The notes beneath the pieces are model-generated. The model saw only the letters and a program-made list of their open reading frames with translations, was not told where the DNA came from and searched no databases. Below are positions 1-64,000 of a stretch of 64,000 nt of DNA, piece by piece. Source of the DNA: Alphaproteobacteria bacterium (GTDB lineage: Bacteria; Pseudomonadota; Alphaproteobacteria; Ferrovibrionales; Ferrovibrionaceae); NCBI GenBank assembly GCA_017307375.1, contig JAFKFH010000003.1:558001-622000 (forward strand), read 5' to 3'. Every line of letters starts with the position of its first letter. The stretch's first letter is position 1. A program made the position numbers and the translations under genes.

Positions 1-1
1 C

Positions 2-694
2 AAGATGATGACCCAGATCCGCATCCTCGAGCGCGCCGGCGGCCTGCTGATCGTCATCGTGACAGCGGCCGCCGCGCTGATGACCTTTCCCGACGTACGG
101 CAGTACGGGGTCAGCCTGCTGGCGTCGGCCGGCGCGGCGGGGCTTATCGTCGGCCTGGCGCTGCAACCGGTGCTGGCCAATCTCTTCGCCGGCATCCAGC
201 TCGCCATCACCCAGCCGATCCGCATCGAGGATTCGATCGTCGTCGAAGGCGAGTGGGGCTGGGTCGAGGAAATCACCTCGACCTACGTCGTCGTCCGCAT
301 CTGGGACTGGCGGCGCCTGGTCCTGCCGCTGAAATACTTCATCGAACGCCCGTTCCAGAACTGGACCCGCGACGGCGCCTCGATCATCGGCAACGTGCTG
401 CTGCATGTCGACTATACCGCGCCGGTGCCGCTGTTGCGGCGCAAGGCCGAGGAGCTCGTGCGGCAATCGCCGCTGTGGGACGGGCAGGTCGTCAACCTCC
501 AGGTGGTCGAAGCCTTCAACGAAACGATGCAGCTGCGCCTGCTGATGAGTGCGGCCAGCGCCGGCAAGGCCTTCGATCTGCGCTGCGAGATCCGCGAGAA
601 GATGATTGCCTTCCTGCAGCAGGAATACCCGTCCGCCCTGCCACGCCGGCGGAACGAAACGCTGCAGATTCAGATCCCCGCCCCGGCCGAGTGA
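2..694 (+). CDS. MscS-family mechanosensitive ion channel, 5' end outside the window
   Basis: C-terminal part of a small-conductance mechanosensitive channel, an inner-membrane pore that releases solutes on osmotic downshock. The visible part begins with a hydrophobic helix (about residues 10-27). A Gly/Ala-rich pore helix follows, with the pattern ASAGAAGLIVGLALQPVLAN and the segment LFAGIQLAITQP. Next comes the MscS beta domain (IRIEDSIVVEGEWGWVEEI, then VLPLKYFIERPFQNWTR) and an alpha/beta cytoplasmic domain. The reading frame is open to the window edge and MscS proteins carry further N-terminal helices, so the real start lies upstream. The stop is TGA at 692-694. The family assignment is firm; the subfamily is not determined. 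Confidence 0.9.
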   Translation, partial: KMMTQIRILERAGGLLIVIVTAAAALMTFPDVRQYGVSLLASAGAAGLIVGLALQPVLANLFAGIQLAITQPIRIEDSIVVEGEWGWVEEITSTYVVVRIWDWRRLVLPLKYFIERPFQNWTRDGASIIGNVLLHVDYTAPVPLLRRKAEELVRQSPLWDGQVVNLQVVEAFNETMQLRLLMSAASAGKAFDLRCEIREKMIAFLQQEYPSALPRRRNETLQIQIPAPAE

Positions 695-717
695 GCCGTG
701 GGCCATCGACCGGTCGT

Positions 718-993
718 TCAGTCGGACGGGCGCTCGTCGGGACGGGCGGCGGCGAGCAGGCGGGTCAGTTCCGCGGTACCGGCCTGTTCGATCGCCACGC
801 CGGGCCCCAGCTCGGCGCCCGGGTCTTCGGCGTGATCCTGGAAACGCAAGGTGGCGTCGACCAAGCGGCGGAACGCATCGCCATGCTGGCCGGCCAGGAA
901 ACCCATCAGCGTTTCGAGCACCTGGCGATGGGCGATCAGCATCCCCTCGAGTTCGAGAGCGGAGCGTGCCGCCGGATCGGGTGGTGATGCCAT
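718..993 (-). CDS. Small hypothetical protein, 91 aa
   Basis: A 91-residue soluble protein converging on the MscS gene. The start is well supported: on the minus strand a perfect AGGAGG (999-1004) stands five bases before the ATG at 991-993. The N-terminal half is helical and amphipathic (ALELEGMLIAHRQVLETLMG and FRRLVDATLRFQDHA). The C-terminal half is low-complexity and acidic. No signal peptide, membrane segment or catalytic motif is visible. I do not recognise the family. The ribosome-binding site and the lack of an alternative gene on the other strand make it likely to be real. Confidence 0.65.
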   Translation of the reverse strand: MASPPDPAARSALELEGMLIAHRQVLETLMGFLAGQHGDAFRRLVDATLRFQDHAEDPGAELGPGVAIEQAGTAELTRLLAAARPDERPSD

Positions 994-1049
994 CGACGCC
1001 TCCTGGCCATACGGTACGGGCAGAACGGCGCGTGCCGACGATCGTTCCC

Positions 1050-1213
1050 TGCAATGGCTGATCTCAAATTATTGGAAACAAAATAATATAGAAATAAATA
1101 AATAGACTTTATACTTTATATAATCGATGATTACAGAAATGTAAATGTAATTTTCGTTGACTGTTTCATCGGTATTCTTGTCTGCTTATTGTGTTTTCGA
1201 TGGATTCAGTACA
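1050..1213 (+). promoter_or_regulatory. AT-rich leader before the hybrid histidine kinase
   Basis: The stretch after the small protein's ribosome-binding site, and especially 1060-1215, is strikingly rich in A and T against the GC-rich background. It contains runs such as AAATAAATAAATAG and TTTATACTTTATATAAT. It can hold a promoter (TATAAT-like hexamers near 1118-1124) and an untranslated leader. The frame of the downstream gene stays open back to a TTG at 1157, but codons there are AT-rich and have no Shine-Dalgarno, so I treat this part as non-coding. Confidence 0.4.
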
Positions 1214-3160
1214 GTGAAAAAAAACGAGCAGACTGGGGCGGAGGAAGACGGCCGGGACATCCTCGCGGCCGCGCCCGGCGCGGCCATGCTGGCAAGCCTG
1301 GTCGACGGCGTCATCATCATCGATAGCGGCGGCGTCATCCGCTATGCCAATGCGGCCGCCGCGCGCATGTTCGGACGCGACCCCGCCGAGCTGTTCGGCG
1401 CTTCGGTCGAATTGCTGATGCCGGCCGCGACGGCGTCGCGCCACCAAGGCTATGTCGAGACTTATCTTCGGACCGGCGAGGGCCGTATCGTCGGCCGGGG
1501 CCGGGCCGTCGAAGGCATCGGGCGGGACGGGCGACCGGTGCATATCCATCTCGCGGTCGCAGCCTTCGAGTATCGCGGCGCCCGCCATTTCATCGGCATC
1601 ACCCACGACCGTACGGCCGAAACCCTCGCCGCCCAGGAATTGCACGAAAATCTCGATCGGCTGCGGCGCTGCCAGCATCATGGCGGCATCGGCAGCTGGG
1701 CCTGGACGGTGGGCAGCGGCGACGTCTACTGGTCGGAGACCATCGGACCGATGTTCGGCTTTCCGCCTGGCGAGCGGCAGGTGCCGGTCCGCGCGCTGAT
1801 GGCAAGGATCCATCCGGAAGACCGCGGCGCCGTCCTGGCGGCGACCGATTCCTGCGTACGCTCGGGCCGGCCCTGCCGGGCGGAGCATCGTGCGGTGCAG
1901 CCCGACGGCACGATTCGCTGGCTGATGATGGAAGGCGATTGCGAGCGCGATGCCGCAGGGCATGCCCGTCGCTTGCTGGGGGTGGTTCGCGATATCACGA
2001 CGGCCAAGGCGATGGAACGCGACCTGATCGCGGCCCGCGATGCGGCCGAGCGCGCCAGCCGCGCGCAGTCGGAATTCATCTCGAGCATGAGCCATGAGAT
2101 CCGCACCCCGCTCAACGCCATTCTCGGTTATGCGGAACTGTTGCAGTCGGGCGGGGGACACGCCGACGGCAAGGCCGCGGCCTATGCCCGTTCGATCCTT
2201 GATGCGGGCCGGCACCTGCTGACCCTGGTCAACGACGTTCTCGACCTCGCGGCGATCGAAAGCGGCCGGCTGGCGCTGTCGATCGAGCCGGTCGCACTGG
2301 CCCCCGCGGTGGGCAAGGCGGTCGAACTGGTCGCCCTGATGGCCGCGCGCAAGTCGATCGCGATCGTCGACCGCAGCGCGGACGAGTCGGTCGCCGTGAT
2401 GGCCGATGCAGGTCGCCTGCGGCAGGTGCTGGTCAACCTGCTGTCGAACGCGGTCAAATACAATTTCGACCAGGGCCGGGTTACCATTACCGTTGCCGTC
2501 GGAAACGGCGACGTGCGGATCGACGTGGCCGATACCGGGCCGGGCATCGCGCTGGAACGCCAGGCCGACGTCTTTCGCCGCTTTGCCCGGCTGGGTGCCG
2601 AACGGTCCAGCATCGAGGGCGCCGGCATCGGGCTGGCATTGACCCGCCACCTGGTCGAGGCGATGGACGGCGCGATCGATTTTGTCTCGGCGCCGGGCCA
2701 GGGCAGCCGTTTCTGGATCACCCTGCCGGCCGCGCCGACCGACCGGCGGCCGGTACCGGCGTCTTCCCCTGCAGCCGAGCCCGGCTACCACGACGGTGCG
2801 CACCGCATCCTGGTGGTCGAGGACAACCCGATGAACTTCGAAATCCTCAGCGAGGTCCTCAAGGCCCTCGGCGACTTCCGGATCGACTGGGCGCGCCATT
2901 CGGACGAGGTGCAGGCGCATGTTGCCGTCGCCCGGCCCGATCTGGTGTTTCTCGACATCAACCTGCCCGGCGAGGACGGCTTTGCGGTGGCCCGCCGTCT
3001 GCGCGGGCTGCTCGGCACCTCATGCCCGCCGCTGTTCGGTCTCAGCGCCAATGCCTTCGACGACGCGCACCAGCGCGCCGCGGCACTGGGCTTCACCGGC
3101 TACATCGCCAAGCCGTTCCGCATCGACCAGATCCGCGCGGCGCTCGATCACCTGTCCTAG
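1214..3160 (+). CDS. PAS-PAS hybrid sensor histidine kinase with C-terminal receiver
   Basis: A cytoplasmic hybrid kinase of about 648 aa with no membrane segment. In order: PAS (about 25-140, starting MLASLVDGVIIIDS), a second PAS_3-like domain (about 155-265, ending LLGVVRDIT), HisKA with the H-box SSMSHEIRTPLNAILGYAEL (phospho-acceptor His about residue 294), HATPase with N-box RQVLVNLLSNAVKYN, G1 DTGPGI and G2 GAGIGLAL, then a receiver (about 533-645). The receiver acceptor is Asp at 2954-2956 in VFLDINLPGEDG. No partner regulator is adjacent, so an Hpt protein or another receiver elsewhere is expected. The start is uncertain: GTG at 1214 is preferred over TTG at 1157 because the latter has no ribosome-binding site and lies in AT-rich DNA. 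The stop overlaps the convergent Lrp gene by four bases. Confidence 0.9.
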   Translation: MKKNEQTGAEEDGRDILAAAPGAAMLASLVDGVIIIDSGGVIRYANAAAARMFGRDPAELFGASVELLMPAATASRHQGYVETYLRTGEGRIVGRGRAVEGIGRDGRPVHIHLAVAAFEYRGARHFIGITHDRTAETLAAQELHENLDRLRRCQHHGGIGSWAWTVGSGDVYWSETIGPMFGFPPGERQVPVRALMARIHPEDRGAVLAATDSCVRSGRPCRAEHRAVQPDGTIRWLMMEGDCERDAAGHARRLLGVVRDITTAKAMERDLIAARDAAERASRAQSEFISSMSHEIRTPLNAILGYAELLQSGGGHADGKAAAYARSILDAGRHLLTLVNDVLDLAAIESGRLALSIEPVALAPAVGKAVELVALMAARKSIAIVDRSADESVAVMADAGRLRQVLVNLLSNAVKYNFDQGRVTITVAVGNGDVRIDVADTGPGIALERQADVFRRFARLGAERSSIEGAGIGLALTRHLVEAMDGAIDFVSAPGQGSRFWITLPAAPTDRRPVPASSPAAEPGYHDGAHRILVVEDNPMNFEILSEVLKALGDFRIDWARHSDEVQAHVAVARPDLVFLDINLPGEDGFAVARRLRGLLGTSCPPLFGLSANAFDDAHQRAAALGFTGYIAKPFRIDQIRAALDHLS

Positions 3161-3582
3161 TATTTCTGCGTCGACAGCAGGATCGAGGTCTCCGTGGCGG
3201 CGATTCCGTCGATCAGGCGGATGCGGCGCAGCACCGCATCGAGATCGGCCAGACTCGCCGCTTCGATTTCGGCCACCACGTCCCAGCGGCCGTTCGTCGT
3301 GTGCAGCCCGACCACTTCGGGAAAACCCGCCAGTGCCTTCAGGGTGGAGGGGCCGTATTTGCCGCGGACCTCGACCATCATGATGCCGCGGACCGCATGG
3401 GTCTCGGTCGCCGATTTCAGCCGGACGGTGTAGCCGAGAATCACCCCTTCGCGGCGCAGCCGGTCGATGCGGTTCTGCACCGTGCCGCGCGAAACCCCCA
3501 GCACGGCCGCAAGACTTGCCGCCGGCATCCGGGCATCGTTGCGCAACAGGGCCAGCAGGCGGCGGTCGGTATCGTCGAGCAT
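3157..3582 (-). CDS. Lrp/AsnC-family transcriptional regulator
   Basis: A 141-residue Lrp/AsnC regulator. An N-terminal helix-turn-helix (LDDTDRRLLALLRNDAR, then LAAVLGVSRGTVQNRIDRL) is followed by the RAM ligand-sensing domain, with VVGLHTTNGRWDVVAEIEA and the C-terminal GIAATETSILLS. Family members bind amino acids and form octamers or dimers on DNA. It is divergent from rocD across 128 bp, so it probably controls ornithine/arginine catabolism in response to arginine, ornithine or a related amino acid. That role is inferred from position. Its TAG stop overlaps the TAG of the convergent kinase gene. Confidence 0.92.
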   Translation of the reverse strand: MLDDTDRRLLALLRNDARMPAASLAAVLGVSRGTVQNRIDRLRREGVILGYTVRLKSATETHAVRGIMMVEVRGKYGPSTLKALAGFPEVVGLHTTNGRWDVVAEIEAASLADLDAVLRRIRLIDGIAATETSILLSTQKY

Positions 3583-3614
3583 GCCGGCATTATGCCAGAA
3601 AATGCTGACGATCC

Positions 3615-3628
3615 GCCAGTAATCTGGC
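3615..3628. promoter_or_regulatory. Candidate Lrp-type operator between the Lrp gene and rocD
   Basis: The 14-base inverted repeat GCCAG-TAAT-CTGGC lies in the divergent intergenic region. It is 32 bp before the regulator's start on one side and about 82 bp before rocD on the other. Lrp-family proteins bind short imperfect palindromes, often several in phase. Only this one is clear, so the call is tentative. Confidence 0.35.
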
Positions 3629-3710
3629 CGTTTTGATATCTCTGCTGACTATCTGCTAACCGGCCGGAACGCCATGCTGGGGTCATTCCAACCATCGGGG
3701 AGCGACCATC

Positions 3711-4918
<1,208 letters not shown>

Positions 4919-4922
<4 letters not shown>

Positions 4923-6586
4923 TGATCCGGGACCGAACGATGACCATTTCAGGCCATAACAGCGCGGCGGCGTTCCGCCCCGATCCGGCCCGCGCCGAAT
5001 ACTGGGCCCGCGCCATGACCGCCTTGCCGAGCGTCTCGGGCAGCGCCGACGAGGCGGCCTTCGCCGAAAAGCTCGTCGCCCTGCTGAAGGCCGGGCGGTT
5101 CGATGCGGTCTGGACGATGCCGGTGCCGGGCGGCCGCCATGCCCGATCCTGCGTCGCCGCCCTCGCCCGCGGCCGGGGCCGGCGCACCGTCGTGCTGACC
5201 GGCCATTTCGATACCGTTCCGACCGAGGATTATGGCGACCTGCAGCCGCTGGCGCTCGATCCGGACGCGCTGGCCCGCGGCTTGTCCGAACGGCTTGCCC
5301 GGGCGGTCCATTCGCCAGCCGAGGCGCGGGCGCGCGACGACCTGGCGACCGGCGACTATCTGCCGGGTCGCGGCCTGCTCGACATGAAAGGCGGCCTCGC
5401 CGCCGGCCTGGCGGTCATCGAGGCTTTTGCCGGCCGGCCGGATGCCGACGGCAATCTGCTGTTCCTGGCCGTGCCGGACGAGGAGGTGAACTCGGCGGGC
5501 GCGCGTGCCGCCGCGCCGCTGCTGGCACAGGCGGCCGCCGCTCAGGGCCTCGACCTCGTCGCGGCGATCAACCTCGATGCCATCGCCGATGACGGCGATG
5601 GCAGCTACGGCCGTGCCATCGCGCTCGGCACCATCGGCAAGCTGTTGCCGAGTGCCCTGGTGATCGGCCGGGCCGCCCATGCCGGCTATTCGTTCGACGG
5701 TCTCGGCGCCTGCGCCCTGGCCGGTGCGCTCGCGGCCGCCATCGAATGGTCACCCGATCTGACCGAGCGGACCGGCAACGAGGTCGCGGCCGGGCCGACC
5801 CTGCTCGGCATGAAGGATTCCAAAACCGCCTATGACGTGACGATGCCGGCCAGGGTCTGGATGTATTGGAACGTGATGACCCACCGGCGCGGCCCCGCCG
5901 AACTGCTCGACACGATGGCCGGCCTGATCCGCGCGACGCTCGATCCGCTGGTCGCCCGGTTGCACCGGCAGCGCGCGGCGACCGGGGCCGAGGCAGCCGG
6001 GCCGGTGCCCGACGTCGATGTCGTCACCTTCGCCGAACTGCGCGCCGATGTCGTCGCCCATTTGCCCGACGCGGCCGGTGTCCTTGCCGCCTTTGCCCGC
6101 GAGGTCGCGGCACGACATCTCGACCTGCCCGACCAGAACCGCCTGATCACCGAGAAGCTGTGGGAACTCAGCGGGCGCAGCAACCCGACGGTGGTGCTGG
6201 GCTTCGCCTCGATCCCCTATCTGGCGACCAGCCTCGACCGCGACGACGGCGCCCGGCGGCTGGCCGATGCCGCGGCGGCGGCGGCCGAGGTGATCGCGGC
6301 CCGCCACGACACGACCATCGCCCTGCAGCGCTATTTCCGCGGCATTTCCGACATGTCGTTCCTCGGCCAAGCCGACGAGGGCGGCGTACCGGTGATCGCG
6401 GCCAACACGCCGGCCTGGGGCGCCGGCATTCCCTGGCCGGACGGCCCCGCCTTCGCCGGCATCCCCATCGTCAATGCCGGTCCCTGGGGCCGCGACTACC
6501 ACACGGTGCTCGAGCGGATGCACGCACCCTATGCCTTCCGCGTGCTGCCCGACCTGATCGCCGAGATCTGTGCCCGGGTGCTCTGA
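4919..6586 (+). CDS. rocB: RocB-type M20 peptidase-like arginine utilization protein
   Basis: A 555-residue M20-family metallohydrolase matching the RocB group, named for the Bacillus arginine utilization operon. The biochemical reaction of RocB is not established to my knowledge. Metal-site motifs are present: LTGHFDTVP (with the RocB-like continuation [12 protein letters not shown]), [10 protein letters not shown] and [12 protein letters not shown]. The unusual length (M20 enzymes are commonly about 400 aa) is typical of RocB. It is translationally coupled to rocD (ATGA overlap), so it should act in the same arginine/ornithine route, possibly on an N-acyl or dipeptide derivative (inference). 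ATG 4919 is preferred; ATG 4940 is an in-frame alternative. Confidence 0.85.
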
Positions 6587-6629
6587 CCGATTTTGTGGTA
6601 TCACTTGCGTAATCGGGCAAAATCGGTCA
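6584..6629. repeat. Perfect 12-bp inverted repeat upstream of the dimethylglycine dehydrogenase-like gene
   Basis: TGACCGATTTTG (6584-6595) is repeated inverted as CAAAATCGGTCA (6618-6629) with a 22-bp spacer. The left arm begins in the rocB stop codon and the right arm ends 28 bp before ATG 6658. A long loop and no T-tract argue against an intrinsic terminator. The spacing of about 34 bp centre to centre fits two regulator-dimer sites on nearby helix faces. The obvious candidate binder is the DeoR-type regulator at 9105. The same 12-mer occurs at 50056-50067 by the xyl promoter. Confidence 0.6.
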
Positions 6630-6657
6630 TCGTCCGGCAAAACAGCCGGAGGCAGCC

Positions 6658-9108
6658 ATGGCCGATTTTCCCACCCAGGCCAGTTATCCCACTCAGGCAC
6701 GGGTCGTCATCGTCGGGGGCGGCATCGTCGGCTGCTCGGTCGCCTATCACCTGACCAAGCTCGGCTGGACCGACGTGGTGGTGCTGGAACAGGGGCGGCT
6801 GTCCTCAGGCACCACCTGGCATGCGGCGGGCCTCGTCGGGCAGTTGCGTGCCCATCAGAACATGACCCGGCTGATCCGCTATTCGACCGAGCTCTACGCC
6901 AGTCTCGCGGCCGAAACCGGGCTCGAGACCGGATGGAAACGCTGCGGCTCGGTCGTCGTGGCGCGCAGCCAGGACCGGCTGACCATCCTCAAGCGCAACG
7001 CCGCGCTGGCCCAGGCCTTCGGCGTCGAGTGCGAGATCGTCTCGCCGCAGCGTGCCGGCGAACTCTACCCGATCATGCGCACCGACGACCTCGCCGGCGC
7101 GGTCTGGCTGCCCGGCGACGGCAAGGCCAATCCGGCCGACCTGACCCAGTCGCTGGCCAAGGGGGCGCGGCTGCGCGGCGCGAAGATTTTCGAGAAGACC
7201 CGGGTGCTGAGTGTCACGACCAGGGATGGCCGCGCCACCGGTGTCGTGACCGACCGGGGGCCGATCGCCGCCGAGGTCGTCGTCAACTGCGCCGGGCAGT
7301 GGGCGCGCCAGTTCGGCCGCATGGCCGGCGTCACCGTGCCGCTCTATTCCTGCGAGCACATGTATATCGTGACGAAGAAGGTCGAGGGCGTATTCCCCGA
7401 CCTGCCCTGCCTGCGCGACCCCGACGGCTATGTCTATTTCAAGGAAGAGGTCGGCGGCCTCTTGATGGGCGGGTTCGAACCGGTGGCCAAACCCTGGGAC
7501 AAGGACATCATTCCCGACGATTTCGAGTTCCAGCTGCTGCCCGACGACTGGGACCAGTTCGACATCCTGATGCAGAACGCGCTGATCCGCGTGCCCGGGC
7601 TGGAAAAGGCCGAGGTGCGCCAGTTCGTCAACGGCCCGGAAAGCTTCACCGCCGACAACAACTACATCCTCGGCGAAGCCCCGGAGCTGAAGAATTTCTT
7701 TGTCGGCGCCGGCTTCAATTCGATGGGCATCGCCTCGGCCGGCGGGGCCGGCATGGCACTGGCCGAATGGATCGTCAACGGCGAGCCGACGCTGGACCTG
7801 TGGCCGGTCGACATCCGCCGCTTCGCCCGCTTCAACGGCCAGGATGCCTGGCTCAAGGACCGGGTGTCGGAAGTCCTCGGCCTGCATTACCAGATGCCTT
7901 GGCCGAACCGCGAGTTCGAGACCGCGCGGCCCCTGCGCCGCTCGCCGCTCTACGACCGGTTGAAGGCGCGCCGCGCCGCCTTCGGCAACAAGATGGGGTG
8001 GGAGCGGCCGAACTGGTTCGCGCCCGAGGGTGTTGCGCCGGTCATCGAGTATTCGTTCGGCCGCCAGAACTGGTTCCCGCATGTCGCCGCCGAGCACAAG
8101 GCGACGCGCGAGGCCGCGGCGCTGTTCGACCTGACCTCGTTCTCCAAGCTTCTGCTGCAGGGCCGCGATGCCGAGGCGGTGATGCAGCGTCTCTGCGCCG
8201 CCGATGCGGCGGTCGCACCGGGGCGTATCGTCTACACCCCCCTGCTCAACGAACGTGGCACGTTCGAAAGCGACCTGACCTTCCAGCGCCTGTCGGCCGA
8301 CGAGTATTTCCTGGTCACCGGCACGGCGCAGACCACCCGCGACCTCGACTGGATCCGCCGCAACATCCCCGAACAGGCGCGCTGCACCGTCACCGACATG
8401 ACCTCGTCCCATGCCGTGCTGGCGCTGATGGGGCCGAAGGCGCGCGAGGTACTGGCGAAAGTGACCAAGGCCGACCTGTCGAACGAGGCCTTCCCGTTCT
8501 CGACCTTCCGCGAGATCGGCATCGGCTATGCCCCGGTGCGGGCAGCCCGCATCACCTATGTCGGCGAGCTGGGCTGGGAATTGTACGTGCCGACCGAATT
8601 CGCCGCCGGCGTCTACGACCTGCTGGCCGAGGCGGGCGCGGTCGACGCCGGCTACTACGCGATCGATTCGCTGCGCCTGGAAAAGGCCTATCGCGCCTGG
8701 GGCCGCGACGTGACGCCGGACCATACGCCCTACGAGGCCGGCCTGGGATTCGCCGTGGCGCTCGACAAGGCGGTGCCGTTCCTGGGCCAGGACGTGCTGC
8801 GCCGCCAGAAGGCCGAGGGGATCCGGAATCGGCTCGTCACCTTCACCTTCGCCGATCCGGCCTGCCTGCCGCATGGCGGCGAACTGATCCTGCGCGACGG
8901 CAAGCCGGTGGGCGAGACCACCTCGGGCGGTTATGGCCATACGCTCGGCTGCGGCATCGCCATGGGCTATGTACGCGCCGACCAGCCGATCACCCGCGAC
9001 TGGCTGATCGCGGGGCGCTACGAGATCAACCTGAACGGCCGTATCGAGGCGGTGACGGCGCATCTGGCCGCGCCCTACGATCCGAAGGGCCTGCGGGTCA
9101 GGGCATGA
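6658..9108 (+). CDS. FAD-dependent dimethylglycine/sarcosine dehydrogenase-like protein with GcvT domain
   Basis: An 816-residue two-part flavoprotein. Residues about 15-400 form a DAO-type FAD domain with the dinucleotide motif VVIVGGGIVGCSVAYHL. The conserved SSGTTWHAAGLV follows; its His55 corresponds to the residue that carries covalent FAD in dimethylglycine and sarcosine dehydrogenases. Residues about 430-816 form an aminomethyltransferase (GcvT-like) tetrahydrofolate module (YVGELGWELYVP, GYYAIDSLRLEKAYR, TSGGYGHTLGCGIAMGYV). Family members oxidatively demethylate N-methyl amino acids and pass the one-carbon unit to folate. The exact substrate cannot be read from sequence. It is coupled to the DeoR-like regulator by ATGA at 9105-9108. 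Confidence 0.87.
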   Translation: MADFPTQASYPTQARVVIVGGGIVGCSVAYHLTKLGWTDVVVLEQGRLSSGTTWHAAGLVGQLRAHQNMTRLIRYSTELYASLAAETGLETGWKRCGSVVVARSQDRLTILKRNAALAQAFGVECEIVSPQRAGELYPIMRTDDLAGAVWLPGDGKANPADLTQSLAKGARLRGAKIFEKTRVLSVTTRDGRATGVVTDRGPIAAEVVVNCAGQWARQFGRMAGVTVPLYSCEHMYIVTKKVEGVFPDLPCLRDPDGYVYFKEEVGGLLMGGFEPVAKPWDKDIIPDDFEFQLLPDDWDQFDILMQNALIRVPGLEKAEVRQFVNGPESFTADNNYILGEAPELKNFFVGAGFNSMGIASAGGAGMALAEWIVNGEPTLDLWPVDIRRFARFNGQDAWLKDRVSEVLGLHYQMPWPNREFETARPLRRSPLYDRLKARRAAFGNKMGWERPNWFAPEGVAPVIEYSFGRQNWFPHVAAEHKATREAAALFDLTSFSKLLLQGRDAEAVMQRLCAADAAVAPGRIVYTPLLNERGTFESDLTFQRLSADEYFLVTGTAQTTRDLDWIRRNIPEQARCTVTDMTSSHAVLALMGPKAREVLAKVTKADLSNEAFPFSTFREIGIGYAPVRAARITYVGELGWELYVPTEFAAGVYDLLAEAGAVDAGYYAIDSLRLEKAYRAWGRDVTPDHTPYEAGLGFAVALDKAVPFLGQDVLRRQKAEGIRNRLVTFTFADPACLPHGGELILRDGKPVGETTSGGYGHTLGCGIAMGYVRADQPITRDWLIAGRYEINLNGRIEAVTAHLAAPYDPKGLRVRA

Positions 9109-9854
9109 TTCCCGGGCAGCGCCAGCGCCGCCTGCTCGACCGCGCCGCCGAGGCCGGCGCCGTCTCGGTCTCCGATCTCGCCGACGAATGGGGCGTCTCG
9201 CGCGAAACCATCCGCCGCGACATCGCCGAACTGGCCCGCCAGGGCCTGCTGGTCAAGACGCACGGCGGCGCCGTGCCGCTGGCCGAACCGGCGCCCGACA
9301 TGCGCCGGGCGACCAACCCCGAGGGCAAGGCCCGCATCGGCCGGGCGGCGGCGGCGCTGGTGCCCGACGGCGCCTCGGTCATTCTCGATTCCGGGTCGAC
9401 TGCGGCCTGCGTTGCCGCCGGCCTCGCCGGGCGACGCGGCCTGACGGTCTATACCAGCGATCTCGGCATCGCGCGCATGCTGCACCGTGGCGGGGCACGG
9501 GTCCTGCTGCTGGGCGGTCTGCTCGAGGCGGGCGGCGAGGCCACGGGGGGGCTCGACGCGCTCGACATGCTGGCGCGCTACCGCGCCGATTTCGCCTTCG
9601 TCGGCGCCGGCGGCCTGACCGAGGATGGCGCCCTTACCGATTTCACGCGCGAGGGGGCGGCGCTGCGCAGCCTGATGCTGGCCCGCGGTGCCGCGGCCTT
9701 CGTCGTGCTCGACCGTGGCAAGTTCGGCCGGGCCACGGCGGTGGAGATCGCGGGATTCGGCGATGGTGTCGGCCTGATAACCGATGCCGCGCCATCCAGG
9801 GGGCTTGCCGCCCGGCTGGCGGCGCTCGGTGTCGCGGTCACTGTCCCGGCGTAG
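9105..9854 (+). CDS. DeoR/GlpR-family transcriptional regulator
   Basis: A 249-aa regulator with an N-terminal DeoR winged helix (MIPGQRQRRLLDRAAEAGAV, then VSRETIRRDIAELARQGLLV and KTHGGAVP) and a C-terminal DeoR sensor domain of the ISOCOT fold (VPDGASVILDSGSTAACVA, LTVYTSDLGIA, DFAFVGAGGLTEDGALTDF). These domains usually bind phosphorylated sugars or similar small anions, so its pairing with an N-demethylating dehydrogenase is less common. The start ATG 9105 overlaps the upstream stop, so the two proteins are probably made together. It may act on the inverted repeat at 6584-6629. The 3' end overlaps the convergent Rieske gene by 17 bp. Confidence 0.9.
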   Translation: MIPGQRQRRLLDRAAEAGAVSVSDLADEWGVSRETIRRDIAELARQGLLVKTHGGAVPLAEPAPDMRRATNPEGKARIGRAAAALVPDGASVILDSGSTAACVAAGLAGRRGLTVYTSDLGIARMLHRGGARVLLLGGLLEAGGEATGGLDALDMLARYRADFAFVGAGGLTEDGALTDFTREGAALRSLMLARGAAAFVVLDRGKFGRATAVEIAGFGDGVGLITDAAPSRGLAARLAALGVAVTVPA

Positions 9855-11064
9855 CCGGCGGCCCCAGCAGTTCCACCGCGCGCGGGTCGTTGCGGTCGAC
9901 GATGTAGTTGCCGCAGTCGTAGACGACATGGGCGGCGGCCGGGTCGAACACCGTGCCGGCCGGATCGCGCCCCTCGGCCACGGCATCGAGCTGGCGCTGC
10001 AGCAGCCGGCGCAGCATGACGATGCCCTGGTCGGTCGTGGCCAGATGCTCGTCGGAATGCAGCGTGATCGGGCCCTGGCCGACCTGTGCCTCGTAATCGC
10101 CGGGGAAGCGCTGGTGTTCCTCCTCGCTCATCTCCTCCCACAGCTTGCCGTTCATCCGCGACCGGATCTTCTGGAGGCCGCCTTGCTCGCGCACCCGTCC
10201 GGCGACGTAGATGCGGAAATGGGTATCGTCGATCGGCAGCACCCAGCCGATCGATTCGACGCGGGCATATTGGGCCACGCGCGGGTTGGGTACCACGCGC
10301 AACGTCGGCAGCATCGCCGCCGAGATGCGGTAGTGCACCGTGCCGTCGCCGAGGTCGCGGGCGGACAGGATCTTGACCCCGGCATCGTCCAGCACCCAGC
10401 GCACCTTCGGCATCAGCCCCATCTGGGCGACGAACTGCACCCCGCTGAACGAGCCGTGCAGGATCGGGACATGGAAGGTGTCGGGGATGTTCTCGTAATG
10501 CTGCAGCCAGTTGCAGGGAATGATCGTCGGGCCGCCGCCGCCGATCGAGCGGTCGTCGGCCTCAACGAACTCGCCCTCGTCGAGGATCTCCAGGCATTCA
10601 TAGGTCGGCAGCACCGGCTTGCGGTCGGGCGGACCCATATAGGCGAAGATCAGGCCGTAGCGCTCTTCCAGCGGGTACCAGGGCTGGCGCACCTTGTCGC
10701 GCAGCCGGCCGCCATCGGGTTCGCACGGCTGGTCGAGGCAGCGGCCCTCGACGTCGAAGAGCCAGCCGTGATAGCAGCAGCGGATGCCCTGGTCCTCGAC
10801 CCGGCCGTAATAGAGCGTCGCGCCGCGATGGCAGCAGCGCGCCTCGACCAGGCCCGGCCTGCCCCGGCCGTCGCGGAACAGGATCAGGTCCTCGCCCAGC
10901 ACGCGCACCGGCCTCGGCGTCGCCGTCGCATCAGTCGACAGCCCCACCGGATGCCAGTAGCGGCGCAACAGCTCGCCGGTCGGGGTGCCGTGGCCGACTT
11001 CGGTCAGCGCCGCATTGTACTGGCGCGGCTTCTTGTAATAGGCAGTGCCGGTGTCGACGGTCAT
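9838..11064 (-). CDS. Rieske [2Fe-2S] aromatic ring-hydroxylating oxygenase, alpha subunit
   Basis: A 408-aa oxygenase component of the phthalate-dioxygenase-like type. The Rieske cluster motif is C-x-H-16-C-x2-H, in RCCHRGATLYYG then IRCCYHGWLFD (about residues 73-100). The mononuclear iron site is in HYENIPDTFHVPILHGSF. The C-terminal helical region resembles the LigX-type cap. Family enzymes hydroxylate or O/N-demethylate aromatic and other substrates using electrons from a separate reductase. No reductase or ferredoxin gene lies nearby. It is the last gene of an importer operon and starts with ATG 11062-11064 overlapping the ATPase stop (ATGA), which implies that the transported compound is its substrate (inference). 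Confidence 0.9.
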   Translation of the reverse strand: MTVDTGTAYYKKPRQYNAALTEVGHGTPTGELLRRYWHPVGLSTDATATPRPVRVLGEDLILFRDGRGRPGLVEARCCHRGATLYYGRVEDQGIRCCYHGWLFDVEGRCLDQPCEPDGGRLRDKVRQPWYPLEERYGLIFAYMGPPDRKPVLPTYECLEILDEGEFVEADDRSIGGGGPTIIPCNWLQHYENIPDTFHVPILHGSFSGVQFVAQMGLMPKVRWVLDDAGVKILSARDLGDGTVHYRISAAMLPTLRVVPNPRVAQYARVESIGWVLPIDDTHFRIYVAGRVREQGGLQKIRSRMNGKLWEEMSEEEHQRFPGDYEAQVGQGPITLHSDEHLATTDQGIVMLRRLLQRQLDAVAEGRDPAGTVFDPAAAHVVYDCGNYIVDRNDPRAVELLGPPATPGQ

Positions 11065-12167
11065 CGGGCTTCTCCGGTCTTCAAGACAGGGGCGGGAAGA
11101 AGGGTGCAGCGGCCTGGATCGATAAGCAGGGCAACGGCATTGCCGGCCGTGACCGCCGCGGCGGGATGGACCATGGCGCGCAGGGTGGTGCCGCCGTCGA
11201 TCTCGACCGTGCATTCCTGCAGCGAGCCGAGATAGATCACCGAGCGGACGACGCCGGGCAGCAGGCCCGGCTGGTCCTGGGCCATGGCCGGCCTGATCGC
11301 CACGTCCTCGGGCCGCACCACGACGTCGAGGCGCGTGCCCGGCAGATGGCCGCCGGCGGGCCCCAGGCGATGGCCGCCGCCGAGTTCGAGGGTGCCGTCG
11401 GCGGTGACGAAGGCCGGCAGGATGTTGGCGGCACCCAGGAAGGTCGCGACGAACGGGCCGGCCGGGCGGGCATACAACTCGCGCGGCGCCCCCTCCTGCA
11501 CGATGCGGCCGCGTTCCATCACCGCCATGCGGTCGGCCAGTGCGAAGGCTTCCGCCTGGTCGTGGGTGACGTAGAGGGCGGTGATGCCGATGCGCGCGAT
11601 CATCTCCGACAGTTCGTGGCGCATCACCTCGCGCAGCCTGGCATCGAGGTTCGAGAGCGGCTCGTCGAGCAGCAGCAGGCGGGGTCGTCGCACCATGGCG
11701 CGGGCCAGCGCCACGCGCTGCTGCTGGCCGCCCGACAGCCGCGTCGCCGGCCGCCGCGCGGCATCGGCCATGCCGACGAGGGCCAGCGCCGCCATCGTGC
11801 GGTCGCGGATCTCGGCCTTCGCCACGCGCGGGCGCTCGACCGTCAGCGGATAGGCGACGTTGTCGAAGACGTCGAGATGCGGCCAGATCGCATAGGACTG
11901 GAAGACCATGCCGATCGGCCGGCGATGCACCGGCACGAAGATGCCGGCCCCGGGGTCGGAGACGACGACGTCGCCGATGGCGATCCGTCCCTCGTCGGCC
12001 TGCTCGAGCCCCGCGACGCAGCGCAGGGTCGTGGTCTTGCCGCAACCCGACGGGCCGAGCAGGGCGTAGCACCGGCCTTCCGGCACGGTGAAGTCGACGC
12101 CGTCGATCACCATCGCCCGGCCTTCCGGCGTCTCGAAGCTCTTGCGCAGGCCTTCGACCTTCAGCAT
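11061..12167 (-). CDS. ABC importer ATPase, PotA/FbpC type
   Basis: A 368-aa ATPase energising the adjacent permease. Walker A is GPSGCGKTTTLR, the Q-loop is in GMVFQSYAIWPHL, the signature is RLSGGQQQRVALARA, Walker B is LLLLDEPLSNLDARL and the switch His is in YVTHDQAEAFALADR. Residues about 240-368 form a TOBE-type regulatory domain (DVVVRPEDVAIRP and ECTVEIDGGTTLRA). Family members import ferric iron, phosphonates, polyamines or other anions and cations, so the ligand is not given by the ATPase. It lies four bases after the permease stop and is coupled to the Rieske gene. Confidence 0.93.
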   Translation of the reverse strand: MLKVEGLRKSFETPEGRAMVIDGVDFTVPEGRCYALLGPSGCGKTTTLRCVAGLEQADEGRIAIGDVVVSDPGAGIFVPVHRRPIGMVFQSYAIWPHLDVFDNVAYPLTVERPRVAKAEIRDRTMAALALVGMADAARRPATRLSGGQQQRVALARAMVRRPRLLLLDEPLSNLDARLREVMRHELSEMIARIGITALYVTHDQAEAFALADRMAVMERGRIVQEGAPRELYARPAGPFVATFLGAANILPAFVTADGTLELGGGHRLGPAGGHLPGTRLDVVVRPEDVAIRPAMAQDQPGLLPGVVRSVIYLGSLQECTVEIDGGTTLRAMVHPAAAVTAGNAVALLIDPGRCTLLPAPVLKTGEAR

Positions 12168-12171
12168 CGGT

Positions 12172-13905
12172 TCAACCCTTCATCGCGTTCGGCACCAGGC
12201 GGCGGCGCAACAGGAAGATCGCCGGCAGCACCGCCAGCACGATCAGCGACGCCAGCGCCGCGGTGCGGGCGGGGTCGCCCCCCTGGTAGAGCCGCCACAG
12301 CAGCACCGAGAGGACGATGTTGTCGTCCGAGGCCAGCACCAGCGGGATGGTGAATTCCCGCAGCCCGACGATGAACAGCAGCACGAAGGCCGCGGTCAGC
12401 GACGGCGCCAGCAGCGGCAGCACGATGCGGCGCTGGGTCGTCAGCCAGCCGGCACCGGAGGCCGCCGACGCCTCCTCCAGCTCCTGATGGATCTGCAAGA
12501 GCCCGGCGCGCGCGGTGCGGGTCGTGGTGGCGAGGCGATAGCAATAGGCGACCAGCAGGATCCAGACCGTGCCGTAGAGCCCGACCGGCACCGTCAGATA
12601 GAACACCATGATCGCCAGGCCGACGATGACCGAGGGGATGCCGATCGACAGGAAGGACAGGAAGTCGACCGCGCCGCGGAACCACAGCCGGGTGCGCACG
12701 ACGATCCAGCCGAGCAGCGCGCCCAGCACGGTGACGATGCCGGCCGAGGCGACGGCGACGATCAGCGTGTTCTTCAGGGCCGGCAGCAGGCGCGGGTCGG
12801 CAAGAAGCTGCTGGTAGGCCTTGGCCGAGAACCGCGCCAGGGCCGCGGCCGAGGGTGGGATGTAGCCGAAGAACGAGGTCCAGATCAGCACGAAGGCCGG
12901 TAGCACGGCGGCAAGTGCGATATAGCCGGCGACGAAGGTCAGCATCGGCAGGCGCCAGCGCCCCAGTGCGAACCGGCGTTGGGCATAGGCCTTGCCGGTC
13001 ATGGTGACGAAGCGGTCGGCGCGGCGGATCGCCCGGTTATAGAGCCAGAGCAGGATCGCGGCGATGCCGAGGAACGACAGCGACACCGCCGCGGCGCCGC
13101 CGTAGTTCGGCAGGCCGTCGGCCGGGTTGAGCTCCTGGTAGATGCGATAGGAGAAGATGTTGAGCCGCGCCGGCAGGCCGATCATCAGCGGCAGTTCGAA
13201 CTGTTCCAGCGTGATGATGGTCGCCAGGATCACCGGGGCGAGGATGCCGGGCATCAGGATCGGCAGGGTGATGCGGCGGAACGTGGTGCCGGGGGCCGCG
13301 CCCGATGCCGCCGAGGCTTCCTCGAGCGACGGGTTCATCGTGCGCAGCACCGGGGCGAGCAGCAGGAACATGTAGGGCGTCAGCGCCAGCGACTGGCACA
13401 GGATCAGCCCGGCCATCGAGAACACGTTGACCGGGCCCTGGCCGCCCAGGCCCAGCGCCCCCCGGATCGCCAGATTGATCCACCCGGCATTCGGCCCCAT
13501 CAGATAGATCCAGGCGACCGCCAGCACGTTGACCGGCACCAGCATCGGAAACAGCACGCAGACGCCGATCAGCTCGCGTCCCGGGCAGTCGGTGCGCTCG
13601 ACCGCCCAGGCCAGGGTGAAGGCCATCATCGTCGTCAGCGCGACGGTGCCGAGGACCGAGATCGCGGTATCGGGCAGCAGCCGCTGGAAAAAGCCGGGGT
13701 TGAGGTAGAGCCGGGCGACGTTGTCGGTCACCCAGCGCGCGCCGTCCTCGAACGGCAGGAAGTCGGCCGGTCCGCGAAATGCCGAGAACAGCAGCATGGC
13801 GAGCGGCACCAGCACCAGCCAGGCGGCAGCGAGTGCCGCAAGCGACAGCACGACGCGGGCGGGCAGGTCCAGCCTGCCCTGTGCGGTCTGGGACGAGGCG
13901 GCCAT
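12172..13905 (-). CDS. ABC importer permease, two fused BPD_transp_1 domains
   Basis: A 577-aa inner-membrane protein with about 12 hydrophobic segments arranged as two homologous permease halves, as in FbpB and PhnU/V-like fused permeases. Each half carries an EAA loop contacting the ATPase: EEASAASGAAPGTTFRRITL in the first half and EEASAASGAGWLTTQRRIVL in the second. The start ATG at 13903-13905 follows the binding-protein stop after six bases. One polypeptide therefore provides both transmembrane domains of the importer, and no second permease gene is needed. Confidence 0.93.
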   Translation of the reverse strand: MAASSQTAQGRLDLPARVVLSLAALAAAWLVLVPLAMLLFSAFRGPADFLPFEDGARWVTDNVARLYLNPGFFQRLLPDTAISVLGTVALTTMMAFTLAWAVERTDCPGRELIGVCVLFPMLVPVNVLAVAWIYLMGPNAGWINLAIRGALGLGGQGPVNVFSMAGLILCQSLALTPYMFLLLAPVLRTMNPSLEEASAASGAAPGTTFRRITLPILMPGILAPVILATIITLEQFELPLMIGLPARLNIFSYRIYQELNPADGLPNYGGAAAVSLSFLGIAAILLWLYNRAIRRADRFVTMTGKAYAQRRFALGRWRLPMLTFVAGYIALAAVLPAFVLIWTSFFGYIPPSAAALARFSAKAYQQLLADPRLLPALKNTLIVAVASAGIVTVLGALLGWIVVRTRLWFRGAVDFLSFLSIGIPSVIVGLAIMVFYLTVPVGLYGTVWILLVAYCYRLATTTRTARAGLLQIHQELEEASAASGAGWLTTQRRIVLPLLAPSLTAAFVLLFIVGLREFTIPLVLASDDNIVLSVLLWRLYQGGDPARTAALASLIVLAVLPAIFLLRRRLVPNAMKG

Positions 13906-13911
13906 CGCCGG

Positions 13912-14961
13912 TCAGCGCATCTGGCCGGACAGGATGTCGGCCGCTTCCTTGAAATACTTGTTGCGCTGCTCGACCTGGCGGATGTCGTCGAAGTAGATTT
14001 TCACCCCGCTTTCCAGCAGCGGCCTGGCGATCGCGCTTTTCGAGCCCGGGCGGTAATCGGCGGTGAAGATCGCCTGTTCGCGCGCGGCCTTGCCCTCGTC
14101 GGAGGCGAGCCACCCGGCCAGCAGGCGCCCGGCATTGGGATGAGGCGCCTTGGTCAGCACCGCCGCGACGAACTGCGAGGCGGTAACCGGCTCGGGGATG
14201 ACGTAGCCGACATCGAGGCCTTCCGACTTCCACAGCCGGACCTGCTGGTCCAGCTCGGCCACCGAATAGACCCGCTCGCCCGACTGCACGATCGGCTCGC
14301 GCGGGGCGCGGGTCATCAGCAGGCCCGCCTTGTCGCGCAGGCCGCGGGCGAAATTCATCGCCTCGTCATGGCCCATCGAGAACACCAGCGCGCCCGACAG
14401 CCGCGGCATCAGGAACTCGGAGGCGACCATCCGGTCCTTGAGTTCGGGCTTCAGGACGTCGTTCCAGGTCTTCGGCAGCAGCGCCTTGTCGGCCTTCTTC
14501 TCGTTGTACATGAAGGCGTAGACGACGTTGTTGGTGAAGCCGAGCCGGCCCTGCGCCTCGGTGTTTTCCGGCGTGACGCCGAACATCTTCCAGTCGTTGG
14601 CCGCGATCAGGTCGCGGTCGAGCAGGGCGGCGACGCCGGTCAGCGAGTGCCAGAAGACGTCGAGCTGGTTGCGCCCGGCGCGGGCTTCGGCGATCGCCGT
14701 CGTGGTGATGTTGTTGTCGCCGACGACCTTGACGTTGATCCCGGGAAAGGCCTTGCCGAAGGCCTGCGGGATCCAGTCGACCTCGCGTGCCTGGGTACCC
14801 CAGAACACCACCTCGCCCTCGGCTTTCGCCTTGGCATAGAGCTCCCTTGCCGCCGGTTGCTCGGCCCAGCCCTGGGCGCGGGCCGGCAACGCCGCCAGCA
14901 GCGACAGTGCCGTGACCGCCGCCGCAAGGATGATGGCTGGCTGAGACTCGTGACGAGACAT
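13912..14961 (-). CDS. Periplasmic solute-binding protein of the Fe3+/phosphonate-type importer
   Basis: A 349-aa extracellular binding protein with a Sec signal peptide (about residues 1-29, ending LPARAQG). The mature protein is of the SBP_bac family (ELYAKAKAEGEVVFWGTQA, NQLDVFWHSLTG, VVYAFMYNEKKADKALLPKTW, ASEFLMPRLSGA). It lacks an obvious pair of adjacent tyrosines for ferric ion, so an organic ligand is plausible, but that is inference. A GGGGGG-AAAGCG sequence precedes ATG 14959-14961. It is the first gene of the operon, divergent from the MarR gene. Confidence 0.88.
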   Translation of the reverse strand: MSRHESQPAIILAAAVTALSLLAALPARAQGWAEQPAARELYAKAKAEGEVVFWGTQAREVDWIPQAFGKAFPGINVKVVGDNNITTTAIAEARAGRNQLDVFWHSLTGVAALLDRDLIAANDWKMFGVTPENTEAQGRLGFTNNVVYAFMYNEKKADKALLPKTWNDVLKPELKDRMVASEFLMPRLSGALVFSMGHDEAMNFARGLRDKAGLLMTRAPREPIVQSGERVYSVAELDQQVRLWKSEGLDVGYVIPEPVTASQFVAAVLTKAPHPNAGRLLAGWLASDEGKAAREQAIFTADYRPGSKSAIARPLLESGVKIYFDDIRQVEQRNKYFKEAADILSGQMR

Positions 14962-15011
14962 CGCTTTCCCCCCTTTTTTGCTTATCGCTTGATATCCAGC
15001 AAACCTTAGTT

Positions 15012-15028
15012 TGTTGTTAAAGTCAACA
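15012..15028. promoter_or_regulatory. Candidate MarR operator
   Basis: TGTTGTTAAAGTCAACA has 5-base inverted arms (TGTTG and CAACA) around an AT-rich centre. It sits in the 145-bp divergent region between the binding-protein gene (start 14961) and the MarR gene (start 15107). MarR proteins usually bind 16-20 bp palindromes of this kind. The surrounding 14980-15040 is AT-richer than its flanks, as expected for overlapping divergent promoters. Confidence 0.4.
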
Positions 15029-15106
15029 TTGAGACATCATCGCACTTGGCAGCAGGCGCTGCCTGTGGCACTCGGATAGGCGGAAAAGCCTTTCGGAGAG
15101 GATTGC

Positions 15107-15598
15107 ATGGCGCGGAAGCCGGCGGCAGGAAAAACGGCGACCGACGAGGTCAGGGAAAACCGGCCGCCCCGTCTCGTCTCCTCGCGGGTCATCCACCTGG
15201 CCACGCTGCTGCGGCGAACCGCCAGCCTCGCCTACAAGCGCGAGTTCGATCTCGCCTCGTCGGAGTGGCGTATCCTGGTACTGACCGGCGAATTCGCGCC
15301 GCTCAGCCATGGCGAACTGACCGAGCTGGCCAGCCTCGACAAGGGCCAGCTCAGCCGCGGCGTCACCGCGCTGGTCGACCGGGGGCTGCTCATGCGCACC
15401 CGCAACCGCCGCCAGGCCCAGATCGAACTGAGCCACGAGGGGCGCGTGTTGTTCGATCGGATCATGCTGCTGGCCGAGGAACGCAACCGCCAGCTGGTGC
15501 GCGGCATACCCGAGGCCGACGTGGAGGTGTTCTTCCGCACCGTCGAACAGATGATGCGGACCGCCAAGGAGCTGTTCCGGGCCGAGCAGGGCCGCTAG
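15107..15598 (+). CDS. MarR-family transcriptional regulator
   Basis: A 163-aa winged-helix regulator. After a basic, disordered first 25 residues the MarR core reads RVIHLATLLRRTASLAYK, SSEWRILVLTGEF, ELASLDKGQLSRGVTALVDR (recognition helix) and RNRRQAQIELSHEGRVLF (wing). It ends in a dimerisation helix. MarR proteins commonly sense aromatic acids or oxidants and derepress divergent genes. Here the divergent operon encodes an importer and a Rieske oxygenase, so the inducer is probably the imported compound (inference). Its stop overlaps the convergent transporter gene's stop. Confidence 0.92.
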   Translation: MARKPAAGKTATDEVRENRPPRLVSSRVIHLATLLRRTASLAYKREFDLASSEWRILVLTGEFAPLSHGELTELASLDKGQLSRGVTALVDRGLLMRTRNRRQAQIELSHEGRVLFDRIMLLAEERNRQLVRGIPEADVEVFFRTVEQMMRTAKELFRAEQGR

Positions 15599-17196
15599 GC
15601 GGCGGCCGGCGGATCGAGGTTCAGCATCAGCCGCCGCATAGCCCAGGTGACCCGTTCGAACATGTCGGTCAGCCGCCAGATCGCCTGACGTTCCGCCACC
15701 GGCAGGTCCGGACTCGATCTCACGAGATCCTCGCGCAGCTGACGCATCATCGCCGTCCGGTCGCTGGTCAGCCGCTCCATCAGGTCCGGCCCGGCGACGT
15801 CGCCGCCCGCCGCTTCCTCGGCCAGGATGACCAGCAGCGCGTGCAGCGCCTCGACCAGCGTGGTGGTGATCCGCACCGCGCCGGGCTGCGTGCCGGCGCG
15901 CGGCAAGGTCGCGGCGAACTGCGCCAGCGCGTTGTGCATCACCGGCAATTCCTCGTTGAAGTTCCAGCGCCGCATCAGCCGGTCGAGCAGCTCGGGCGGC
16001 ATCGGGTGTTGCAGCGATGCCTTGAGGAAGGCGTCGATGGCACGCGACAGCTCGTCGCCGCTGTCACGCAACGTGGCGACCGGCACCGCGGCCGGACCCG
16101 GTGAATCGGCGTGCAGTCCGGCCAGGAAATCCGGCATGCGGCGCAGAAGCCGCAGCTGCTCCTGCTCGACCATCTCCAGGGCCACGTCGGCCTGTGCCGC
16201 CGCCGCCGGTGCGATGAAGGCCGGCTTCGACAGCGTCTCGGCCGCGGTCGCCGGGCTCCACCGTTCGATCAGCCGGAACAGCGCGCCGCTCATCAGGCTC
16301 GCGGCCAGGGCGGCGGAGATCTGGAACATCCAGTGGACCAGGGTGACCTGGATGCCGAGGTCGCCGGAAATCCATCCGGCCAGGCTGCGCACCGTCGGCA
16401 CCCCGCCCCAATGCTCGAGCATCAGCAGCGGCAGCATGATTCCGACGCCGATCAGCTTGAGGACGAGCTGGTAGAGGTTGAGCTGCCGCGTCGTGCCGGC
16501 CAGCCCCGCCCCCTGCGCCACCGCCTGGATGCCGGCGCCGAGATTGGCGCCGACCACCAGCAGCATCGTCTGGTCGAGGCCGAGCAGCCCGCCCTGGGTC
16601 AGGGCGATCGCGATCACCGACAGGGTCTGCCCCTGAATGACCGAGGCCAGCAAGGTGCCGGCGATGAAGCCCCAGAGGTAGAAGCGGTCGGCAAAGGCCA
16701 GGATGTCGCGCAGCGTTTCCGAATGGCGCAGCGGCTGCGAGCCGTCGACCATCGTCTGCACGCCGTAGAGCAGCAGGGTCAGGCCGAGTGCCGCGCCGAC
16801 CATGTGGCGCCAGCGCCCATCACGGTCATAGCCGAGCAGGAAGGCCAGGCCGACGAGGGCGAGCAGAATGAGCGTCACCAGGCCGAGATCGACCGATACC
16901 AGCAAGAGCCGCAGCGTCGATCCGGCGTAGGACCAGGTGACGATCGGCATCGCCGCCTTGACCGTCGTGGCGCCGGCGGCGATCAGGCCGACGATGATGA
17001 AGGTGACTGCATTGGTGCTCTGGATCACCGCGCCGGCGGCCACGCCCACCCCGGCCGCCCGCAGCGGATGCCGGGTCGCGCCGGCGACCAGCCGGTGAAA
17101 CCGCGCCCCGGCCACCTGCTTCATGTTGGCGGTGAGGAACTGGGTACCGATGAAGATCAGGCCGAGACCGGCGAGCAGCGTGAAGAGCGTGTGCAT
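15595..17196 (-). CDS. Na/Pi-cotransporter family protein with PhoU-like C-terminus
   Basis: A 533-aa inner-membrane protein. The N-terminal 300 residues hold about eight hydrophobic helices in two inverted Na_Pi_cotrans repeats. The C-terminal 220 residues are soluble and helical, like the PhoU-like extension of bacterial NptA homologues. The repeat motifs are altered: the first reads AGAVIQSTNAVTFIIVGLI and the second ASVIQGQTLSVIAIALTQGG, where the family usually has QSSS in both. Phosphate may therefore not be the substrate. Start ATG 17194-17196. It is divergent from cheA with 167 bp between. Confidence 0.85.
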   Translation of the reverse strand: MHTLFTLLAGLGLIFIGTQFLTANMKQVAGARFHRLVAGATRHPLRAAGVGVAAGAVIQSTNAVTFIIVGLIAAGATTVKAAMPIVTWSYAGSTLRLLLVSVDLGLVTLILLALVGLAFLLGYDRDGRWRHMVGAALGLTLLLYGVQTMVDGSQPLRHSETLRDILAFADRFYLWGFIAGTLLASVIQGQTLSVIAIALTQGGLLGLDQTMLLVVGANLGAGIQAVAQGAGLAGTTRQLNLYQLVLKLIGVGIMLPLLMLEHWGGVPTVRSLAGWISGDLGIQVTLVHWMFQISAALAASLMSGALFRLIERWSPATAAETLSKPAFIAPAAAAQADVALEMVEQEQLRLLRRMPDFLAGLHADSPGPAAVPVATLRDSGDELSRAIDAFLKASLQHPMPPELLDRLMRRWNFNEELPVMHNALAQFAATLPRAGTQPGAVRITTTLVEALHALLVILAEEAAGGDVAGPDLMERLTSDRTAMMRQLREDLVRSSPDLPVAERQAIWRLTDMFERVTWAMRRLMLNLDPPAAA

Positions 17197-17363
17197 GTGG
17201 CCAATGATGTGCTGGACGTAACGATCGCCGGCTTACCGCCTGGAAAGGCGTCGCGAAAATATACAGGACATTACATCGCGGTCGCCACTGTGCCGATTAT
17301 GGTGCCGGGGTCGAAACCCGCGCCGTAACAGGCGCCAAGAACAGGCACCGATCCGGAACCGAC

Positions 17364-19496
17364 ATGGCAACCAGCATGAACATGGCTGAAGCGGCGCACA
17401 ACCCTCACCCGCCCGCCGAGGTCGCCGACGCGCCCGTCAGCGCCGTCGCCAACCAGTCGATCCGCGTGTCGGTCGACCTCTTGGAAAACCTGATGACGAT
17501 GGTTTCCGAGCTGGTGCTGACCCGCAACCAGCTGCTGCAGATGGTGCGCAGCCTGGACAATTCGGAATTCACCGTGCCGCTGCAGCGGCTGAGCCATGTG
17601 ACGACCGAGCTGCAGGAAGGCGTCATGAAGACGCGCATGCAGCCGATCGGCAATGCCTGGGCCAAGCTGCCGCGCATCGTCCGCGATCTTTCGGTCGAGC
17701 TCGGCAAGAAGATCGACCTGCAGATGCACGGCGCCGAGACCGAGCTGGATCGCCAGGTCCTCGAGCTGATCAAGGACCCGCTGACCCACATGGTCCGCAA
17801 TTCGGCCGACCATGGCATCGAACTGCCGGCCGATCGTCTGCAGGCGGGCAAGCCCGAAGCCGGGCGCCTCGTCCTGAACGCCTTCCATGAAGGCGGGCAT
17901 ATCGTCATCGAGATCCGCGATGACGGCCGCGGGCTGAACACCCGTCGCATCCGCCAGAAGGCGATCGAGAACGGGCTGGCCACCGAGGCCGAACTCGACT
18001 CGATGCCGATCCAGCAACTGCACATGTTCGTGTTCAAGCCCGGGTTCTCGACCGCGGCGGCGGTTACGTCGGTGTCCGGCCGCGGCGTCGGCATGGACGT
18101 GGTCAAGACGAACATCGAGAAGATCGGCGGCACGGTCGAGCTGAAGTCGGAAGAGGGCAAGGGCGCAACCTTCACGATCAAGATCCCGCTGACGCTCGCC
18201 ATCGTCTCGGCGCTGATCGTCGAAAGCGCCACCGAACGCTATGCCATCCCGCAGACCAGCGTCGTCGAACTCGTCCGCGTCTCCGGCGATTCCGAGATGA
18301 AGATCGAGCGCATCAACGACACCGCGGTGCTGCGCCTGCGCAACCGCCTGCTGCCGCTGGTCTTCCTCGACCAGACCCTGCGGCTGGTGCCGGCAACCGA
18401 CGAGATCGATACCCAGTCGGAGAAGTTCATCGTCGTCTCGCTGGTCGGGTCCTACCAGTTCGGCATCGTCGTCGACCGCGTGTTCGACACCGAGGAAATC
18501 GTCGTCAAGCCGGTGGCGCCGATCCTGCGCGACATCCCGATGTTCTCGGGCAACACGATCCTGGGCGACGGCTCGGTGATCATGATCCTCGACCCGAACG
18601 GCATCGCCTCGGCCTCGTCGGCGGCCGCGGTCGCCGAGACCACCGCCGTCACGGACGACGTCCACCACGCCAGGAGCGGCGAGCGGACGGCCCTGCTGCT
18701 GTTCACCGCCGGCGGGCCCGAGCCGCGGGCGGTGCCGCTGTCGCTGGTCGCGCGCCTCGAAGAGGTCGATGTCGGCCAGATCGAATCGGCCGATGGCCGC
18801 CATGTCGTGCAGTATCGCGGCAAGCTGATGCCGCTGGTGGTGATGCGCGACAGTTTCCGCATGCGGACCGAAGGCCGCCAGCCGATCCTGGTCTTCTCCG
18901 ACCAGGACTCGACGCTGGGCCTGATGGTCGACGAGATCGTCGACATCGTCGAATCGGAACTCAACATCGAGCTGCGCTCGACCGACCAGGGCATTCTCGG
19001 TTCGGCTGTCATCGCGGGCCAGGCGACCGAGATCATCGACGTGGGCTTCTACCTGACCCGTGCCTTCGGCGACTGGTTCAGGAGCCGGACGGACGTGCCC
19101 TTCGGCCAGGCGGACGATCGCCATCGCGTGCTGCTGGTGGACGACAGCCCGTTCTTCCGCAACCTGATGGTGCCGCTGCTTTCGGTCGAGGGTTACGCGG
19201 TCGAGACGGCCGAAACGGCGGAAGGCGCGCTGAAACGGCGTGACGACGGCGAGCACTTCTCCGCGATCATCTCCGATATCGAGATGCCGGGCATGAACGG
19301 GTTCGACTTCGCCCAGCAGGTGCGCCATGACGCGCGCTGGGCAGGCACGCCGATCATTGCCCATTCCTCGCACGCCAGTGCGGCCGATTTCGCCCGCGGC
19401 CATGCCGCAGGCTTCACCGACTACATATCGAAGGCCGACAGGGGCGCGCTGCTGACCAGCCTCGCGCAGATCCTGTCCGGCGGGGGGAACGCGTAA
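17364..19496 (+). CDS. cheA: CheA-type hybrid kinase lacking the P1 (Hpt) domain
   Basis: A 710-aa chemotaxis kinase that starts directly at the P3 dimerisation domain (about 30-95, SIRVSVDLLENLMTMVSELV). The P4 ATPase has intact motifs (KDPLTHMVRNSADHGIELP, DDGRGLNTRRI, GRGVGMDVVKTNIEKIGG). A CheW-like P5 (about 275-415), a second CheW-like unit (about 430-565) and a receiver (about 585-705; Asp638 in SDIEMPGMNGFDF) follow. The usual alphaproteobacterial N-terminal Hpt with its HTIKG histidine is absent. There is no room for it before the divergent transporter gene at 17196. It resembles Rhodobacter sphaeroides CheA4 (P3-P4-P5), which phosphorylates the P1 of a partner protein. Translationally coupled to cheW. 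Confidence 0.92.
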   Translation: MATSMNMAEAAHNPHPPAEVADAPVSAVANQSIRVSVDLLENLMTMVSELVLTRNQLLQMVRSLDNSEFTVPLQRLSHVTTELQEGVMKTRMQPIGNAWAKLPRIVRDLSVELGKKIDLQMHGAETELDRQVLELIKDPLTHMVRNSADHGIELPADRLQAGKPEAGRLVLNAFHEGGHIVIEIRDDGRGLNTRRIRQKAIENGLATEAELDSMPIQQLHMFVFKPGFSTAAAVTSVSGRGVGMDVVKTNIEKIGGTVELKSEEGKGATFTIKIPLTLAIVSALIVESATERYAIPQTSVVELVRVSGDSEMKIERINDTAVLRLRNRLLPLVFLDQTLRLVPATDEIDTQSEKFIVVSLVGSYQFGIVVDRVFDTEEIVVKPVAPILRDIPMFSGNTILGDGSVIMILDPNGIASASSAAAVAETTAVTDDVHHARSGERTALLLFTAGGPEPRAVPLSLVARLEEVDVGQIESADGRHVVQYRGKLMPLVVMRDSFRMRTEGRQPILVFSDQDSTLGLMVDEIVDIVESELNIELRSTDQGILGSAVIAGQATEIIDVGFYLTRAFGDWFRSRTDVPFGQADDRHRVLLVDDSPFFRNLMVPLLSVEGYAVETAETAEGALKRRDDGEHFSAIISDIEMPGMNGFDFAQQVRHDARWAGTPIIAHSSHASAADFARGHAAGFTDYISKADRGALLTSLAQILSGGGNA

Positions 19497-19975
19497 TGGC
19501 CAATGCAATTGTCGTCGCCAAGTCCGGTGCATTGGCCGGGACGGGCTCGGCCGATTACCTGACCGTCACGATCGGCGGGCAGCGCTTCGGCATCCCGGTC
19601 GCCTCGGTCCAGGACGTGCTGGGCCCGCAGAAGATCACCCGCGTCCCGCTCGCCCCGCCCGAAATCGCCGGCGCCCTGAACCTGCGCGGCCGCATCGTCA
19701 CCGCCTTCGACGTGCGCCGCCGCCTCGGCCTGCCCCCGGCTGCCGCCGGGGGGATGAGCGTGGTGGTCGAATATCGCGGCGAACCCTACAGCCTGATGAT
19801 CGATTCGGTGTCGGAAGTGCTGTCGCTGCCCGACTCGGCCTACGAGGCCAGCCCGCCGACGCTGAATCCGCGGTGGCGCGAGATCTCGGGTGGCATCTAT
19901 CGGCTTGAAGGCGGCCTGCTGGTGGTGCTGGAAATCGACCGGCTGCTGAGCTTCGGTACCGCGCTCGCGGCCTGA
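19496..19975 (+). CDS. cheW: CheW chemotaxis coupling protein
   Basis: A 159-aa CheW linking chemoreceptors to CheA. After about 17 variable residues the CheW fold reads YLTVTIGGQRFGIPVASVQD, RVPLAPPEIAGALNLRGRIV, VVVEYRGEPYSLMIDSVSEV and a C-terminal IYRLEGGLLVVLEIDRLL. The ATG shares one base with the cheA stop (TAATG at 19494-19498). No cheY, cheR or cheB is adjacent, so this is a two-gene auxiliary cluster that must draw on components encoded elsewhere. Confidence 0.95.
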   Translation: MANAIVVAKSGALAGTGSADYLTVTIGGQRFGIPVASVQDVLGPQKITRVPLAPPEIAGALNLRGRIVTAFDVRRRLGLPPAAAGGMSVVVEYRGEPYSLMIDSVSEVLSLPDSAYEASPPTLNPRWREISGGIYRLEGGLLVVLEIDRLLSFGTALAA

Positions 19976-19994
19976 GCCCGGCGTTGTGCGTAGG

Positions 19995-20034
19995 GGGAGG
20001 GGAGGGCCGGGGCCTTCTCCTCCCTTCGCTTTTT
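19995..20034 (+). terminator. Intrinsic terminator after cheW
   Basis: A long GC-rich hairpin has outer arms GGGAGG (19995-20000) and CCTCCC (20019-20024), inner pairing GGAG with TTCT, and GGCC with GGCC. A TTCGC spacer and a run of five T (20030-20034) follow. It ends the cheA-cheW transcript five bases before the stop of the convergent M20 gene. Confidence 0.6.
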
Positions 20035-20038
20035 CCGC

Positions 20039-21319
20039 TCAGCGTTTCTCCACGCCGCACCAATCCGCCATGAACACGGCCAGCACCTGGGCGACCTCGA
20101 TGGTCGAGGCGATGTCGACCCATTCGTCGATCGAATGATAGGCGCCGGCCTTCGGGCCGTAGCAGGTGGCCGGGATACCGCCGTAGAGCTGGAAGAAGCG
20201 GGCATCGGTGGTCGCGGTCGAGGCCATCTCGGCGATCGGCAGGTTGGTGATGCGGGCATGCGCCGCGCTCAGCGTCGTCATCAGCGGCGCCTCGCGGTCC
20301 ATCGCGCAGCCCTCGGCCTGGAAGCCGTGATAGCGGATCGAGGCTTTCGCCCCCCGCAGACCGGGCCGGGTGGCGACGGCCTCGGCCACCGTGGCCTCGA
20401 TCTGGCGCCGCACCTCGGGCAGCGTCATGCCGGGATAGAAGCCGACGCGCACCTCGATCGAGGCGGCGCAGGGCACCGTCGAGGCCCAGTCGCCACCGGA
20501 CACCTTGCCCAGGTTGAAGTTGACCGGGTGGTTATGGCCGTGGAAGCAGGGATGGCGGTTCTCGGCCTTGTTCCACTCGCCCTCCAGCGCGCGCAGCGCG
20601 TCGAACAGCTCGTAGGCCGCCTCGATGGCATTGATGCCGGCCGCGGTGTCCAGCACATGGGCCGGCCGGCCGGTCAGGTCGATCGTCAGCCACATCACGC
20701 CGAGCTGGGCGATCATCAGGGTCTGGTTGAACGGTTCCGGGATGATCGCGGCATCGGCGCGATAGCCCTGTGCCAGGCAGGCCAGCGCGCCATTGCCGGT
20801 GCACTCCTCCTCGATCACCGACTGCATGATCACCGGCGCCGCCGGCTGCAGGCCCAGTGCCGCCAGCGCCTCGAAGGCGAGGCAGTAGGCGACGATTCCG
20901 GCCTTCATGTCGCCGGACCCGCGGCCGTAGACGCGGCCGTCGCGCACCACCGGCTTGAACGGCGGATCGGTCCACAGGTTCGCCGGCCCGGTCGGCACCA
21001 CGTCGATATGGCCGTTCAGGATCAGCGAGCGGCCGCCGCCGGCCGAGCGGTGCAGGCCGACGACGTTCTCGCGGCCGGAATAACTGTCGATCACCGGCGG
21101 CGAAAAGCCCGGCAGGTCGCGGATACGGTCGAGATCGATGTCGAAGCGCTCGACGGTCAGCCCCAACCGTGCGAATTCCGCCGCCATCAGGTCCTGCGCC
21201 CCCTGCTCCTCGCCCAGCAGGCTGCCCTCGGCGACCAGATCGCAGAGAAAGCCGACGCTACGGTCGGCCAGCGCGTCGGTCGCGGCGCGGATATCGGTGA
21301 CCAGACCCGAATCGATCAT
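20039..21319 (-). CDS. M20 (ArgE/DapE-type) deacylase
   Basis: A 426-aa zinc-dependent deacylase or peptidase of the ArgE/DapE/acetylornithine deacetylase superfamily. Metal and catalytic motifs: LILNGHIDVVPTG, YGRGSGDMKAGIVAY, SVIEEECTGNGALA, AAIIPEPFN and the C-terminal GAYHSIDEWVD. A dimerisation lid domain lies between. Such enzymes hydrolyse N-acyl amino acids or similar amides. It is the last gene of a minus-strand run with a LysR-flanked importer, a dimethylformamidase-like protein, an aminotransferase and a BKACE. It overlaps the GNAT gene by four bases (ATGA), so it probably deacylates an intermediate of that pathway (inference). Confidence 0.9.
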   Translation of the reverse strand: MIDSGLVTDIRAATDALADRSVGFLCDLVAEGSLLGEEQGAQDLMAAEFARLGLTVERFDIDLDRIRDLPGFSPPVIDSYSGRENVVGLHRSAGGGRSLILNGHIDVVPTGPANLWTDPPFKPVVRDGRVYGRGSGDMKAGIVAYCLAFEALAALGLQPAAPVIMQSVIEEECTGNGALACLAQGYRADAAIIPEPFNQTLMIAQLGVMWLTIDLTGRPAHVLDTAAGINAIEAAYELFDALRALEGEWNKAENRHPCFHGHNHPVNFNLGKVSGGDWASTVPCAASIEVRVGFYPGMTLPEVRRQIEATVAEAVATRPGLRGAKASIRYHGFQAEGCAMDREAPLMTTLSAAHARITNLPIAEMASTATTDARFFQLYGGIPATCYGPKAGAYHSIDEWVDIASTIEVAQVLAVFMADWCGVEKR

Positions 21320-21777
21320 CCCTCGTCTCCCTTCAGGCGGGCCAGCGCGTCGCCCTCGATCACATAGATCCGTTCATCCGCCGCAGGGCTGAGCCCCTCG
21401 CGCTCGTAGAAGCGCCGGGCGGCGCCGTTCGCGCGGTCGACCGACAGCCGCAGATAGGCGGCACCGGTCCGGCGCACCGCGGCCGCCAGCAGGGCGCGGG
21501 CAAGGCCGGTGCCCCTCGCCCGCGGGGCGACGTAGAGATCCTGGATATAGACGCCGACGCGGCCCCGCCAGCTCGAAAAGCTCGGGAAATGCAGGCACAG
21601 CCCGACCGCCTCGCCGCCGTCCCAGGCGATCAGCGCGGCCCAGGCATCGGCATGGCGCCGGAAATCGTCGGCGGTCGACGTCGCCGTCTTGCCCAGCGCC
21701 ATCCCGGCCGACATCGCCTGGATCATCGCATGCACGGTCGCCGCGTCGTCGGCGGTGGCGGGGCGGATCTCGATCAC
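21316..21777 (-). CDS. GNAT-family N-acetyltransferase
   Basis: A 153-aa GNAT acyltransferase. Motif A is in VAPRARGTGLARALLAAAVR (acetyl-CoA pyrophosphate loop R/Q-x-x-G-x-G/A pattern), preceded by the beta strands YIQDLYV and followed by AAYLRLSVDRANGAARRFYER, typical of the family. It lies one base after the BKACE stop and is coupled to the M20 deacylase. An acetyltransferase next to a deacylase suggests either protection or activation by N-acetylation during catabolism, or resistance to a toxic amine. The substrate is unknown. Confidence 0.88.
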   Translation of the reverse strand: MIEIRPATADDAATVHAMIQAMSAGMALGKTATSTADDFRRHADAWAALIAWDGGEAVGLCLHFPSFSSWRGRVGVYIQDLYVAPRARGTGLARALLAAAVRRTGAAYLRLSVDRANGAARRFYEREGLSPAADERIYVIEGDALARLKGDEG

Positions 21778-21778
21778 G

Positions 21779-22711
21779 TCAGAACGCCACCCGGTCGCCG
21801 CCCTTCAGGCCGAGCATCGCCCGTGCCTCGGCCGGCGAGGCGACCTCGAGCGACAGGGCCTCGAGGATCGTGCGGATCCGGCGGACCTGGTCGGCGTTCG
21901 AGGTGGCAAGTTCGCCCGGCCCCAGCATCAGGCTGTCTTCCAGTCCCACGCGCACATTGCCGCCCATCGTCGCTCCCATCGTGATCAGCGGCATCTGATA
22001 GCGCCCTGCCCCCAGTACCGAGAAGGCATAGTCGACCCCGAACAGCTTGTCGGCAATAAGCTTCATGTGGCCAAGGTTTTCCGGGTCGCCGCCGATGCCG
22101 CCCAGCACGCCCAGCACGAACTGGATGAAGAACGGCGGCTTGATCAGACCGCGGTCGCGGAAATGCGCGAGGGTATAGAGATGGCCGACGTCGTAGCATT
22201 CGAACTCGAAGCGCGTGCCGAACCCGTCGCCCAGTTGCGACAGGATCTGCTCGATATCCTTGAAGGTATTCTTGAAGATCGTGTCGCGGGTGTTTTCGAG
22301 CAGCCGGGGTTCCCAGTCGAACTTCCAGGCGGGATAGCGGCCGACCAGCGGGAACAGACCGAAATTCATCGATCCCATGTTCAGCGAGCACATCTCCGGC
22401 TGGGCCAGGGTCGGCGCGGCCAGGCGCTGCTCCAGCGTCATGGCGGAACTGCCGCCGGTCGAGATGTTGATGACCGCGTCGGTTGCCTGGCGGATGCGCG
22501 GCAGGAACTGCATGAACACGTCGGGGTCGGGTGTCGGCCGGCCGTCCTGCGGGTCGCGCGCGTGCAGATGCAGGATCGCGGCCCCCGCCTCGGCCGCCGC
22601 GACCGACTGCTCGACGATCTGGTCGGGGGTGCAGGGCAGATAGGGGCTCATCGTCGGGGTATGGATCGACCCGGTGACGGCGCAGGTGATGATCGTCTTG
22701 CGGCGGGCCAT
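21779..22711 (-). CDS. BKACE-family beta-keto acid cleavage enzyme
   Basis: A 310-aa (beta/alpha)8 enzyme of the 3-keto-5-aminohexanoate cleavage family (formerly DUF849). Family members condense a beta-keto acid with acetyl-CoA and split it to acetoacetate and a new acyl-CoA. Visible hallmarks: IITCAVTGSIHTPTMSPYLP, the zinc-ligand motif AAILHLHARDPQDGRP, INISTGGS, FEFECYDVGHL and ITMGATMGGNVRVGLEDSL. The substrate group differs widely between subfamilies and cannot be fixed here. It lies five bases after the aminotransferase gene, which could supply a beta-keto acid from a beta-amino acid. Confidence 0.92.
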   Translation of the reverse strand: MARRKTIITCAVTGSIHTPTMSPYLPCTPDQIVEQSVAAAEAGAAILHLHARDPQDGRPTPDPDVFMQFLPRIRQATDAVINISTGGSSAMTLEQRLAAPTLAQPEMCSLNMGSMNFGLFPLVGRYPAWKFDWEPRLLENTRDTIFKNTFKDIEQILSQLGDGFGTRFEFECYDVGHLYTLAHFRDRGLIKPPFFIQFVLGVLGGIGGDPENLGHMKLIADKLFGVDYAFSVLGAGRYQMPLITMGATMGGNVRVGLEDSLMLGPGELATSNADQVRRIRTILEALSLEVASPAEARAMLGLKGGDRVAF

Positions 22712-22716
22712 GGCCT

Positions 22717-24066
22717 TCAGCCCCGCGGCAGGTCGAGTTCGGCGGCGAGGGCGTCGAGGCTGTCCTCCAGGATCGCCATGACCTCGTCGACCTGCCCTTC
22801 GTCGATGATCATCGGCGGGCAGACCAGGAAGTGATCGCCCTCGAACCCCCCGCGGGTGCGCCGGGAATAGATGATCAGCCCGCGGTCGTAGGCCAGGTCG
22901 ACGATGCGGCTATAGGCATTCTTCTCCTTGGGCAGCGGCCGCATGGTCAGCGGATCGGCCACCATTTCCGCGGCCAGCAACAGCCCCTTGCCGCGCACGT
23001 CGCCGATGAAGGGGAAGCGGTTCTTCAGGCCTTCCAGCCGCGTCTTGAGGCGGTCGCCCATCCGCGCCGCATTGCCGATCAGGTCCTGGCGCTCGATCTC
23101 GTCGAGCACGGCGAGGCCGGCGGCGCAGGCCAGCGGGTTGCCGGCATAGGTATGGCCATGCTGGAAGCCACCGGCATCCAGCACCGGCTGCACCATCCAG
23201 TCGGGTGCGACCATCGCGCCGAGCGGGCTGTAACCGGCGGCAAAACCCTTCGACAGCGCGATCAGGTCGGGCTTCTGGTTCCAGTGCTCGGCGGCGAGGA
23301 ACCTGCCGGTGCGCCCCGCGCCGCTCATCACCTCGTCATAGATCAGGATGATGCCCCAGCGGTCGCAGATCTCGCGGATGCGGCCGTAATAGCTGTCGGG
23401 CGCGACCAGCGCGCCGGTCGAGGCGCCGCCGACCGGCTCCATGATGAAGGCGAGCACGGTTTCCGGCCCCTGCGCGCGGATCTCGGCCTCCAGCATGTCG
23501 GCATAGCGCAGGCCGCGCTCCTCCATGGTCAGGTCGTCACGGTCGAGATAGGCCGTGGGTGCCGGGATCTTCGGCATCTCGTGCATCATCGGCGCGAAGG
23601 GCTGGGTCAGCGCGGTGTAGCCGGTGACGGCCAACGCGCCCAGCGTGCTGCCGTGGTAGCTGGGGAAGCGCGAGATCACCTTGAAGCGGCCGTGCTGCCC
23701 CTTCGCCACCGCGTATTGCCGCGCCATCTTCAGGCAGGATTCGACCGCTTCCGATCCGCCGGAAACGAAGAAGACCTTGTCCATGCCCGGCGGCATGTGC
23801 CCGACCAGGCGCGCGGCCAGATCCTCGGCGGCATCGTTCTCGAAATGCAGCCGATAGGCGAAGGTGACGCGGTCGAGCTGGGCGCGCATCGCGGCCAGCA
23901 CGTTCGGGTTCGAGTGGCCGATATTGACGACCATGGCGCCCGACGACCCGTCGATCACCTTGCGGCCCTGCTGGTCGAACAGGTAGATGCCCTCGGCGCG
24001 GTCGACCAGCGGCCGGCGCAGGCGGGTCTGGTAGAACAGATGCGAAGGCCGGCGCTCCAGCGTCAT
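22717..24066 (-). CDS. Class III PLP-dependent aminotransferase
   Basis: A 449-aa omega-type aminotransferase. Motifs: GSSGAMVVNIGHSNP near the N-terminus, FVSGGSEAVESCLKMARQY, SYHGSTLGALAVTGY, MEPVGGASTGALVAPDSYY, ILIYDEVMSGAGRTGRFLAA (PLP-nitrogen Asp) and the Schiff-base lysine in IALSKGFAAGYSPLGAMV. Related enzymes act on omega-amino or beta-amino acids with pyruvate or 2-oxoglutarate. ATG 24064-24066 overlaps the stop of the upstream dimethylformamidase-like gene (ATGA), which fixes the start. Context with a BKACE suggests production of a beta-keto acid; that is inference. Confidence 0.92.
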   Translation of the reverse strand: MTLERRPSHLFYQTRLRRPLVDRAEGIYLFDQQGRKVIDGSSGAMVVNIGHSNPNVLAAMRAQLDRVTFAYRLHFENDAAEDLAARLVGHMPPGMDKVFFVSGGSEAVESCLKMARQYAVAKGQHGRFKVISRFPSYHGSTLGALAVTGYTALTQPFAPMMHEMPKIPAPTAYLDRDDLTMEERGLRYADMLEAEIRAQGPETVLAFIMEPVGGASTGALVAPDSYYGRIREICDRWGIILIYDEVMSGAGRTGRFLAAEHWNQKPDLIALSKGFAAGYSPLGAMVAPDWMVQPVLDAGGFQHGHTYAGNPLACAAGLAVLDEIERQDLIGNAARMGDRLKTRLEGLKNRFPFIGDVRGKGLLLAAEMVADPLTMRPLPKEKNAYSRIVDLAYDRGLIIYSRRTRGGFEGDHFLVCPPMIIDEGQVDEVMAILEDSLDALAAELDLPRG

Positions 24067-25676
24067 GATTTCACTCCGAGATAACGATCCAACACATTGC
24101 GGGTGACCTGCTCGACCATGGCGTCGCGCCGCCTCAGCCCGGCGACCCATTCGCAGCTGCCGGCATGGAACACCTCGCCCCTGCCGCGCGGAAAGTTGAC
24201 GATCATGCCGCAGCCGCGCTTGACCCGGTCGACCGATGCCGGGCTGTCGTCGCCGATCAGCGTGGTGGCGGCAAAGCGCGCGTCGTCATCGGACAGGAAC
24301 TGGTCGTCGGCGGCGATCACGTCGCTTTCCTCCTTCAGCGACGACAGGCCCAGCGCCAGGATGACGAGACCGTCGGGCGTGCCCTCGATGCCGGTCGGTT
24401 CGGGCAGGCCGCCGCGGATGACGTAGTCGAGACCGTCGACCTCGTAGCCGAAGACATGGCCGTCGGCGCCGAGGATATCGCCGTAATAGAGGCCGGTGCC
24501 GGCGAAGGCCCAATGATCGGGTCGGTAGACCGGGAAGCCGCGCGTGCCGCGCGGGGCGCAGCCGCCCCAGCCGACATAGAGGCCGCGGGTGGCGTTCAGC
24601 CCGAAGGTCATGGCGCCGGGCCGGCCGACCTCGGGGGCTTCCCAGGATGTCGTGGTGCGGGACTTGTCCTGCTGACGGTAGACCGGGTCCTCGGCGCGGG
24701 CGCGATATTTGTAGCAGGTCTGGCGCCTGCCCTCGTCCTCCAGCCGGGTCTGCCACATGAAGTTCCCAGCGAAGCGGGCGACGCGGCCGCCGCGCTCGAC
24801 ATAGGCGTCGATCGCGTCGCGCATCTCCCAGGTCCAGTACTCGTCATGGCCGACGCAGACGACGAGGGCGTAGCCGTCGAGGATCGCCGGATCGAACTGC
24901 AGCTCGTGCTGGCTGCACAGGTCGACGGCGTAGCCCTGGCGCTCGGCCCAGCGGAAGAAGAGGCTGTCGTAGCTGGCCCAGCCCGCCGAGGCGTATTTCT
25001 TCGAATGGCCGGACGCGAACGCCCATTCCATGTGCGGATAGCGGGGTACGGTGGCCGGCGGCAGCGTGACCGACAGCGGAACGCGCGGCGCGTCGTCCGG
25101 CAGGCGGACGAAGCCGCGGCAGAACGGCCGCTGGGTCGAGACGGTCGTGGCGTACTGATTGCGGTTGGGGCCGGTGATGCCCTGGTAATGGTTGGACCCG
25201 CCCCAGGTGTTGTAGCTGGTCCACGAGCCGGTCGCGGCGATCTGCAGGATCCGGCCAGGCTTGGGCCCGCGCGTCGGCCGCACGATGAACAGGTGGTCGT
25301 AGGTGGCGCCATCAGCCGTCAGCGTGACCCGGTAGGCGCCCGACGGCCAGTCGGGCGGAATCGCGAAGCGGTGGCTGACCTCCCAGCCGCAGCCGGTGAC
25401 CGAGCACTGGTCGGGCGTTTCCTGCCAGCGGCAGGGCAGGCCGCGGGCCGCCATCACCGGCCGCAGCGCGGCGCCGTCGCGCAGGATCGCGAGATCATAT
25501 GTCGAGGCGGTGGCCGAGACATGCAGCGACACGGTCTCGCCGGCGGCATAGGCGTAACGATCGGTATAGGCCCAGATCTCCGCCCGCGGCGCGTCCATGC
25601 CCGGGTATTCGTAGTAGTGGCCGAGCACCGCCTCGCGGCGCTGTTCCGGCGTCAGGCCGTATTCGGTGAAGGTCAT
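24063..25676 (-). CDS. N,N-dimethylformamidase large-subunit-like protein
   Basis: A 537-aa protein resembling the beta (large) subunit of N,N-dimethylformamidase, an iron-dependent amidohydrolase. Visible features: an N-terminal beta-sandwich (AYAAGETVSLHVSATAS, PPDWPSGAYRVTLTADG), the central GRILQIAATGSWTSYNTWGG, and an amidotransferase-like core with VVCVGHDEYWTWEMRDAID and VARFAGNFMWQTRLE. A C-terminal domain ends NFPRGRGEVFHAGSCEW. It has no small-subunit gene beside it and is shorter than the about 760-aa DmfA2. It probably cleaves another C-N bond. A GGAG sits ten bases before ATG 25674-25676. Coupled to the aminotransferase. Confidence 0.8.
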   Translation of the reverse strand: MTFTEYGLTPEQRREAVLGHYYEYPGMDAPRAEIWAYTDRYAYAAGETVSLHVSATASTYDLAILRDGAALRPVMAARGLPCRWQETPDQCSVTGCGWEVSHRFAIPPDWPSGAYRVTLTADGATYDHLFIVRPTRGPKPGRILQIAATGSWTSYNTWGGSNHYQGITGPNRNQYATTVSTQRPFCRGFVRLPDDAPRVPLSVTLPPATVPRYPHMEWAFASGHSKKYASAGWASYDSLFFRWAERQGYAVDLCSQHELQFDPAILDGYALVVCVGHDEYWTWEMRDAIDAYVERGGRVARFAGNFMWQTRLEDEGRRQTCYKYRARAEDPVYRQQDKSRTTTSWEAPEVGRPGAMTFGLNATRGLYVGWGGCAPRGTRGFPVYRPDHWAFAGTGLYYGDILGADGHVFGYEVDGLDYVIRGGLPEPTGIEGTPDGLVILALGLSSLKEESDVIAADDQFLSDDDARFAATTLIGDDSPASVDRVKRGCGMIVNFPRGRGEVFHAGSCEWVAGLRRRDAMVEQVTRNVLDRYLGVKS

Positions 25677-25812
25677 GGCGTGAATGCTCCAAGCTCGATC
25701 ATCGTGCCGATACAGGCCGGCAAACACCGATATGGGCGCGTGATGGTGCCTTGAAGGGCCGACGACTGGCCTTGTCGGGACAGGCCTTCCGGGCGACGGA
25801 TAGGTGTGCGTG

Positions 25813-26571
25813 TCATGCCGCGAGATACTTGCGCAGGAAGTTGCGGGTGCGATCGTGGCGCGGCCTGGTGAAGATCTCGCCCGGCGGGCCTTCCTCGACC
25901 ACCACGCCGCCGTCCATGAACAGGATCCGGTCGGCGACGTCGCCGGCAAAGCGCATCTCGTGGGTCACGATCAGCATGGTCATGTGCTCGGCGGCCAGCT
26001 GCTTCATCACCAGGTTGACCTCGTCGACCAGTTCCGGATCCAGGGCGGACGTCGCCTCGTCGAACAGCATCACCTTGGGCTGCATCGCCAGGGCGCGGGC
26101 GATCGCCACGCGCTGCTTCTGCCCGCCCGACAGCTTGGACGGATAATAGTCGATCCGGTCGGCCAGCCCCACCTTGGCCAGCAGGTCGCGGGCCAGCTCG
26201 TCGGCTTCGCGCCGGCCCAGTCCCTTCAGCAGCATCGGTGCCATGGTGATGTTCTCGCGCGCGGTCAGATGCGGGAACAGGTTGAAGTGCTGGAACACCA
26301 TGCCCATCTGCTGGCGCACCGCGTTGATGTGGCGCTCGAAGGCGCTGCCCGAGAGCCTGGCGTTGACCAGCACGCCGTCGAGATGGATCTCGCCGCCGTC
26401 GAGGGTTTCCAGGTGATTGATCGCGCGGAGCAGCGTGCTCTTGCCCGAACCCGACGGGCCGATGATCGCGATGATCCGGCCGCGCGCGACGGTCAGGTCG
26501 ATTCCCTTCAGCACCTCGACGTCGCCGAAGCGCTTAATGGCCTGCCGCACCTGAACCATGGGCATCGTCAT
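25813..26571 (-). CDS. Polar amino-acid ABC importer ATPase (GlnQ type)
   Basis: A 252-aa ATPase. Walker [20 protein letters not shown]-loop [15 protein letters not shown], signature [16 protein letters not shown], Walker [17 protein letters not shown], switch [15 protein letters not shown]. The ending [17 protein letters not shown] is typical of the GlnQ/HisP group. ATG 26569-26571 overlaps the permease stop (ATGA). It is the last importer gene. A 136-bp gap without a recognisable gene (25677-25812) separates it from the dimethylformamidase-like gene, so the catabolic genes may have their own promoter or be read through. Confidence 0.95.
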
Positions 26572-27227
26572 CGCGTGACCTCGACTTTCTTCTCGATGCG
26601 GCCGAGGCCGAATTCCAGCACGGCGTTCAGGCCATAGTAGAGCGCCGCGGCGGTGATGTAGAATTCGAACGGCCGGAAGGTTTCGGATATGGCGAGCTGC
26701 GAGGCATGCACCAGCTCGGCCACGCCGATCACCGAGACCAGCGCCGATTCCTTCAGCAGCGCGATCAGGTTGTTGCCCAGCGGCGGGATCACGTTGCGGA
26801 TCGCCTGGGGCACGACGACATGACGAAAGCTCTGATAGCGGCTCAGCCCGAGGCTGCGCGCGCCTTCGTTCTGTCCGGGATCGACCGCGACGATCGCGGC
26901 CCGGATCACGTCGGCGTTGTAGACGGCGAAATGCAGTCCCAGCCCGATGATGCCGGCAGCCAGGGCCGGGATATCGATGCCGATCTGCACCAGTCCGAAA
27001 TAGATCAGGAACAGTTGCAGCAGCAACGGCGTGCCCATGAACAGCCAGGCGACGAACCTGACCGGCAGCCGGATCGGCCACGGCGCGTAGAGGGCGGCCA
27101 GGGCAAAGCCGATGCCGCCGAAGAAGGCCAGCACGGCCGCAGCCGCGGTCAGGAATGCCGTCCACCCGGTGCCGATCAGCAGGATGTTCCAGTAGTCCGC
27201 GACGACGGTAAAATCGAGACCCCGCAT
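26568..27227 (-). CDS. Polar amino-acid ABC importer permease (second)
   Basis: A 219-aa inner-membrane permease of the HisM/GlnP group. It has about five hydrophobic helices and the EAA loop [20 protein letters not shown], followed by [20 protein letters not shown], characteristic of the His/Glu/Gln permease family. ATG 27225-27227 shares a base with the stop of the first permease (TGATG), and its own stop overlaps the ATPase start. The two permeases should form a heterodimer. Confidence 0.94.
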
Positions 27228-27874
27228 CAGCGCACCGCGAACCGGCCGTCGATCCAGGCGATCGCCCTGGCCGTCGCGTGGATGACGAGCAGATAGAGCG
27301 CCGCGGCGATGGCGAACATCTCGAATGGCTTGTAGGTCGAGCCGATATAACGCTGCGCGGTATAGGTCAGCTCGACCACCGAGATCGCCGAGACCAGCGC
27401 CGATCCCTTGATCAGCGCGATCGCATTGACGCCCAGCGGCCGGATCATCAGCCGCGCCGCCTGGGGCAGCACGACCTTGCGCAGGGCTTGAAAGCGGCTG
27501 AGGCCGAGGCTGCGCGCCGCCTCCGCCTGGCCGCGATCGACCGAGAGCAGGGCGCCGCGGATCGTCTCGGTCATGTAGGCGCCGATATTGACCCCGAGGC
27601 CGATGACGCCGGCGGCGAAGGGGTCGAGGTTGATGCCGACCTGCGGGCCGCCGAAATAGAGCACGAACAATTGGATCAGCGCCGGCGTGCCGCGGAAGAC
27701 GCTTACATAGACGGTGCCGATCGCCGCCAGGACGGGGTGGCGCGACAGGCGTGCCGCGGCCCCCAACCCGGCCAGGACCAGGCCGAGGGCCAGCGCCAGG
27801 AACGAGATCCGCACGGTCAGCCACGCCGCCTCGACGAAGAACGGCGCGACCTTGACCATCAGGGCGAAATCCAT
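27227..27874 (-). CDS. Polar amino-acid ABC importer permease (first)
   Basis: A 215-aa permease homologous to its neighbour. The EAA loop is [20 protein letters not shown], followed by [20 protein letters not shown]. The N-terminal segment has the family pattern [20 protein letters not shown]. It begins 26 bases after the binding-protein stop (27901). Together with the second permease, the ATPase and the binding protein it makes a complete importer for a polar amino acid or amino-acid-like amide. Confidence 0.94.
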
Positions 27875-27900
27875 GGCGCTGGTACCCGATCAGATGGCGA

Positions 27901-28674
27901 TCAGCGGATGTCGCTGCCGACCCACTGCATCGCGATCTTGTTGTAGGTGCCGTCGGCCATCATCTCGTCCAGTGCCTTCTGCATCGCCTTGGCCAGATCG
28001 GGGTTGTCCTTGCGGATGGCGATGCCGATGGCGACCGAGCCGCCCTCGATGCCGGGGGTGTCGAGCTGGCGGATCTTCTCGCCGCTTTCCTTGACCGCGA
28101 CGCGGATCGGGATGTTGTCGACGACGATGGCGTCGATGCGGCCGGCCTTCAGCTCCAGCAGCAGCTCGGGCAGGCCCTTGTAGGTGCGGATGGTCCAGCC
28201 GCCCTGGTCGCGGGCCCATTTCTCATGGGTTTCGCCCAGCGTCACGCCGATGGTCTTGCCCTTGAGGTCGGCCATGGTCTTGACCGCCGAAGCCTCGGCG
28301 ACGAAGACGCCGCGGCCGGCATGGTAATAGGGGCCGACAAAGTCGACGACCTTCTGGCGCGCCTCGGTGATGGTCATCGAGCCGACGATGGTGTCGTATT
28401 TCTTGGCGAGCAGGCCGGCGATGATGCCGTCCCAGGCCGTCGTCACGATCTCGCCCTTGACGCCGATGCGCCGGGCGATTTCCTGGCCGATCGAGGCGTC
28501 GAAGCCGACGACCTCGTTCTTGTCGTTGACGAAGTTGAACGGGGGATAGGCACCGGTCATCGCGATCTTCATCACCCCGGCCTTCTTGATGTCGGCCAGT
28601 TCGTCGGCCTGGGCGGGGGCCGCCACCGCGATCAGCGCCGCGAGCGCCAATCCGAGCGAAAACAGCGTCTTCAT
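27901..28674 (-). CDS. Periplasmic amino-acid-binding protein (SBP_bac_3)
   Basis: A 257-aa periplasmic binding protein with a Sec signal peptide (about 1-23, ending AAPAQA). Family 3 motifs: KIAMTGAYPPFNFVND, VVGFDASIGQEIARRIGV, WDGIIAGLLAKKYDTIVGSM, ITEARQKVVDFVGPYY and AIVVDNIPIRVAVKESG. The ARQKVVDF-type arginine usually holds the ligand carboxylate, so the ligand is probably an amino acid. A strong AGGAGGAGG stands eight bases before ATG 28672-28674. It is the first gene of the cluster, divergent from a LysR regulator. Confidence 0.93.
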   Translation of the reverse strand: MKTLFSLGLALAALIAVAAPAQADELADIKKAGVMKIAMTGAYPPFNFVNDKNEVVGFDASIGQEIARRIGVKGEIVTTAWDGIIAGLLAKKYDTIVGSMTITEARQKVVDFVGPYYHAGRGVFVAEASAVKTMADLKGKTIGVTLGETHEKWARDQGGWTIRTYKGLPELLLELKAGRIDAIVVDNIPIRVAVKESGEKIRQLDTPGIEGGSVAIGIAIRKDNPDLAKAMQKALDEMMADGTYNKIAMQWVGSDIR

Positions 28675-28725
28675 CCTCTCAACCTCCTCCTGTCAGATCG
28701 GAGAATGCTTGCTTTCGGGGCATCA

Positions 28726-28736
28726 TTTGCCAAATA
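28726..28736. promoter_or_regulatory. Candidate LysR-type operator
   Basis: ATTTG-C-CAAAT is an exact palindrome in the AT-rich centre of the 94-bp divergent region between the binding-protein gene and the LysR gene. LysR regulators bind AT-rich dyads of T-N11-A form between divergent promoters. It lies about 33 bp before the LysR start and about 52 bp before the importer start. Confidence 0.4.
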
Positions 28737-28768
28737 GATAATGGAAATAGCGATCATCGGTTTATGGA

Positions 28769-29770
28769 ATGACAAGACGCGCCGAACGCCTGGCCTGGGA
28801 TCTCGACTGGAACCTGCTGCGCACCTTCATGGTGATCGTCGAGGAGCAGTCGATCACGGCGGCCGCCGACCGGCTGGGCCTGAAGCAGCCGACCTTGAGC
28901 AATGCGCTGCGGCGGCTGGAGGACCGGCTGGGCCGTCGGCTGATCGAGCGCAAGCCGAACCAGTTCCGCGTCACCGCGGTCGGGCGGCTGCTGTATCAGG
29001 AATGCGTCGAGCTGTTCGGCACGGTCTCGCGCCTGCCGATCCTGCTGCGCGACGTGGAGGACGAGATCTCGGGCCATGTCGCGATCGCGCTGGCGAGCCA
29101 CGTGGTGTCGCCGGTGCTGGACGACGCGCTGGCCGATTTTCACCAGGCGCATCCGAAGGCGAGCTTCAAGATCGCGGTTTCGACCAGCCAGGATGTGGCG
29201 ACCGCCGTCGCCCAGAAGCGGGCCTCATTCGGCCTCTGCCTGGTCCATACCGAGGATCCGCGGCTGACCTACGAGGTGGCCTATCGTGAATTCTTCGGCT
29301 TTTTCTGTGGGCCGAAACATCGTCTTTTCGGGCGACAGGGGTTGAGCCTCGGGGATCTGCGGGGCGAGACGTCGGTGTCGTTCCAGACCGACCATCCCGC
29401 CGATGCCCTCCGCCGGGTGGCGCTGCTGCGGGCACAGGCGCAACTCGACGAGGGTGTCATAGGCGTCTCGTCGAGCCTGGAGGAAGTCCGGCGGATGATC
29501 GTGGCGGGGCTGGGCCTCGGGCCCCTGCCCCTGCATGTCGCCGCCCGCGACGAACGCGACGGCCTGTTGTGGCGTTTGCCGCCCTATGACGATCCGCCGG
29601 CGGTCGACATCTATCTGGTCGCGCACCCGCAGGCGAACCTGAACCGGGCAGAGGCCGGCCTGCTGGCGTTGCTGCGCCGGCGGATCGCCACGCTGCCGCT
29701 GGCCCGGCGAACCTACGGGCCGGATCCGGCGGCGGCCGCTGCGGGTGGCTTTCCGCTTATTTCACGCTGA
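28769..29770 (+). CDS. LysR-family transcriptional regulator
   Basis: A 333-aa LysR regulator. The N-terminal winged helix reads LDWNLLRTFMVIVEEQSITA, then RLGLKQPTLSNALRRLEDRL and GRRLIERKPNQFRVTAVG. The C-terminal co-inducer domain is of the periplasmic-binding fold (SGHVAIALASHVVSPVLDD, IVAGLGLGPLPLHVAARDE). The co-inducer is usually a pathway intermediate. It faces the importer and catabolic cluster at 28674-20039 and probably controls it. The C-terminal 30 residues are an Arg/Ala-rich tail beyond the usual family length (about 300). Confidence 0.92.
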   Translation: MTRRAERLAWDLDWNLLRTFMVIVEEQSITAAADRLGLKQPTLSNALRRLEDRLGRRLIERKPNQFRVTAVGRLLYQECVELFGTVSRLPILLRDVEDEISGHVAIALASHVVSPVLDDALADFHQAHPKASFKIAVSTSQDVATAVAQKRASFGLCLVHTEDPRLTYEVAYREFFGFFCGPKHRLFGRQGLSLGDLRGETSVSFQTDHPADALRRVALLRAQAQLDEGVIGVSSSLEEVRRMIVAGLGLGPLPLHVAARDERDGLLWRLPPYDDPPAVDIYLVAHPQANLNRAEAGLLALLRRRIATLPLARRTYGPDPAAAAAGGFPLISR

Positions 29771-29818
29771 AGTGTAATACTATTACGGCGTGTGACAAGG
29801 CCGCGCGCGCGACGGCGA

Positions 29819-29998
29819 TCAGATCAGCCGGCGGGCGCCGGGCAGCGGGATGCCGTCGAACGAGATCCGCACGGGCTGCTCGGGTTCGACGCTTTCCGGG
29901 GCCTGTTCGATCCAGCGGCCACGGATCAGCTTGAAGACCACCTGCGCCTCGTCATCGGCAGAGCCGACCGACAGTTCCGTTTCGCGTGCGTCCTTCAT
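29819..29998 (-). CDS. Small hypothetical protein, 59 aa
   Basis: A short protein starting at ATG 29996-29998, eight bases after a CGGAG on the minus strand. The sequence looks protein-like, with a charged start and a C-terminal beta pattern ending VRISFDGIPLPGARRLI. It has no membrane segment or known motif. A start nine codons further upstream is possible but has a poorer ribosome-binding site. It stands between the LysR gene and the OmpR-type regulator and could be a separate small gene. I do not recognise it. Confidence 0.5.
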   Translation of the reverse strand: MKDARETELSVGSADDEAQVVFKLIRGRWIEQAPESVEPEQPVRISFDGIPLPGARRLI

Positions 29999-30121
29999 GC
30001 GCAGACTCCGTACCCCGGGCTTCAAGGCGCAGCAGTGGTCTCACCGCGCTGTTTGAAGAGTCGTCCAAACTGACGGCAGTCGCAAGAAACGGACGGTGAC
30101 AAATGGGAACGAACTTGTTCC

Positions 30122-30880
30122 TTATGGAACGGCACGTGCCGTGCGGCGGTCCACATGTACCCGCTTTACGGGTGCGGCGAAGACGAGGCCGACGGCCTTC
30201 ATCGTCTGGACCGGCAGGGCGACGCCGGTCTCGACCAGGGTCTTCTGGCGCAGCCGCCGCAACGAGGCGTCGAGGCCGCGGCTTTCCGGGCCGAGATCGT
30301 CGTAACCAAGTTCCGCGGCCAGCACCTGGCGCGAGACCGCGACCCCCGGCTGGCGGACGAGGCAATCGAGCAATTGGCTCTCCTTGCCGGTCAGCGCCAC
30401 GACGCGGCCGTTCGGGGCCACCAGCCGCCAGGTCTGCTGGTCGAAGGTCCACTGGTCGCCGGTCGCCATCGGCCCGTCGGCGCGGGTGCCGCGATCGCCC
30501 TGGACCCGGCGGTGCAGGTTGCGGGCGGCGGCGACCAGTTCCTCGCAATCGACCGGCTTGACGAAATAGAGATCGGCGCCGACCTCGAAACCGCGCAGGC
30601 GGTCGGCCGGGGTGCCGCGGCCGGTGACGATGATGATGCCCATGCTGGTGCGCTGGCTGAGGAAATCGGCGATCTGGGTGCCGTCGGTATCCGGCAGGTT
30701 CAGGTCGATCACCGCCAGGTCGAACTCGGCCACCGCCATTTCGCGGTAGAACGCCATCCCCGATTCGACCGAGGTGACCGCGAAATCGGCCAGGCGCAGG
30801 TAATCGGCGATCGCCTCGCGCAGGTCCGGGTCGTCCTCGACCAGGATGACGCTGATAGGCGATGTAAGGACGTCCGTCAT
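30122..30880 (-). CDS. OmpR/PhoB-type response regulator
   Basis: A 252-aa response regulator. The receiver domain starts ISVILVEDDPDLREAIADYL; the acceptor is Asp59 in LAVIDLNLPDTDG, the switch Thr is in IIIVTGRG and the Lys in LYFVKPVDCEEL. A winged-helix DNA-binding domain follows from about residue 150 (VVALTGKESQLLDCLVRQPG, RGLDASLRRLRQKTL). It is divergent from the sensor kinase at 30981 across 100 bp, which makes the two a likely cognate pair. The targets are unknown; autoregulation of the divergent region is plausible. Confidence 0.93.
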   Translation of the reverse strand: MTDVLTSPISVILVEDDPDLREAIADYLRLADFAVTSVESGMAFYREMAVAEFDLAVIDLNLPDTDGTQIADFLSQRTSMGIIIVTGRGTPADRLRGFEVGADLYFVKPVDCEELVAAARNLHRRVQGDRGTRADGPMATGDQWTFDQQTWRLVAPNGRVVALTGKESQLLDCLVRQPGVAVSRQVLAAELGYDDLGPESRGLDASLRRLRQKTLVETGVALPVQTMKAVGLVFAAPVKRVHVDRRTARAVP

Positions 30881-30980
30881 GATGCCTTGATGCCGCGCGT
30901 TGGATCGTTACGCTTAAGGTGCCTCTGCCGCTTGCTATAGTGCAAGCGTTCGATTTTCGCTCAGGGAAGTTAGACCGACG

Positions 30981-32999
30981 ATGCCGATCCCTGTGCGGGC
31001 CGGAATTCTGGCCCGCCTTCTTGCCCTGGTATTCTTCGTCTGGGTCGGACCGGCCGCGGCGGCCGAGACGGTGCGCTTCGCCGATGCCGACGGGGCGGTG
31101 TCGCTGGCCGGTCGTCTCGACTACCTGCGCGATCCGACCGGGCAGCTCGGCATCGGCGACATCGCTTTCGGGAACGTGGCGGCCGGCTTCGTCACCCCGC
31201 CCGGGCTGTTCAACCTCGGCTACACCGCCGATGCGGTGTGGCTGCGCTTCACCATCGAGCGGCGGCAGCCGGCAGGGCGCGAACTCTACCTTCAGTTCCT
31301 GCCGAATTTCCTGACCCATGTCGATGTCTTCGAACCGCTGGTCGACCGCCCGGCAACCACGGCGGATTTCCGCCACCTGGTGCTGGATGCCGCCGGGCGG
31401 ACCGATCAGCGGCCCTATGTGACGATCGAGCGGGTCCTGGCGATCGAGCCGCCCGACGGCGCCGCCCGCACCTACTATGCCCGCGTGGTCTCGCTCGGTT
31501 CGCTGCCGCTGCGGGTCGATCTGCGCTCGTCCGCCGACCGGGCCTGGCATGCCGCGCTGACGATGAGCTTCTCGGCGGCCTACCAGGGGCTGACGCTGGT
31601 CGTCGTGCTGGTCAACATCGTCTTCTTCGTCGTCGCCCAGGCGCGGGTCTATCTGTTCTACGCCGGCTATGTCGCCTGTCTCGCCGCCCTCAATTTCGCC
31701 GCGGGCGGTTTCATCCGGATCTTCCTGCCGCAGCTCGATGCCGGCGAGATCCAGCTCGCCCTTACCGTCCCGGTCGCGCTGCAGACGGTGATGGCGGCCC
31801 TGTTCGTGCGCGACCTGCTCGAGGTGCCGGCCCGCTATCACCGGGTCGACGGCATCATGCGCGTGATCGCCGTGCTCGGCGTGGTCGCGACGATGCTGAC
31901 GGTCGCGGGCTGGTTCCAGCAGATTGCGGTCCTGCAGGCGGTCGTCCAGCTGATCCTGACGCTGACGACCTTTCTCGTCAGCCTCGACCTGATCCGCCGC
32001 CGCGCGCCGCAGGCCATTCCGCTGTTCATCGGCCTGTCGCCGCTGTTCGTCGGGGTCACCTTCGCCCTTTTGCGCGCGCTGGGCCTGGTGCCGCAGAGCG
32101 AATTGGCCGACTACACCTTCCAGGTCACCACGCTTGCCCATGTGGTGCTGATGAACATCGTGCTGGGCGGCCGCCTCAAGCTGTCCCAGTCGATGGAAAT
32201 GGCGGCGGCGCGCCAGTCGGAACAGCGCGCGCGATCGCTGGCGGCCGAGCGGACGGCCGATCTCGACGCCGCCCGCCGCGACGCCGAGGCGGCGCTGGCG
32301 GCCGAGCGCGAGGCGCAGACCGAACAGGTGCGCCTGATCGACCTGATCGCCCATCAGTACCGCACGCCGCTCGCCATCATCGCCAATACCGCCCAGTCGC
32401 TGCGGCTGTCGCTGTCGTCGGGCGACCACGGCAATGCCGAACGGGTCGAGCGCATCATCCGCGCGGTGCGGCGGCTGGCCGACACGCTCGACGTGGCGCT
32501 GCATCCGGACCGGGTCGAACCGCACGAGGCGCGGCCCGACCGCCGTCGGGTTCAGTTGCAGCCGCTGATCGCGACGACGGTCCAGCGCGCCCGCGACGGC
32601 CATCCGACCCGCGAAATCCGCCTCGTGCTGCCGCCCGATGCCGAGACGCTCGCCATCGATGCCGACCCCCAGCTGATCGATATCGCGCTGACCAACCTGG
32701 TCGACAATGCGATGAAATTCTCGAACGGCACGCCGGTCTCGATCACCGTTGCCGCCAGCCAGGGACGGGTGGCGTTGAATGTCAGCGACCGTGGGATCGG
32801 CATTCCGGAAGACGAGCTGCACGAAGTCTTCCGCAAGTTCTTCCGTGCCGCCAACGCGTCCGACCGTCCGGGCATGGGCATCGGCCTCAGGCTTGCCCGC
32901 CAGATCGTGCAGAACCACGGGGGCGACATCAGCCTGCGCAGCCGGGTCGGCGTCGGCACGACCGTGACGATCGACCTGCCTTTGTCGCCAGCCGACTAG
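30981..32999 (+). CDS. 7TMR-DISM sensor histidine kinase
   Basis: A 672-aa membrane kinase. A signal peptide (about 1-27, ending AAAAE) precedes a periplasmic 7TMR-DISMED2 beta domain (about 35-165, with YTADAVWLRFTIERR). Seven hydrophobic helices (about 185-395) and a coiled coil (about 400-445) follow. HisKA has the H-box IDLIAHQYRTPLAII (His458) and HATPase has TNLVDNAMKFSN, DRGIGIPEDEL and GMGIGLRLARQIV. The DISMED2 module is thought to bind carbohydrate-like ligands. It probably phosphorylates the divergent OmpR-type regulator at 30122. Confidence 0.93.
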   Translation: MPIPVRAGILARLLALVFFVWVGPAAAAETVRFADADGAVSLAGRLDYLRDPTGQLGIGDIAFGNVAAGFVTPPGLFNLGYTADAVWLRFTIERRQPAGRELYLQFLPNFLTHVDVFEPLVDRPATTADFRHLVLDAAGRTDQRPYVTIERVLAIEPPDGAARTYYARVVSLGSLPLRVDLRSSADRAWHAALTMSFSAAYQGLTLVVVLVNIVFFVVAQARVYLFYAGYVACLAALNFAAGGFIRIFLPQLDAGEIQLALTVPVALQTVMAALFVRDLLEVPARYHRVDGIMRVIAVLGVVATMLTVAGWFQQIAVLQAVVQLILTLTTFLVSLDLIRRRAPQAIPLFIGLSPLFVGVTFALLRALGLVPQSELADYTFQVTTLAHVVLMNIVLGGRLKLSQSMEMAAARQSEQRARSLAAERTADLDAARRDAEAALAAEREAQTEQVRLIDLIAHQYRTPLAIIANTAQSLRLSLSSGDHGNAERVERIIRAVRRLADTLDVALHPDRVEPHEARPDRRRVQLQPLIATTVQRARDGHPTREIRLVLPPDAETLAIDADPQLIDIALTNLVDNAMKFSNGTPVSITVAASQGRVALNVSDRGIGIPEDELHEVFRKFFRAANASDRPGMGIGLRLARQIVQNHGGDISLRSRVGVGTTVTIDLPLSPAD

Positions 33000-33012
33000 C
33001 GACGGTCCGGGG

Positions 33013-33747
33013 TCAGGGTCGCGCGGCGGCGTAGGTGTCGACGATACGCCGGTTGGTGCCGTCGGCAGTCATTGCCGCCAGGGCCTGGGCAAGACGGTCG
33101 CGCTGGGGCCATAGCGGGCTGTCCCGATTGACGAAGAACGCCGAGTTCAGTTCCAGCACCGGAATCAGTCCGCCGAAATCGGCGCGCCGATAGTTGTACT
33201 CGGCAAGGCTGGCCCGGAACACGACATCGGCCATGAACCAGCCGTCCAGCCGGCCGGCCGCCAGCATGCGCAGGCCTTCCTCGATGCCGCCGACGGTCAC
33301 GGCCTCGACCTTGCGCTGGACCGCCTGCGGCAGCAGCACGCGCAGCGATTCGACCAGCCCGACCTGGCGTCCGAGATAGGCATCGACGCTGGTCGCGTCG
33401 CGACCGGCCTGCTGGACCAGGACGATATGATAGGTCATCAGGACGCCGAGCCGGTCGTATGGCGGCGGCACTTCGGCCGCCCCGGCAAGCAGCGCGGCGG
33501 TGTAGTCGCGGTTGTTAGCCTGTTCATGTGCCAGCCGGCGGCGCGGCATCAGGTCGACGCGCACGGGGATACCGGCGCGGCGGCCCAGTTCATCGATCAA
33601 CTCGATGCTGACCCCGGCGGGCTTGCCCTGCGCGTCCATATAACCCCAGGGCGCCTGGTCGAGCAGCGGCAGATAGATCTCGGCCGCCTCGGCGGGCGCC
33701 GTCAGCAGCAGGGTAAGCCCGAGGCCCAGCCGTCTCAACCACGCCAT
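33013..33747 (-). CDS. Periplasmic substrate-binding protein (SBP_bac_3-like), orphan
   Basis: A 244-aa secreted binding protein with a signal peptide (about 1-21, ending APAEAAE). It carries loose family 3 features: LPLLDQAPWGYMDAQGKPAG, VSIELIDELGRRAGIPVRV, and a C-terminal ALAAMTADGTNRRIVDTY. No importer gene adjoins it, so it may serve a distant importer or act as a sensor partner. It converges on the 7TMR-DISM kinase and lies beside it, which allows (not proves) a role in ligand presentation. A GGAGAG precedes ATG 33745-33747. Confidence 0.8.
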   Translation of the reverse strand: MAWLRRLGLGLTLLLTAPAEAAEIYLPLLDQAPWGYMDAQGKPAGVSIELIDELGRRAGIPVRVDLMPRRRLAHEQANNRDYTAALLAGAAEVPPPYDRLGVLMTYHIVLVQQAGRDATSVDAYLGRQVGLVESLRVLLPQAVQRKVEAVTVGGIEEGLRMLAAGRLDGWFMADVVFRASLAEYNYRRADFGGLIPVLELNSAFFVNRDSPLWPQRDRLAQALAAMTADGTNRRIVDTYAAARP

Positions 33748-33806
33748 TCCGCTCTCTCCACTCGCCGGCACGACCCTAGCGGAAAGGAGGGGGCTGGAGA
33801 AGCCGT

Positions 33807-34112
33807 TCAGGCCTTGACGTCGGTAAAGAAGCCGGCCTGCTTCTGGCTGTCCTTCTCGATCTTTTCCTTCATGCGCCGGGTGATCTCCTCCTCGACGGCC
33901 TTGCGCTTGTCGGGGTCCATCGCCGCGAGCCCTTCTTCGGTCAGGCCCATCGAATTCAACAGATCCTCGCGAAAGCGTTCGGCCGGCGTCTTGCGGGCAT
34001 AGGCGAGGAACTTGTCCTCGACCGAGGTGCCGACCTTGTCCTTCGAGGACTGGCTGACGCCGCCATAGCCGTAGCCCGGCGAGCCGTTGCCGGAAATGCC
34101 TGGAACCGACAT
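33807..34112 (-). CDS. Small conserved-type hypothetical protein, 101 aa
   Basis: A 101-aa soluble protein. The first 30 residues are Gly/Ser-rich and disordered. The remainder is a charged helical domain, KFLAYARKTPAERFREDLLN then GLTEEGLAAMDPDKRKAVEE, ending in a Lys/Glu-rich amphipathic helix. The pattern looks like that of a conserved alphaproteobacterial hypothetical protein, but I cannot name its function. It is 59 bp upstream of the binding-protein gene on the same strand. Confidence 0.75.
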   Translation of the reverse strand: MSVPGISGNGSPGYGYGGVSQSSKDKVGTSVEDKFLAYARKTPAERFREDLLNSMGLTEEGLAAMDPDKRKAVEEEITRRMKEKIEKDSQKQAGFFTDVKA

Positions 34113-34213
34113 TGGAGATATCCCTGTACGAAGTCACGTTTGCGCCTATCGACACGCAAACGACGTGCCACGGCGGTATCCAGGGATTTCCTAAGATTCG
34201 TCGCCGCTGGCCC

Positions 34214-34249
34214 TGCCGCGAACCCGGCAGAACTTGCCGGGTGGCGGCA
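34214..34249 (-). terminator. Hairpin terminator candidate after the TetR gene
   Basis: A two-tier hairpin: outer arms TGCCGC (34214-34219) and GCGGCA (34244-34249), inner arms ACCCGGCA (34222-34229) and TGCCGGGT (34235-34242), with a five-base loop. It stands one base beyond the TetR stop (34251-34253). There is no strong T-run, so rho assistance may be needed. The 138-bp gap 34113-34250 holds nothing else that I can recognise. Confidence 0.45.
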
Positions 34250-34250
34250 T

Positions 34251-35009
34251 TTACGACCGGGCGGCTGCCGACGCGGCGGCCAGCAGGTCTGATGGCACGT
34301 CGCGGCCGTAAAGGCCGCGATACCACAGGATGGCGATGTTCTCGGCCACGGCTTCCGGATCGGCCGCAAACGCCGCGATCGCCGGTTCGGAAGCGCCGAA
34401 GATCTTGCGCAGCAATTCGTCGATCAGGCTCATCATCCCGTAGACCGCCAGCAGCGCGCGCCCGCGATCGGGAAAGGGCAGGGTCAGGCCCTGCCGGTCG
34501 GCGCTGTCAAGCACGCGGCGCGCCAGGCCCTCGTCGGACTGCCGCCCGATCGCGGCGAAGGCCTCGTCCTCGTGCTTGACCAGCAGGAGGCAATGAAACA
34601 ACCCCACATTGTGCCGATAGACATGCACGTAATTGAGGGTCGCGCGGTAGATGCGGCCATAGGGCTCGGTCGGCCGCGGCCCCGGCGGGCGCATCTGCCT
34701 GATCGCCCCCAGAAACCCCTGAAGAACGCTAAGCGCGATTTCGCGCTTGCTCGGGTAGTACCGATAGAATGTGCCGTAGGCACTGCCGGCACGCTTGGTT
34801 ATTGCGGTCACCGTGAGGTCGCGATAGCTGCCCTCGTTCAGCAGTTCGGCGGCGGCGATCTCGAGCTTGATCCGCGTACGCTCGGTCTTGCGGGCATCGA
34901 CGGCAGCCGCCAGGCGCGCCGCCAGGAAAGTCGAATATCTCAGATCCCGCATGTCGTTCCGTGAACCCCCGTCCTGCGGGAGATTAGCAGCGGGTTCGCC
35001 CGTGGTCAT
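34251..35009 (-). CDS. TetR/AcrR-family transcriptional regulator
   Basis: A 252-aa TetR regulator. A basic N-terminal extension of about 45 residues precedes the helix-turn-helix (IAAAELLNEGSYRDLTVTAI, then TKRAGSAYGTFYRYYPSKRE). A ligand-binding all-alpha domain follows. It is divergent from the Pot-type importer, acyl-CoA ligase and crotonase operon, so an acyl-CoA or the imported acid is the likely effector (inference). GAGGGTGAC directly precedes ATG 35007-35009; an internal ATG at 34950-34952 is an alternative start. Confidence 0.92.
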   Translation of the reverse strand: MTTGEPAANLPQDGGSRNDMRDLRYSTFLAARLAAAVDARKTERTRIKLEIAAAELLNEGSYRDLTVTAITKRAGSAYGTFYRYYPSKREIALSVLQGFLGAIRQMRPPGPRPTEPYGRIYRATLNYVHVYRHNVGLFHCLLLVKHEDEAFAAIGRQSDEGLARRVLDSADRQGLTLPFPDRGRALLAVYGMMSLIDELLRKIFGASEPAIAAFAADPEAVAENIAILWYRGLYGRDVPSDLLAAASAAARS

Positions 35010-35036
35010 GTCACCCTCGCAAGTAGGCTTGACGAA

Positions 35037-35064
35037 AAAATGATATCGATGTCACTATCATTTT
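35037..35064. promoter_or_regulatory. Operator with perfect 9-bp inverted repeat between TetR gene and importer operon
   Basis: AAAATGATA (35037-35045) and TATCATTTT (35056-35064) form an exact inverted repeat with a 10-bp spacer. Inside it TGATATCGATGTCA (35041-35054) is itself a near palindrome centred on ATCGAT. A TTGACG hexamer (35029-35034) next to it could be a -35 box for the rightward operon. Nested palindromes between a TetR gene and its divergent operon are the expected architecture for autoregulation and repression. Confidence 0.7.
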
Positions 35065-35095
35065 AGATCGGGCCAGACAGGGGAGCAAGCCGGGG

Positions 35096-36172
35096 ATGCA
35101 ACAGGCTGGGGTGGCGGGAATCGCTGCGCGCGGGGCACCGGTATCGTTCCGTGGCGTGCGCAAGACCTACGGCGCCGCAGTCGCGTTGAACGATTTCAAC
35201 CTGGAGATCGCGGCCGGCGAATTCCTGACGTTGCTCGGCCCCTCGGGCTCGGGCAAGACCACCGCGCTGAACGTGCTGGCCGGGTTCATCGACCCCTCGG
35301 GCGGCGACATTGCCATCGGCGCCACCTCGATCGCCCGCCTGCCGACCGAGAAGCGCAACATCGGGATGGTGTTCCAGAACTACTCGCTGTTTCCGCATCT
35401 GTCGGTAATCGACAACGTCGCCTTTCCGCTTCGCATCCGCAAGATGCCGAAGGCGCAGGCCCTGCAGAAGGCGCATGACGCGCTGCGCCTCGTCCGGCTC
35501 GACGATTTTGCCGGCCGCATGCCCCACCAGCTGTCCGGCGGCCAGCGCCAGCGCGTCGCCTTTGCCCGCGCCATCGTCTTCGAACCGTCGGTGCTGCTGA
35601 TGGACGAGCCGCTTGGCGCCCTCGACCTCAAGCTGCGCGAGGCGATGCAGCTCGAGATCAAGCAATTCCACCGCCAGATCGGTTGCACCGTGCTCTACGT
35701 CACCCACGACCAGGGCGAGGCGCTGACGATGTCGGACCGCATCGTCGTGATGAACCATGGCGCCATCGTCCAGGTCGACGCCCCCCAGGCGATGTACGAC
35801 CGGCCGTCCTGCCGCTTCGTCGCCGAGTTCGTCGGGCTGAACAACATCCTGCCGGCGACGGCGGGCGCCGGCGTCGTCACCGTCGGCGGCACAGGGATCA
35901 CCTTCGCTGCACCCCCCGGCGGCCGGGTCGCATCGGTCGCGCTGCGTCCGGAAGTGCTGCGCCGGGCCCAGGGCGGCGACGTCAGTTTCGCGGCCACCGT
36001 GGTCGACGGCGTCTTCTTCGGCGATGTCGTCCGCTACACCGCCCGGATCGGTGCCGAGGGACCGTCCGTCACCTTCGCCGAACATCGCGGCGGCGCGCTG
36101 GCGCCGCTCGAACCCGGCGCCGCCGTCACGCTCGGTTTCAGCGCCGACAAGGCCGTGCTGCTGCCGGATTGA
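35096..36172 (+). CDS. ABC importer ATPase (PotA type)
   Basis: A 358-aa ATPase. Walker A GPSGSGKTTALNVLAGF, Q-loop IGMVFQNYSLFPHLS, signature QLSGGQRQRVAFARAI, Walker B VLLMDEPLGALDLKLRE, switch YVTHDQGEALTMSDR. A TOBE domain occupies about 280-358 (ASVALRPEVLRRAQ). It is the first gene of a Pot-type importer operon; GGGGAG (35080-35085) lies ten bases before ATG 35096. PotABCD-class systems take up polyamines but also many other small organic solutes, and the catabolic genes downstream argue for a carboxylate. Confidence 0.94.
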   Translation: MQQAGVAGIAARGAPVSFRGVRKTYGAAVALNDFNLEIAAGEFLTLLGPSGSGKTTALNVLAGFIDPSGGDIAIGATSIARLPTEKRNIGMVFQNYSLFPHLSVIDNVAFPLRIRKMPKAQALQKAHDALRLVRLDDFAGRMPHQLSGGQRQRVAFARAIVFEPSVLLMDEPLGALDLKLREAMQLEIKQFHRQIGCTVLYVTHDQGEALTMSDRIVVMNHGAIVQVDAPQAMYDRPSCRFVAEFVGLNNILPATAGAGVVTVGGTGITFAAPPGGRVASVALRPEVLRRAQGGDVSFAATVVDGVFFGDVVRYTARIGAEGPSVTFAEHRGGALAPLEPGAAVTLGFSADKAVLLPD

Positions 36173-36202
36173 CCAATCAATTTCAACGGAGGAGGGAGAG
36201 AC

Positions 36203-37249
36203 ATGATGAACAGCTTCACATTCACCCGGCGCCTGCTCGGGGCCGCGGCATTCGCTGCGGGGCTCGCCGGCCTGTCGGCCCAGGCCCAGACGACGATCGT
36301 CGTCAACGGCTCGGGCGGCGGCCTGGCCCAGGTCATCACCAAGATCTACGAGGAGCCGTTCACCAAGGAGACCGGCATCAAGGTGCGCGCGACCGCACCG
36401 GTCAGCCTGCCCAAGCTCAAGGCCATGGTCGAATCGGGCAATGTCGAATGGGACCTGACCGAGCTCGGCGGCGACGACCTCCTGCAGGCCCGGGCCAATG
36501 GCTGGCTGATGCCGGTCGACTGGAAGGTGGTCGATCCCGATAACAAGCTGCCGGCGATCGCCAGGCTGCCCGACGCCATGGTCACGGCGACCTTTTCGAC
36601 CGTCATTGCCTATCGCACCGACAAGTTCCCGGCCGGCAAGGCGCCGAAGAACTGGGCCGATTTCTGGAACGTGAAAGAATTTCCAGGGCCGCGCTCGCTG
36701 CAGAATTCGCCGGTCGGCAACCTTGAATTCGCGCTGCTGGCCGACGGCGTGCCCAAGGACAAGCTTTATCCGCTCGACGTCGAGCGTGCCTTCAAGAAGC
36801 TCGACCAGATCAAGCCGCATGTCCCGACCTGGTGGACCACCGGCGCCCAGCATGTCCAGCTGCTGCTGGATGGCGAGGTGGTGATGACCTCGGTGTGGAA
36901 CGGCCGCATCTCGCCGCTGCGCAAGGAAGGCAAGCCGGTCGCGCTGGCCTGGGGCGGCGGGCAGTTGCAGCTGTCCTACTGGGGCCTGCCCAAGGGTGCC
37001 AAGCATCCGGCCGAGGTGTTCAAGTACATGAGCATCCGCCTCGATCCCGCCAAGGGGGCCGAGTTCGTCAACCAGGTGCCCTATCCCGGCTTCATCCCCG
37101 GGTTGATGGAACGGCTCGACCCGCAGGTCGCCCAAGACCTGCCGACCTATCCGGCCAATGTCGAGGCGCAGTTCCAGTTCGATCCGGGCTGGTGGGCCGA
37201 GCGGCGCGCCGCGCTGACCGAACGCTGGAACGCCTGGCTGCTGCAGTAA
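36203..37249 (+). CDS. Periplasmic solute-binding protein (PotD/SBP_bac_8-like)
   Basis: A 348-aa periplasmic binding protein with a signal peptide (about 1-29, ending GLSAQAQ). It shows the polyamine-type fold pattern: TTIVVNGSGGGLAQVITKIY, VEWDLTELGGDDLLQARANG, SVWNGRISPLRKEGK and LAWGGGQLQLSYWGLPKGAK. A GGAGGAGGGAGAG ribosome-binding region precedes ATG 36203. It lies 30 bp after the ATPase gene and 28 bp before the first permease. The ligand is undetermined. Confidence 0.92.
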   Translation: MMNSFTFTRRLLGAAAFAAGLAGLSAQAQTTIVVNGSGGGLAQVITKIYEEPFTKETGIKVRATAPVSLPKLKAMVESGNVEWDLTELGGDDLLQARANGWLMPVDWKVVDPDNKLPAIARLPDAMVTATFSTVIAYRTDKFPAGKAPKNWADFWNVKEFPGPRSLQNSPVGNLEFALLADGVPKDKLYPLDVERAFKKLDQIKPHVPTWWTTGAQHVQLLLDGEVVMTSVWNGRISPLRKEGKPVALAWGGGQLQLSYWGLPKGAKHPAEVFKYMSIRLDPAKGAEFVNQVPYPGFIPGLMERLDPQVAQDLPTYPANVEAQFQFDPGWWAERRAALTERWNAWLLQ

Positions 37250-37277
37250 CCGGGGCGGCGGGGAACGGGGAATCGAC

Positions 37278-38105
37278 ATGTCGCGCAAGGTCGCCAGGAC
37301 CATCCTGCTGCTCGCACCGGGGCTGATCCTGATCGGTTTCCTGTTCCTGTTCCCGCTGTTCGGTGTCCTGAAGCTCAGCCTGTTCAATCCGGGCTTCACC
37401 ACCGCCTCGTTCGAGAAGCTCGTGGCCTCGCCGGTCGCTCTGCTGGTGATGGAGCGCACCTTCATCCTGGCGCTGACGGTCACCGTGCTCAGCGTCGTGA
37501 CCGGCTATCCGATCGCCTACTACCTTGCGACCTCCAGCCCGCGCTGGCGCACGATCCTCGTCTATCTGATCCTGCTGCCGTTCTGGACCTCGATCCTGAT
37601 CCGCACCTACACCTGGATGGTGGTGCTGGGACGCGAGGGGCTCGTCAATTCGGTGCTGCAATGGACCGGTCTGATCGACGGCCCGACCCAGCTGCTGTTC
37701 ACCGGTCTCGCCGTCCATCTGGCGATGGTCCAGATCCTGATGCCGATCGTGATCATCACCTGCTACTCGACGATGATCGAGATCGACGAGGGGCTGATCC
37801 GCGCCGCCCGCACGCTCGGTGCCACGCCGGGCCAGGCGTTCGCCAAGGTCTTCCTGCCGCTGTCGCTGCCCGGCGTCGCGACCGGCGCGGCCATGTGCTT
37901 CATCCTGTCGCTCGGCTTCTACATCACCCCGGCGCTGCTGGGTGGCCGGCGCAACGTGATGCTGTCGAACCTGATCGACTTCGAGGTGCACCAGACCTTG
38001 AATTGGAGCTTCGCGTCGGTCCTGGCGCTGGTGCTGCTGGCGGCGACGCTGGTCGCGCTGGGCCTGTTCCGCCTCGTCGCGCCGCGCCGCCGGGACCAGG
38101 GGTGA
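37278..38105 (+). CDS. ABC importer permease (PotB type)
   Basis: A 275-aa inner-membrane permease with six predicted helices. It begins with LLLAPGLILIGFLFLFPLFG, as PotB proteins do, and its EAA loop is ARTLGATPGQAFAKVFLPLS followed by LPGVATGAAMCFILSLGFY. Its TGA stop lies inside the ribosome-binding region of the next permease gene. It pairs with the PotC-type permease. Confidence 0.93.
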   Translation: MSRKVARTILLLAPGLILIGFLFLFPLFGVLKLSLFNPGFTTASFEKLVASPVALLVMERTFILALTVTVLSVVTGYPIAYYLATSSPRWRTILVYLILLPFWTSILIRTYTWMVVLGREGLVNSVLQWTGLIDGPTQLLFTGLAVHLAMVQILMPIVIITCYSTMIEIDEGLIRAARTLGATPGQAFAKVFLPLSLPGVATGAAMCFILSLGFYITPALLGGRRNVMLSNLIDFEVHQTLNWSFASVLALVLLAATLVALGLFRLVAPRRRDQG

Positions 38106-38110
38106 GCACG

Positions 38111-38908
38111 ATGAGAATGAGCCCCGCCCGCCTTGCCCTGACGGTCTATTTCGTCATCGGCGTCATCTTCCTGATCTTTCCGCTGATCATGCTGGTGCCG
38201 CTCTCGTTCGGGGAAAGCCAGTTCCTGCAGTTTCCGCCGCAGAAGCTGTCGTGGAAGTGGTATGCGGAATTCTTCAACGACGACAGCTGGCTTCGGGCGA
38301 CGCTGCTGTCGCTGCGCGTCGGCATCGGCGCCACGATCATCAGCCTCGTCGTCGGCACGCTGGCCGCGGTGGCGCTGGTGCGCGGGCAGTTCGTCGGCCG
38401 GGGCTTGCTGATGTCGCTGATGGTGGCGCCGCTGATCCTGCCCACGGTCATCCTGGCGCTGGCGCTCTATATCCTCTTCCTGCGCTGGCGCTGGGTCGAC
38501 AATGCGCTCGCCCTGACCGCGGCCCATGCGGTGATCGCGCTGCCTTATGTCATCCTGGTGGTCTCGACCGCACTGAAGGGCTTCGACATCACGATCGAGC
38601 GCGCCGCCCGTATCCTCGGGGCCGGCCCGGTGCGCGCCTTCGTCTCGGTCACGCTGCCCTATCTGATGCCGTCGCTGTTTGCCGGCGGGCTGCTCGCCTT
38701 CTTCGCCTCGTTCGACGAACTGATCGTGACCATGTTCGTGTCCGGCGGGCTCGAGACGCTGCCGGTGCGCATCTGGAACGACCTGAAACTGCGCCTCGAT
38801 CCGACGGTCGCCGCGGTGGCCTGCATGCTGATCGTGGTCAGCGTCGCCGGCATGGGGCTGGCCGAATATTTCCGGCAGCGCAACCTGCGCCGCTACCACA
38901 ATTCATGA
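38111..38908 (+). CDS. ABC importer permease (PotC type)
   Basis: A 265-aa permease, six helices. The EAA loop is AARILGAGPVRAFVSVTLPY, followed by LMPSLFAGGLLAFFASFDEL, which is characteristic of PotC. ATG 38111 is chosen because AGGGGTG (38098-38104) precedes it at normal spacing; GTG 38102 would overlap the upstream stop (GTGA) and cannot be excluded. Its stop overlaps the acyl-CoA ligase start (ATGA at 38905-38908), tying transport directly to activation of the substrate. Confidence 0.93.
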   Translation: MRMSPARLALTVYFVIGVIFLIFPLIMLVPLSFGESQFLQFPPQKLSWKWYAEFFNDDSWLRATLLSLRVGIGATIISLVVGTLAAVALVRGQFVGRGLLMSLMVAPLILPTVILALALYILFLRWRWVDNALALTAAHAVIALPYVILVVSTALKGFDITIERAARILGAGPVRAFVSVTLPYLMPSLFAGGLLAFFASFDELIVTMFVSGGLETLPVRIWNDLKLRLDPTVAAVACMLIVVSVAGMGLAEYFRQRNLRRYHNS

Positions 38909-40551
38909 CATCCGTGGAGGAATCCTTGGCCCATCCAGTCCACGCGGCGATGGCCGATCTGCGCCGCCGCATCGAAGCCGAGCCGCTGCCCGCCAACCTC
39001 GGCACGTTCATCGACGAGGCCGCCGCGGCCCATGGCGACAAGACGGTCTGGACGTTCTTCGACGAAGACCGCACCGAGACCTATGCCGGGCTGAAGTCGG
39101 CGGTCGACCGCACCGCCCGGGCGCTGCATTCGATCGGCGTGCGCAAGGGCACGCATGTCGGCGTGATGATGCCGAACCTGCCCGAATTCCCCGCCACCTG
39201 GCTGGCGCTGGCGCGCCTCGGCGCGGTGATGATCCCGCTCAACATCGGTTATACCGAGCGTGAGCTGCATTACGTGCTGACCGATGCCGAGGCGAGCTAC
39301 GTGGTCGCCCACGCCAGCTGCCTGCCCAATCTGCGCGCGATGCTCGCCGCCACGCCGGTGATCGCGGCCGAGAATGTCGTGGTCCTCGGCGGCGATGGCA
39401 GCTTCGGCCGCGATTTCGCCGATCTGGCGGCCCGGGCGCCGGCCGATATCGGGCCATGGCCCGATATCGGCCTCGATGACCTGATCAACATCCAGTACAC
39501 CTCCGGCACGACCGGCTTCCCCAAGGGCTGCATGCTCAGCCATCGCTACTGGCTGACGATCGGCAAGGTCGCGGCGATGCGCGGCGAGGACGATTGCAAG
39601 CGCATCCTGGTGGCGCAGCCCTACTACTACATGGACCCGCAGTGGCTGCTGCTGATGGCGATGTATGCCGGCGGCGAGATCTTCGTCGCCCGCAAGGCCT
39701 CGACCTCGCGCTTCATGGACTGGGTCCGGCGCTACCAGATCGAGTACTGCCTGTTCCCGCAGGTGGTCTACGAACAGCCGGAAAGCCCGCTCGATGCCGA
39801 GAATTCGCTGAAGCGGGTATCCGTCTTCGGCCTGCGCCGCGACATCCACCAGAAACTGGAAAAGCGTTTCGGCACCATCGCCCGCGAATCCTTCGGCATG
39901 ACCGAGGTCGGGTCGGCCCTGTTCATGCCGCGGGAGGCAACCGACAAGGTCGGCTCGGGGTCCTGCGGCGTCCCCTCGCCGTTCCGCGAGGCCAAGATCG
40001 TCGATGCCGAAGGCAACGAGCTGGGCGACGACCAGATCGGCGAGCTCTGCATCCGCGGGCCCGGCATCCTGCAGGGCTACTACCGCAAGCCCGAGGCCAA
40101 CGCCCATTCGTTCCTGCCCGGCGGGTGGTTTCGTACCGGCGACCTGTTCCGCCGCGATGCCGACGGTTTCTACACCATCGTCGGCCGGGTCAAGGACATG
40201 ATCCGCCGCTCGGGTGAGAACATCGCCGCGCGCGAGGTCGAGGCCGTGCTGCTCGACATTCCCGAGGTCGAGCAGGCGGCCGCGGTCGGTGTCCCCGATG
40301 ACCGCCGCGGGCAGGAGGTCAAGGCCTACGTCATCCTGAAGCCCGGGCACGACAAGTCGACCGTCCCGCCCGAGCGGATCTTCGCCCATTGCGAGCAGCA
40401 TCTCGCGAAATTCAAGGTGCCGCGCTACCTCGAATACCGCGAGACGCTGCCCAAGACGCCGTCCGAGAAAATCGCCAAGCAGCGCCTGGTCGACGAAAAG
40501 CCCGACCTGCGCGCCGACGCCTACGATCGTGTCGACGCCGTCTGGCGCTGA
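38905..40551 (+). CDS. Acyl-CoA ligase (AMP-binding, CaiC/FadD-like)
   Basis: A 548-aa adenylate-forming ligase that makes an acyl-CoA from a carboxylate, ATP and CoA. Core motifs: P-loop YTSGTTGFPKGCMLSH, A5 ESFGMTEVGSALF, A7 GGWFRTGDLFRRDADGFY, A8 hinge GRVKDMIRRSGENIAAREVE and A10 PKTPSEKIAKQRL with the catalytic lysine. It most resembles the ATP-dependent ligases of the carnitine/crotonobetaine (CaiC) type, but the substrate is not fixed by these motifs. It is coupled to the permease gene (ATGA), so it probably traps the imported acid as its CoA ester. Confidence 0.9.
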   Translation: MTSVEESLAHPVHAAMADLRRRIEAEPLPANLGTFIDEAAAAHGDKTVWTFFDEDRTETYAGLKSAVDRTARALHSIGVRKGTHVGVMMPNLPEFPATWLALARLGAVMIPLNIGYTERELHYVLTDAEASYVVAHASCLPNLRAMLAATPVIAAENVVVLGGDGSFGRDFADLAARAPADIGPWPDIGLDDLINIQYTSGTTGFPKGCMLSHRYWLTIGKVAAMRGEDDCKRILVAQPYYYMDPQWLLLMAMYAGGEIFVARKASTSRFMDWVRRYQIEYCLFPQVVYEQPESPLDAENSLKRVSVFGLRRDIHQKLEKRFGTIARESFGMTEVGSALFMPREATDKVGSGSCGVPSPFREAKIVDAEGNELGDDQIGELCIRGPGILQGYYRKPEANAHSFLPGGWFRTGDLFRRDADGFYTIVGRVKDMIRRSGENIAAREVEAVLLDIPEVEQAAAVGVPDDRRGQEVKAYVILKPGHDKSTVPPERIFAHCEQHLAKFKVPRYLEYRETLPKTPSEKIAKQRLVDEKPDLRADAYDRVDAVWR

Positions 40552-40574
40552 CGCTTCACAAGGAGAAATTTCCC

Positions 40575-41378
40575 ATGCCGTTCGAATACGAGAAGAAGGG
40601 CGACGTCGCCTACTTCACCATCCGCAACGGATCGGTCAATCCGATGACGCCGTCGATGCACAAGCAGCTCTACGAGCTGCTGCACGACTTCCAGGCCGAC
40701 CAGAACATCCGCGTCGGCATCATGACCGGCGCGGGCGACCGGGCTTTCTCGGCCGGCGACGACATCCGCAATTCCTATGCCGTGTTCGACAGCAAGCGCG
40801 ATGAGCTGATGGCGCATATGACGCCGCGCCATCGCGTCCAGCAGGGCGAACCCGACACCTTCGCCTGGTCGCGCGACGTGCTGACGATGGAGCGCTACAA
40901 GCCGATCATCGGTGCGGTCAAGGGCTACTGCCTGGGTCAGGGCCTGATCTATCTGCTGATGCTGACCGACATCCGCATCGCCTCCGAGGATGCGACGTTC
41001 GGATTCCCCGAGATCGCCTACGGCATGGGCGGGGCGGGCGGATCGACCCGGGTCGGCCGCCAGATTCCCCATACGGCCGCGATGTGGATGCTGCTGACCG
41101 GCGATCCGATGAATGCCCAGGATGCGCTGCGCTACGATCTGGTCAACAAGGTGGTGGCCAAGGACCAGGTGATGGCCGAGGCCGAGGAGGCGGCCAGGAA
41201 GATCGCCCGGCATCCGCCGCTGGCCATTCGCGTCGAGATGGAAGCCTATTACCGCGGCATGGATTCCGACAAGCTGGGCGCCCTGAACTACACCAAGCAG
41301 CTCTACCGGATGCAGCGGCTGGGGATCGGTACCGAGAAGGTCGAGGAAGCCTTCCTCTACAAGCGCAAGGAAGATTGA
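40575..41378 (+). CDS. Crotonase-superfamily protein (enoyl-CoA hydratase/isomerase-like)
   Basis: A 267-aa crotonase-fold enzyme. The first oxyanion-hole segment is DRAFSAGDDI. The second region reads IGAVKGYCLGQGLIYLLMLT, then DIRIASEDATFGFPEIAYGM. In enoyl-CoA hydratases the second region normally contains a GGG-x-E catalytic glutamate; here that position is Ile (GQGLI). The other glutamate (FGFPE) is kept. This pattern fits an isomerase, decarboxylase, hydrolase or lyase better than a classical hydratase. AGGAGA (40561-40566) precedes ATG 40575. It is the last gene of the Pot-type operon and acts after the acyl-CoA ligase (inference). Confidence 0.88.
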   Translation: MPFEYEKKGDVAYFTIRNGSVNPMTPSMHKQLYELLHDFQADQNIRVGIMTGAGDRAFSAGDDIRNSYAVFDSKRDELMAHMTPRHRVQQGEPDTFAWSRDVLTMERYKPIIGAVKGYCLGQGLIYLLMLTDIRIASEDATFGFPEIAYGMGGAGGSTRVGRQIPHTAAMWMLLTGDPMNAQDALRYDLVNKVVAKDQVMAEAEEAARKIARHPPLAIRVEMEAYYRGMDSDKLGALNYTKQLYRMQRLGIGTEKVEEAFLYKRKED

Positions 41379-41384
41379 GCCCGC

Positions 41385-41416
41385 ACCGCCATGCCGGCCT
41401 CGGCCGGCATGGCGGT
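41385..41416. terminator. Near-perfect palindrome between convergent operons, bidirectional terminator candidate
   Basis: ACCGCCATGCCGGCC pairs with GGCCGGCATGGCGGT, giving 15-base arms around a central TC. It begins six bases after the crotonase stop and ends six bases before the xylB stop, filling the space between the two convergent operons. There is no T-run, so it may work with Rho or simply protect both 3' ends. Confidence 0.6.
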
Positions 41417-41422
41417 CCCGGT

Positions 41423-42877
41423 TCAGCAGCCGCGGGAGAGGCCGCGATAGGCCGAGCGGAAGCGCTTCAGCTTGGCATGGTAGCGCTGGGCCAGTTCCGG
41501 ATCCGGCGCGATCGTCTCGATCACCGGCGGGCGCCGGCATAGTGCGTCGGGATCCTCGCCGGTCGCGGCCAGCCGGCCGAGGCGGGCGGCGCCGAACGCA
41601 GGGCCGACCTCGCCATCCGCATGGTAGTCCAGCGGCCAGTCCAGCGCCGCGGCAAGGATCTCGCCCCAGAAGCGCGAGCGCGCCCCGCCGCCGATCACCG
41701 ACAGCGTCTCGATATCGGCATCGCCGTCGAGCAGGGCGGACAGGCCGTCGGCGGCCCCGAAGGCGACACCTTCCAGCACGGCACGGGCCAGGGCGGGGCC
41801 ATCGGTGTCGTGGGTGAGGCCGAGGAAGGCACCGGTCGCCTCCGGATCGTTGTGCGGCGTCCGCTCGCCCGACAGATAGGGCAGGAACAGCGTGCGGTCG
41901 TCGGCGTCCGCCATGGCGGCGGCGGCCACCAGGGCGCCGACATCGGCAAAACCCAGGGCCCGCGTCGCCCAGTCGAGGCAGCTCGCCGCCGACAGCATCA
42001 CCGCCATCTGATGCCAGCGCCCGGGCAGGCAATGGCAGAAGGCGTGGACCGCACGGGCCGGGTTGGGCGCGAACCTGTCTCCCGCGACGAACAAGACCCC
42101 AGACGTGCCGAGCGACAGGAATCCTGCCCCGGGTCGAACCGCGCCGATGCCGACGGCACCGGCAGCATTGTCGCCGGCCCCGCCGGCCACGACCGCACCA
42201 GCCGGCAGGCCACAGGCCGCGGCGATCTCGGGTCGCAAACGTCCGGTCGGCGTGCTGCCCTCGAACAGCGCGGGCATGTGCCGGCGGTTCAGACCGGTTG
42301 CGGCCAGCAGATCGTCCGACCAGTCCCGCCCGGCGACATCGAGCCACAACGTTCCCGCCGCGTCCGACATTTCGGCGGCATGATCGCCGGTCAGGCGCAG
42401 CCGCAAGTAGTCCTTCGGCAACAGGACCTTGTGGACGCGGGTGAAGATGTCCGGCTCGTGGTTGGCCACCCACAAAAGCTTCGGCGCGGTGAAACCCGGC
42501 ATCGCGATATTGCCGGCGATCGCGCGCAGGGCCGGCAGACGCCTTTCCATCTCGGCGCATTCGGCCATGGCGCGGCCATCGTTCCACAGGATGGCCGGCC
42601 GCAGCACCCGGTTGCGATCGTCGAGCAACGTCGCCCCATGCATCTGGCCCGACAGGCCGATGCCGCGCACCGCAGCCATGGCCGCTGGCGCGGCGGCCCG
42701 CAACTGGCCCAGCGCCGCCACCGTGCCCTGCCACCAATCCTCGGGATCCTGTTCCGACCACAGAGCATGCGGCCGGCTGACCGTCAGGGCGGCATGGCCC
42801 TGGGCGACGATCTGCTCGTCGCCGTCGACGAGCAGCGCCTTGACGCCCGAGGTGCCGAGATCGATGCCGAGGAACAT
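41423..42877 (-). CDS. xylB: Xylulokinase
   Basis: A 484-aa FGGY carbohydrate kinase phosphorylating D-xylulose to xylulose-5-phosphate. Motifs: [20 protein letters not shown] (phosphate 1), GIGLSGQMHGATLLDD (the xylulokinase GQMHG signature), PAILWNDGRAMAEC, GAVVAGGAGDNAAGAVGIG and VIGGGARSRFWGEILA (adenosine site). ATG 42875-42877 shares a base with the xylA stop (TGATG). It is the last gene of the operon. Confidence 0.95.
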   Translation of the reverse strand: MFLGIDLGTSGVKALLVDGDEQIVAQGHAALTVSRPHALWSEQDPEDWWQGTVAALGQLRAAAPAAMAAVRGIGLSGQMHGATLLDDRNRVLRPAILWNDGRAMAECAEMERRLPALRAIAGNIAMPGFTAPKLLWVANHEPDIFTRVHKVLLPKDYLRLRLTGDHAAEMSDAAGTLWLDVAGRDWSDDLLAATGLNRRHMPALFEGSTPTGRLRPEIAAACGLPAGAVVAGGAGDNAAGAVGIGAVRPGAGFLSLGTSGVLFVAGDRFAPNPARAVHAFCHCLPGRWHQMAVMLSAASCLDWATRALGFADVGALVAAAAMADADDRTLFLPYLSGERTPHNDPEATGAFLGLTHDTDGPALARAVLEGVAFGAADGLSALLDGDADIETLSVIGGGARSRFWGEILAAALDWPLDYHADGEVGPAFGAARLGRLAATGEDPDALCRRPPVIETIAPDPELAQRYHAKLKRFRSAYRGLSRGC

Positions 42878-44190
42878 CAGACGAAACGGCGTACCAGGTT
42901 TTCCAGATATTCCTGCCGGCCGGACCTGCCTTGCGGCGTGAGGCCGCGGTCATGCGCCGCCTGGGCGATATCGGCCAGGCTCATCCGTCCCGACATGATC
43001 TCGGCCCCCAGGCCGTCGTTCCAGCCCGCGTAGCGGTCGGCGACGAAGCGCGCCATCGTGCCATCCCGGATCATCTTCTCGGCGCCGAGCAGGGCACGGG
43101 CCAGCATGTCCATGCCGCCGATATGCCCGTGGAACATGTCGACCGGGTCGACCGACTGGCGGCGGACCTTGGCGTCGAAGTTGAAGCCGCCGGTGGTGAA
43201 GCCGCCCGCCTGCATGATGCGATAGAGCGCCATGGTGGTTTCGGTCAGGTCGATCGGAAACTGGTCGGTATCCCAGCCGTTCTGCGGATCGCCCCGGTTC
43301 ATGTCGATCGAGCCGAACAGGCCGGTCGCGATCGCATAGGCGACCTCGTGCTCGAAGCTGTGGCCGGCGAGGGTCGCATGATTGACCTCGATGTTCAGCC
43401 GTACCTCGTTCTCGAGGCCATAGGCGCGCAGGAAGCCGTGCACGGTGGCCGCGTCGAAGTCGTACTGATGCTTGGTCGGCTCGCAAGGCTTGGGTTCGAT
43501 CAGGATCAGGCCCTTGAAGCCGATCTTGTGCTTGTGCTCGACGACGAGGGTGAGAAAGCGGCCGAGCTGGTCCAGCTCGCGCTTCATGTCGGTGTTGAGG
43601 AGCGTGTCGTAGCCCTCGCGCCCGCCCCACAGCACGTAGTTCTCGCCGCCGAGGCGGTGGGTGACGTCGAGCATCTGGCGCACCTGGCCGGCGGCATAGG
43701 CGAAGACCTGCGGATCCGGATTGGTGGCCGCGCCGGCCATGTAGCGGGGATGGGAGAACAGGTTGGCCGTGCCCCACAGCAGTTTTGTCCCGGTGCGGGC
43801 CTGGGCGGCCGCCAGCTTGTCTGCCATCCGGTCGAGGTTCGACCAGGCTTCGCGCAGGCTTTCGCCCAGCGGCACGACGTCGACGTCGTGGAAGCAGTAG
43901 AACGGCTGGCCCAGCTTCTCGAAGAACTCGAACGCGACGGCAAGCTTGGCCTCGGCCGTCTCGAAGGTGTCGGCGTTGTGCCACGGACGGTTGAAGGTGC
44001 CCGGGCCGAAGACGTCGGCGCCGGGCCAGACGAAGGAATGCCAGTAGCAGACGGCGATCCGCAATTGCTCGGCCATCGATTTGCCGAGGACCTGACGGTC
44101 GGCGTCGTAGTAGCGGAAGGCCAGCGGGTTGGCGCTGTCGACGCCTTCGTAGCGGATCTTGTCAATGCCGGTGAAAAAGGGGGCGGTCAT
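42877..44190 (-). CDS. xylA: Xylose isomerase
   Basis: A 437-aa TIM-barrel, metal-dependent isomerase converting D-xylose to D-xylulose. Signatures: [12 protein letters not shown]-like active-site segment (printed [15 protein letters not shown]), [57 protein letters not shown] and [20 protein letters not shown]. Length and motifs are those of the class II enzymes. The start ATG 44188-44190 lies 14 bases after the oxidoreductase stop. Confidence 0.97.
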
Positions 44191-44204
44191 GATCTGGTAC
44201 TCCT

Positions 44205-45389
44205 TCAATCCCGGCCCAGGCGGACCCAGGCACTGTTCTGCGCGCTGGAGGCGACGGCGGCGGCGATGAAGCGCACGCCGTCGACCCCGTCCTCGACCGT
44301 CGGCACGGTCAGGCAGCGCGGATCGGGGCTGCGCTTCTCGCGATGCGCGGTGATCTGCTCGGCGATGTCGCGATAAAGCTGGGCGAAGCCTTCGAGATAG
44401 CCTTCCGGGTGGCCCGACGGGATGCGGCTGGCGAACCCTGCGACCTCGCCGGCACCGGCCCCGGCGCGGCGGATCAGCCGCGGTGGTTCGCCCAGCGGGG
44501 TGAACGTCATCCTGTTGGGTTCTTCCTGCGCCCATTCGATGGCGGCCTTGTCGCCGAAGACGCGCAGGCGCAGGTTGTTTTCCTGTCCGGTCGCCACCTG
44601 GCTCGACCACAGCATGCCGCGGGCGCCGCCGTCGAAGCGCAGCATGACCTGGACATGGTCGTCGAGGCGGCGGCCGGGCACGAAGGTGGTCAGCTCGGCG
44701 GCAAGCTCGGTGCAGCGCAATCCGGTCACGAAGGCGGCGAGGTTGTAGGCATGGGTGCCGATGTCGCCGAGGCAGCCGGCGGGGCCGGAGCGCGCCGGGT
44801 CGGTCCGCCAGTCGGCCTGCTTCTGCCCGGTCTGCTCCAGCGGCGTCGCCAGCCAGTCCTGCGGGTACTCGACCTGGACGACCCGGATCCGGCCAAGCTC
44901 GCCCGCTTCGACCATCGCGCGGGCTTGCCGGACCAGCGGATAGCCGGTGTAGTTGTGGGTCAGCCCGAAGACCAGGCCCGACCGCCTGACCGCGGCGGCC
45001 AGATCCAGCGCATCCTCCAGCGTCGTGGTCAGCGGCTTGTCGCAGATCACATGGATGCCGGCATCGAGAAAGGCGCGGGCGGCGGCATGGTGGACGTGGT
45101 TCGGCGTCACGATCGCGACGACGTCGATGCCGTCGGGCCGCGCCGCCTCGGCCCGTGCCATCGCGTTGAAATCGCCATAGGCGCGGTCGGGCGCGATATG
45201 CAGGTCGGCCGCGGACTCCCTGGCGCGGACCGGTTCGGAGGCCAGCGCGCCGGCCACCAGCTCGTAGGCGTCGTCGAGCCGCGCGGCGATCCGATGCACG
45301 GCACCGATGAAGGCGCCGCGCCCGCCGCCGACCATGCCGAGCCGGAGGCGGCGGGGTACCGTCGCGCCGGCGGTTCCCTCGATGGTCAT
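44205..45389 (-). CDS. Gfo/Idh/MocA-family sugar oxidoreductase
   Basis: A 394-aa NAD(P)-dependent dehydrogenase. The Rossmann motif is [19 protein letters not shown], the conserved catalytic Lys is in [15 protein letters not shown] and the C-terminal domain holds [19 protein letters not shown] with the usual D-x3-H pair. Members oxidise inositols, sugars or sugar acids. ATG 45387-45389 overlaps the epimerase stop (ATGA). Its presence between the importer and xylA suggests that the operon handles a second sugar, or an oxidised or glycosidic form feeding into xylose (inference). Confidence 0.92.
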
Positions 45390-46444
45390 CGCGTCAGCCC
45401 CAGCAGCTTGCGGTTGGTTTCCATGTCGACGCCCGAACCGGCGAAGTCGTCGAAGGCGCGGCTGACCGCCTGGATGATATGGCTGGCGATGAACGGCGCA
45501 CCCTCGGCCGCGCCCTGCTCGGAATCCTTGATGCAGCATTCCCATTCCAGCACCGCCCAGCCGTCGAAGCCGTACTGGGTCAGCTTGGAGAAGATGCCCG
45601 AGAAGTCGACCTGGCCGTCGCCGAGCGAGCGGAAGCGTCCGGCGCGCTGCGCCCAGTTCTGATAGCCGCCATAGACGCCCTGCCGCCCGGTCGGGTTGAA
45701 CTCGGCATCCTTGACGTGGAACATCTTGATGCGCTGGTGGTAGAAGTCGATGAACTGCAGGTAGTCGAGTTGCTGCAGCACGAAATGGCTGGGGTCGTAG
45801 AGGATCGAGGCGCGCGGATGATTGCCGACGCGGTCGAGGAACATCTCGAACGTCACGCCGTCGTGCAGGTCCTCGCCGGGATGGATCTCGTAGGCGAGAT
45901 CGACGCCGGCGGCGTCGAAGGCGTCGAGGATCGGGCGCCAGCGCCGGGCCAGTTCGTCGAAGGCGGTCTCGACCAGGCCTGCCGGACGCTGCGGCCAGGG
46001 ATAGAGATAGGGCCAGGCCAGCGCGCCGGAAAACGTGACATGCGCCTTGAGGCCGAGATGGGCCGACGCCTTGGCCGCCATCATCAGCTGGTCGACCGCC
46101 CATTCCTGGCGCGCCTGCGGGTTGCCGCGCACCTCTGCGGCCGCGAAACCGTCGAAGGCGAGGTCATAGGCCGGGTGTACCGCGACCAGCTGGCCCTGCA
46201 GATGGGTCGACAGCTCGGTCACCTCCAGGCCGTGCCGGGCCAGCGTGCCGCGCACGTCGTCGCAATAGCCCTTGCTCTCCGCCGCGCGGGCCAGATCGAA
46301 CAGCCGGCCGTCCCAGGACGGGATCTGCACGCCCTTGTAGCCGTGCCCGGCGGCCCAGCCGGCAATGGCATCAAGACTGTTGAACGGGGCGGCGTCGCCG
46401 GCGAACTGGGCAAGGAAGATGGCGGGGCCTTTGATCGTCTTCAT
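45386..46444 (-). CDS. Sugar phosphate isomerase/epimerase (AP endonuclease 2 family)
   Basis: A 352-aa xylose-isomerase-like TIM-barrel protein. Visible metal-binding segments: [15 protein letters not shown] (Glu, His), [15 protein letters not shown] (Asp, His), [13 protein letters not shown] (His, Asp) and [12 protein letters not shown] (Glu). Such proteins isomerise or epimerise keto-sugars and often accompany Gfo/Idh dehydrogenases in sugar operons, as they do here. The specific substrate is unknown. It is separated from the binding-protein gene by a 63-bp gap with a hairpin. Confidence 0.92.
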
Positions 46445-46472
46445 GGCGGCGGTCTCCGGAATTGAGAGGAAG

Positions 46473-46499
46473 ACGGGGGACGGACCGGCCGCCCCCCGT
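46473..46499 (-). terminator. Intercistronic hairpin after the sugar-binding protein gene
   Basis: ACGGGGG (46473-46479) pairs with CCCCCGT (46493-46499) in the 63-bp gap between the binding-protein and epimerase genes. On the minus strand it is followed by a pyrimidine-rich CTTCCTCTC. Such stem-loops after binding-protein genes commonly protect the upstream message or attenuate readthrough, so that binding protein exceeds the enzymes. Confidence 0.45.
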
Positions 46500-46507
46500 G
46501 CGCACGA

Positions 46508-47461
46508 TCAGAACGGCGAGTCGGGGAAATAGTATTCCTTGGCGTTTTCCTTGGTGATCAGCGGGGCGCCGATCACGTAGGTGCCACGCACCGGCGCACC
46601 GGCGTAGAAGTTCAGGGCAGTGACCTCCATCGCGGTCGAGATCATCGCCGGCGGGTAGAGCACGTCGACGGGAATCAGCTTGTCGCCGTCCATCACGCGC
46701 TTGATCATCTCCTTCATGCCGGCGCCGCCGACGACGAACATCTCGCCCTCGCGCTTGGCCTGCTTCAGCGCTTCCAGGACGCCGACGGCGATGTCGTCGT
46801 CCTGGGCCCAGACCGCGTCGATCTTGGGAAAGCGGGCGAGGTAGTCCTGCATCACCTTGAAGCCGTCGTCGCGGTTCCAGTTGGCATACTGCTTGTCGAG
46901 CACCTTGATCTCGGTGCCCTTGATCGCTTCCTCGAAGGCCTTGACGCGCTCGTCGTCGATCACGGTCGGGATGCCGCGCAGCACGACGATGTTGCCCTTG
47001 CCGTTCAGCCGGCCCTTGATGTACTCGCCCGAGACGCGGCCGAGCTCGGGGTTGTTGCCGGCGACATAGACGTCCTGGATGGTCGGGTCCTTCAGGCCGC
47101 GGTCGACCACGGTGATGAAGGCGCCGGACTTCTTGACCTGCTGCACCGGTGCGGTCAGCGGGTCGGATTCGAAGGGCAGCACCACCAGCGCATTGATCTT
47201 CTGTACCGTCACGAGGTCTTCGAGATCGTTGGCCTGCACGGTGGCCGAGGCCGCCGGCTTGACGATGACCTTCAGCCCGGGATAGCGCTTCTGCAGCAGT
47301 TCCGCGGTGCGCTTGGCGTGGAAGTTGAGGCCGCCGGCCCAGCCATGGGTGGCGGCGGGGATCGAAACCCCCATCACGACGTTCTTGGCCTCCTGCGCGG
47401 CGGCCTGGCCGATCATCAGCGCGGTGGCCAAGGCCGCCGTAAGGCCGATCTTCCTGAGCAT
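46508..47461 (-). CDS. Periplasmic sugar-binding protein (RbsB/XylF-like)
   Basis: A 317-aa type I periplasmic binding protein with a signal peptide (about 1-22, ending GQAAAQ). Sugar-binding family features: VVMGVSIPAATHGWAGGLNF, INALVVLPFESDPLTAPVQQ, GAFITVVDRGLKD, DAVWAQDDDIAVGVLEALKQ and the ending DSPF. AGGGAGAG precedes ATG 47459-47461 at seven bases. It delivers an aldopentose-like sugar to the neighbouring permease; xylose is the first guess from xylAB, but ribose-type ligands cannot be excluded. Confidence 0.92.
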   Translation of the reverse strand: MLRKIGLTAALATALMIGQAAAQEAKNVVMGVSIPAATHGWAGGLNFHAKRTAELLQKRYPGLKVIVKPAASATVQANDLEDLVTVQKINALVVLPFESDPLTAPVQQVKKSGAFITVVDRGLKDPTIQDVYVAGNNPELGRVSGEYIKGRLNGKGNIVVLRGIPTVIDDERVKAFEEAIKGTEIKVLDKQYANWNRDDGFKVMQDYLARFPKIDAVWAQDDDIAVGVLEALKQAKREGEMFVVGGAGMKEMIKRVMDGDKLIPVDVLYPPAMISTAMEVTALNFYAGAPVRGTYVIGAPLITKENAKEYYFPDSPF

Positions 47462-47494
47462 TGTTTTTCTCTCCCTGGTTATGAAGTTTTCAGA

Positions 47495-48496
47495 CTACTT
47501 GCGCGCGGCGATCGACCGCTGCAGCAGCACGGCCGCAACGATGATCAATCCCTGCACGGCGCCGTTCAGATATTCCGACACCATGTTCGACAGATTCATG
47601 ATGTTGCCGATCAGGGCCAAGGTGACTGCCCCGATGATCGAGCCGCCGATCCGGCCGTAACCACCCTTCAGCGCCGTGCCGCCGATGATCACGGCAGTGA
47701 TCGCCTCCAGCTCCCACAACAGCCCGGTGGTGGCCGAGGCCGAACCCAGCCGCGGCACATAGATCAGGCAGGCGATGGCGACGCAAACCCCCTGCAGCAC
47801 GTAGGTCAGCGTCTTGATGCGGTCGATGTTGATCGCCGAATAGCGGGCCACGTCCTCGTTCGAGCCGATGGCAAAGCAGTAGCGGCCGAAGCGGGTGAAA
47901 TAGAGCAGCATGGCCCCGACCGCGCCGACCACGGCCAGTACCCAGAGCGGCCAGGGAATGCCCAGCATGCCTTCGTAGTAGACCGGGCGGTAGACCGCGC
48001 GCAGCTGGGTATTGAGCGACAGCGTTCCGCCGTCGGCCAGGTAGGTGACGAGCGAGCGGTAGATGCCCATCGTGCCCAAGGTGACGATGAAGGCTTCTAT
48101 CCGGCCGCGCGTGATCACGAGGCCGTTGACCAGGCCTGCCGCGGCGCCGACGACGATGCCGACCAGCATGCCCAGCACGACGGTGCCCCAGCCCGCGCCG
48201 AACTCGCGCATCAGCCAGTTCATCGCGATGATCATCACGCCCGAGACGAAGGCTGCCATCGCCCCGACCGACAGGTCGAGGCCGCCGGCGGTGATCACGA
48301 AGGTCGCGCCGACCGCGATGATGGCGATGAACGCCGAGCGGGTCAGCACGTTGGTCAGGTTGCCGGTCGACAGGAAGGCGGAATTGACCAGCGCGCCGAG
48401 GATGAACAGCGCGACCAGCGCGATCAGCGGCGCGGCCAGCCGCAGGTCGAGGCGGAACGGCAGGCGGGCGGGCTTGGGCTGCGGCACGGCGGTCAT
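47495..48496 (-). CDS. Sugar ABC importer permease (RbsC type)
   Basis: A 333-aa BPD_transp_2 permease with about ten hydrophobic helices. Family hallmarks: AVGATFVITAGGLDLSVGAM, ALINGLVI-type segment AAAGLVNGLVITRGRIEAFI, TLGTMGIYRSLV, and GSNEDVARYSAINIDRIKTL in the EAA-like loop, then TGLLWELEAITAVIIGGTAL. Its ATG overlaps the ATPase stop (ATGA at 48493-48496). Confidence 0.95.
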   Translation of the reverse strand: MTAVPQPKPARLPFRLDLRLAAPLIALVALFILGALVNSAFLSTGNLTNVLTRSAFIAIIAVGATFVITAGGLDLSVGAMAAFVSGVMIIAMNWLMREFGAGWGTVVLGMLVGIVVGAAAGLVNGLVITRGRIEAFIVTLGTMGIYRSLVTYLADGGTLSLNTQLRAVYRPVYYEGMLGIPWPLWVLAVVGAVGAMLLYFTRFGRYCFAIGSNEDVARYSAINIDRIKTLTYVLQGVCVAIACLIYVPRLGSASATTGLLWELEAITAVIIGGTALKGGYGRIGGSIIGAVTLALIGNIMNLSNMVSEYLNGAVQGLIIVAAVLLQRSIAARK

Positions 48497-50019
48497 GCGG
48501 CCCCTTTCATCTCCGAGGTTTTAAGGCCGGTGGCGTAGCGGACGATTTCGCCTTCATTGACGTCGCCGCCTTCGAGAATCCCGGCCAGCCGGCCGGCGCG
48601 CATCACCGCGACCCGGTGGCACAGCCCGATGACCTCGGGCAATTCCGACGAGATGACGATGCAGGCGCGGCCCTGGGCCGCGGCCTCGGCAATGAAATGA
48701 TAGATCTGCTGCTTGGTGCCGATATCGATGCCCCGGGTCGGTTCGTCGAAGATGACGATCTCCGGATCGATCTCCATCACCTTGGCCAGCATCAGCTTCT
48801 GCTGGTTGCCGCCCGACAGCGCGCGCACGGCGAGATCGCGACGCCCGGCGCGCACGTCGAAGGTGGCGACCGCCCGGTCCAGCGCCTTGGTCTCGGCCCG
48901 GGCATCGAGGAACGGCCCGGGGCAGAGGCGGTCGAGCGCCAGCAGCGTGACGTTCGGCGCCATCTGCATGTCGAGCAGCAGCCCCTTGCCCTTGCGATCT
49001 TCGGTCAGGTAGACGATGCGCTCGGCCACCGCGTCGCGCGCATCGCGCAGCGCCACCTCGCGGCCGCGCCGGCGCACCCGGCCGGTTTTCGGGCGCAGCC
49101 CGACCAGGCCTTCGACCAGCTCGGTCCGGCCGGCCCCGATCAGCCCGGCGAAGCCCAGGATCTCGCCGCGGCGAAGGGCGAACGACACCCCTTCGACCAG
49201 CCCGGGCACGCCAAGCCCCGCGACCTCCAGCACGACCTCGGCCTCGGCCGAGGGCGGCGCCTTGGCCGGATAGAGATCGGCCAGTTCGCGGCCGACCATC
49301 AGATGGGCCATGTCGTCCTGGCTGAGCTCGGCCGCCGCGCGGCTCGCGACCAGGCGCCCGTCGCGCAGCACGGTGACGCGGTCGGCCACCGCCTTCACCT
49401 CGTCGAGCTTGTGCGAGATATAGGCGATGGCGACCCCTTGCGCCTTCAGCCGGTCGATCAGGCGGAACAGGGCGGCGGCTTCGGTCGGGGTCAGCACCGC
49501 CGTCGGCTCGTCCATGATCAGCACGCGCAGGCGCCGCGACGTGGCCTTGGCAATCTCGACCATCTGCTTGTCGGAGACCGACAGGTCGGCGACGCGCGCG
49601 GTGGCCGGCACCCGGCATTCCAGCGCATCGAGCCATTCCCGGGTCATTCGGCGCATCCGCGCCTTGTCGAGAAACGGGCCGCGCGTCAGTTCGCGCCCCA
49701 GGAAGATGTTCTCCTCGACGGTCAGGTGTTCGGCCAGGTTGAATTCCTGATGGATCAGGACGATGCCGCGGGCTTCGCCGTCCGGCCCGCCGGACAGGGT
49801 GATCGGCTGGCCGTCGAGCACTACCTGGCCTTCGGTCGGGTGATGGTAACCCGACAGGATCTTCATCAGGGTGGATTTGCCCGCGCCGTTCTCGCCGATG
49901 ATCGCATGGACCTGCCCGGCCTCGAGCCGCAGCCCGATCTGATGCAGCACCTGGACGGGCCCGAAGCTTTTCGCGACCCCGACCACCGCCAGCACGGGCG
50001 TTTCCGCCTGCGGATCCAT
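48493..50019 (-). CDS. Sugar ABC importer ATPase, duplicated (RbsA/XylG type)
   Basis: A 508-aa ATPase with two nucleotide-binding domains. The first has Walker A GENGAGKSTLMKILSG, signature LSVSDKQMVEIAKA and Walker B VLIMDEPTAVLTPTEA. The second has GLIGAGRTELVEGL, signature RALSGGNQQKLMLAKVM and Walker B IVIFDEPTRGIDIGTK. The degenerate second Walker A is normal for the family. It is the first gene of the xyl operon. The start is uncertain: ATG 50017-50019 is listed, and ATG 50029-50031 is an in-frame alternative with GGGGA only one base before it. Confidence 0.93.
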   Translation of the reverse strand: MDPQAETPVLAVVGVAKSFGPVQVLHQIGLRLEAGQVHAIIGENGAGKSTLMKILSGYHHPTEGQVVLDGQPITLSGGPDGEARGIVLIHQEFNLAEHLTVEENIFLGRELTRGPFLDKARMRRMTREWLDALECRVPATARVADLSVSDKQMVEIAKATSRRLRVLIMDEPTAVLTPTEAAALFRLIDRLKAQGVAIAYISHKLDEVKAVADRVTVLRDGRLVASRAAAELSQDDMAHLMVGRELADLYPAKAPPSAEAEVVLEVAGLGVPGLVEGVSFALRRGEILGFAGLIGAGRTELVEGLVGLRPKTGRVRRRGREVALRDARDAVAERIVYLTEDRKGKGLLLDMQMAPNVTLLALDRLCPGPFLDARAETKALDRAVATFDVRAGRRDLAVRALSGGNQQKLMLAKVMEIDPEIVIFDEPTRGIDIGTKQQIYHFIAEAAAQGRACIVISSELPEVIGLCHRVAVMRAGRLAGILEGGDVNEGEIVRYATGLKTSEMKGAA

Positions 50020-50055
50020 CCTGGTTTCCATTCCCCGTTTCGGCCCGCCGTGGCT

Positions 50056-50109
50056 TGACCGATTTTGTTTTGTGTCCATACATAAATTGACCAGCAGGCG
50101 ACTTGTCAA
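50056..50109 (-). promoter_or_regulatory. xyl operon promoter and overlapping operator
   Basis: On the minus strand a perfect -35 TTGACA (50109-50104) is followed after 17 bases by TTTATG (50086-50081), a weak -10. The predicted start is near 50074. Immediately downstream lies CAAAATCGGTCA (50067-50056), the exact 12-mer found as an inverted pair at 6584-6629. Three plus-strand TTGACC copies occur in this intergenic region (50055, 50087, 50183). Position just after +1 suits a repressor site, presumably for the divergent ROK protein. Confidence 0.55.
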
Positions 50110-50216
50110 GGCAGGTTTTGCGGCCATAGCTCGCGCCGGTGGCGTAACATCCCGGGTATTTCTGCCTTTTATCGGAACTAATTTGACCGCGGCGCGGCCG
50201 TATCGGATAGGTGGAT

Positions 50217-51485
50217 ATGGACAAGAGCGCGACGATGCAGACCGCCGACCCCGAACTGATGCGGGCAATCAACCGCTTCCACGTCCTCGATACCCTGCGG
50301 CGGTTCGAGCCGATCAGCCGCGTCGAGATCGGGGCGCGGACGCGGCTGGCGCGGGCGACCGTCTCCGCCATCGTATCCGACCTGATTGCCGAGGGCCTGG
50401 TGCGCGAAGGGCTGGCCGACGAGGTCGCCGAAGGCACCGGCCCTGCCGCCGGCCGCGGCCGGCCGCGCATCATGCTGCGGATGAACCCGCAGGCCGCGCA
50501 TGTCGTCGGCATCAAGCTGTCGCTGCACCAGATCGCCATTCTCGTCACCAACCTCAAGGCGGAGGTGCTGCTCTCGCTGGTTCTGCCGGTGCGGACCGAG
50601 CGCATTGCGCCCGAGGTCATCGCCGACCTGCTGGAAGACGGCGTGCGCAATTCGGTGGCCAAGGCCGGCTTGCGGCTCGGCGACATCCTCGGCATCGGCA
50701 TCGGCGTGCCGGGGTTCATCGATCACGGCGCCGGTGTCGTGACCTGGAGCCCGATCTTCGGCCGCGCGATGCCGGCTTTCGCCCGCATGGTCGGCGACCG
50801 CCTCGGCGTGCCGACGATCATGGAGAACGACGTGAACCTGGTGACCCTGGCCGAACGCTGGTTCGGCCAGGGCCAGGACATCGACGACTTCATGGTGGTC
50901 ACGGTCGAGCACGGCGTCGGGATGGGCCTGTTCCTGAACGGCGAACTCTATCGCGGCCATCACGGCCTCGGCGCCGAGTTCGGCCATGTCAAGCTGGGGC
51001 TGGACGGCCCGCGCTGCCGCTGCGGTCAGACCGGCTGCATCGAGGCCCATGCCGCCGACTACGCGATCCTGCGCGAGGCGGCGCGTATCATCGAGCTGCC
51101 CGACGTGACCGATGCCTTCGCCGCCCACCAGGCCATCGCCGAGGTGACCAGACTGGCGCTGGAAGGCGACGAACGGCTGGCCGCGCTGTTCACCCGTGCC
51201 GGCGCCGCGCTGGGCCTCGGCATCGCCAATCTCTGCAACGTGCTCAACCCGGCGCGGGTCATCGTCTCGGGGGCCGGCACGCGGGCCGGCAGCCTACTGC
51301 TCGACCCGCTGAGGGCGACGATGGAAACGAACCTGATTTCGGCCCTGCAGGGGCGAATCGACGTCCTGGTCGAACCGTGGGGCGACGACGTCTGGGCCCG
51401 CGGCGCGGCGTCGCTGGTGCTGGAAGGGATCTATCGCGCGCCGTGGAGCCGCGTCGACCGCCCCAAGGCGCTGATCGGGGCGTGA
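50217..51485 (+). CDS. ROK-family transcriptional regulator (XylR/NagC-like)
   Basis: A regulator of about 422 aa. An N-terminal winged helix (HVLDTLRRFEPISRVEIGAR, then TRLARATVSAIVSDLIAEGL) is followed by a ROK sugar-kinase-like domain. That domain has GIGIGVPGFID, ENDVNLVTLAE, the ROK signature from VTVEHGVGMGLFLNG to GLGAEFGHVKLG, and the zinc motif CRCGQTGCIEAHAA. ROK repressors bind a sugar or sugar phosphate. Divergent from the xyl operon, so xylose or a relative is the probable inducer. GGATAGG precedes ATG 50217; GTG 50211 and ATG 50235 are alternatives. Confidence 0.92.
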   Translation: MDKSATMQTADPELMRAINRFHVLDTLRRFEPISRVEIGARTRLARATVSAIVSDLIAEGLVREGLADEVAEGTGPAAGRGRPRIMLRMNPQAAHVVGIKLSLHQIAILVTNLKAEVLLSLVLPVRTERIAPEVIADLLEDGVRNSVAKAGLRLGDILGIGIGVPGFIDHGAGVVTWSPIFGRAMPAFARMVGDRLGVPTIMENDVNLVTLAERWFGQGQDIDDFMVVTVEHGVGMGLFLNGELYRGHHGLGAEFGHVKLGLDGPRCRCGQTGCIEAHAADYAILREAARIIELPDVTDAFAAHQAIAEVTRLALEGDERLAALFTRAGAALGLGIANLCNVLNPARVIVSGAGTRAGSLLLDPLRATMETNLISALQGRIDVLVEPWGDDVWARGAASLVLEGIYRAPWSRVDRPKALIGA

Positions 51486-51514
51486 GCACCCTTTTCCAGC
51501 CCACGGTCGGCGAT

Positions 51515-51541
51515 GCGGCCGGGCCTCCGTCACCCGGCCGC
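51515..51541 (+). terminator. Hairpin terminator candidate after the ROK gene
   Basis: GCGGCCGGG (51515-51523) and CCCGGCCGC (51533-51541) form a perfect nine-base stem with a nine-base loop, 29 bp after the ROK stop. No T-run follows, so termination strength is uncertain. The rest of 51486-51646 shows no gene. Confidence 0.5.
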
Positions 51542-51646
51542 GGCGACATCGGGTCGCAGTGACGGCCGCCGGCCCGCTGACTTAAACCTGCGTCCGGTTG
51601 CCAATGCCGATTTGATTTGCAGGCTGACCTGCGCCGTAATTGAACG

Positions 51647-51985
51647 ATGAACAGCGCACCCCGTTTGACCCTGCAGCGGCAGATCCTGCTGACCCTCCTC
51701 CTCGTTGGGGCGGCGATCGTTCCCGTCCTGCTGGGCGGCCTGATCCCGCCGGCCGATGCGCGCCGCGTCGCCGTGTGGGCACCGGGCGAGGATGTCCTGG
51801 CCGTGCTGGCCCGCCTTGATCCGGCCGCCGATGTCCGCGTGGTGGCCGAAGGTGCGACCGCAAGCCTTTTCGTGCTGGCCTCGGCCGATCAGCCCTTGCC
51901 GGTGCTGCTCGGCCGCGCCGGGTTGCATTTCCAATTCGATCCGCGGCTCATCGATGCCTGCCGCCCCCGCCCGTCAAGAGGATGA
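51647..51985 (+). CDS. Small membrane-anchored hypothetical protein upstream of a chemoreceptor
   Basis: A 112-aa protein. One hydrophobic helix near the N-terminus (about 13-33, [20 protein letters not shown]) is followed by a small alpha/beta-looking domain predicted on the far side of the membrane ([40 protein letters not shown]). It ends four bases before the chemoreceptor ATG, so the two are cotranscribed. The ribosome-binding site is weak. I do not recognise the family. An accessory or ligand-presenting protein for the receptor is possible, but that is inference. Confidence 0.6.
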
Positions 51986-51989
51986 AACA

Positions 51990-53642
51990 ATGTCCCAGGA
52001 TGTCCTGCCCGCGCCGCTGATCCGCCTGCGCTCGATCGCCTCCCGCCTGCTGGTCGGGCTGTTGTGGCTGCAGCTTCCGGTGCTCGGGGCGATTGGCTGG
52101 ATCAACGGTACCAGCGTGCTCGGCGCGCTCGCCGCGGGCGTCATCCTGGCCGGTCTTGCAACCGCTAGCCTGTTCCTGGCCGGACCAGCCGAGCCAGCGA
52201 CGCGCTATCTGGTCTCCGTGGCGATGATCGGCATGGTCTCGCTGCTGGTCTGGCAGGCGGCCGGGCCGTGGCAGATCGACCTGCACATGGTCTATTTTGC
52301 AGCCTTCGCCATGCTGGCCGCCTACTGCGACTGGCGCAGCGTGCTGCTGGCCGCGGTCGTCACCGCCGTCCATCATCTGGCGCTCAACTTCCTGCTGCCC
52401 TATGCGGTGTTTCCCGACGGCGCGGCCTTCAGCCGGGTGGTGCTGCACGCGGTCGTCGTCGTGCTCGAATGCGGAGTGCTGGTCTGGCTGTGCCTGACCC
52501 TCGAACGGGCGATCACGGTCGCGTCCCGTGCGGCGGCAACGGCAGAGGCACAGGTCAGCCAGCTCGAGGAACTTGAAGTGGCCCGTGCCGCTGCCGCCGC
52601 GAAGGCAAATGCCGAGCGTGCCGCCGCCGAGGCGGCGCGGTCCGAGCAGGCCGCGCGCGAGCGCGAGATCGTCGACGAGCAGCGCCGCCGCGATCAGGAG
52701 GAGGTCGAGCGCCGCAGCGCCGAACTGGCCCGCGAGCGCGAAACCGCCGCCACGCTCGCCGAGTCGGTGCGTGCCCTGGAAGCCCAGCAGGCTCGTTCCG
52801 AAGCGATCGTTAAGCTGGCGATGGCCTTCCGCGCTACCGTCGGGGCGGTTGCCGATGACGTTGCCGCCGCCGCGGCCGAGATGCGCGAGGCGTCGGCGGC
52901 GATGGCACAGCTGGCCGGCGAGACCGGCGCGCGATCGGAAAGTGCCGACCAGTCAGCTGCCGCCGCGGCGGCCGGCATCCAGTCGATCGTTGCCGCGACC
53001 GAACAGCTTGCCGGGTCGGTTCGCGACGTCGCGGCGCGGGTCGACGTCGCCTCCTCGACCGCCGGCGCCGCCGTCCGGGAGGCGGCCGAGGCCGATCGGA
53101 TCATGCGTGCGCTGATCGCGGCGGCCGATCAGATCGGTGCCATCGTCGGGCTGATCACGGCCATCGCCGGCCAGACCAATCTGCTGGCCCTGAACGCGAC
53201 CATCGAGGCGGCCCGGGCGGGCGAGGCCGGTAAGGGGTTCGCCGTCGTCGCCTCGGAAGTGAAGAACCTTGCCAACCAGACCGCGAAGGCCACCGACGAA
53301 ATCGGGGCGAAGATTTCCGAAATGCAGGGCTCGACCCAAAGCGCGGTCGCGGCGATCGGGGCGATTTCGGCGACGATCCGGCGGATCAGCGACGAGTCCG
53401 GCGCCATTGCCGCCGCCGTGCGCGAGCAAGAGGCCGGTACCCGCTCGATCGCCCGCAACATCGAGGCGGCCGCGGTCGGGGCCGAGGCAGCCTCGGCCGG
53501 GGTGCGCCAGGTGCGATCAGCCTCCAACGAAGCCTTCGATACCGCGGCAGGCCTGCGCCAGTCGGCCGCCGGGCTGAATGGCAAGGCCGATCACCTGCGG
53601 GCCGAGGTGCGCGACTTTGTCACCCGCCTCGATGCCGTCTGA
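51990..53642 (+). CDS. Methyl-accepting chemotaxis protein with polytopic N-terminus
   Basis: A 550-aa chemoreceptor. Instead of a periplasmic sensor it has about six closely packed hydrophobic helices (about 20-172) containing several His residues: [37 protein letters not shown] and [13 protein letters not shown] long Ala/Glu/Arg coiled coil follows (about 175-280), without a HAMP domain. The signalling domain has the invariant hairpin [20 protein letters not shown] and [17 protein letters not shown]. No C-terminal CheR/CheB tether is seen. ATG 51990 follows AAGAGGA. It should signal to CheA/CheW arrays; the ligand is unknown. Confidence 0.93.
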
Positions 53643-53667
53643 GCGGGCGTCCTGCCCGCAGGCAGCG

Positions 53668-53696
53668 TTGACAGCGGGACTTACGGCCCTTATCTG
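53668..53696 (+). promoter_or_regulatory. Candidate secA promoter
   Basis: TTGACA (53668-53673) is followed after 17 bases by TATCTG (53691-53696), a partial -10 match. The predicted leader before secA is about 150 nt. The 214-bp gap 53643-53856 otherwise contains only a weak GCGGGC/GCCCGC hairpin (53643-53659) after the chemoreceptor gene. Confidence 0.4.
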
Positions 53697-53856
53697 AGAG
53701 ACCAACCCACAGAGCGCGCATCAGCGTTCATGGCTTGTTCCCTTTTACTCTCCAGGGCGCCGGCCCGCTCAGCGGACAGACATTTCGAGACGACAGGCCG
53801 CGGTAGGGCCGGACGAGCCGAACCGCCGGACCTGGTTTGACAGACGAGGACTACGC

Positions 53857-56508
<2,652 letters not shown>

Positions 56509-56519
56509 GGCGCCGCGGG

Positions 56520-57677
56520 GTGAAGCCGTTCCGGATCGAGATCGCCGACAGCGTCCTGGCCGATCTCGCCGGGCGGCTCGACCGCGTGATCTGGCCGCCC
56601 GAGCCTGACGGGGCCGGGTGGATCTATGGTGCCAATCGGGACTACATGCGGCGACTCGTCGCGTATTGGCGCGACGGCTACGACTGGCGGGCCTGGGAAG
56701 AGGTCCTGAACCGGTTCCCGCAATATCTGGTGCCGATCAGCGATCCCGACTACGGCGAACTCGAGATCCATGTGCAGGTCGAGCCCGGTTCCGGCCCGTC
56801 GCCGCTTCCGCTGGTGATCACCCATGGCTGGCCGGGTTCGATCTTCGAGTTCCACAAGATCGTCGAGCGGCTGGCCCATCCCGAGCGCTTCGGCGGCGAT
56901 GTCGCCGATGCCTTCACGGTGATCTGCCCCAGCCTGCCGGGCTATGGCTTTTCCCGGGGCTTGAGCAAGCCGATCGGGCCGCGCGGCACCGCGCGGCTGT
57001 GGCGCCGGCTGATGGTCGAGCGTCTGGGCTATCCCGGCTTCTTTGCCCAGGGTGGCGACTGGGGCTCGGTCGTGACGGCCTGGCTCGGCATCGATCACCC
57101 CGACGTCGTCCGGGCGATTCATCTCAACATGGTGCCGCTGCGCCCCGACCTGGCCGAGGGTACGCGGCCCGATGCCGACGAGCAGCGCTGGATCGCCAGG
57201 ACCAAGCGGCGGATGGCGCGCGAGGGCGGCTATCTCGCGCAGCAGAGCACCAAGCCCCAGACGCTTGCCTTCGCGATGGCCGATTCGCCGGTCGGCCTCG
57301 CCGCGTGGATCACCGAGAAGTGGCATGGCTGGCCGGGCGCTGCGGCCGATCGCGACCCGTCGCTGCCGATGGACGAGATCCTGACGAACATCATGATCTA
57401 CTGGGTCACCGGCAGCTTCCCGACATCGACCTGGTTCTACTGGGCGGCCGCCCAGAACGACGAATTCCGCATGGGTCCGGGCCAGCGGGTGACCCCGCCG
57501 ACGGCGTTCTTCCTGCCGGCCTATGACCTGGTCCCGCCGCCCCCCGACAGCTGGCTGCATCGCGGCTATAATGTCGTGCGCCGGGTCGATACGCCCGAAG
57601 GCGGCCATTTCGCGGCGATGGACCAGCCCGAGGCCCTGTCGGCGGATATTCACCAGTTCTTCCGCGCCTATCGCTGA
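56520..57677 (+). CDS. Epoxide hydrolase (EHN domain, alpha/beta hydrolase)
   Basis: A 385-aa alpha/beta hydrolase with the N-terminal EHN domain of microsomal-type epoxide hydrolases (PFRIEIADSVLADLAGRLDR, AYWRDGYDWRAWEEVLNRFP). The oxyanion-hole segment is VITHGWPGSIFEFHKIV. The nucleophile is Asp180 in AQGGDWGSVVTAWLG and the base is His363 in EGGHFAAMDQPEAL. Family members open epoxides to diols. It starts with GTG 56520, with GAGG nine bases before, just after secA, so it may be cotranscribed without functional linkage. Confidence 0.9.
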   Translation: MKPFRIEIADSVLADLAGRLDRVIWPPEPDGAGWIYGANRDYMRRLVAYWRDGYDWRAWEEVLNRFPQYLVPISDPDYGELEIHVQVEPGSGPSPLPLVITHGWPGSIFEFHKIVERLAHPERFGGDVADAFTVICPSLPGYGFSRGLSKPIGPRGTARLWRRLMVERLGYPGFFAQGGDWGSVVTAWLGIDHPDVVRAIHLNMVPLRPDLAEGTRPDADEQRWIARTKRRMAREGGYLAQQSTKPQTLAFAMADSPVGLAAWITEKWHGWPGAAADRDPSLPMDEILTNIMIYWVTGSFPTSTWFYWAAAQNDEFRMGPGQRVTPPTAFFLPAYDLVPPPPDSWLHRGYNVVRRVDTPEGGHFAAMDQPEALSADIHQFFRAYR

Positions 57678-57740
57678 ATTCCGCGTCCCGCAAGTCCGGC
57701 CGGTCGGCTATTGTAGTCGGCCAACCGCCACGGACCAGCG

Positions 57741-59594
57741 ATGAGCGCCATCGATGTCCTGAGTGCCAGAATCGGGGGGCCACCCGGAACGCAGCGCCGC
57801 CTGGCGCGGGCCGGCATGGCGGCCGCCGTGCTGGTCACGGCCGGGCTGGTCGCGATCGCCCTGGCCTTCATCCTGATCGGCCGGCATGCCGCGGTGTCGC
57901 GCGCCGAGACTGAGATCGCCGCCCGTACCGATCTCGTCGCCGGCCAGTTCGTCCGTGCGCTGGCCGAGGCAGACCGGAGCTTGCGCTATATCGAGTTGCT
58001 CGCCACCCGTGGGGCGTTGACCGACGAAGCGATGCATCCGGTGCTGAAGCGGACGACCGCCGAACTTTCCCAGATCGACGGCATCGTCGTGATCGACCGC
58101 CGTGGCGGCGTCATTTCCGGTTCGGCGACCAGCCCGCCGCCGCCGGTCAATCTGGCCGATCGAACCTATTTCAAGGCGGCGCTCGCCGACCGCTCGGGCG
58201 GCCTGCATATCGGCGTGCCGCTGCGCAACCGGATCACCGCGAACTGGATCCTGCCGATGGCGCGCGCCTTGCGCGGCGCCGACGGCCAAGTCGTCGCCGT
58301 GGTCGGGGCGTCGCTGTCGATCGACTATTTTCGCGAGGTCCTGGGCGCTACCTTGCCGGCCGGTGGCCGAATTCAGCTGCTGCGCGACGACGGCATCGTC
58401 ATGCTGCGCGAACCGGCCGAGGATGATGCCATCGGCCGCGACGTCGCCGGCAGGCCGCTGTTCCGGGCGACGGCGGAGGGAGACCGGGGCGTGGTCCGGC
58501 TGACCGACGATGCCGGTATCGAACGGCTGGTCGCGTTCCGGCGCCTGGCCGGCTACCCGTTGCTGATAACCACCGGCGTCCTCACCGACACGGTGCTGCG
58601 CGACTGGCGGCTCACTTCGGCGGTCATGCTCGGCACCGCATTGGCCCTGGGCAGCCTGATCGTCTTCCTGGCCTGGCTGCTGCTGCGCGGCGCCGACCGG
58701 CTGATCGACCAGGACACGGTGCTGACGGAAGCCACGCGGCTGCTCAACGCCACGCTCGCCCATATGGGTCAGGGCGTCGTCGTGGTCGATGGTGGCGACA
58801 GGGTCGTTTTGGCGAACCGGCGCCTGCCGGCGCTGCTCGGCCTGCCCGACCGGCTGGTACAGCCCGGCGCCCCGCTCGACGGCCTGGCCGCGGCCGCCGG
58901 GCTCGAACCCGAAGTGTTCGCCGGCGCCGCCGGCCCCGAGGTCGAGCGGCGGCTGGACGACGGCCGCTGGATCGCCTTGCAGATCGACGCGATGCCCGGC
59001 GGCCGGCTGGTGACCCTTGTCGACGATATTTCCGGCCGCAAGGCGATCGAGGCCGAATTGCGCCAACTGGTCACCTCCGATCCGCTGACCCGGCTGCCCA
59101 ATCGGCGGGCATTCTTCGAGCGTGCCGCGAAGGTGCAGGCCGCGATGGCGGCGAGCGGGTCGCCGGCGGCCGTTGCCCTGGTCGATGTCGACCATTTCAA
59201 GCGACTGAACGATGCCCATGGCCATCTCGTCGGCGACCGGGCCCTTTGCGCGGTGGCCGACTGCATGCGCCTGTCGGTCTATGACGGCGACATGGTCGCG
59301 CGCATCGGCGGCGAAGAATTCGCCGTGCTGATGCCGGCCTGCCCGCTTGCCGAGGCCGAGTGCACCCTGGAACGCCTGCGCGCCCGGGTCGAAGATCTGG
59401 CAGTCCCCGTCGGCGACGACAGTGCCGACGGCGGCATCATCCGCTGCACGGTCTCGATCGGGCTTGCCATGCTCGGCCCTGCCGGCGCCGACATGGCGCT
59501 CGCCGCCGCCGACCGTGCCCTCTACCGGGCGAAATCAGCCGGCCGCAACCGTGTCGTCGTCGATGGCGGGCCGGATCCGGCCGCGTCCGCTTAA
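57741..59594 (+). CDS. Membrane diguanylate cyclase (Cache-PAS-GGDEF), I-site degenerate
   Basis: A 617-aa c-di-GMP synthase. Domains: TM1 (about 24-47), a periplasmic double-Cache-like sensor (about 50-290), TM2 (about 293-317), a PAS-like domain (about 330-435, starting LAHMGQGVVVVDGGDRV) and GGDEF (about 445-605). The active loop is ARIGGEEFAVLMP. The residues at the RxxD product-inhibition site read YDGD, so feedback control by c-di-GMP is probably lost. Its neighbour at 59657 is a tandem paralogue. Confidence 0.93.
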   Translation: MSAIDVLSARIGGPPGTQRRLARAGMAAAVLVTAGLVAIALAFILIGRHAAVSRAETEIAARTDLVAGQFVRALAEADRSLRYIELLATRGALTDEAMHPVLKRTTAELSQIDGIVVIDRRGGVISGSATSPPPPVNLADRTYFKAALADRSGGLHIGVPLRNRITANWILPMARALRGADGQVVAVVGASLSIDYFREVLGATLPAGGRIQLLRDDGIVMLREPAEDDAIGRDVAGRPLFRATAEGDRGVVRLTDDAGIERLVAFRRLAGYPLLITTGVLTDTVLRDWRLTSAVMLGTALALGSLIVFLAWLLLRGADRLIDQDTVLTEATRLLNATLAHMGQGVVVVDGGDRVVLANRRLPALLGLPDRLVQPGAPLDGLAAAAGLEPEVFAGAAGPEVERRLDDGRWIALQIDAMPGGRLVTLVDDISGRKAIEAELRQLVTSDPLTRLPNRRAFFERAAKVQAAMAASGSPAAVALVDVDHFKRLNDAHGHLVGDRALCAVADCMRLSVYDGDMVARIGGEEFAVLMPACPLAEAECTLERLRARVEDLAVPVGDDSADGGIIRCTVSIGLAMLGPAGADMALAAADRALYRAKSAGRNRVVVDGGPDPAASA

Positions 59595-59656
59595 TCGGCG
59601 GTGCGATCCGTGCTATCTTGCCGGCCGATCGGCCCAAAGGGGAATTTCGGGGGAAC

Positions 59657-61480
59657 GTGAACGCCGACGCTATTCCTGCACAGCGCGCGGCGTCGTCTTT
59701 CCGGCCCGGCGATCATCGACGATTGTTGCGTATCGGCCTCGTGCTGATCGGGCTGGTGCTGGCGGCACTGGCGGCGGGCACCGGCTATGCGGTGCTCGAT
59801 ACCAGGCGCAACGCGCTGGCCGACGCCGAACGCGATGCCGTGGCGCTGGCGGGCCTTCTGGCCGCGCAGATGGGGCATTCGATCGGCGAGATCGATCGGG
59901 CACTGCGCTACATCGAATTCATGGTCGGCGAGGACGGCCTGGACGAAGGCAAGCTGCAGCCGCTGGTCGCCCAGATCAGTCGGGAATTGCCGCAGCTGCG
60001 CGGAATCCTGATCTTCGACGCCAACGGCGCAAACGTCATCGATTCGGCACTGTCGCCGCCGCGGCCGGTGAATGTCGGCAGGCGCGACTATTTCATCACC
60101 CATCGCGACCGGCCCGACGAGGGCCTCGTCATCGGCGCGCCGGTCAAGAGCCAGTTGTCGAACCTGTGGACGATCTCGCTGAGCCGCTCGCTGCGCGACC
60201 GCGACGGGCGTTTTGTCGGCGTGGTCGCCGCCGCCCTCGACCCTGAGTATTTTCGCAACTCGCTGAAGGACGTGCGGCTGCGCGACGGTGTCGTCGCGAT
60301 CTCGCGCAGCGATGGCATCCTCTTGTTGCGCGACCCGTTCGTGGAGGCCGAGATCGGGCAGGATCGTCGGTCGAGCCCGATATTCGCCGCCATGGCCGGA
60401 CGCGAAGCGGCCTTGATTCGTGCGCGTTCCGCGGCGGACGGGGTCGAGCGGATCATTGCCGGCCGCCGCTTCGAACAGTTTCCGCTGGCTGCCAGCGCCT
60501 CGATCGGCGTCGATGCGGCGCTGGCCGACTGGAAGGTCACGTCGACGGTGCTGATCGGCAGCGCCGCCGTGCTCGGCAGCCTCGTCGTCCTGCTGGGCTG
60601 GATCGTCGGGCGGGGCCTGGAACGCATGGCGGCGCAGGAGCGCCAGCTGGCCGATGCCTCGGGCCTGCTGCGAACCACCCTCGCCCATATGGGCCAGGGG
60701 GTGCTCGTCGTCGACGGGGCGGACCGAGTGGTCCTGGCCAACCGCCAGCTTGCCGCCATTCTGGGCATCGATCCGGCCGAGATCGTGCCCGGGGCCAGCC
60801 TCGTTCGCCTCGCCGAATCGGCCGGGGTCGAGCCCGAGCTCTTTGCCGGTGCCGCGGGTCCCGAACTCGAGCGCCAGCTGGACGACGGCCGCTGGATCGC
60901 CTTTCAGATCGATGCGATGCCGGGCGGCCGCCTGGTGACGCTGGTCGACGACATCACGTCGCGCAAGTCGGTCGAGACCGAGTTGCGCCGGCTGGCGTCG
61001 ATCGACCCGCTGACCCAACTGCACAACCGGCGCTATTTCTTCGAACTGGCCGACCGCGAGTTGCGCCGGATGCAGCGCGGCGGGACGCCGGCGGCGGTGG
61101 CGCTGATCGATATCGATCACTTCAAGCGGCTGAACGACATCCATGGCCACTTTGCCGGCGACCAGGCGTTGCGCGAGGTGGCGGCCTGCTTCCGCGCCAC
61201 GCTGCGTTCGGTCGATGCCTCGGCCCGTATCGGCGGCGAGGAATTCGCCATCCTGATGCCGGCGACCAGCCTGGCGGCCGCCGAGGTGACGATGCAGCAT
61301 CTGCGCCAGGCGATCGAAATGCTGGTGGTGTCGGCCGGCGCGACGACGATCAGTTGCACGGTGTCGATCGGCATCGCGCCGTTCGGCACCGCCGGCATCG
61401 AGGCGGCGCTGAAGGCGGCGGACGAAGCGCTCTACCGCGCCAAGACGGGCGGCCGCAACCAGGTGATGATGGCGGCCTGA
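59657..61480 (+). CDS. Membrane diguanylate cyclase (Cache-PAS-GGDEF), I-site intact
   Basis: A 607-aa paralogue of the preceding gene. TM1 lies at about 25-47, a periplasmic Cache-like sensor extends to about 290, TM2 is at about 295-320, then PAS (LAHMGQGVLVVDGADRVVLA) and GGDEF. The active loop is ARIGGEEFAILMP and here the inhibitory site RSVD is intact five residues upstream. GTG 59657 is the start, with GGGGGA just before it; no upstream ATG fits. The sensor domain has diverged more than the PAS domain, suggesting different ligands. Confidence 0.92.
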   Translation: MNADAIPAQRAASSFRPGDHRRLLRIGLVLIGLVLAALAAGTGYAVLDTRRNALADAERDAVALAGLLAAQMGHSIGEIDRALRYIEFMVGEDGLDEGKLQPLVAQISRELPQLRGILIFDANGANVIDSALSPPRPVNVGRRDYFITHRDRPDEGLVIGAPVKSQLSNLWTISLSRSLRDRDGRFVGVVAAALDPEYFRNSLKDVRLRDGVVAISRSDGILLLRDPFVEAEIGQDRRSSPIFAAMAGREAALIRARSAADGVERIIAGRRFEQFPLAASASIGVDAALADWKVTSTVLIGSAAVLGSLVVLLGWIVGRGLERMAAQERQLADASGLLRTTLAHMGQGVLVVDGADRVVLANRQLAAILGIDPAEIVPGASLVRLAESAGVEPELFAGAAGPELERQLDDGRWIAFQIDAMPGGRLVTLVDDITSRKSVETELRRLASIDPLTQLHNRRYFFELADRELRRMQRGGTPAAVALIDIDHFKRLNDIHGHFAGDQALREVAACFRATLRSVDASARIGGEEFAILMPATSLAAAEVTMQHLRQAIEMLVVSAGATTISCTVSIGIAPFGTAGIEAALKAADEALYRAKTGGRNQVMMAA

Positions 61481-61496
61481 CCGCCCTCGACCGCGA

Positions 61497-62447
61497 CTAC
61501 AGTACCCGGCCCATGTCGAGGAACTTGCGGCGGCGGCCCTCGCGCAACGCGACCGGCTCGGCCGCGGCGATCAGGCGCAGATGGCGCTCGACCGCGTCGC
61601 CGACCGCATCGATCGTGGCGTCGGGATCGCGATGGGCGCCGCCCGACGGTTCGGGCACCACCTCGTCGACCACCTTCAATTTCAACAGATCGGCGGCGGT
61701 GATGCGCAACGCCTCGGCCGCGTCCTTTGCCTTCTCGCGGTCGTTCCACAGGATCGCCGCGCAACCTTCCGGGCTGATCACCGAATAGACCGAGTGTTCG
61801 AGCATGATGATGCGGTTGGCCGCGGCCAGCGCGACCGCGCCGCCCGAGCCGCCTTCGCCCACCACCGCCGCGATCATCGGTACGCCGATCCTGAGGCAGG
61901 CCTCGATCGACGAGGCGATCGCCTCGGCCTGGCCGCGTTCCTCGGCGCCGATCCCGGGATAGGCGCCGGAGGTATCGACCAGCGTCACCACCGGCAGGCG
62001 GAAGCGGTCGGCCATCTCCATCAGGCGGATGGCCTTGCGATAGCCTTCGGGTTTGGCCATGCCGAAATTGTGCCGCAGCCGGCCGTCGGTCCCGCGGCCC
62101 TTCTCGTGCCCGATCAGCATGATCGATCGCCCGCGGAAACGGCAGATGCCGCCGAGGATCGCCGGATCCTCGCCGAAGCGGCGGTCGCCGGCCAGCGGCT
62201 GGAAACCGTCGGTCAGCCGGGCGACGTAATCCTCGAAATGCGGCCGGTCCTGGTGGCGGGCGACCTGCATCTTCTGCCATGGCGTCAGCTTGGCATAGGT
62301 CTGCCGCAGCAGCGCCTCGGCCTTTGCCTCAAGCCGCTCGACCTCCTCGGTGATGTCACCGCTGTCGGCCGCGCTGGTCTGTCGCAGTTCGCGAACCTTG
62401 TTTTCCAGCTCGGCGATCGGCTTTTCGAAATCGAGGTAGCTGACCAT
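61497..62447 (-). CDS. accA: Acetyl-CoA carboxylase carboxyltransferase subunit alpha
   Basis: A 316-aa AccA, which with AccD transfers the carboxyl group from biotin to acetyl-CoA in fatty-acid synthesis. Signatures: [20 protein letters not shown] at the N-terminus, [60 protein letters not shown] and [20 protein letters not shown]. Length matches the family. It converges on the second diguanylate cyclase with 16 bases between. Confidence 0.97.
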
Positions 62448-62471
62448 CTGTCTGTCCGTATCCGTTCGTCC

Positions 62472-63449
62472 TCAGCCGCGCGCGATGGCCTCGGCCTGGC
62501 GCACGATCGCCTCGGCCTGCCGGATCGAGGCGATGTCGATCAGGCGCCCGTCGAGCGCCACCGCGCCCTGGCCCTTGGCCTGGGCCTCGGCCATCGCCTC
62601 CAGGATGCGGCGCGCCTTGGTCACTTCGGCTTCCGACGGGGTGAACACGTCGTTGGCCAGGGGAATCTGGCTCGGGTGGATCGCCCACTTGCCTTCGCAG
62701 CCGAGGATCGCGGCGCGGTTGGCCTGGGCACGGTAGCCGTCGGCATCCGAGAAATCGCCGAACGGGCCGTCGATCGGGCGCAGGCCGTTGGCGCGTGCCG
62801 CCACCACCATGCGCGAGATGGCATAGTGCCACATGTCGCCCCAGTGGAAGTCGCGCGGCCGGTCGCCGTCCTTGTCGGTCAGCACCCCGTACATGGGATT
62901 GGGACCGCCGATGCCGACGGTGCGGGCGCGGGTCGAAGCGGCATAGTCGGCAACGCCGAAATGCAGGCTCTCCAGCCGGGGGGTAGAGGCCGCGATCTCG
63001 TCGATGTTCTGCATGCCCAGCGCGGTCTCGATGATCGCCTCGATGCCGATGCGCTTCTTGAAGCCCTTCGCGGTCTCGATCTGGGTGAGCAGCATGTCGA
63101 CGGCGTAGAGATCCGCCGCGGTGCCGACCTTCGGCACCATGACCAGGTCGAGCTTGTCGCCGGCCGCCTCGACCACGTCGACGACGTCACGGTACATGTA
63201 ATGTGTGTCGAGGCCGTTGATGCGTACCGACAGGATCTTGTTGCCCCAGTCGACATCGTGCAGCGCCTGGACGATGTTCTTGCGTGCCTGCGGCTTGTCG
63301 TCGGGGGCGACGGCGTCCTCGAGATCCAGGAAGATGACGTCTGCCGCCGACTTCGCCGCCTTCTCGAACAGCTTGGTATTCGAGCCGGGCACCGCCAGTT
63401 CGCAGCGGTTGAGGCGCGCCGGCGCCGGGATCACCTGCTTGAAGCTCAT
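62472..63449 (-). CDS. mcl1: L-malyl-CoA/beta-methylmalyl-CoA lyase (HpcH/HpaI family)
   Basis: A 325-aa citrate-lyase-beta-like aldolase. It closely follows the Mcl1 pattern of Rhodobacter: PARLNRCELAVPGSNTKLFE, VIFLDLEDAVAPDDKPQAR, ILSVRINGLDTHYMYRDVVD, LVMVPKVGTAADLYAVD, GPFGDFSDADGYRAQA and WAIHPSQIPLANDVFTPSEA. Mcl1 condenses or cleaves malyl-CoA and beta-methylmalyl-CoA, linking acetyl-CoA, propionyl-CoA and glyoxylate in the ethylmalonyl-CoA pathway. Other malyl-CoA or citramalyl-CoA lyases of the family are possible. It lies 24 bp upstream of accA on the same strand. Confidence 0.85.
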   Translation of the reverse strand: MSFKQVIPAPARLNRCELAVPGSNTKLFEKAAKSAADVIFLDLEDAVAPDDKPQARKNIVQALHDVDWGNKILSVRINGLDTHYMYRDVVDVVEAAGDKLDLVMVPKVGTAADLYAVDMLLTQIETAKGFKKRIGIEAIIETALGMQNIDEIAASTPRLESLHFGVADYAASTRARTVGIGGPNPMYGVLTDKDGDRPRDFHWGDMWHYAISRMVVAARANGLRPIDGPFGDFSDADGYRAQANRAAILGCEGKWAIHPSQIPLANDVFTPSEAEVTKARRILEAMAEAQAKGQGAVALDGRLIDIASIRQAEAIVRQAEAIARG

Positions 63450-63469
63450 ACCCGATCCTTTCCGCTGAT

Positions 63470-63489
63470 GCCGATACCGCCATATCGGC
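63470..63489 (-). promoter_or_regulatory. Inverted repeat before the malyl-CoA lyase gene
   Basis: GCCGATA-CCGCCA-TATCGGC is an exact seven-base inverted repeat, 20 bp before the lyase ATG. A second overlapping dyad, CCGCC-ATATC-GGCGG, lies inside it. It could be an operator or the base of a leader hairpin near the ribosome-binding site. No adjacent regulator gene is visible. Confidence 0.4.
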
Positions 63490-63574
63490 GGTGCAAAAAC
63501 CCGCGCACCATGACCGGAAGAGGCGGATTCGTCAACTTAACCCGCCCTTAACGCGGATCGGCGAGGAATCGGGC

Positions 63575-64000
63575 ATGCTCGATGCGATCGCGCGCAATAT
63601 TCAGGGCGACAAGCTCAGGCGGCTCTACCGCTTCTGGCAGATCCAGGAACGTGCCGGAGCAGCCCCGCCGGCGCGCGGCTTCGATGTGGAAGGGCTGAGC
63701 CCCTGGGCGCGCGAAGTCGTGCTGATCGAGGTGCGCGAGCGCGCGCGCTATCGCTATGGTTATTACGGTACCAGCTTCCGCGCCGCGTTCGGGGTCGACA
63801 TGACCGGTGCGCATGTCGACGAGCTGCCGGGCGAACAGGCCGGAATCCTGGCCGCCGAATACAGCCATATCCGCCGTACCCGCCGCCCGTACTGGCGGAT
63901 GTACGCGGCCTGGTTCGGCGACCACTCCGAAACCTGGGAACGCCTGGCGATGCCACTGCTGGCCCCGGGCGGCGAGGTGGGCTTCATCATTGCCGCCGCC
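63575..64000 (+). CDS. PAS-domain protein, 3' end outside the window
   Basis: The first 142 codons of a gene that continues past the window. ATG 63575 follows GCGAGGAA at a good distance. The sequence starts MLDAIARNIQGDKLRRLYRF and holds a PAS_5-type pattern: VEVRERARYRYGYYGTSFRA-like core (printed VLIEVRERARYRYGYYG), FGVDMTGAHVDELPGEQ, RPYWRMYAAWFGDHSETWER and LAMPLLAPGGEVGFIIA. Such short PAS proteins are common in alphaproteobacteria and their function is mostly unknown. The frame is open throughout. Confidence 0.8.
   Translation, partial: MLDAIARNIQGDKLRRLYRFWQIQERAGAAPPARGFDVEGLSPWAREVVLIEVRERARYRYGYYGTSFRAAFGVDMTGAHVDELPGEQAGILAAEYSHIRRTRRPYWRMYAAWFGDHSETWERLAMPLLAPGGEVGFIIAAA

Follow-up and report, generated by a model that had tools for sequence, protein, structure and literature searches.

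The ten genes at positions 20,039 to 29,770 of the window (the whole stretch of 64,000 nucleotides that was analysed) may form a LysR-controlled catabolic operon for a β-amino acid that carries two amino groups, the likeliest candidate being β-lysine (3,6-diaminohexanoate) or a small amide of it, a reading to which we give an even chance. The protein families, the gene order, some conserved catalytic positions and a common LysR box were read from the sequence; from these we infer every reaction and the substrate, and the case for β-lysine in particular is about evenly balanced.

Organization of the gene cluster

The preliminary description had reported nine minus-strand genes with a divergent LysR gene, and the window ORFs and Pfam matches agree with it in positions, strands and families, each gene being an open frame on the strand given:

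28769..29770, plus strand, divergent LysR-type regulator (Pfam HTH_1, LysR_substrate)
28724..28742, minus strand, LysR box ATTATCTATTTGNNNAATG, located within the divergent promoter (motif scan)
27901..28674, minus strand, periplasmic binding protein, family 3 (SBP_bac_3, PF00497)
27227..27874, minus strand, ABC permease 1 (BPD_transp_1, PF00528)
26568..27227, minus strand, ABC permease 2 (BPD_transp_1, PF00528)
25813..26571, minus strand, ABC ATPase, start codon somewhere in 26565-26571 (ABC_tran, PF00005)
24063..25676, minus strand, amidohydrolase like N,N-dimethylformamidase (DMFase), 537 aa (DMFA2_C, PF20254, 233.6 bits)
22717..24066, minus strand, class III aminotransferase (AT3; Aminotran_3, PF00202)
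21779..22711, minus strand, β-keto acid cleavage enzyme (BKACE; PF05853, 357.2 bits against a cut-off of 24.8)
21316..21777, minus strand, GNAT N-acetyltransferase (Acetyltransf_1, PF00583)
20039..21319, minus strand, M20 deacylase (Peptidase_M20, PF01546, and M20_dimer)

The last five genes are joined as tightly as had been described, with a 4-base overlap between the DMFase-like and aminotransferase genes (24063-24066), a 5-base gap before the BKACE gene, a 1-base gap before the GNAT gene, whose start codon is GTG, and another 4-base overlap between the GNAT and M20 genes. With its probable start at 25676, the DMFase-like gene is separated from the ATPase gene by 136 bases. A tRNA scan and an Rfam scan of the whole window gave no matches.

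The importer had been taken to be of the amino-acid type, and the family-3 ABC system bears this out by its Pfam and best NCBIfam matches: those of the binding protein (27901..28674) are cystine and Lys/Arg/Orn types, and those of the ATPase are L-cystine and ectoine types, all below cut-off. Many of the clusters have a conserved LysR box in common. It has one match in the window and none in 100 shuffles (at most two mismatches), and it occurs with at most one mismatch in all 34 of the 80 named loci that have a LysR gene near the DMFase-like gene; at up to two mismatches, it is absent from all 46 named loci without LysR.

Conservation and variants of the cluster

The block of importer, DMFase-like, aminotransferase and BKACE genes recurs in other alphaproteobacteria, and the clusters occur in several variants, their hosts being soil and plant-associated bacteria. 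The overlapping orders DMFase-like-AT3-BKACE and AT3-BKACE-GNAT-M20 are each conserved, the second being found without a DMFase-like gene in three genomes (L271-L273). The strict five-gene order that combines them, which had been proposed as a unit to search for, was seen only here; an M20 gene lies near the DMFase-like gene in 0 of 80 named loci, for which reason we rejected this order as a conserved unit, and in 0 of four further clusters with a DMFase-like gene. Because its parts recur in order elsewhere and the LysR box is common to relatives, the grouping goes beyond chance. The initial picture changes in that the DMFase-like gene forms a front end which some clusters do without.

A probable β-keto acid intermediate

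The nearest NCBIfam family of the aminotransferase is PRK07483, at 458.5 bits and below the cut-off of 485. The BKACE exceeds the cut-off of NF053538 (3,5-dioxohexanoate-cleaving; 521.8 against 430 bits), a match that does not imply specificity, and stays below that of NF052387 (232.7 against 382 bits). It is close to BKACE15 of Paracoccus denitrificans (PDB 8rio, 8rip, 9hnf), which belongs to the same subfamily and aligns over nearly the full length. According to the available text of PMC10470551, Glu14 of Kce holds the free amine of the substrate, and Clostridium triacetate lyase has Trp16 at this position. The window BKACE shows neither the Glu nor the Trp there; because Ile16 replaces the amine-holding Glu14, a neutral, acetylated chain would fit as its substrate. 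The same Ile is common to BKACE15 and singles out no one substrate. BKACE15, the nearest characterised enzyme, accepts several neutral β-keto acids, 3,5-dioxohexanoate being confirmed, and its physiological role was stated as unknown in 2025 (available text of PMC11961710). The BKACE thus does not fall in a subfamily incompatible with an aminotransferase product, as the earlier proposal needed.

In four genomes (L275, L276, L284 and Leeia), a 3-oxoacid CoA-transferase occupies the place of the BKACE, with a thiolase beside it in two, and these genomes hold only distant BKACEs (best 31-35% identity). Since a β-keto acid intermediate predicts such an exchange, a CoA-transferase standing in for BKACE supports the proposed order of transamination, β-keto acid and cleavage, and it is very probable that a β-amino acid is converted to a β-keto acid on which BKACE acts. 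Among Mesorhizobium genomes, 19 of 19 without a cluster BKACE, but 2 of 20 with one, encode at an unlinked site a BKACE that shares at least 91% identity with the L127 enzyme; a tree test of exchange between the cluster and unlinked enzymes was without power.

A probable acetylation and deacetylation step

A GNAT 40-47% identical to that of the window lies near the DMFase-like gene in 75 of the 80 named relatives, and an HDAC-family protein does so in 77, so an acetylation and deacetylation step recurs with unrelated deacetylases, M20 or HDAC family. Together with the co-occurrence of GNAT and M20 genes in other loci (L271-L273, L275, L276), this agrees with the acetylation/deacetylation pair proposed earlier, and the second amine is likely handled as its N-acetyl derivative. 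The M20 deacylase matches NCBIfam PRK06837 (526 bits, cut-off 376). M20 and HDAC-family proteins may not be equivalent, because L274 holds both.

The GNAT matches eight NCBIfam families at E 0.001, including, weakly, streptothricin acetyltransferases (STAT, Sat3); the beta-lysine N-acetyltransferase AblB, for which an NCBIfam model reportedly exists, is not among the eight. A 4HBT thioesterase gene lies near 29 of the 80 named loci, and Pfam finds none among the ten window genes. In nine genomes whose core cluster lacks parts of the acetylation/deacetylation pair, we searched for these elsewhere: HDAC-family homologues (E 1e-20) were present in all nine, and the four inspected lay beside other genes, which looked transporter-like by eye. 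GNAT matches (E 1e-8) were present in six, at just 27-42% identity in G033 and Tistlia, and there was none at this threshold anywhere in genomes G057, G260 and G162.

The DMFase-like amidohydrolase

Solved relatives of the DMFase-like protein are an N-acetyl-(R)-β-phenylalanine acylase (8huy, 8i5a) and DMFase (6lvb), and the likeness to both is that of the C-terminal domain family. In DMFase, iron is bound by Tyr399, Tyr440 and Glu521, and His519 is catalytic (available text of PMC7686228). Tyr399, His519 and Glu521 align with Y155, H277 and E279 of the window protein, which are invariant in 19 of 19 alignment rows; the Tyr440 position lies outside the stretches covered by the alignments. The homology thus supports the C-N cleavage predicted for this protein. 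The predicted structure (mean pLDDT 52.6) was left unused.

Whereas DMFase and the acylase have 772-776 residues, the window protein has 537, with about 260 fewer between the first two matched stretches, and Pfam finds no DMFase small subunit among the ten cluster genes. For want of this stretch and this subunit, we discarded the idea that the cluster degrades the solvent dimethylformamide. Since the GNAT would undo any removal of an N6-acetyl group by the DMFase-like enzyme, the substrate of the latter must carry another amide; an amide of β-lysine or an N-acyl-β-lysine, as suggested by homology, is possible at somewhat less than even chance.

A proposed route for β-lysine

In the route that we propose, the family-3 ABC system would import the substrate, and the DMFase-like amidohydrolase would split the amide to give free β-lysine. 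The GNAT would acetylate N6, and the aminotransferase would convert N6-acetyl-β-lysine into 6-acetamido-3-oxohexanoate, from which BKACE and acetyl-CoA would yield acetoacetate and 4-acetamidobutyryl-CoA. The last steps, to 4-aminobutyrate, would fall to a thioesterase and to the M20 deacylase, in whose stead relatives have an HDAC-family deacetylase, often with a 4HBT thioesterase.

Barker's group reportedly described the degradation of L-β-lysine in a Pseudomonas (EC 2.6.1.65, 3.5.1.51, 3.5.1.63), in which the terminal amine is said to be N-acetylated and the β-amine transaminated, followed by acetyl-CoA-dependent cleavage to acetoacetate and an acyl-CoA, and by deacetylation. Families for the acetyltransferase, the transaminase, the acetyl-CoA-dependent cleavage and the deacetylase are all present in the cluster; the Barker route is known to us as enzymes only, and is not known to include the DMFase-like amidase and binding-protein importer that the cluster has. 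The best explanation would be that the cluster encodes this N-acetylated route, preceded by a step of the DMFase-like amidase. The preliminary description knew of no described pathway with this set, which is probably wrong for the chemistry, given the β-lysine route; our literature search found no published description of genes for such a route. Its overall interpretation is supported as regards the importer, the C-N cleavage by homology, the BKACE step and the acetylation pair, but not as regards the strict five-gene unit.

A similar logic is known from ectoine degradation, where an Ehu importer and Doe enzymes handle an N-acetylated diamino acid with a deacetylase and a class III aminotransferase. 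The permease and ATPase of the window score near EhuA/C/D, but no ectoine model reaches its cut-off here and the BKACE step differs.

Leeia bears on the carbon chain. Its DMFase-like gene is accompanied by two class III aminotransferases, an aldehyde dehydrogenase, a CoA-transferase pair and PcaF (PcaIJF-like genes), this PcaF being the only one over cut-off in the genome, where no PcaD over cut-off was found. This gene set fits a conversion of 3,6-diaminohexanoate to 3-oxoadipate and would point to a 3,6-diamino C6 acid; the argument comes from one genome, and the CoA-transferase models are general 3-oxoacid ones. Of 369 genomes in the class of Leeia, 2 match the DMFase-like protein, Leeia itself and another whose match is partial (38%).

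Alternative substrates

Another β-amino acid (aromatic, aliphatic or β-ornithine-like) could be freed by the DMFase-like enzyme and degraded by the aminotransferase and BKACE, with the GNAT and deacetylase serving another amine or detoxification. The β-phenylalanine acylase among the nearest solved relatives, the several β-keto acids accepted by BKACE15, and five core clusters (L026-L029, L089) that manage with neither GNAT nor deacetylase are consistent with this, but the recurrent GNAT and deacetylase and the Leeia genes suggest that the substrate has a second amine and a chain of six carbons, and we consider it rather unlikely.

Less likely again is an acetylated polyamine or a polyamine-derived β-amino acid, for which the HDAC-family protein would be a true acetylpolyamine amidohydrolase and the aminotransferase and BKACE would handle a fragment. 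The nearest solved relatives of that protein are indeed acetylpolyamine amidohydrolases (3men, 3q9b), and L277, which carries the same LysR box, adds to APAH-BKACE-AT3 a RidA-family protein, an FAD oxidoreductase and a binding protein (SBP_bac_8) with weak similarity to PotD/YdcS. The window importer, however, is of the family-3 amino-acid type, an M20 gene can occupy the position of the HDAC-family gene, and we know of no polyamine route ending in a BKACE substrate. The β-lysine route accounts less well for variants that lack GNAT and for those that combine a different importer with an FAD oxidoreductase.

Catabolism of triacetate (3,5-dioxohexanoate), suggested by the NF053538 name and the confirmed activity of BKACE15 (available text of PMC11961710), is highly improbable, because by Pfam none of the ten genes belongs to the families of the other phloroglucinol-route enzymes and Ile16 differs from Trp16 of the Clostridium lyase (available text of PMC10470551), and the aminotransferase and GNAT would be idle.

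Significance

For the β-lysine route, we tentatively suggest that these clusters may be the missing genes of aerobic β-lysine degradation, headed by a shortened DMFase-type iron amidohydrolase, which would be a new kind of amidase and would open β-lysine amides such as those present in antibiotics from soil or in other conjugates. Which of the unrelated deacetylases (M20 or HDAC family) takes off the protecting acetyl group would then depend on the lineage. To our knowledge, no sequences are known for these enzyme steps, and if the suggestion is true, genes would be assigned to a breakdown route otherwise known from old biochemistry. It would also assign a function to the BKACE subfamily of BKACE15, its best-studied member, for which none was known in 2025 (available text of PMC11961710), show what a DMFase-type amidohydrolase does in nature, explain why HDAC-family deacetylases neighbour GNATs in many genomes of Mesorhizobium, Ensifer and their relatives, and predict a growth substrate for laboratory rhizobia.

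Organization of the cluster

The nine minus-strand genes at 20039-29770 and the divergent LysR gene lie where the preliminary description placed them, and family searches returned the families it had named. The last five genes, encoding a dimethylformamidase-like amidohydrolase (DMF-like), a class III aminotransferase (AT3), a beta-keto acid cleavage enzyme (BKACE), an N-acetyltransferase (GNAT) and an M20 deacylase, are as tightly joined as it held, by a 4-base overlap or a gap of 1-5 bases. The most likely start of the DMF-like gene is 25676, close to the alignment start of its homologues and 136 bases after the ATPase gene. The cluster contains no thioesterase, and its binding protein scored below every curated cut-off. 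The divergent promoter, 94 bases long, holds a candidate regulator site that occurs once in the window and in 0 of 100 shuffles (up to two mismatches):

28724-28742, minus strand, candidate LysR box ATTATCTATTTGGCAAATG in the divergent promoter

Chemotaxis and two-component-like genes, read by eye, flank the cluster (17364-19975 and 30122-32999); tRNA and Rfam scans of the window gave no match. Elsewhere in this genome (7.5 Mb, 41 contigs), a second DMF-like gene, about 49% identical (L040:8122-9792, contig 33), neighbours a family-5 binding protein, a GntR regulator and a class III aminotransferase.

Distribution of the DMF-like gene and its partners

At E 1e-20, the DMF-like protein matched in 16 of the 385 genomes of the class, including the window's own. 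Four others exceed 70% identity, and all four carry LysR with the arrangement SBP-PER-PER-ATP-DMF-AT3-BKACE, the first four being family-3 ABC importer genes; neither GNAT nor M20 was found in these clusters. The five aligned proteins were used as query for one scan of named genomes, which gave 242 relatives; the best 80 were taken further, mainly from Mesorhizobium, with Ensifer, Nitratireductor, Ochrobactrum, Brucella, Aliihoeflea, Tistlia, Leeia and others. In a tblastn search covering 5.5 kb before the DMF gene and 6 kb after it in these best 80 of 242, AT3 was close in 80, a deacetylase of the HDAC family (PF00850) in 77, GNAT in 75, BKACE in 49, the ATPase in 35, LysR and SBP in 34 each, a 4HBT protein in 29 and M20 in none, counts that are not independent because the loci were selected by the DMF-like protein, are Mesorhizobium-heavy and are in some cases truncated at contig ends. 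The strict five-gene order DMF-AT3-BKACE-GNAT-M20 was found in none of these other loci (M20 in 0/80 and 0/4); DMF-AT3-BKACE stands in 4/4.

In 46 of the 80 loci, for example L074, LysR, importer and LysR box are jointly absent near DMF-AT3, some of these loci being truncated at contig ends. Nine Mesorhizobium loci carry a 2-thiouracil desulfurase-family gene (PF04463) inside the cluster (e.g. L092:11746-12252), and L019 and L044:1043-1901 hold seemingly broken DMF-like genes, with internal stop codons or a split frame.

With a 19-row profile, the DMF-like protein matched N-acetyl-(R)-beta-phenylalanine acylase (E 1.2e-25) and DMFase (E 1.7e-23), and is about 260 residues shorter than both between the first two matched stretches. 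Among the DMFase residues named in the available text of PMC7686228, Tyr399, His519 and Glu521 align with Y155, H277 and E279, invariant in 19/19 rows; for Tyr440 no counterpart could be placed. Since the protein is common to the acetyl-type clusters and to Leeia, it should act before the routes diverge, as the first enzymatic step on the imported compound; any assignment of its own substrate would be a guess.

Possible exchange of the BKACE

The enzyme predicted to act on the beta-keto acid varies among loci. CoA transfer plus thiolysis accomplish the job of BKACE, and a 3-oxoacid CoA-transferase pair occupies its position in L275, L276 and L284 (tblastn), above the NCBIfam cut-off also in L275 and with a thiolase present in L276. 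The best BKACEs in these three genomes are 32-35% identical to that of the window, and the best in Leeia 31%.

For Mesorhizobium, 39 of the best 80 loci were compared. An unlinked BKACE sharing at least 91% identity with the L127 enzyme occurs in 19/19 genomes without a cluster BKACE versus 2/20 with one (Fisher 3e-9, genomes treated as independent), and one more of the 20 has an unlinked copy at 80%. A further BKACE at 69-72% is found in 8/20 and 6/19 genomes with and without the cluster gene, respectively, and extra copies at 59-62% in 3 of the 19. On the DMF tree the cluster-BKACE state needs eight changes, but just one is forced by well-supported branches, and a paired test has no power. 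In an overlapping set, all 11 genomes without a cluster BKACE hold some BKACE about 58-60% identical to the window's. This distribution suggests that the unlinked enzyme may replace the cluster one. The unlinked gene stands alone (L158:7992-8924, L159:7968-8900, L162:7789-8733), in L158 and L159 among conserved housekeeping-like genes, as judged by eye.

A proposed acetylation step

AT3 matched in 29 of the 385 genomes (E 1e-130) and M20 in 38 (E 1e-120). Five AT3 matches belong to the window cluster and the four DMF clusters; 18 neighbourhoods of the other 24 were examined. BKACE lies beside AT3 in 11, the CoA-transferase pair replaces it in three, one has AT3 with an HDAC-family gene and no BKACE, and three have AT3 alone. 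M20 or an HDAC-family gene occurs in 14 of the 18, and GNAT in seven. L271-L273 keep AT3-BKACE-GNAT-M20 without DMF (M20 68% identical), although in L271 about 740 bases separate BKACE from GNAT. These loci suggest an acetyl step with two DEACETYLASES, GNAT partnering two unrelated deacetylases, which supports the acetylated intermediate proposed earlier. The two deacetylases may differ in role, since both are present in L274, L289 and L290, the latter two being M20 loci without an AT3 match. A FAD oxidoreductase lies between them in L289 (8216-11182) and an EamA transporter in L290 (8363-12021).

Counting against the scheme, tblastn around the DMF gene found neither GNAT nor deacetylase in core clusters L026-L029 and L089. 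Elsewhere in the genomes, GNAT had no match (E 1e-8) in G057, G260 and G162, and matches at 27-42% identity in G033 and Tistlia. HDAC-family homologues exist in 9/9 genomes whose core cluster lacks such parts, at 48-72% in the alphaproteobacterial ones that have no linked copy; in four stretches read by eye, no pathway genes were linked to them. None of the eight NCBIfam families matched by the window GNAT at E 0.001 is a beta-lysine acetyltransferase model; this, the lack of a thioesterase in the window cluster and the low scores of its binding protein also weigh against the scheme.

Regulation and substrate

Among the best 80 of 242, 34/34 loci with LysR contain the LysR box with no more than one mismatch (32 exact), and 0/46 without LysR contain it when two mismatches are allowed. 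It is exact in L026-L029. In the 20 AT3/M20 neighbourhoods examined (L271-L290), it is exact in L277 and L285 and differs at one position in L274 and L283, at two in L280 and L281, and at four in L278, L279 and L282; none at up to three mismatches was found in L271-L273, L275, L276, L284 and L286-L290. In control stretches totalling 345,756 bases, a single match turned up at three or fewer mismatches. Since the box is found in clusters with other importers, these seem to share the LysR regulator, their importers being judged, except in L277, from a 31-35% ATPase match alone. In L277 the importer includes a SBP_bac_8 protein weakly like PotD/YdcS, and the cluster also holds a FAD oxidoreductase and a RidA-family gene, features that keep alive the rival reading of a polyamine-like substrate in place of beta-lysine, although we regard this rival as improbable. 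The nearest solved relatives of the HDAC-family protein are acetylpolyamine amidohydrolases (3men, 9gkz, 6phr, 3q9b).

The strongest hint of beta-lysine is the gene set of one genome, Leeia oryzae, read by enzyme names. Its DMF-like protein (71-73% identical) is accompanied, all in one direction, by a class III aminotransferase, an aldehyde dehydrogenase, a second class III aminotransferase, an ATPase, CoA-transferase A and B, PcaF and an AstE/AspA-family protein, the set also including a Lys/Arg/Orn-like SBP (below cut-off) and two permease-like genes. Two transaminations and one aldehyde oxidation would yield 3-oxoadipate if the starting compound were 3,6-diaminohexanoate, that is, beta-lysine. 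A protocatechuate route is unlikely for this set, because the linked PcaF (709.9 bits, cut-off 597) is the only one above cut-off in the genome and PcaD is absent at cut-off (best 96.6 of 255.85).

The BKACE pocket bears on the same question. The available text of PMC10470551 has Kce Glu14 hold the free amino group of the substrate; aligned via a third protein, the window enzyme has Ile16 at this position, and BKACE15 likewise has Ile. For BKACE15, the available text of PMC11961710 lists 3-oxohexanoate, 3,5-dioxohexanoate, 5-hydroxy-3-oxohexanoate, 3-oxopentanoate and malonate semialdehyde as substrates and gives its role as unknown. A neutral acetylated chain would fit such a pocket, and a free amine would fit it less.

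Such a chain would occur in known beta-lysine chemistry. In a Pseudomonas studied by Barker's group, L-beta-lysine is reportedly first N6-acetylated and then transaminated to 3-keto-6-acetamidohexanoate (EC 2.6.1.65), which is said to react with acetyl-CoA to acetoacetate and 4-acetamidobutyryl-CoA; deacetylation and hydrolysis of the latter reportedly give 4-aminobutyrate (EC 3.5.1.51, 3.5.1.63). No paper on genes for this route was among the matches listed, in a literature search thin on subscription journals.

The interpretation given in the preliminary description is partly supported and extended: its acetylated intermediate gains support, and its strict gene order was found in no other locus. 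It is quite probable that these clusters convert a beta-amino acid into a beta-keto acid for BKACE, with a second amine masked by acetylation, and the chances are about even that this beta-amino acid is beta-lysine.
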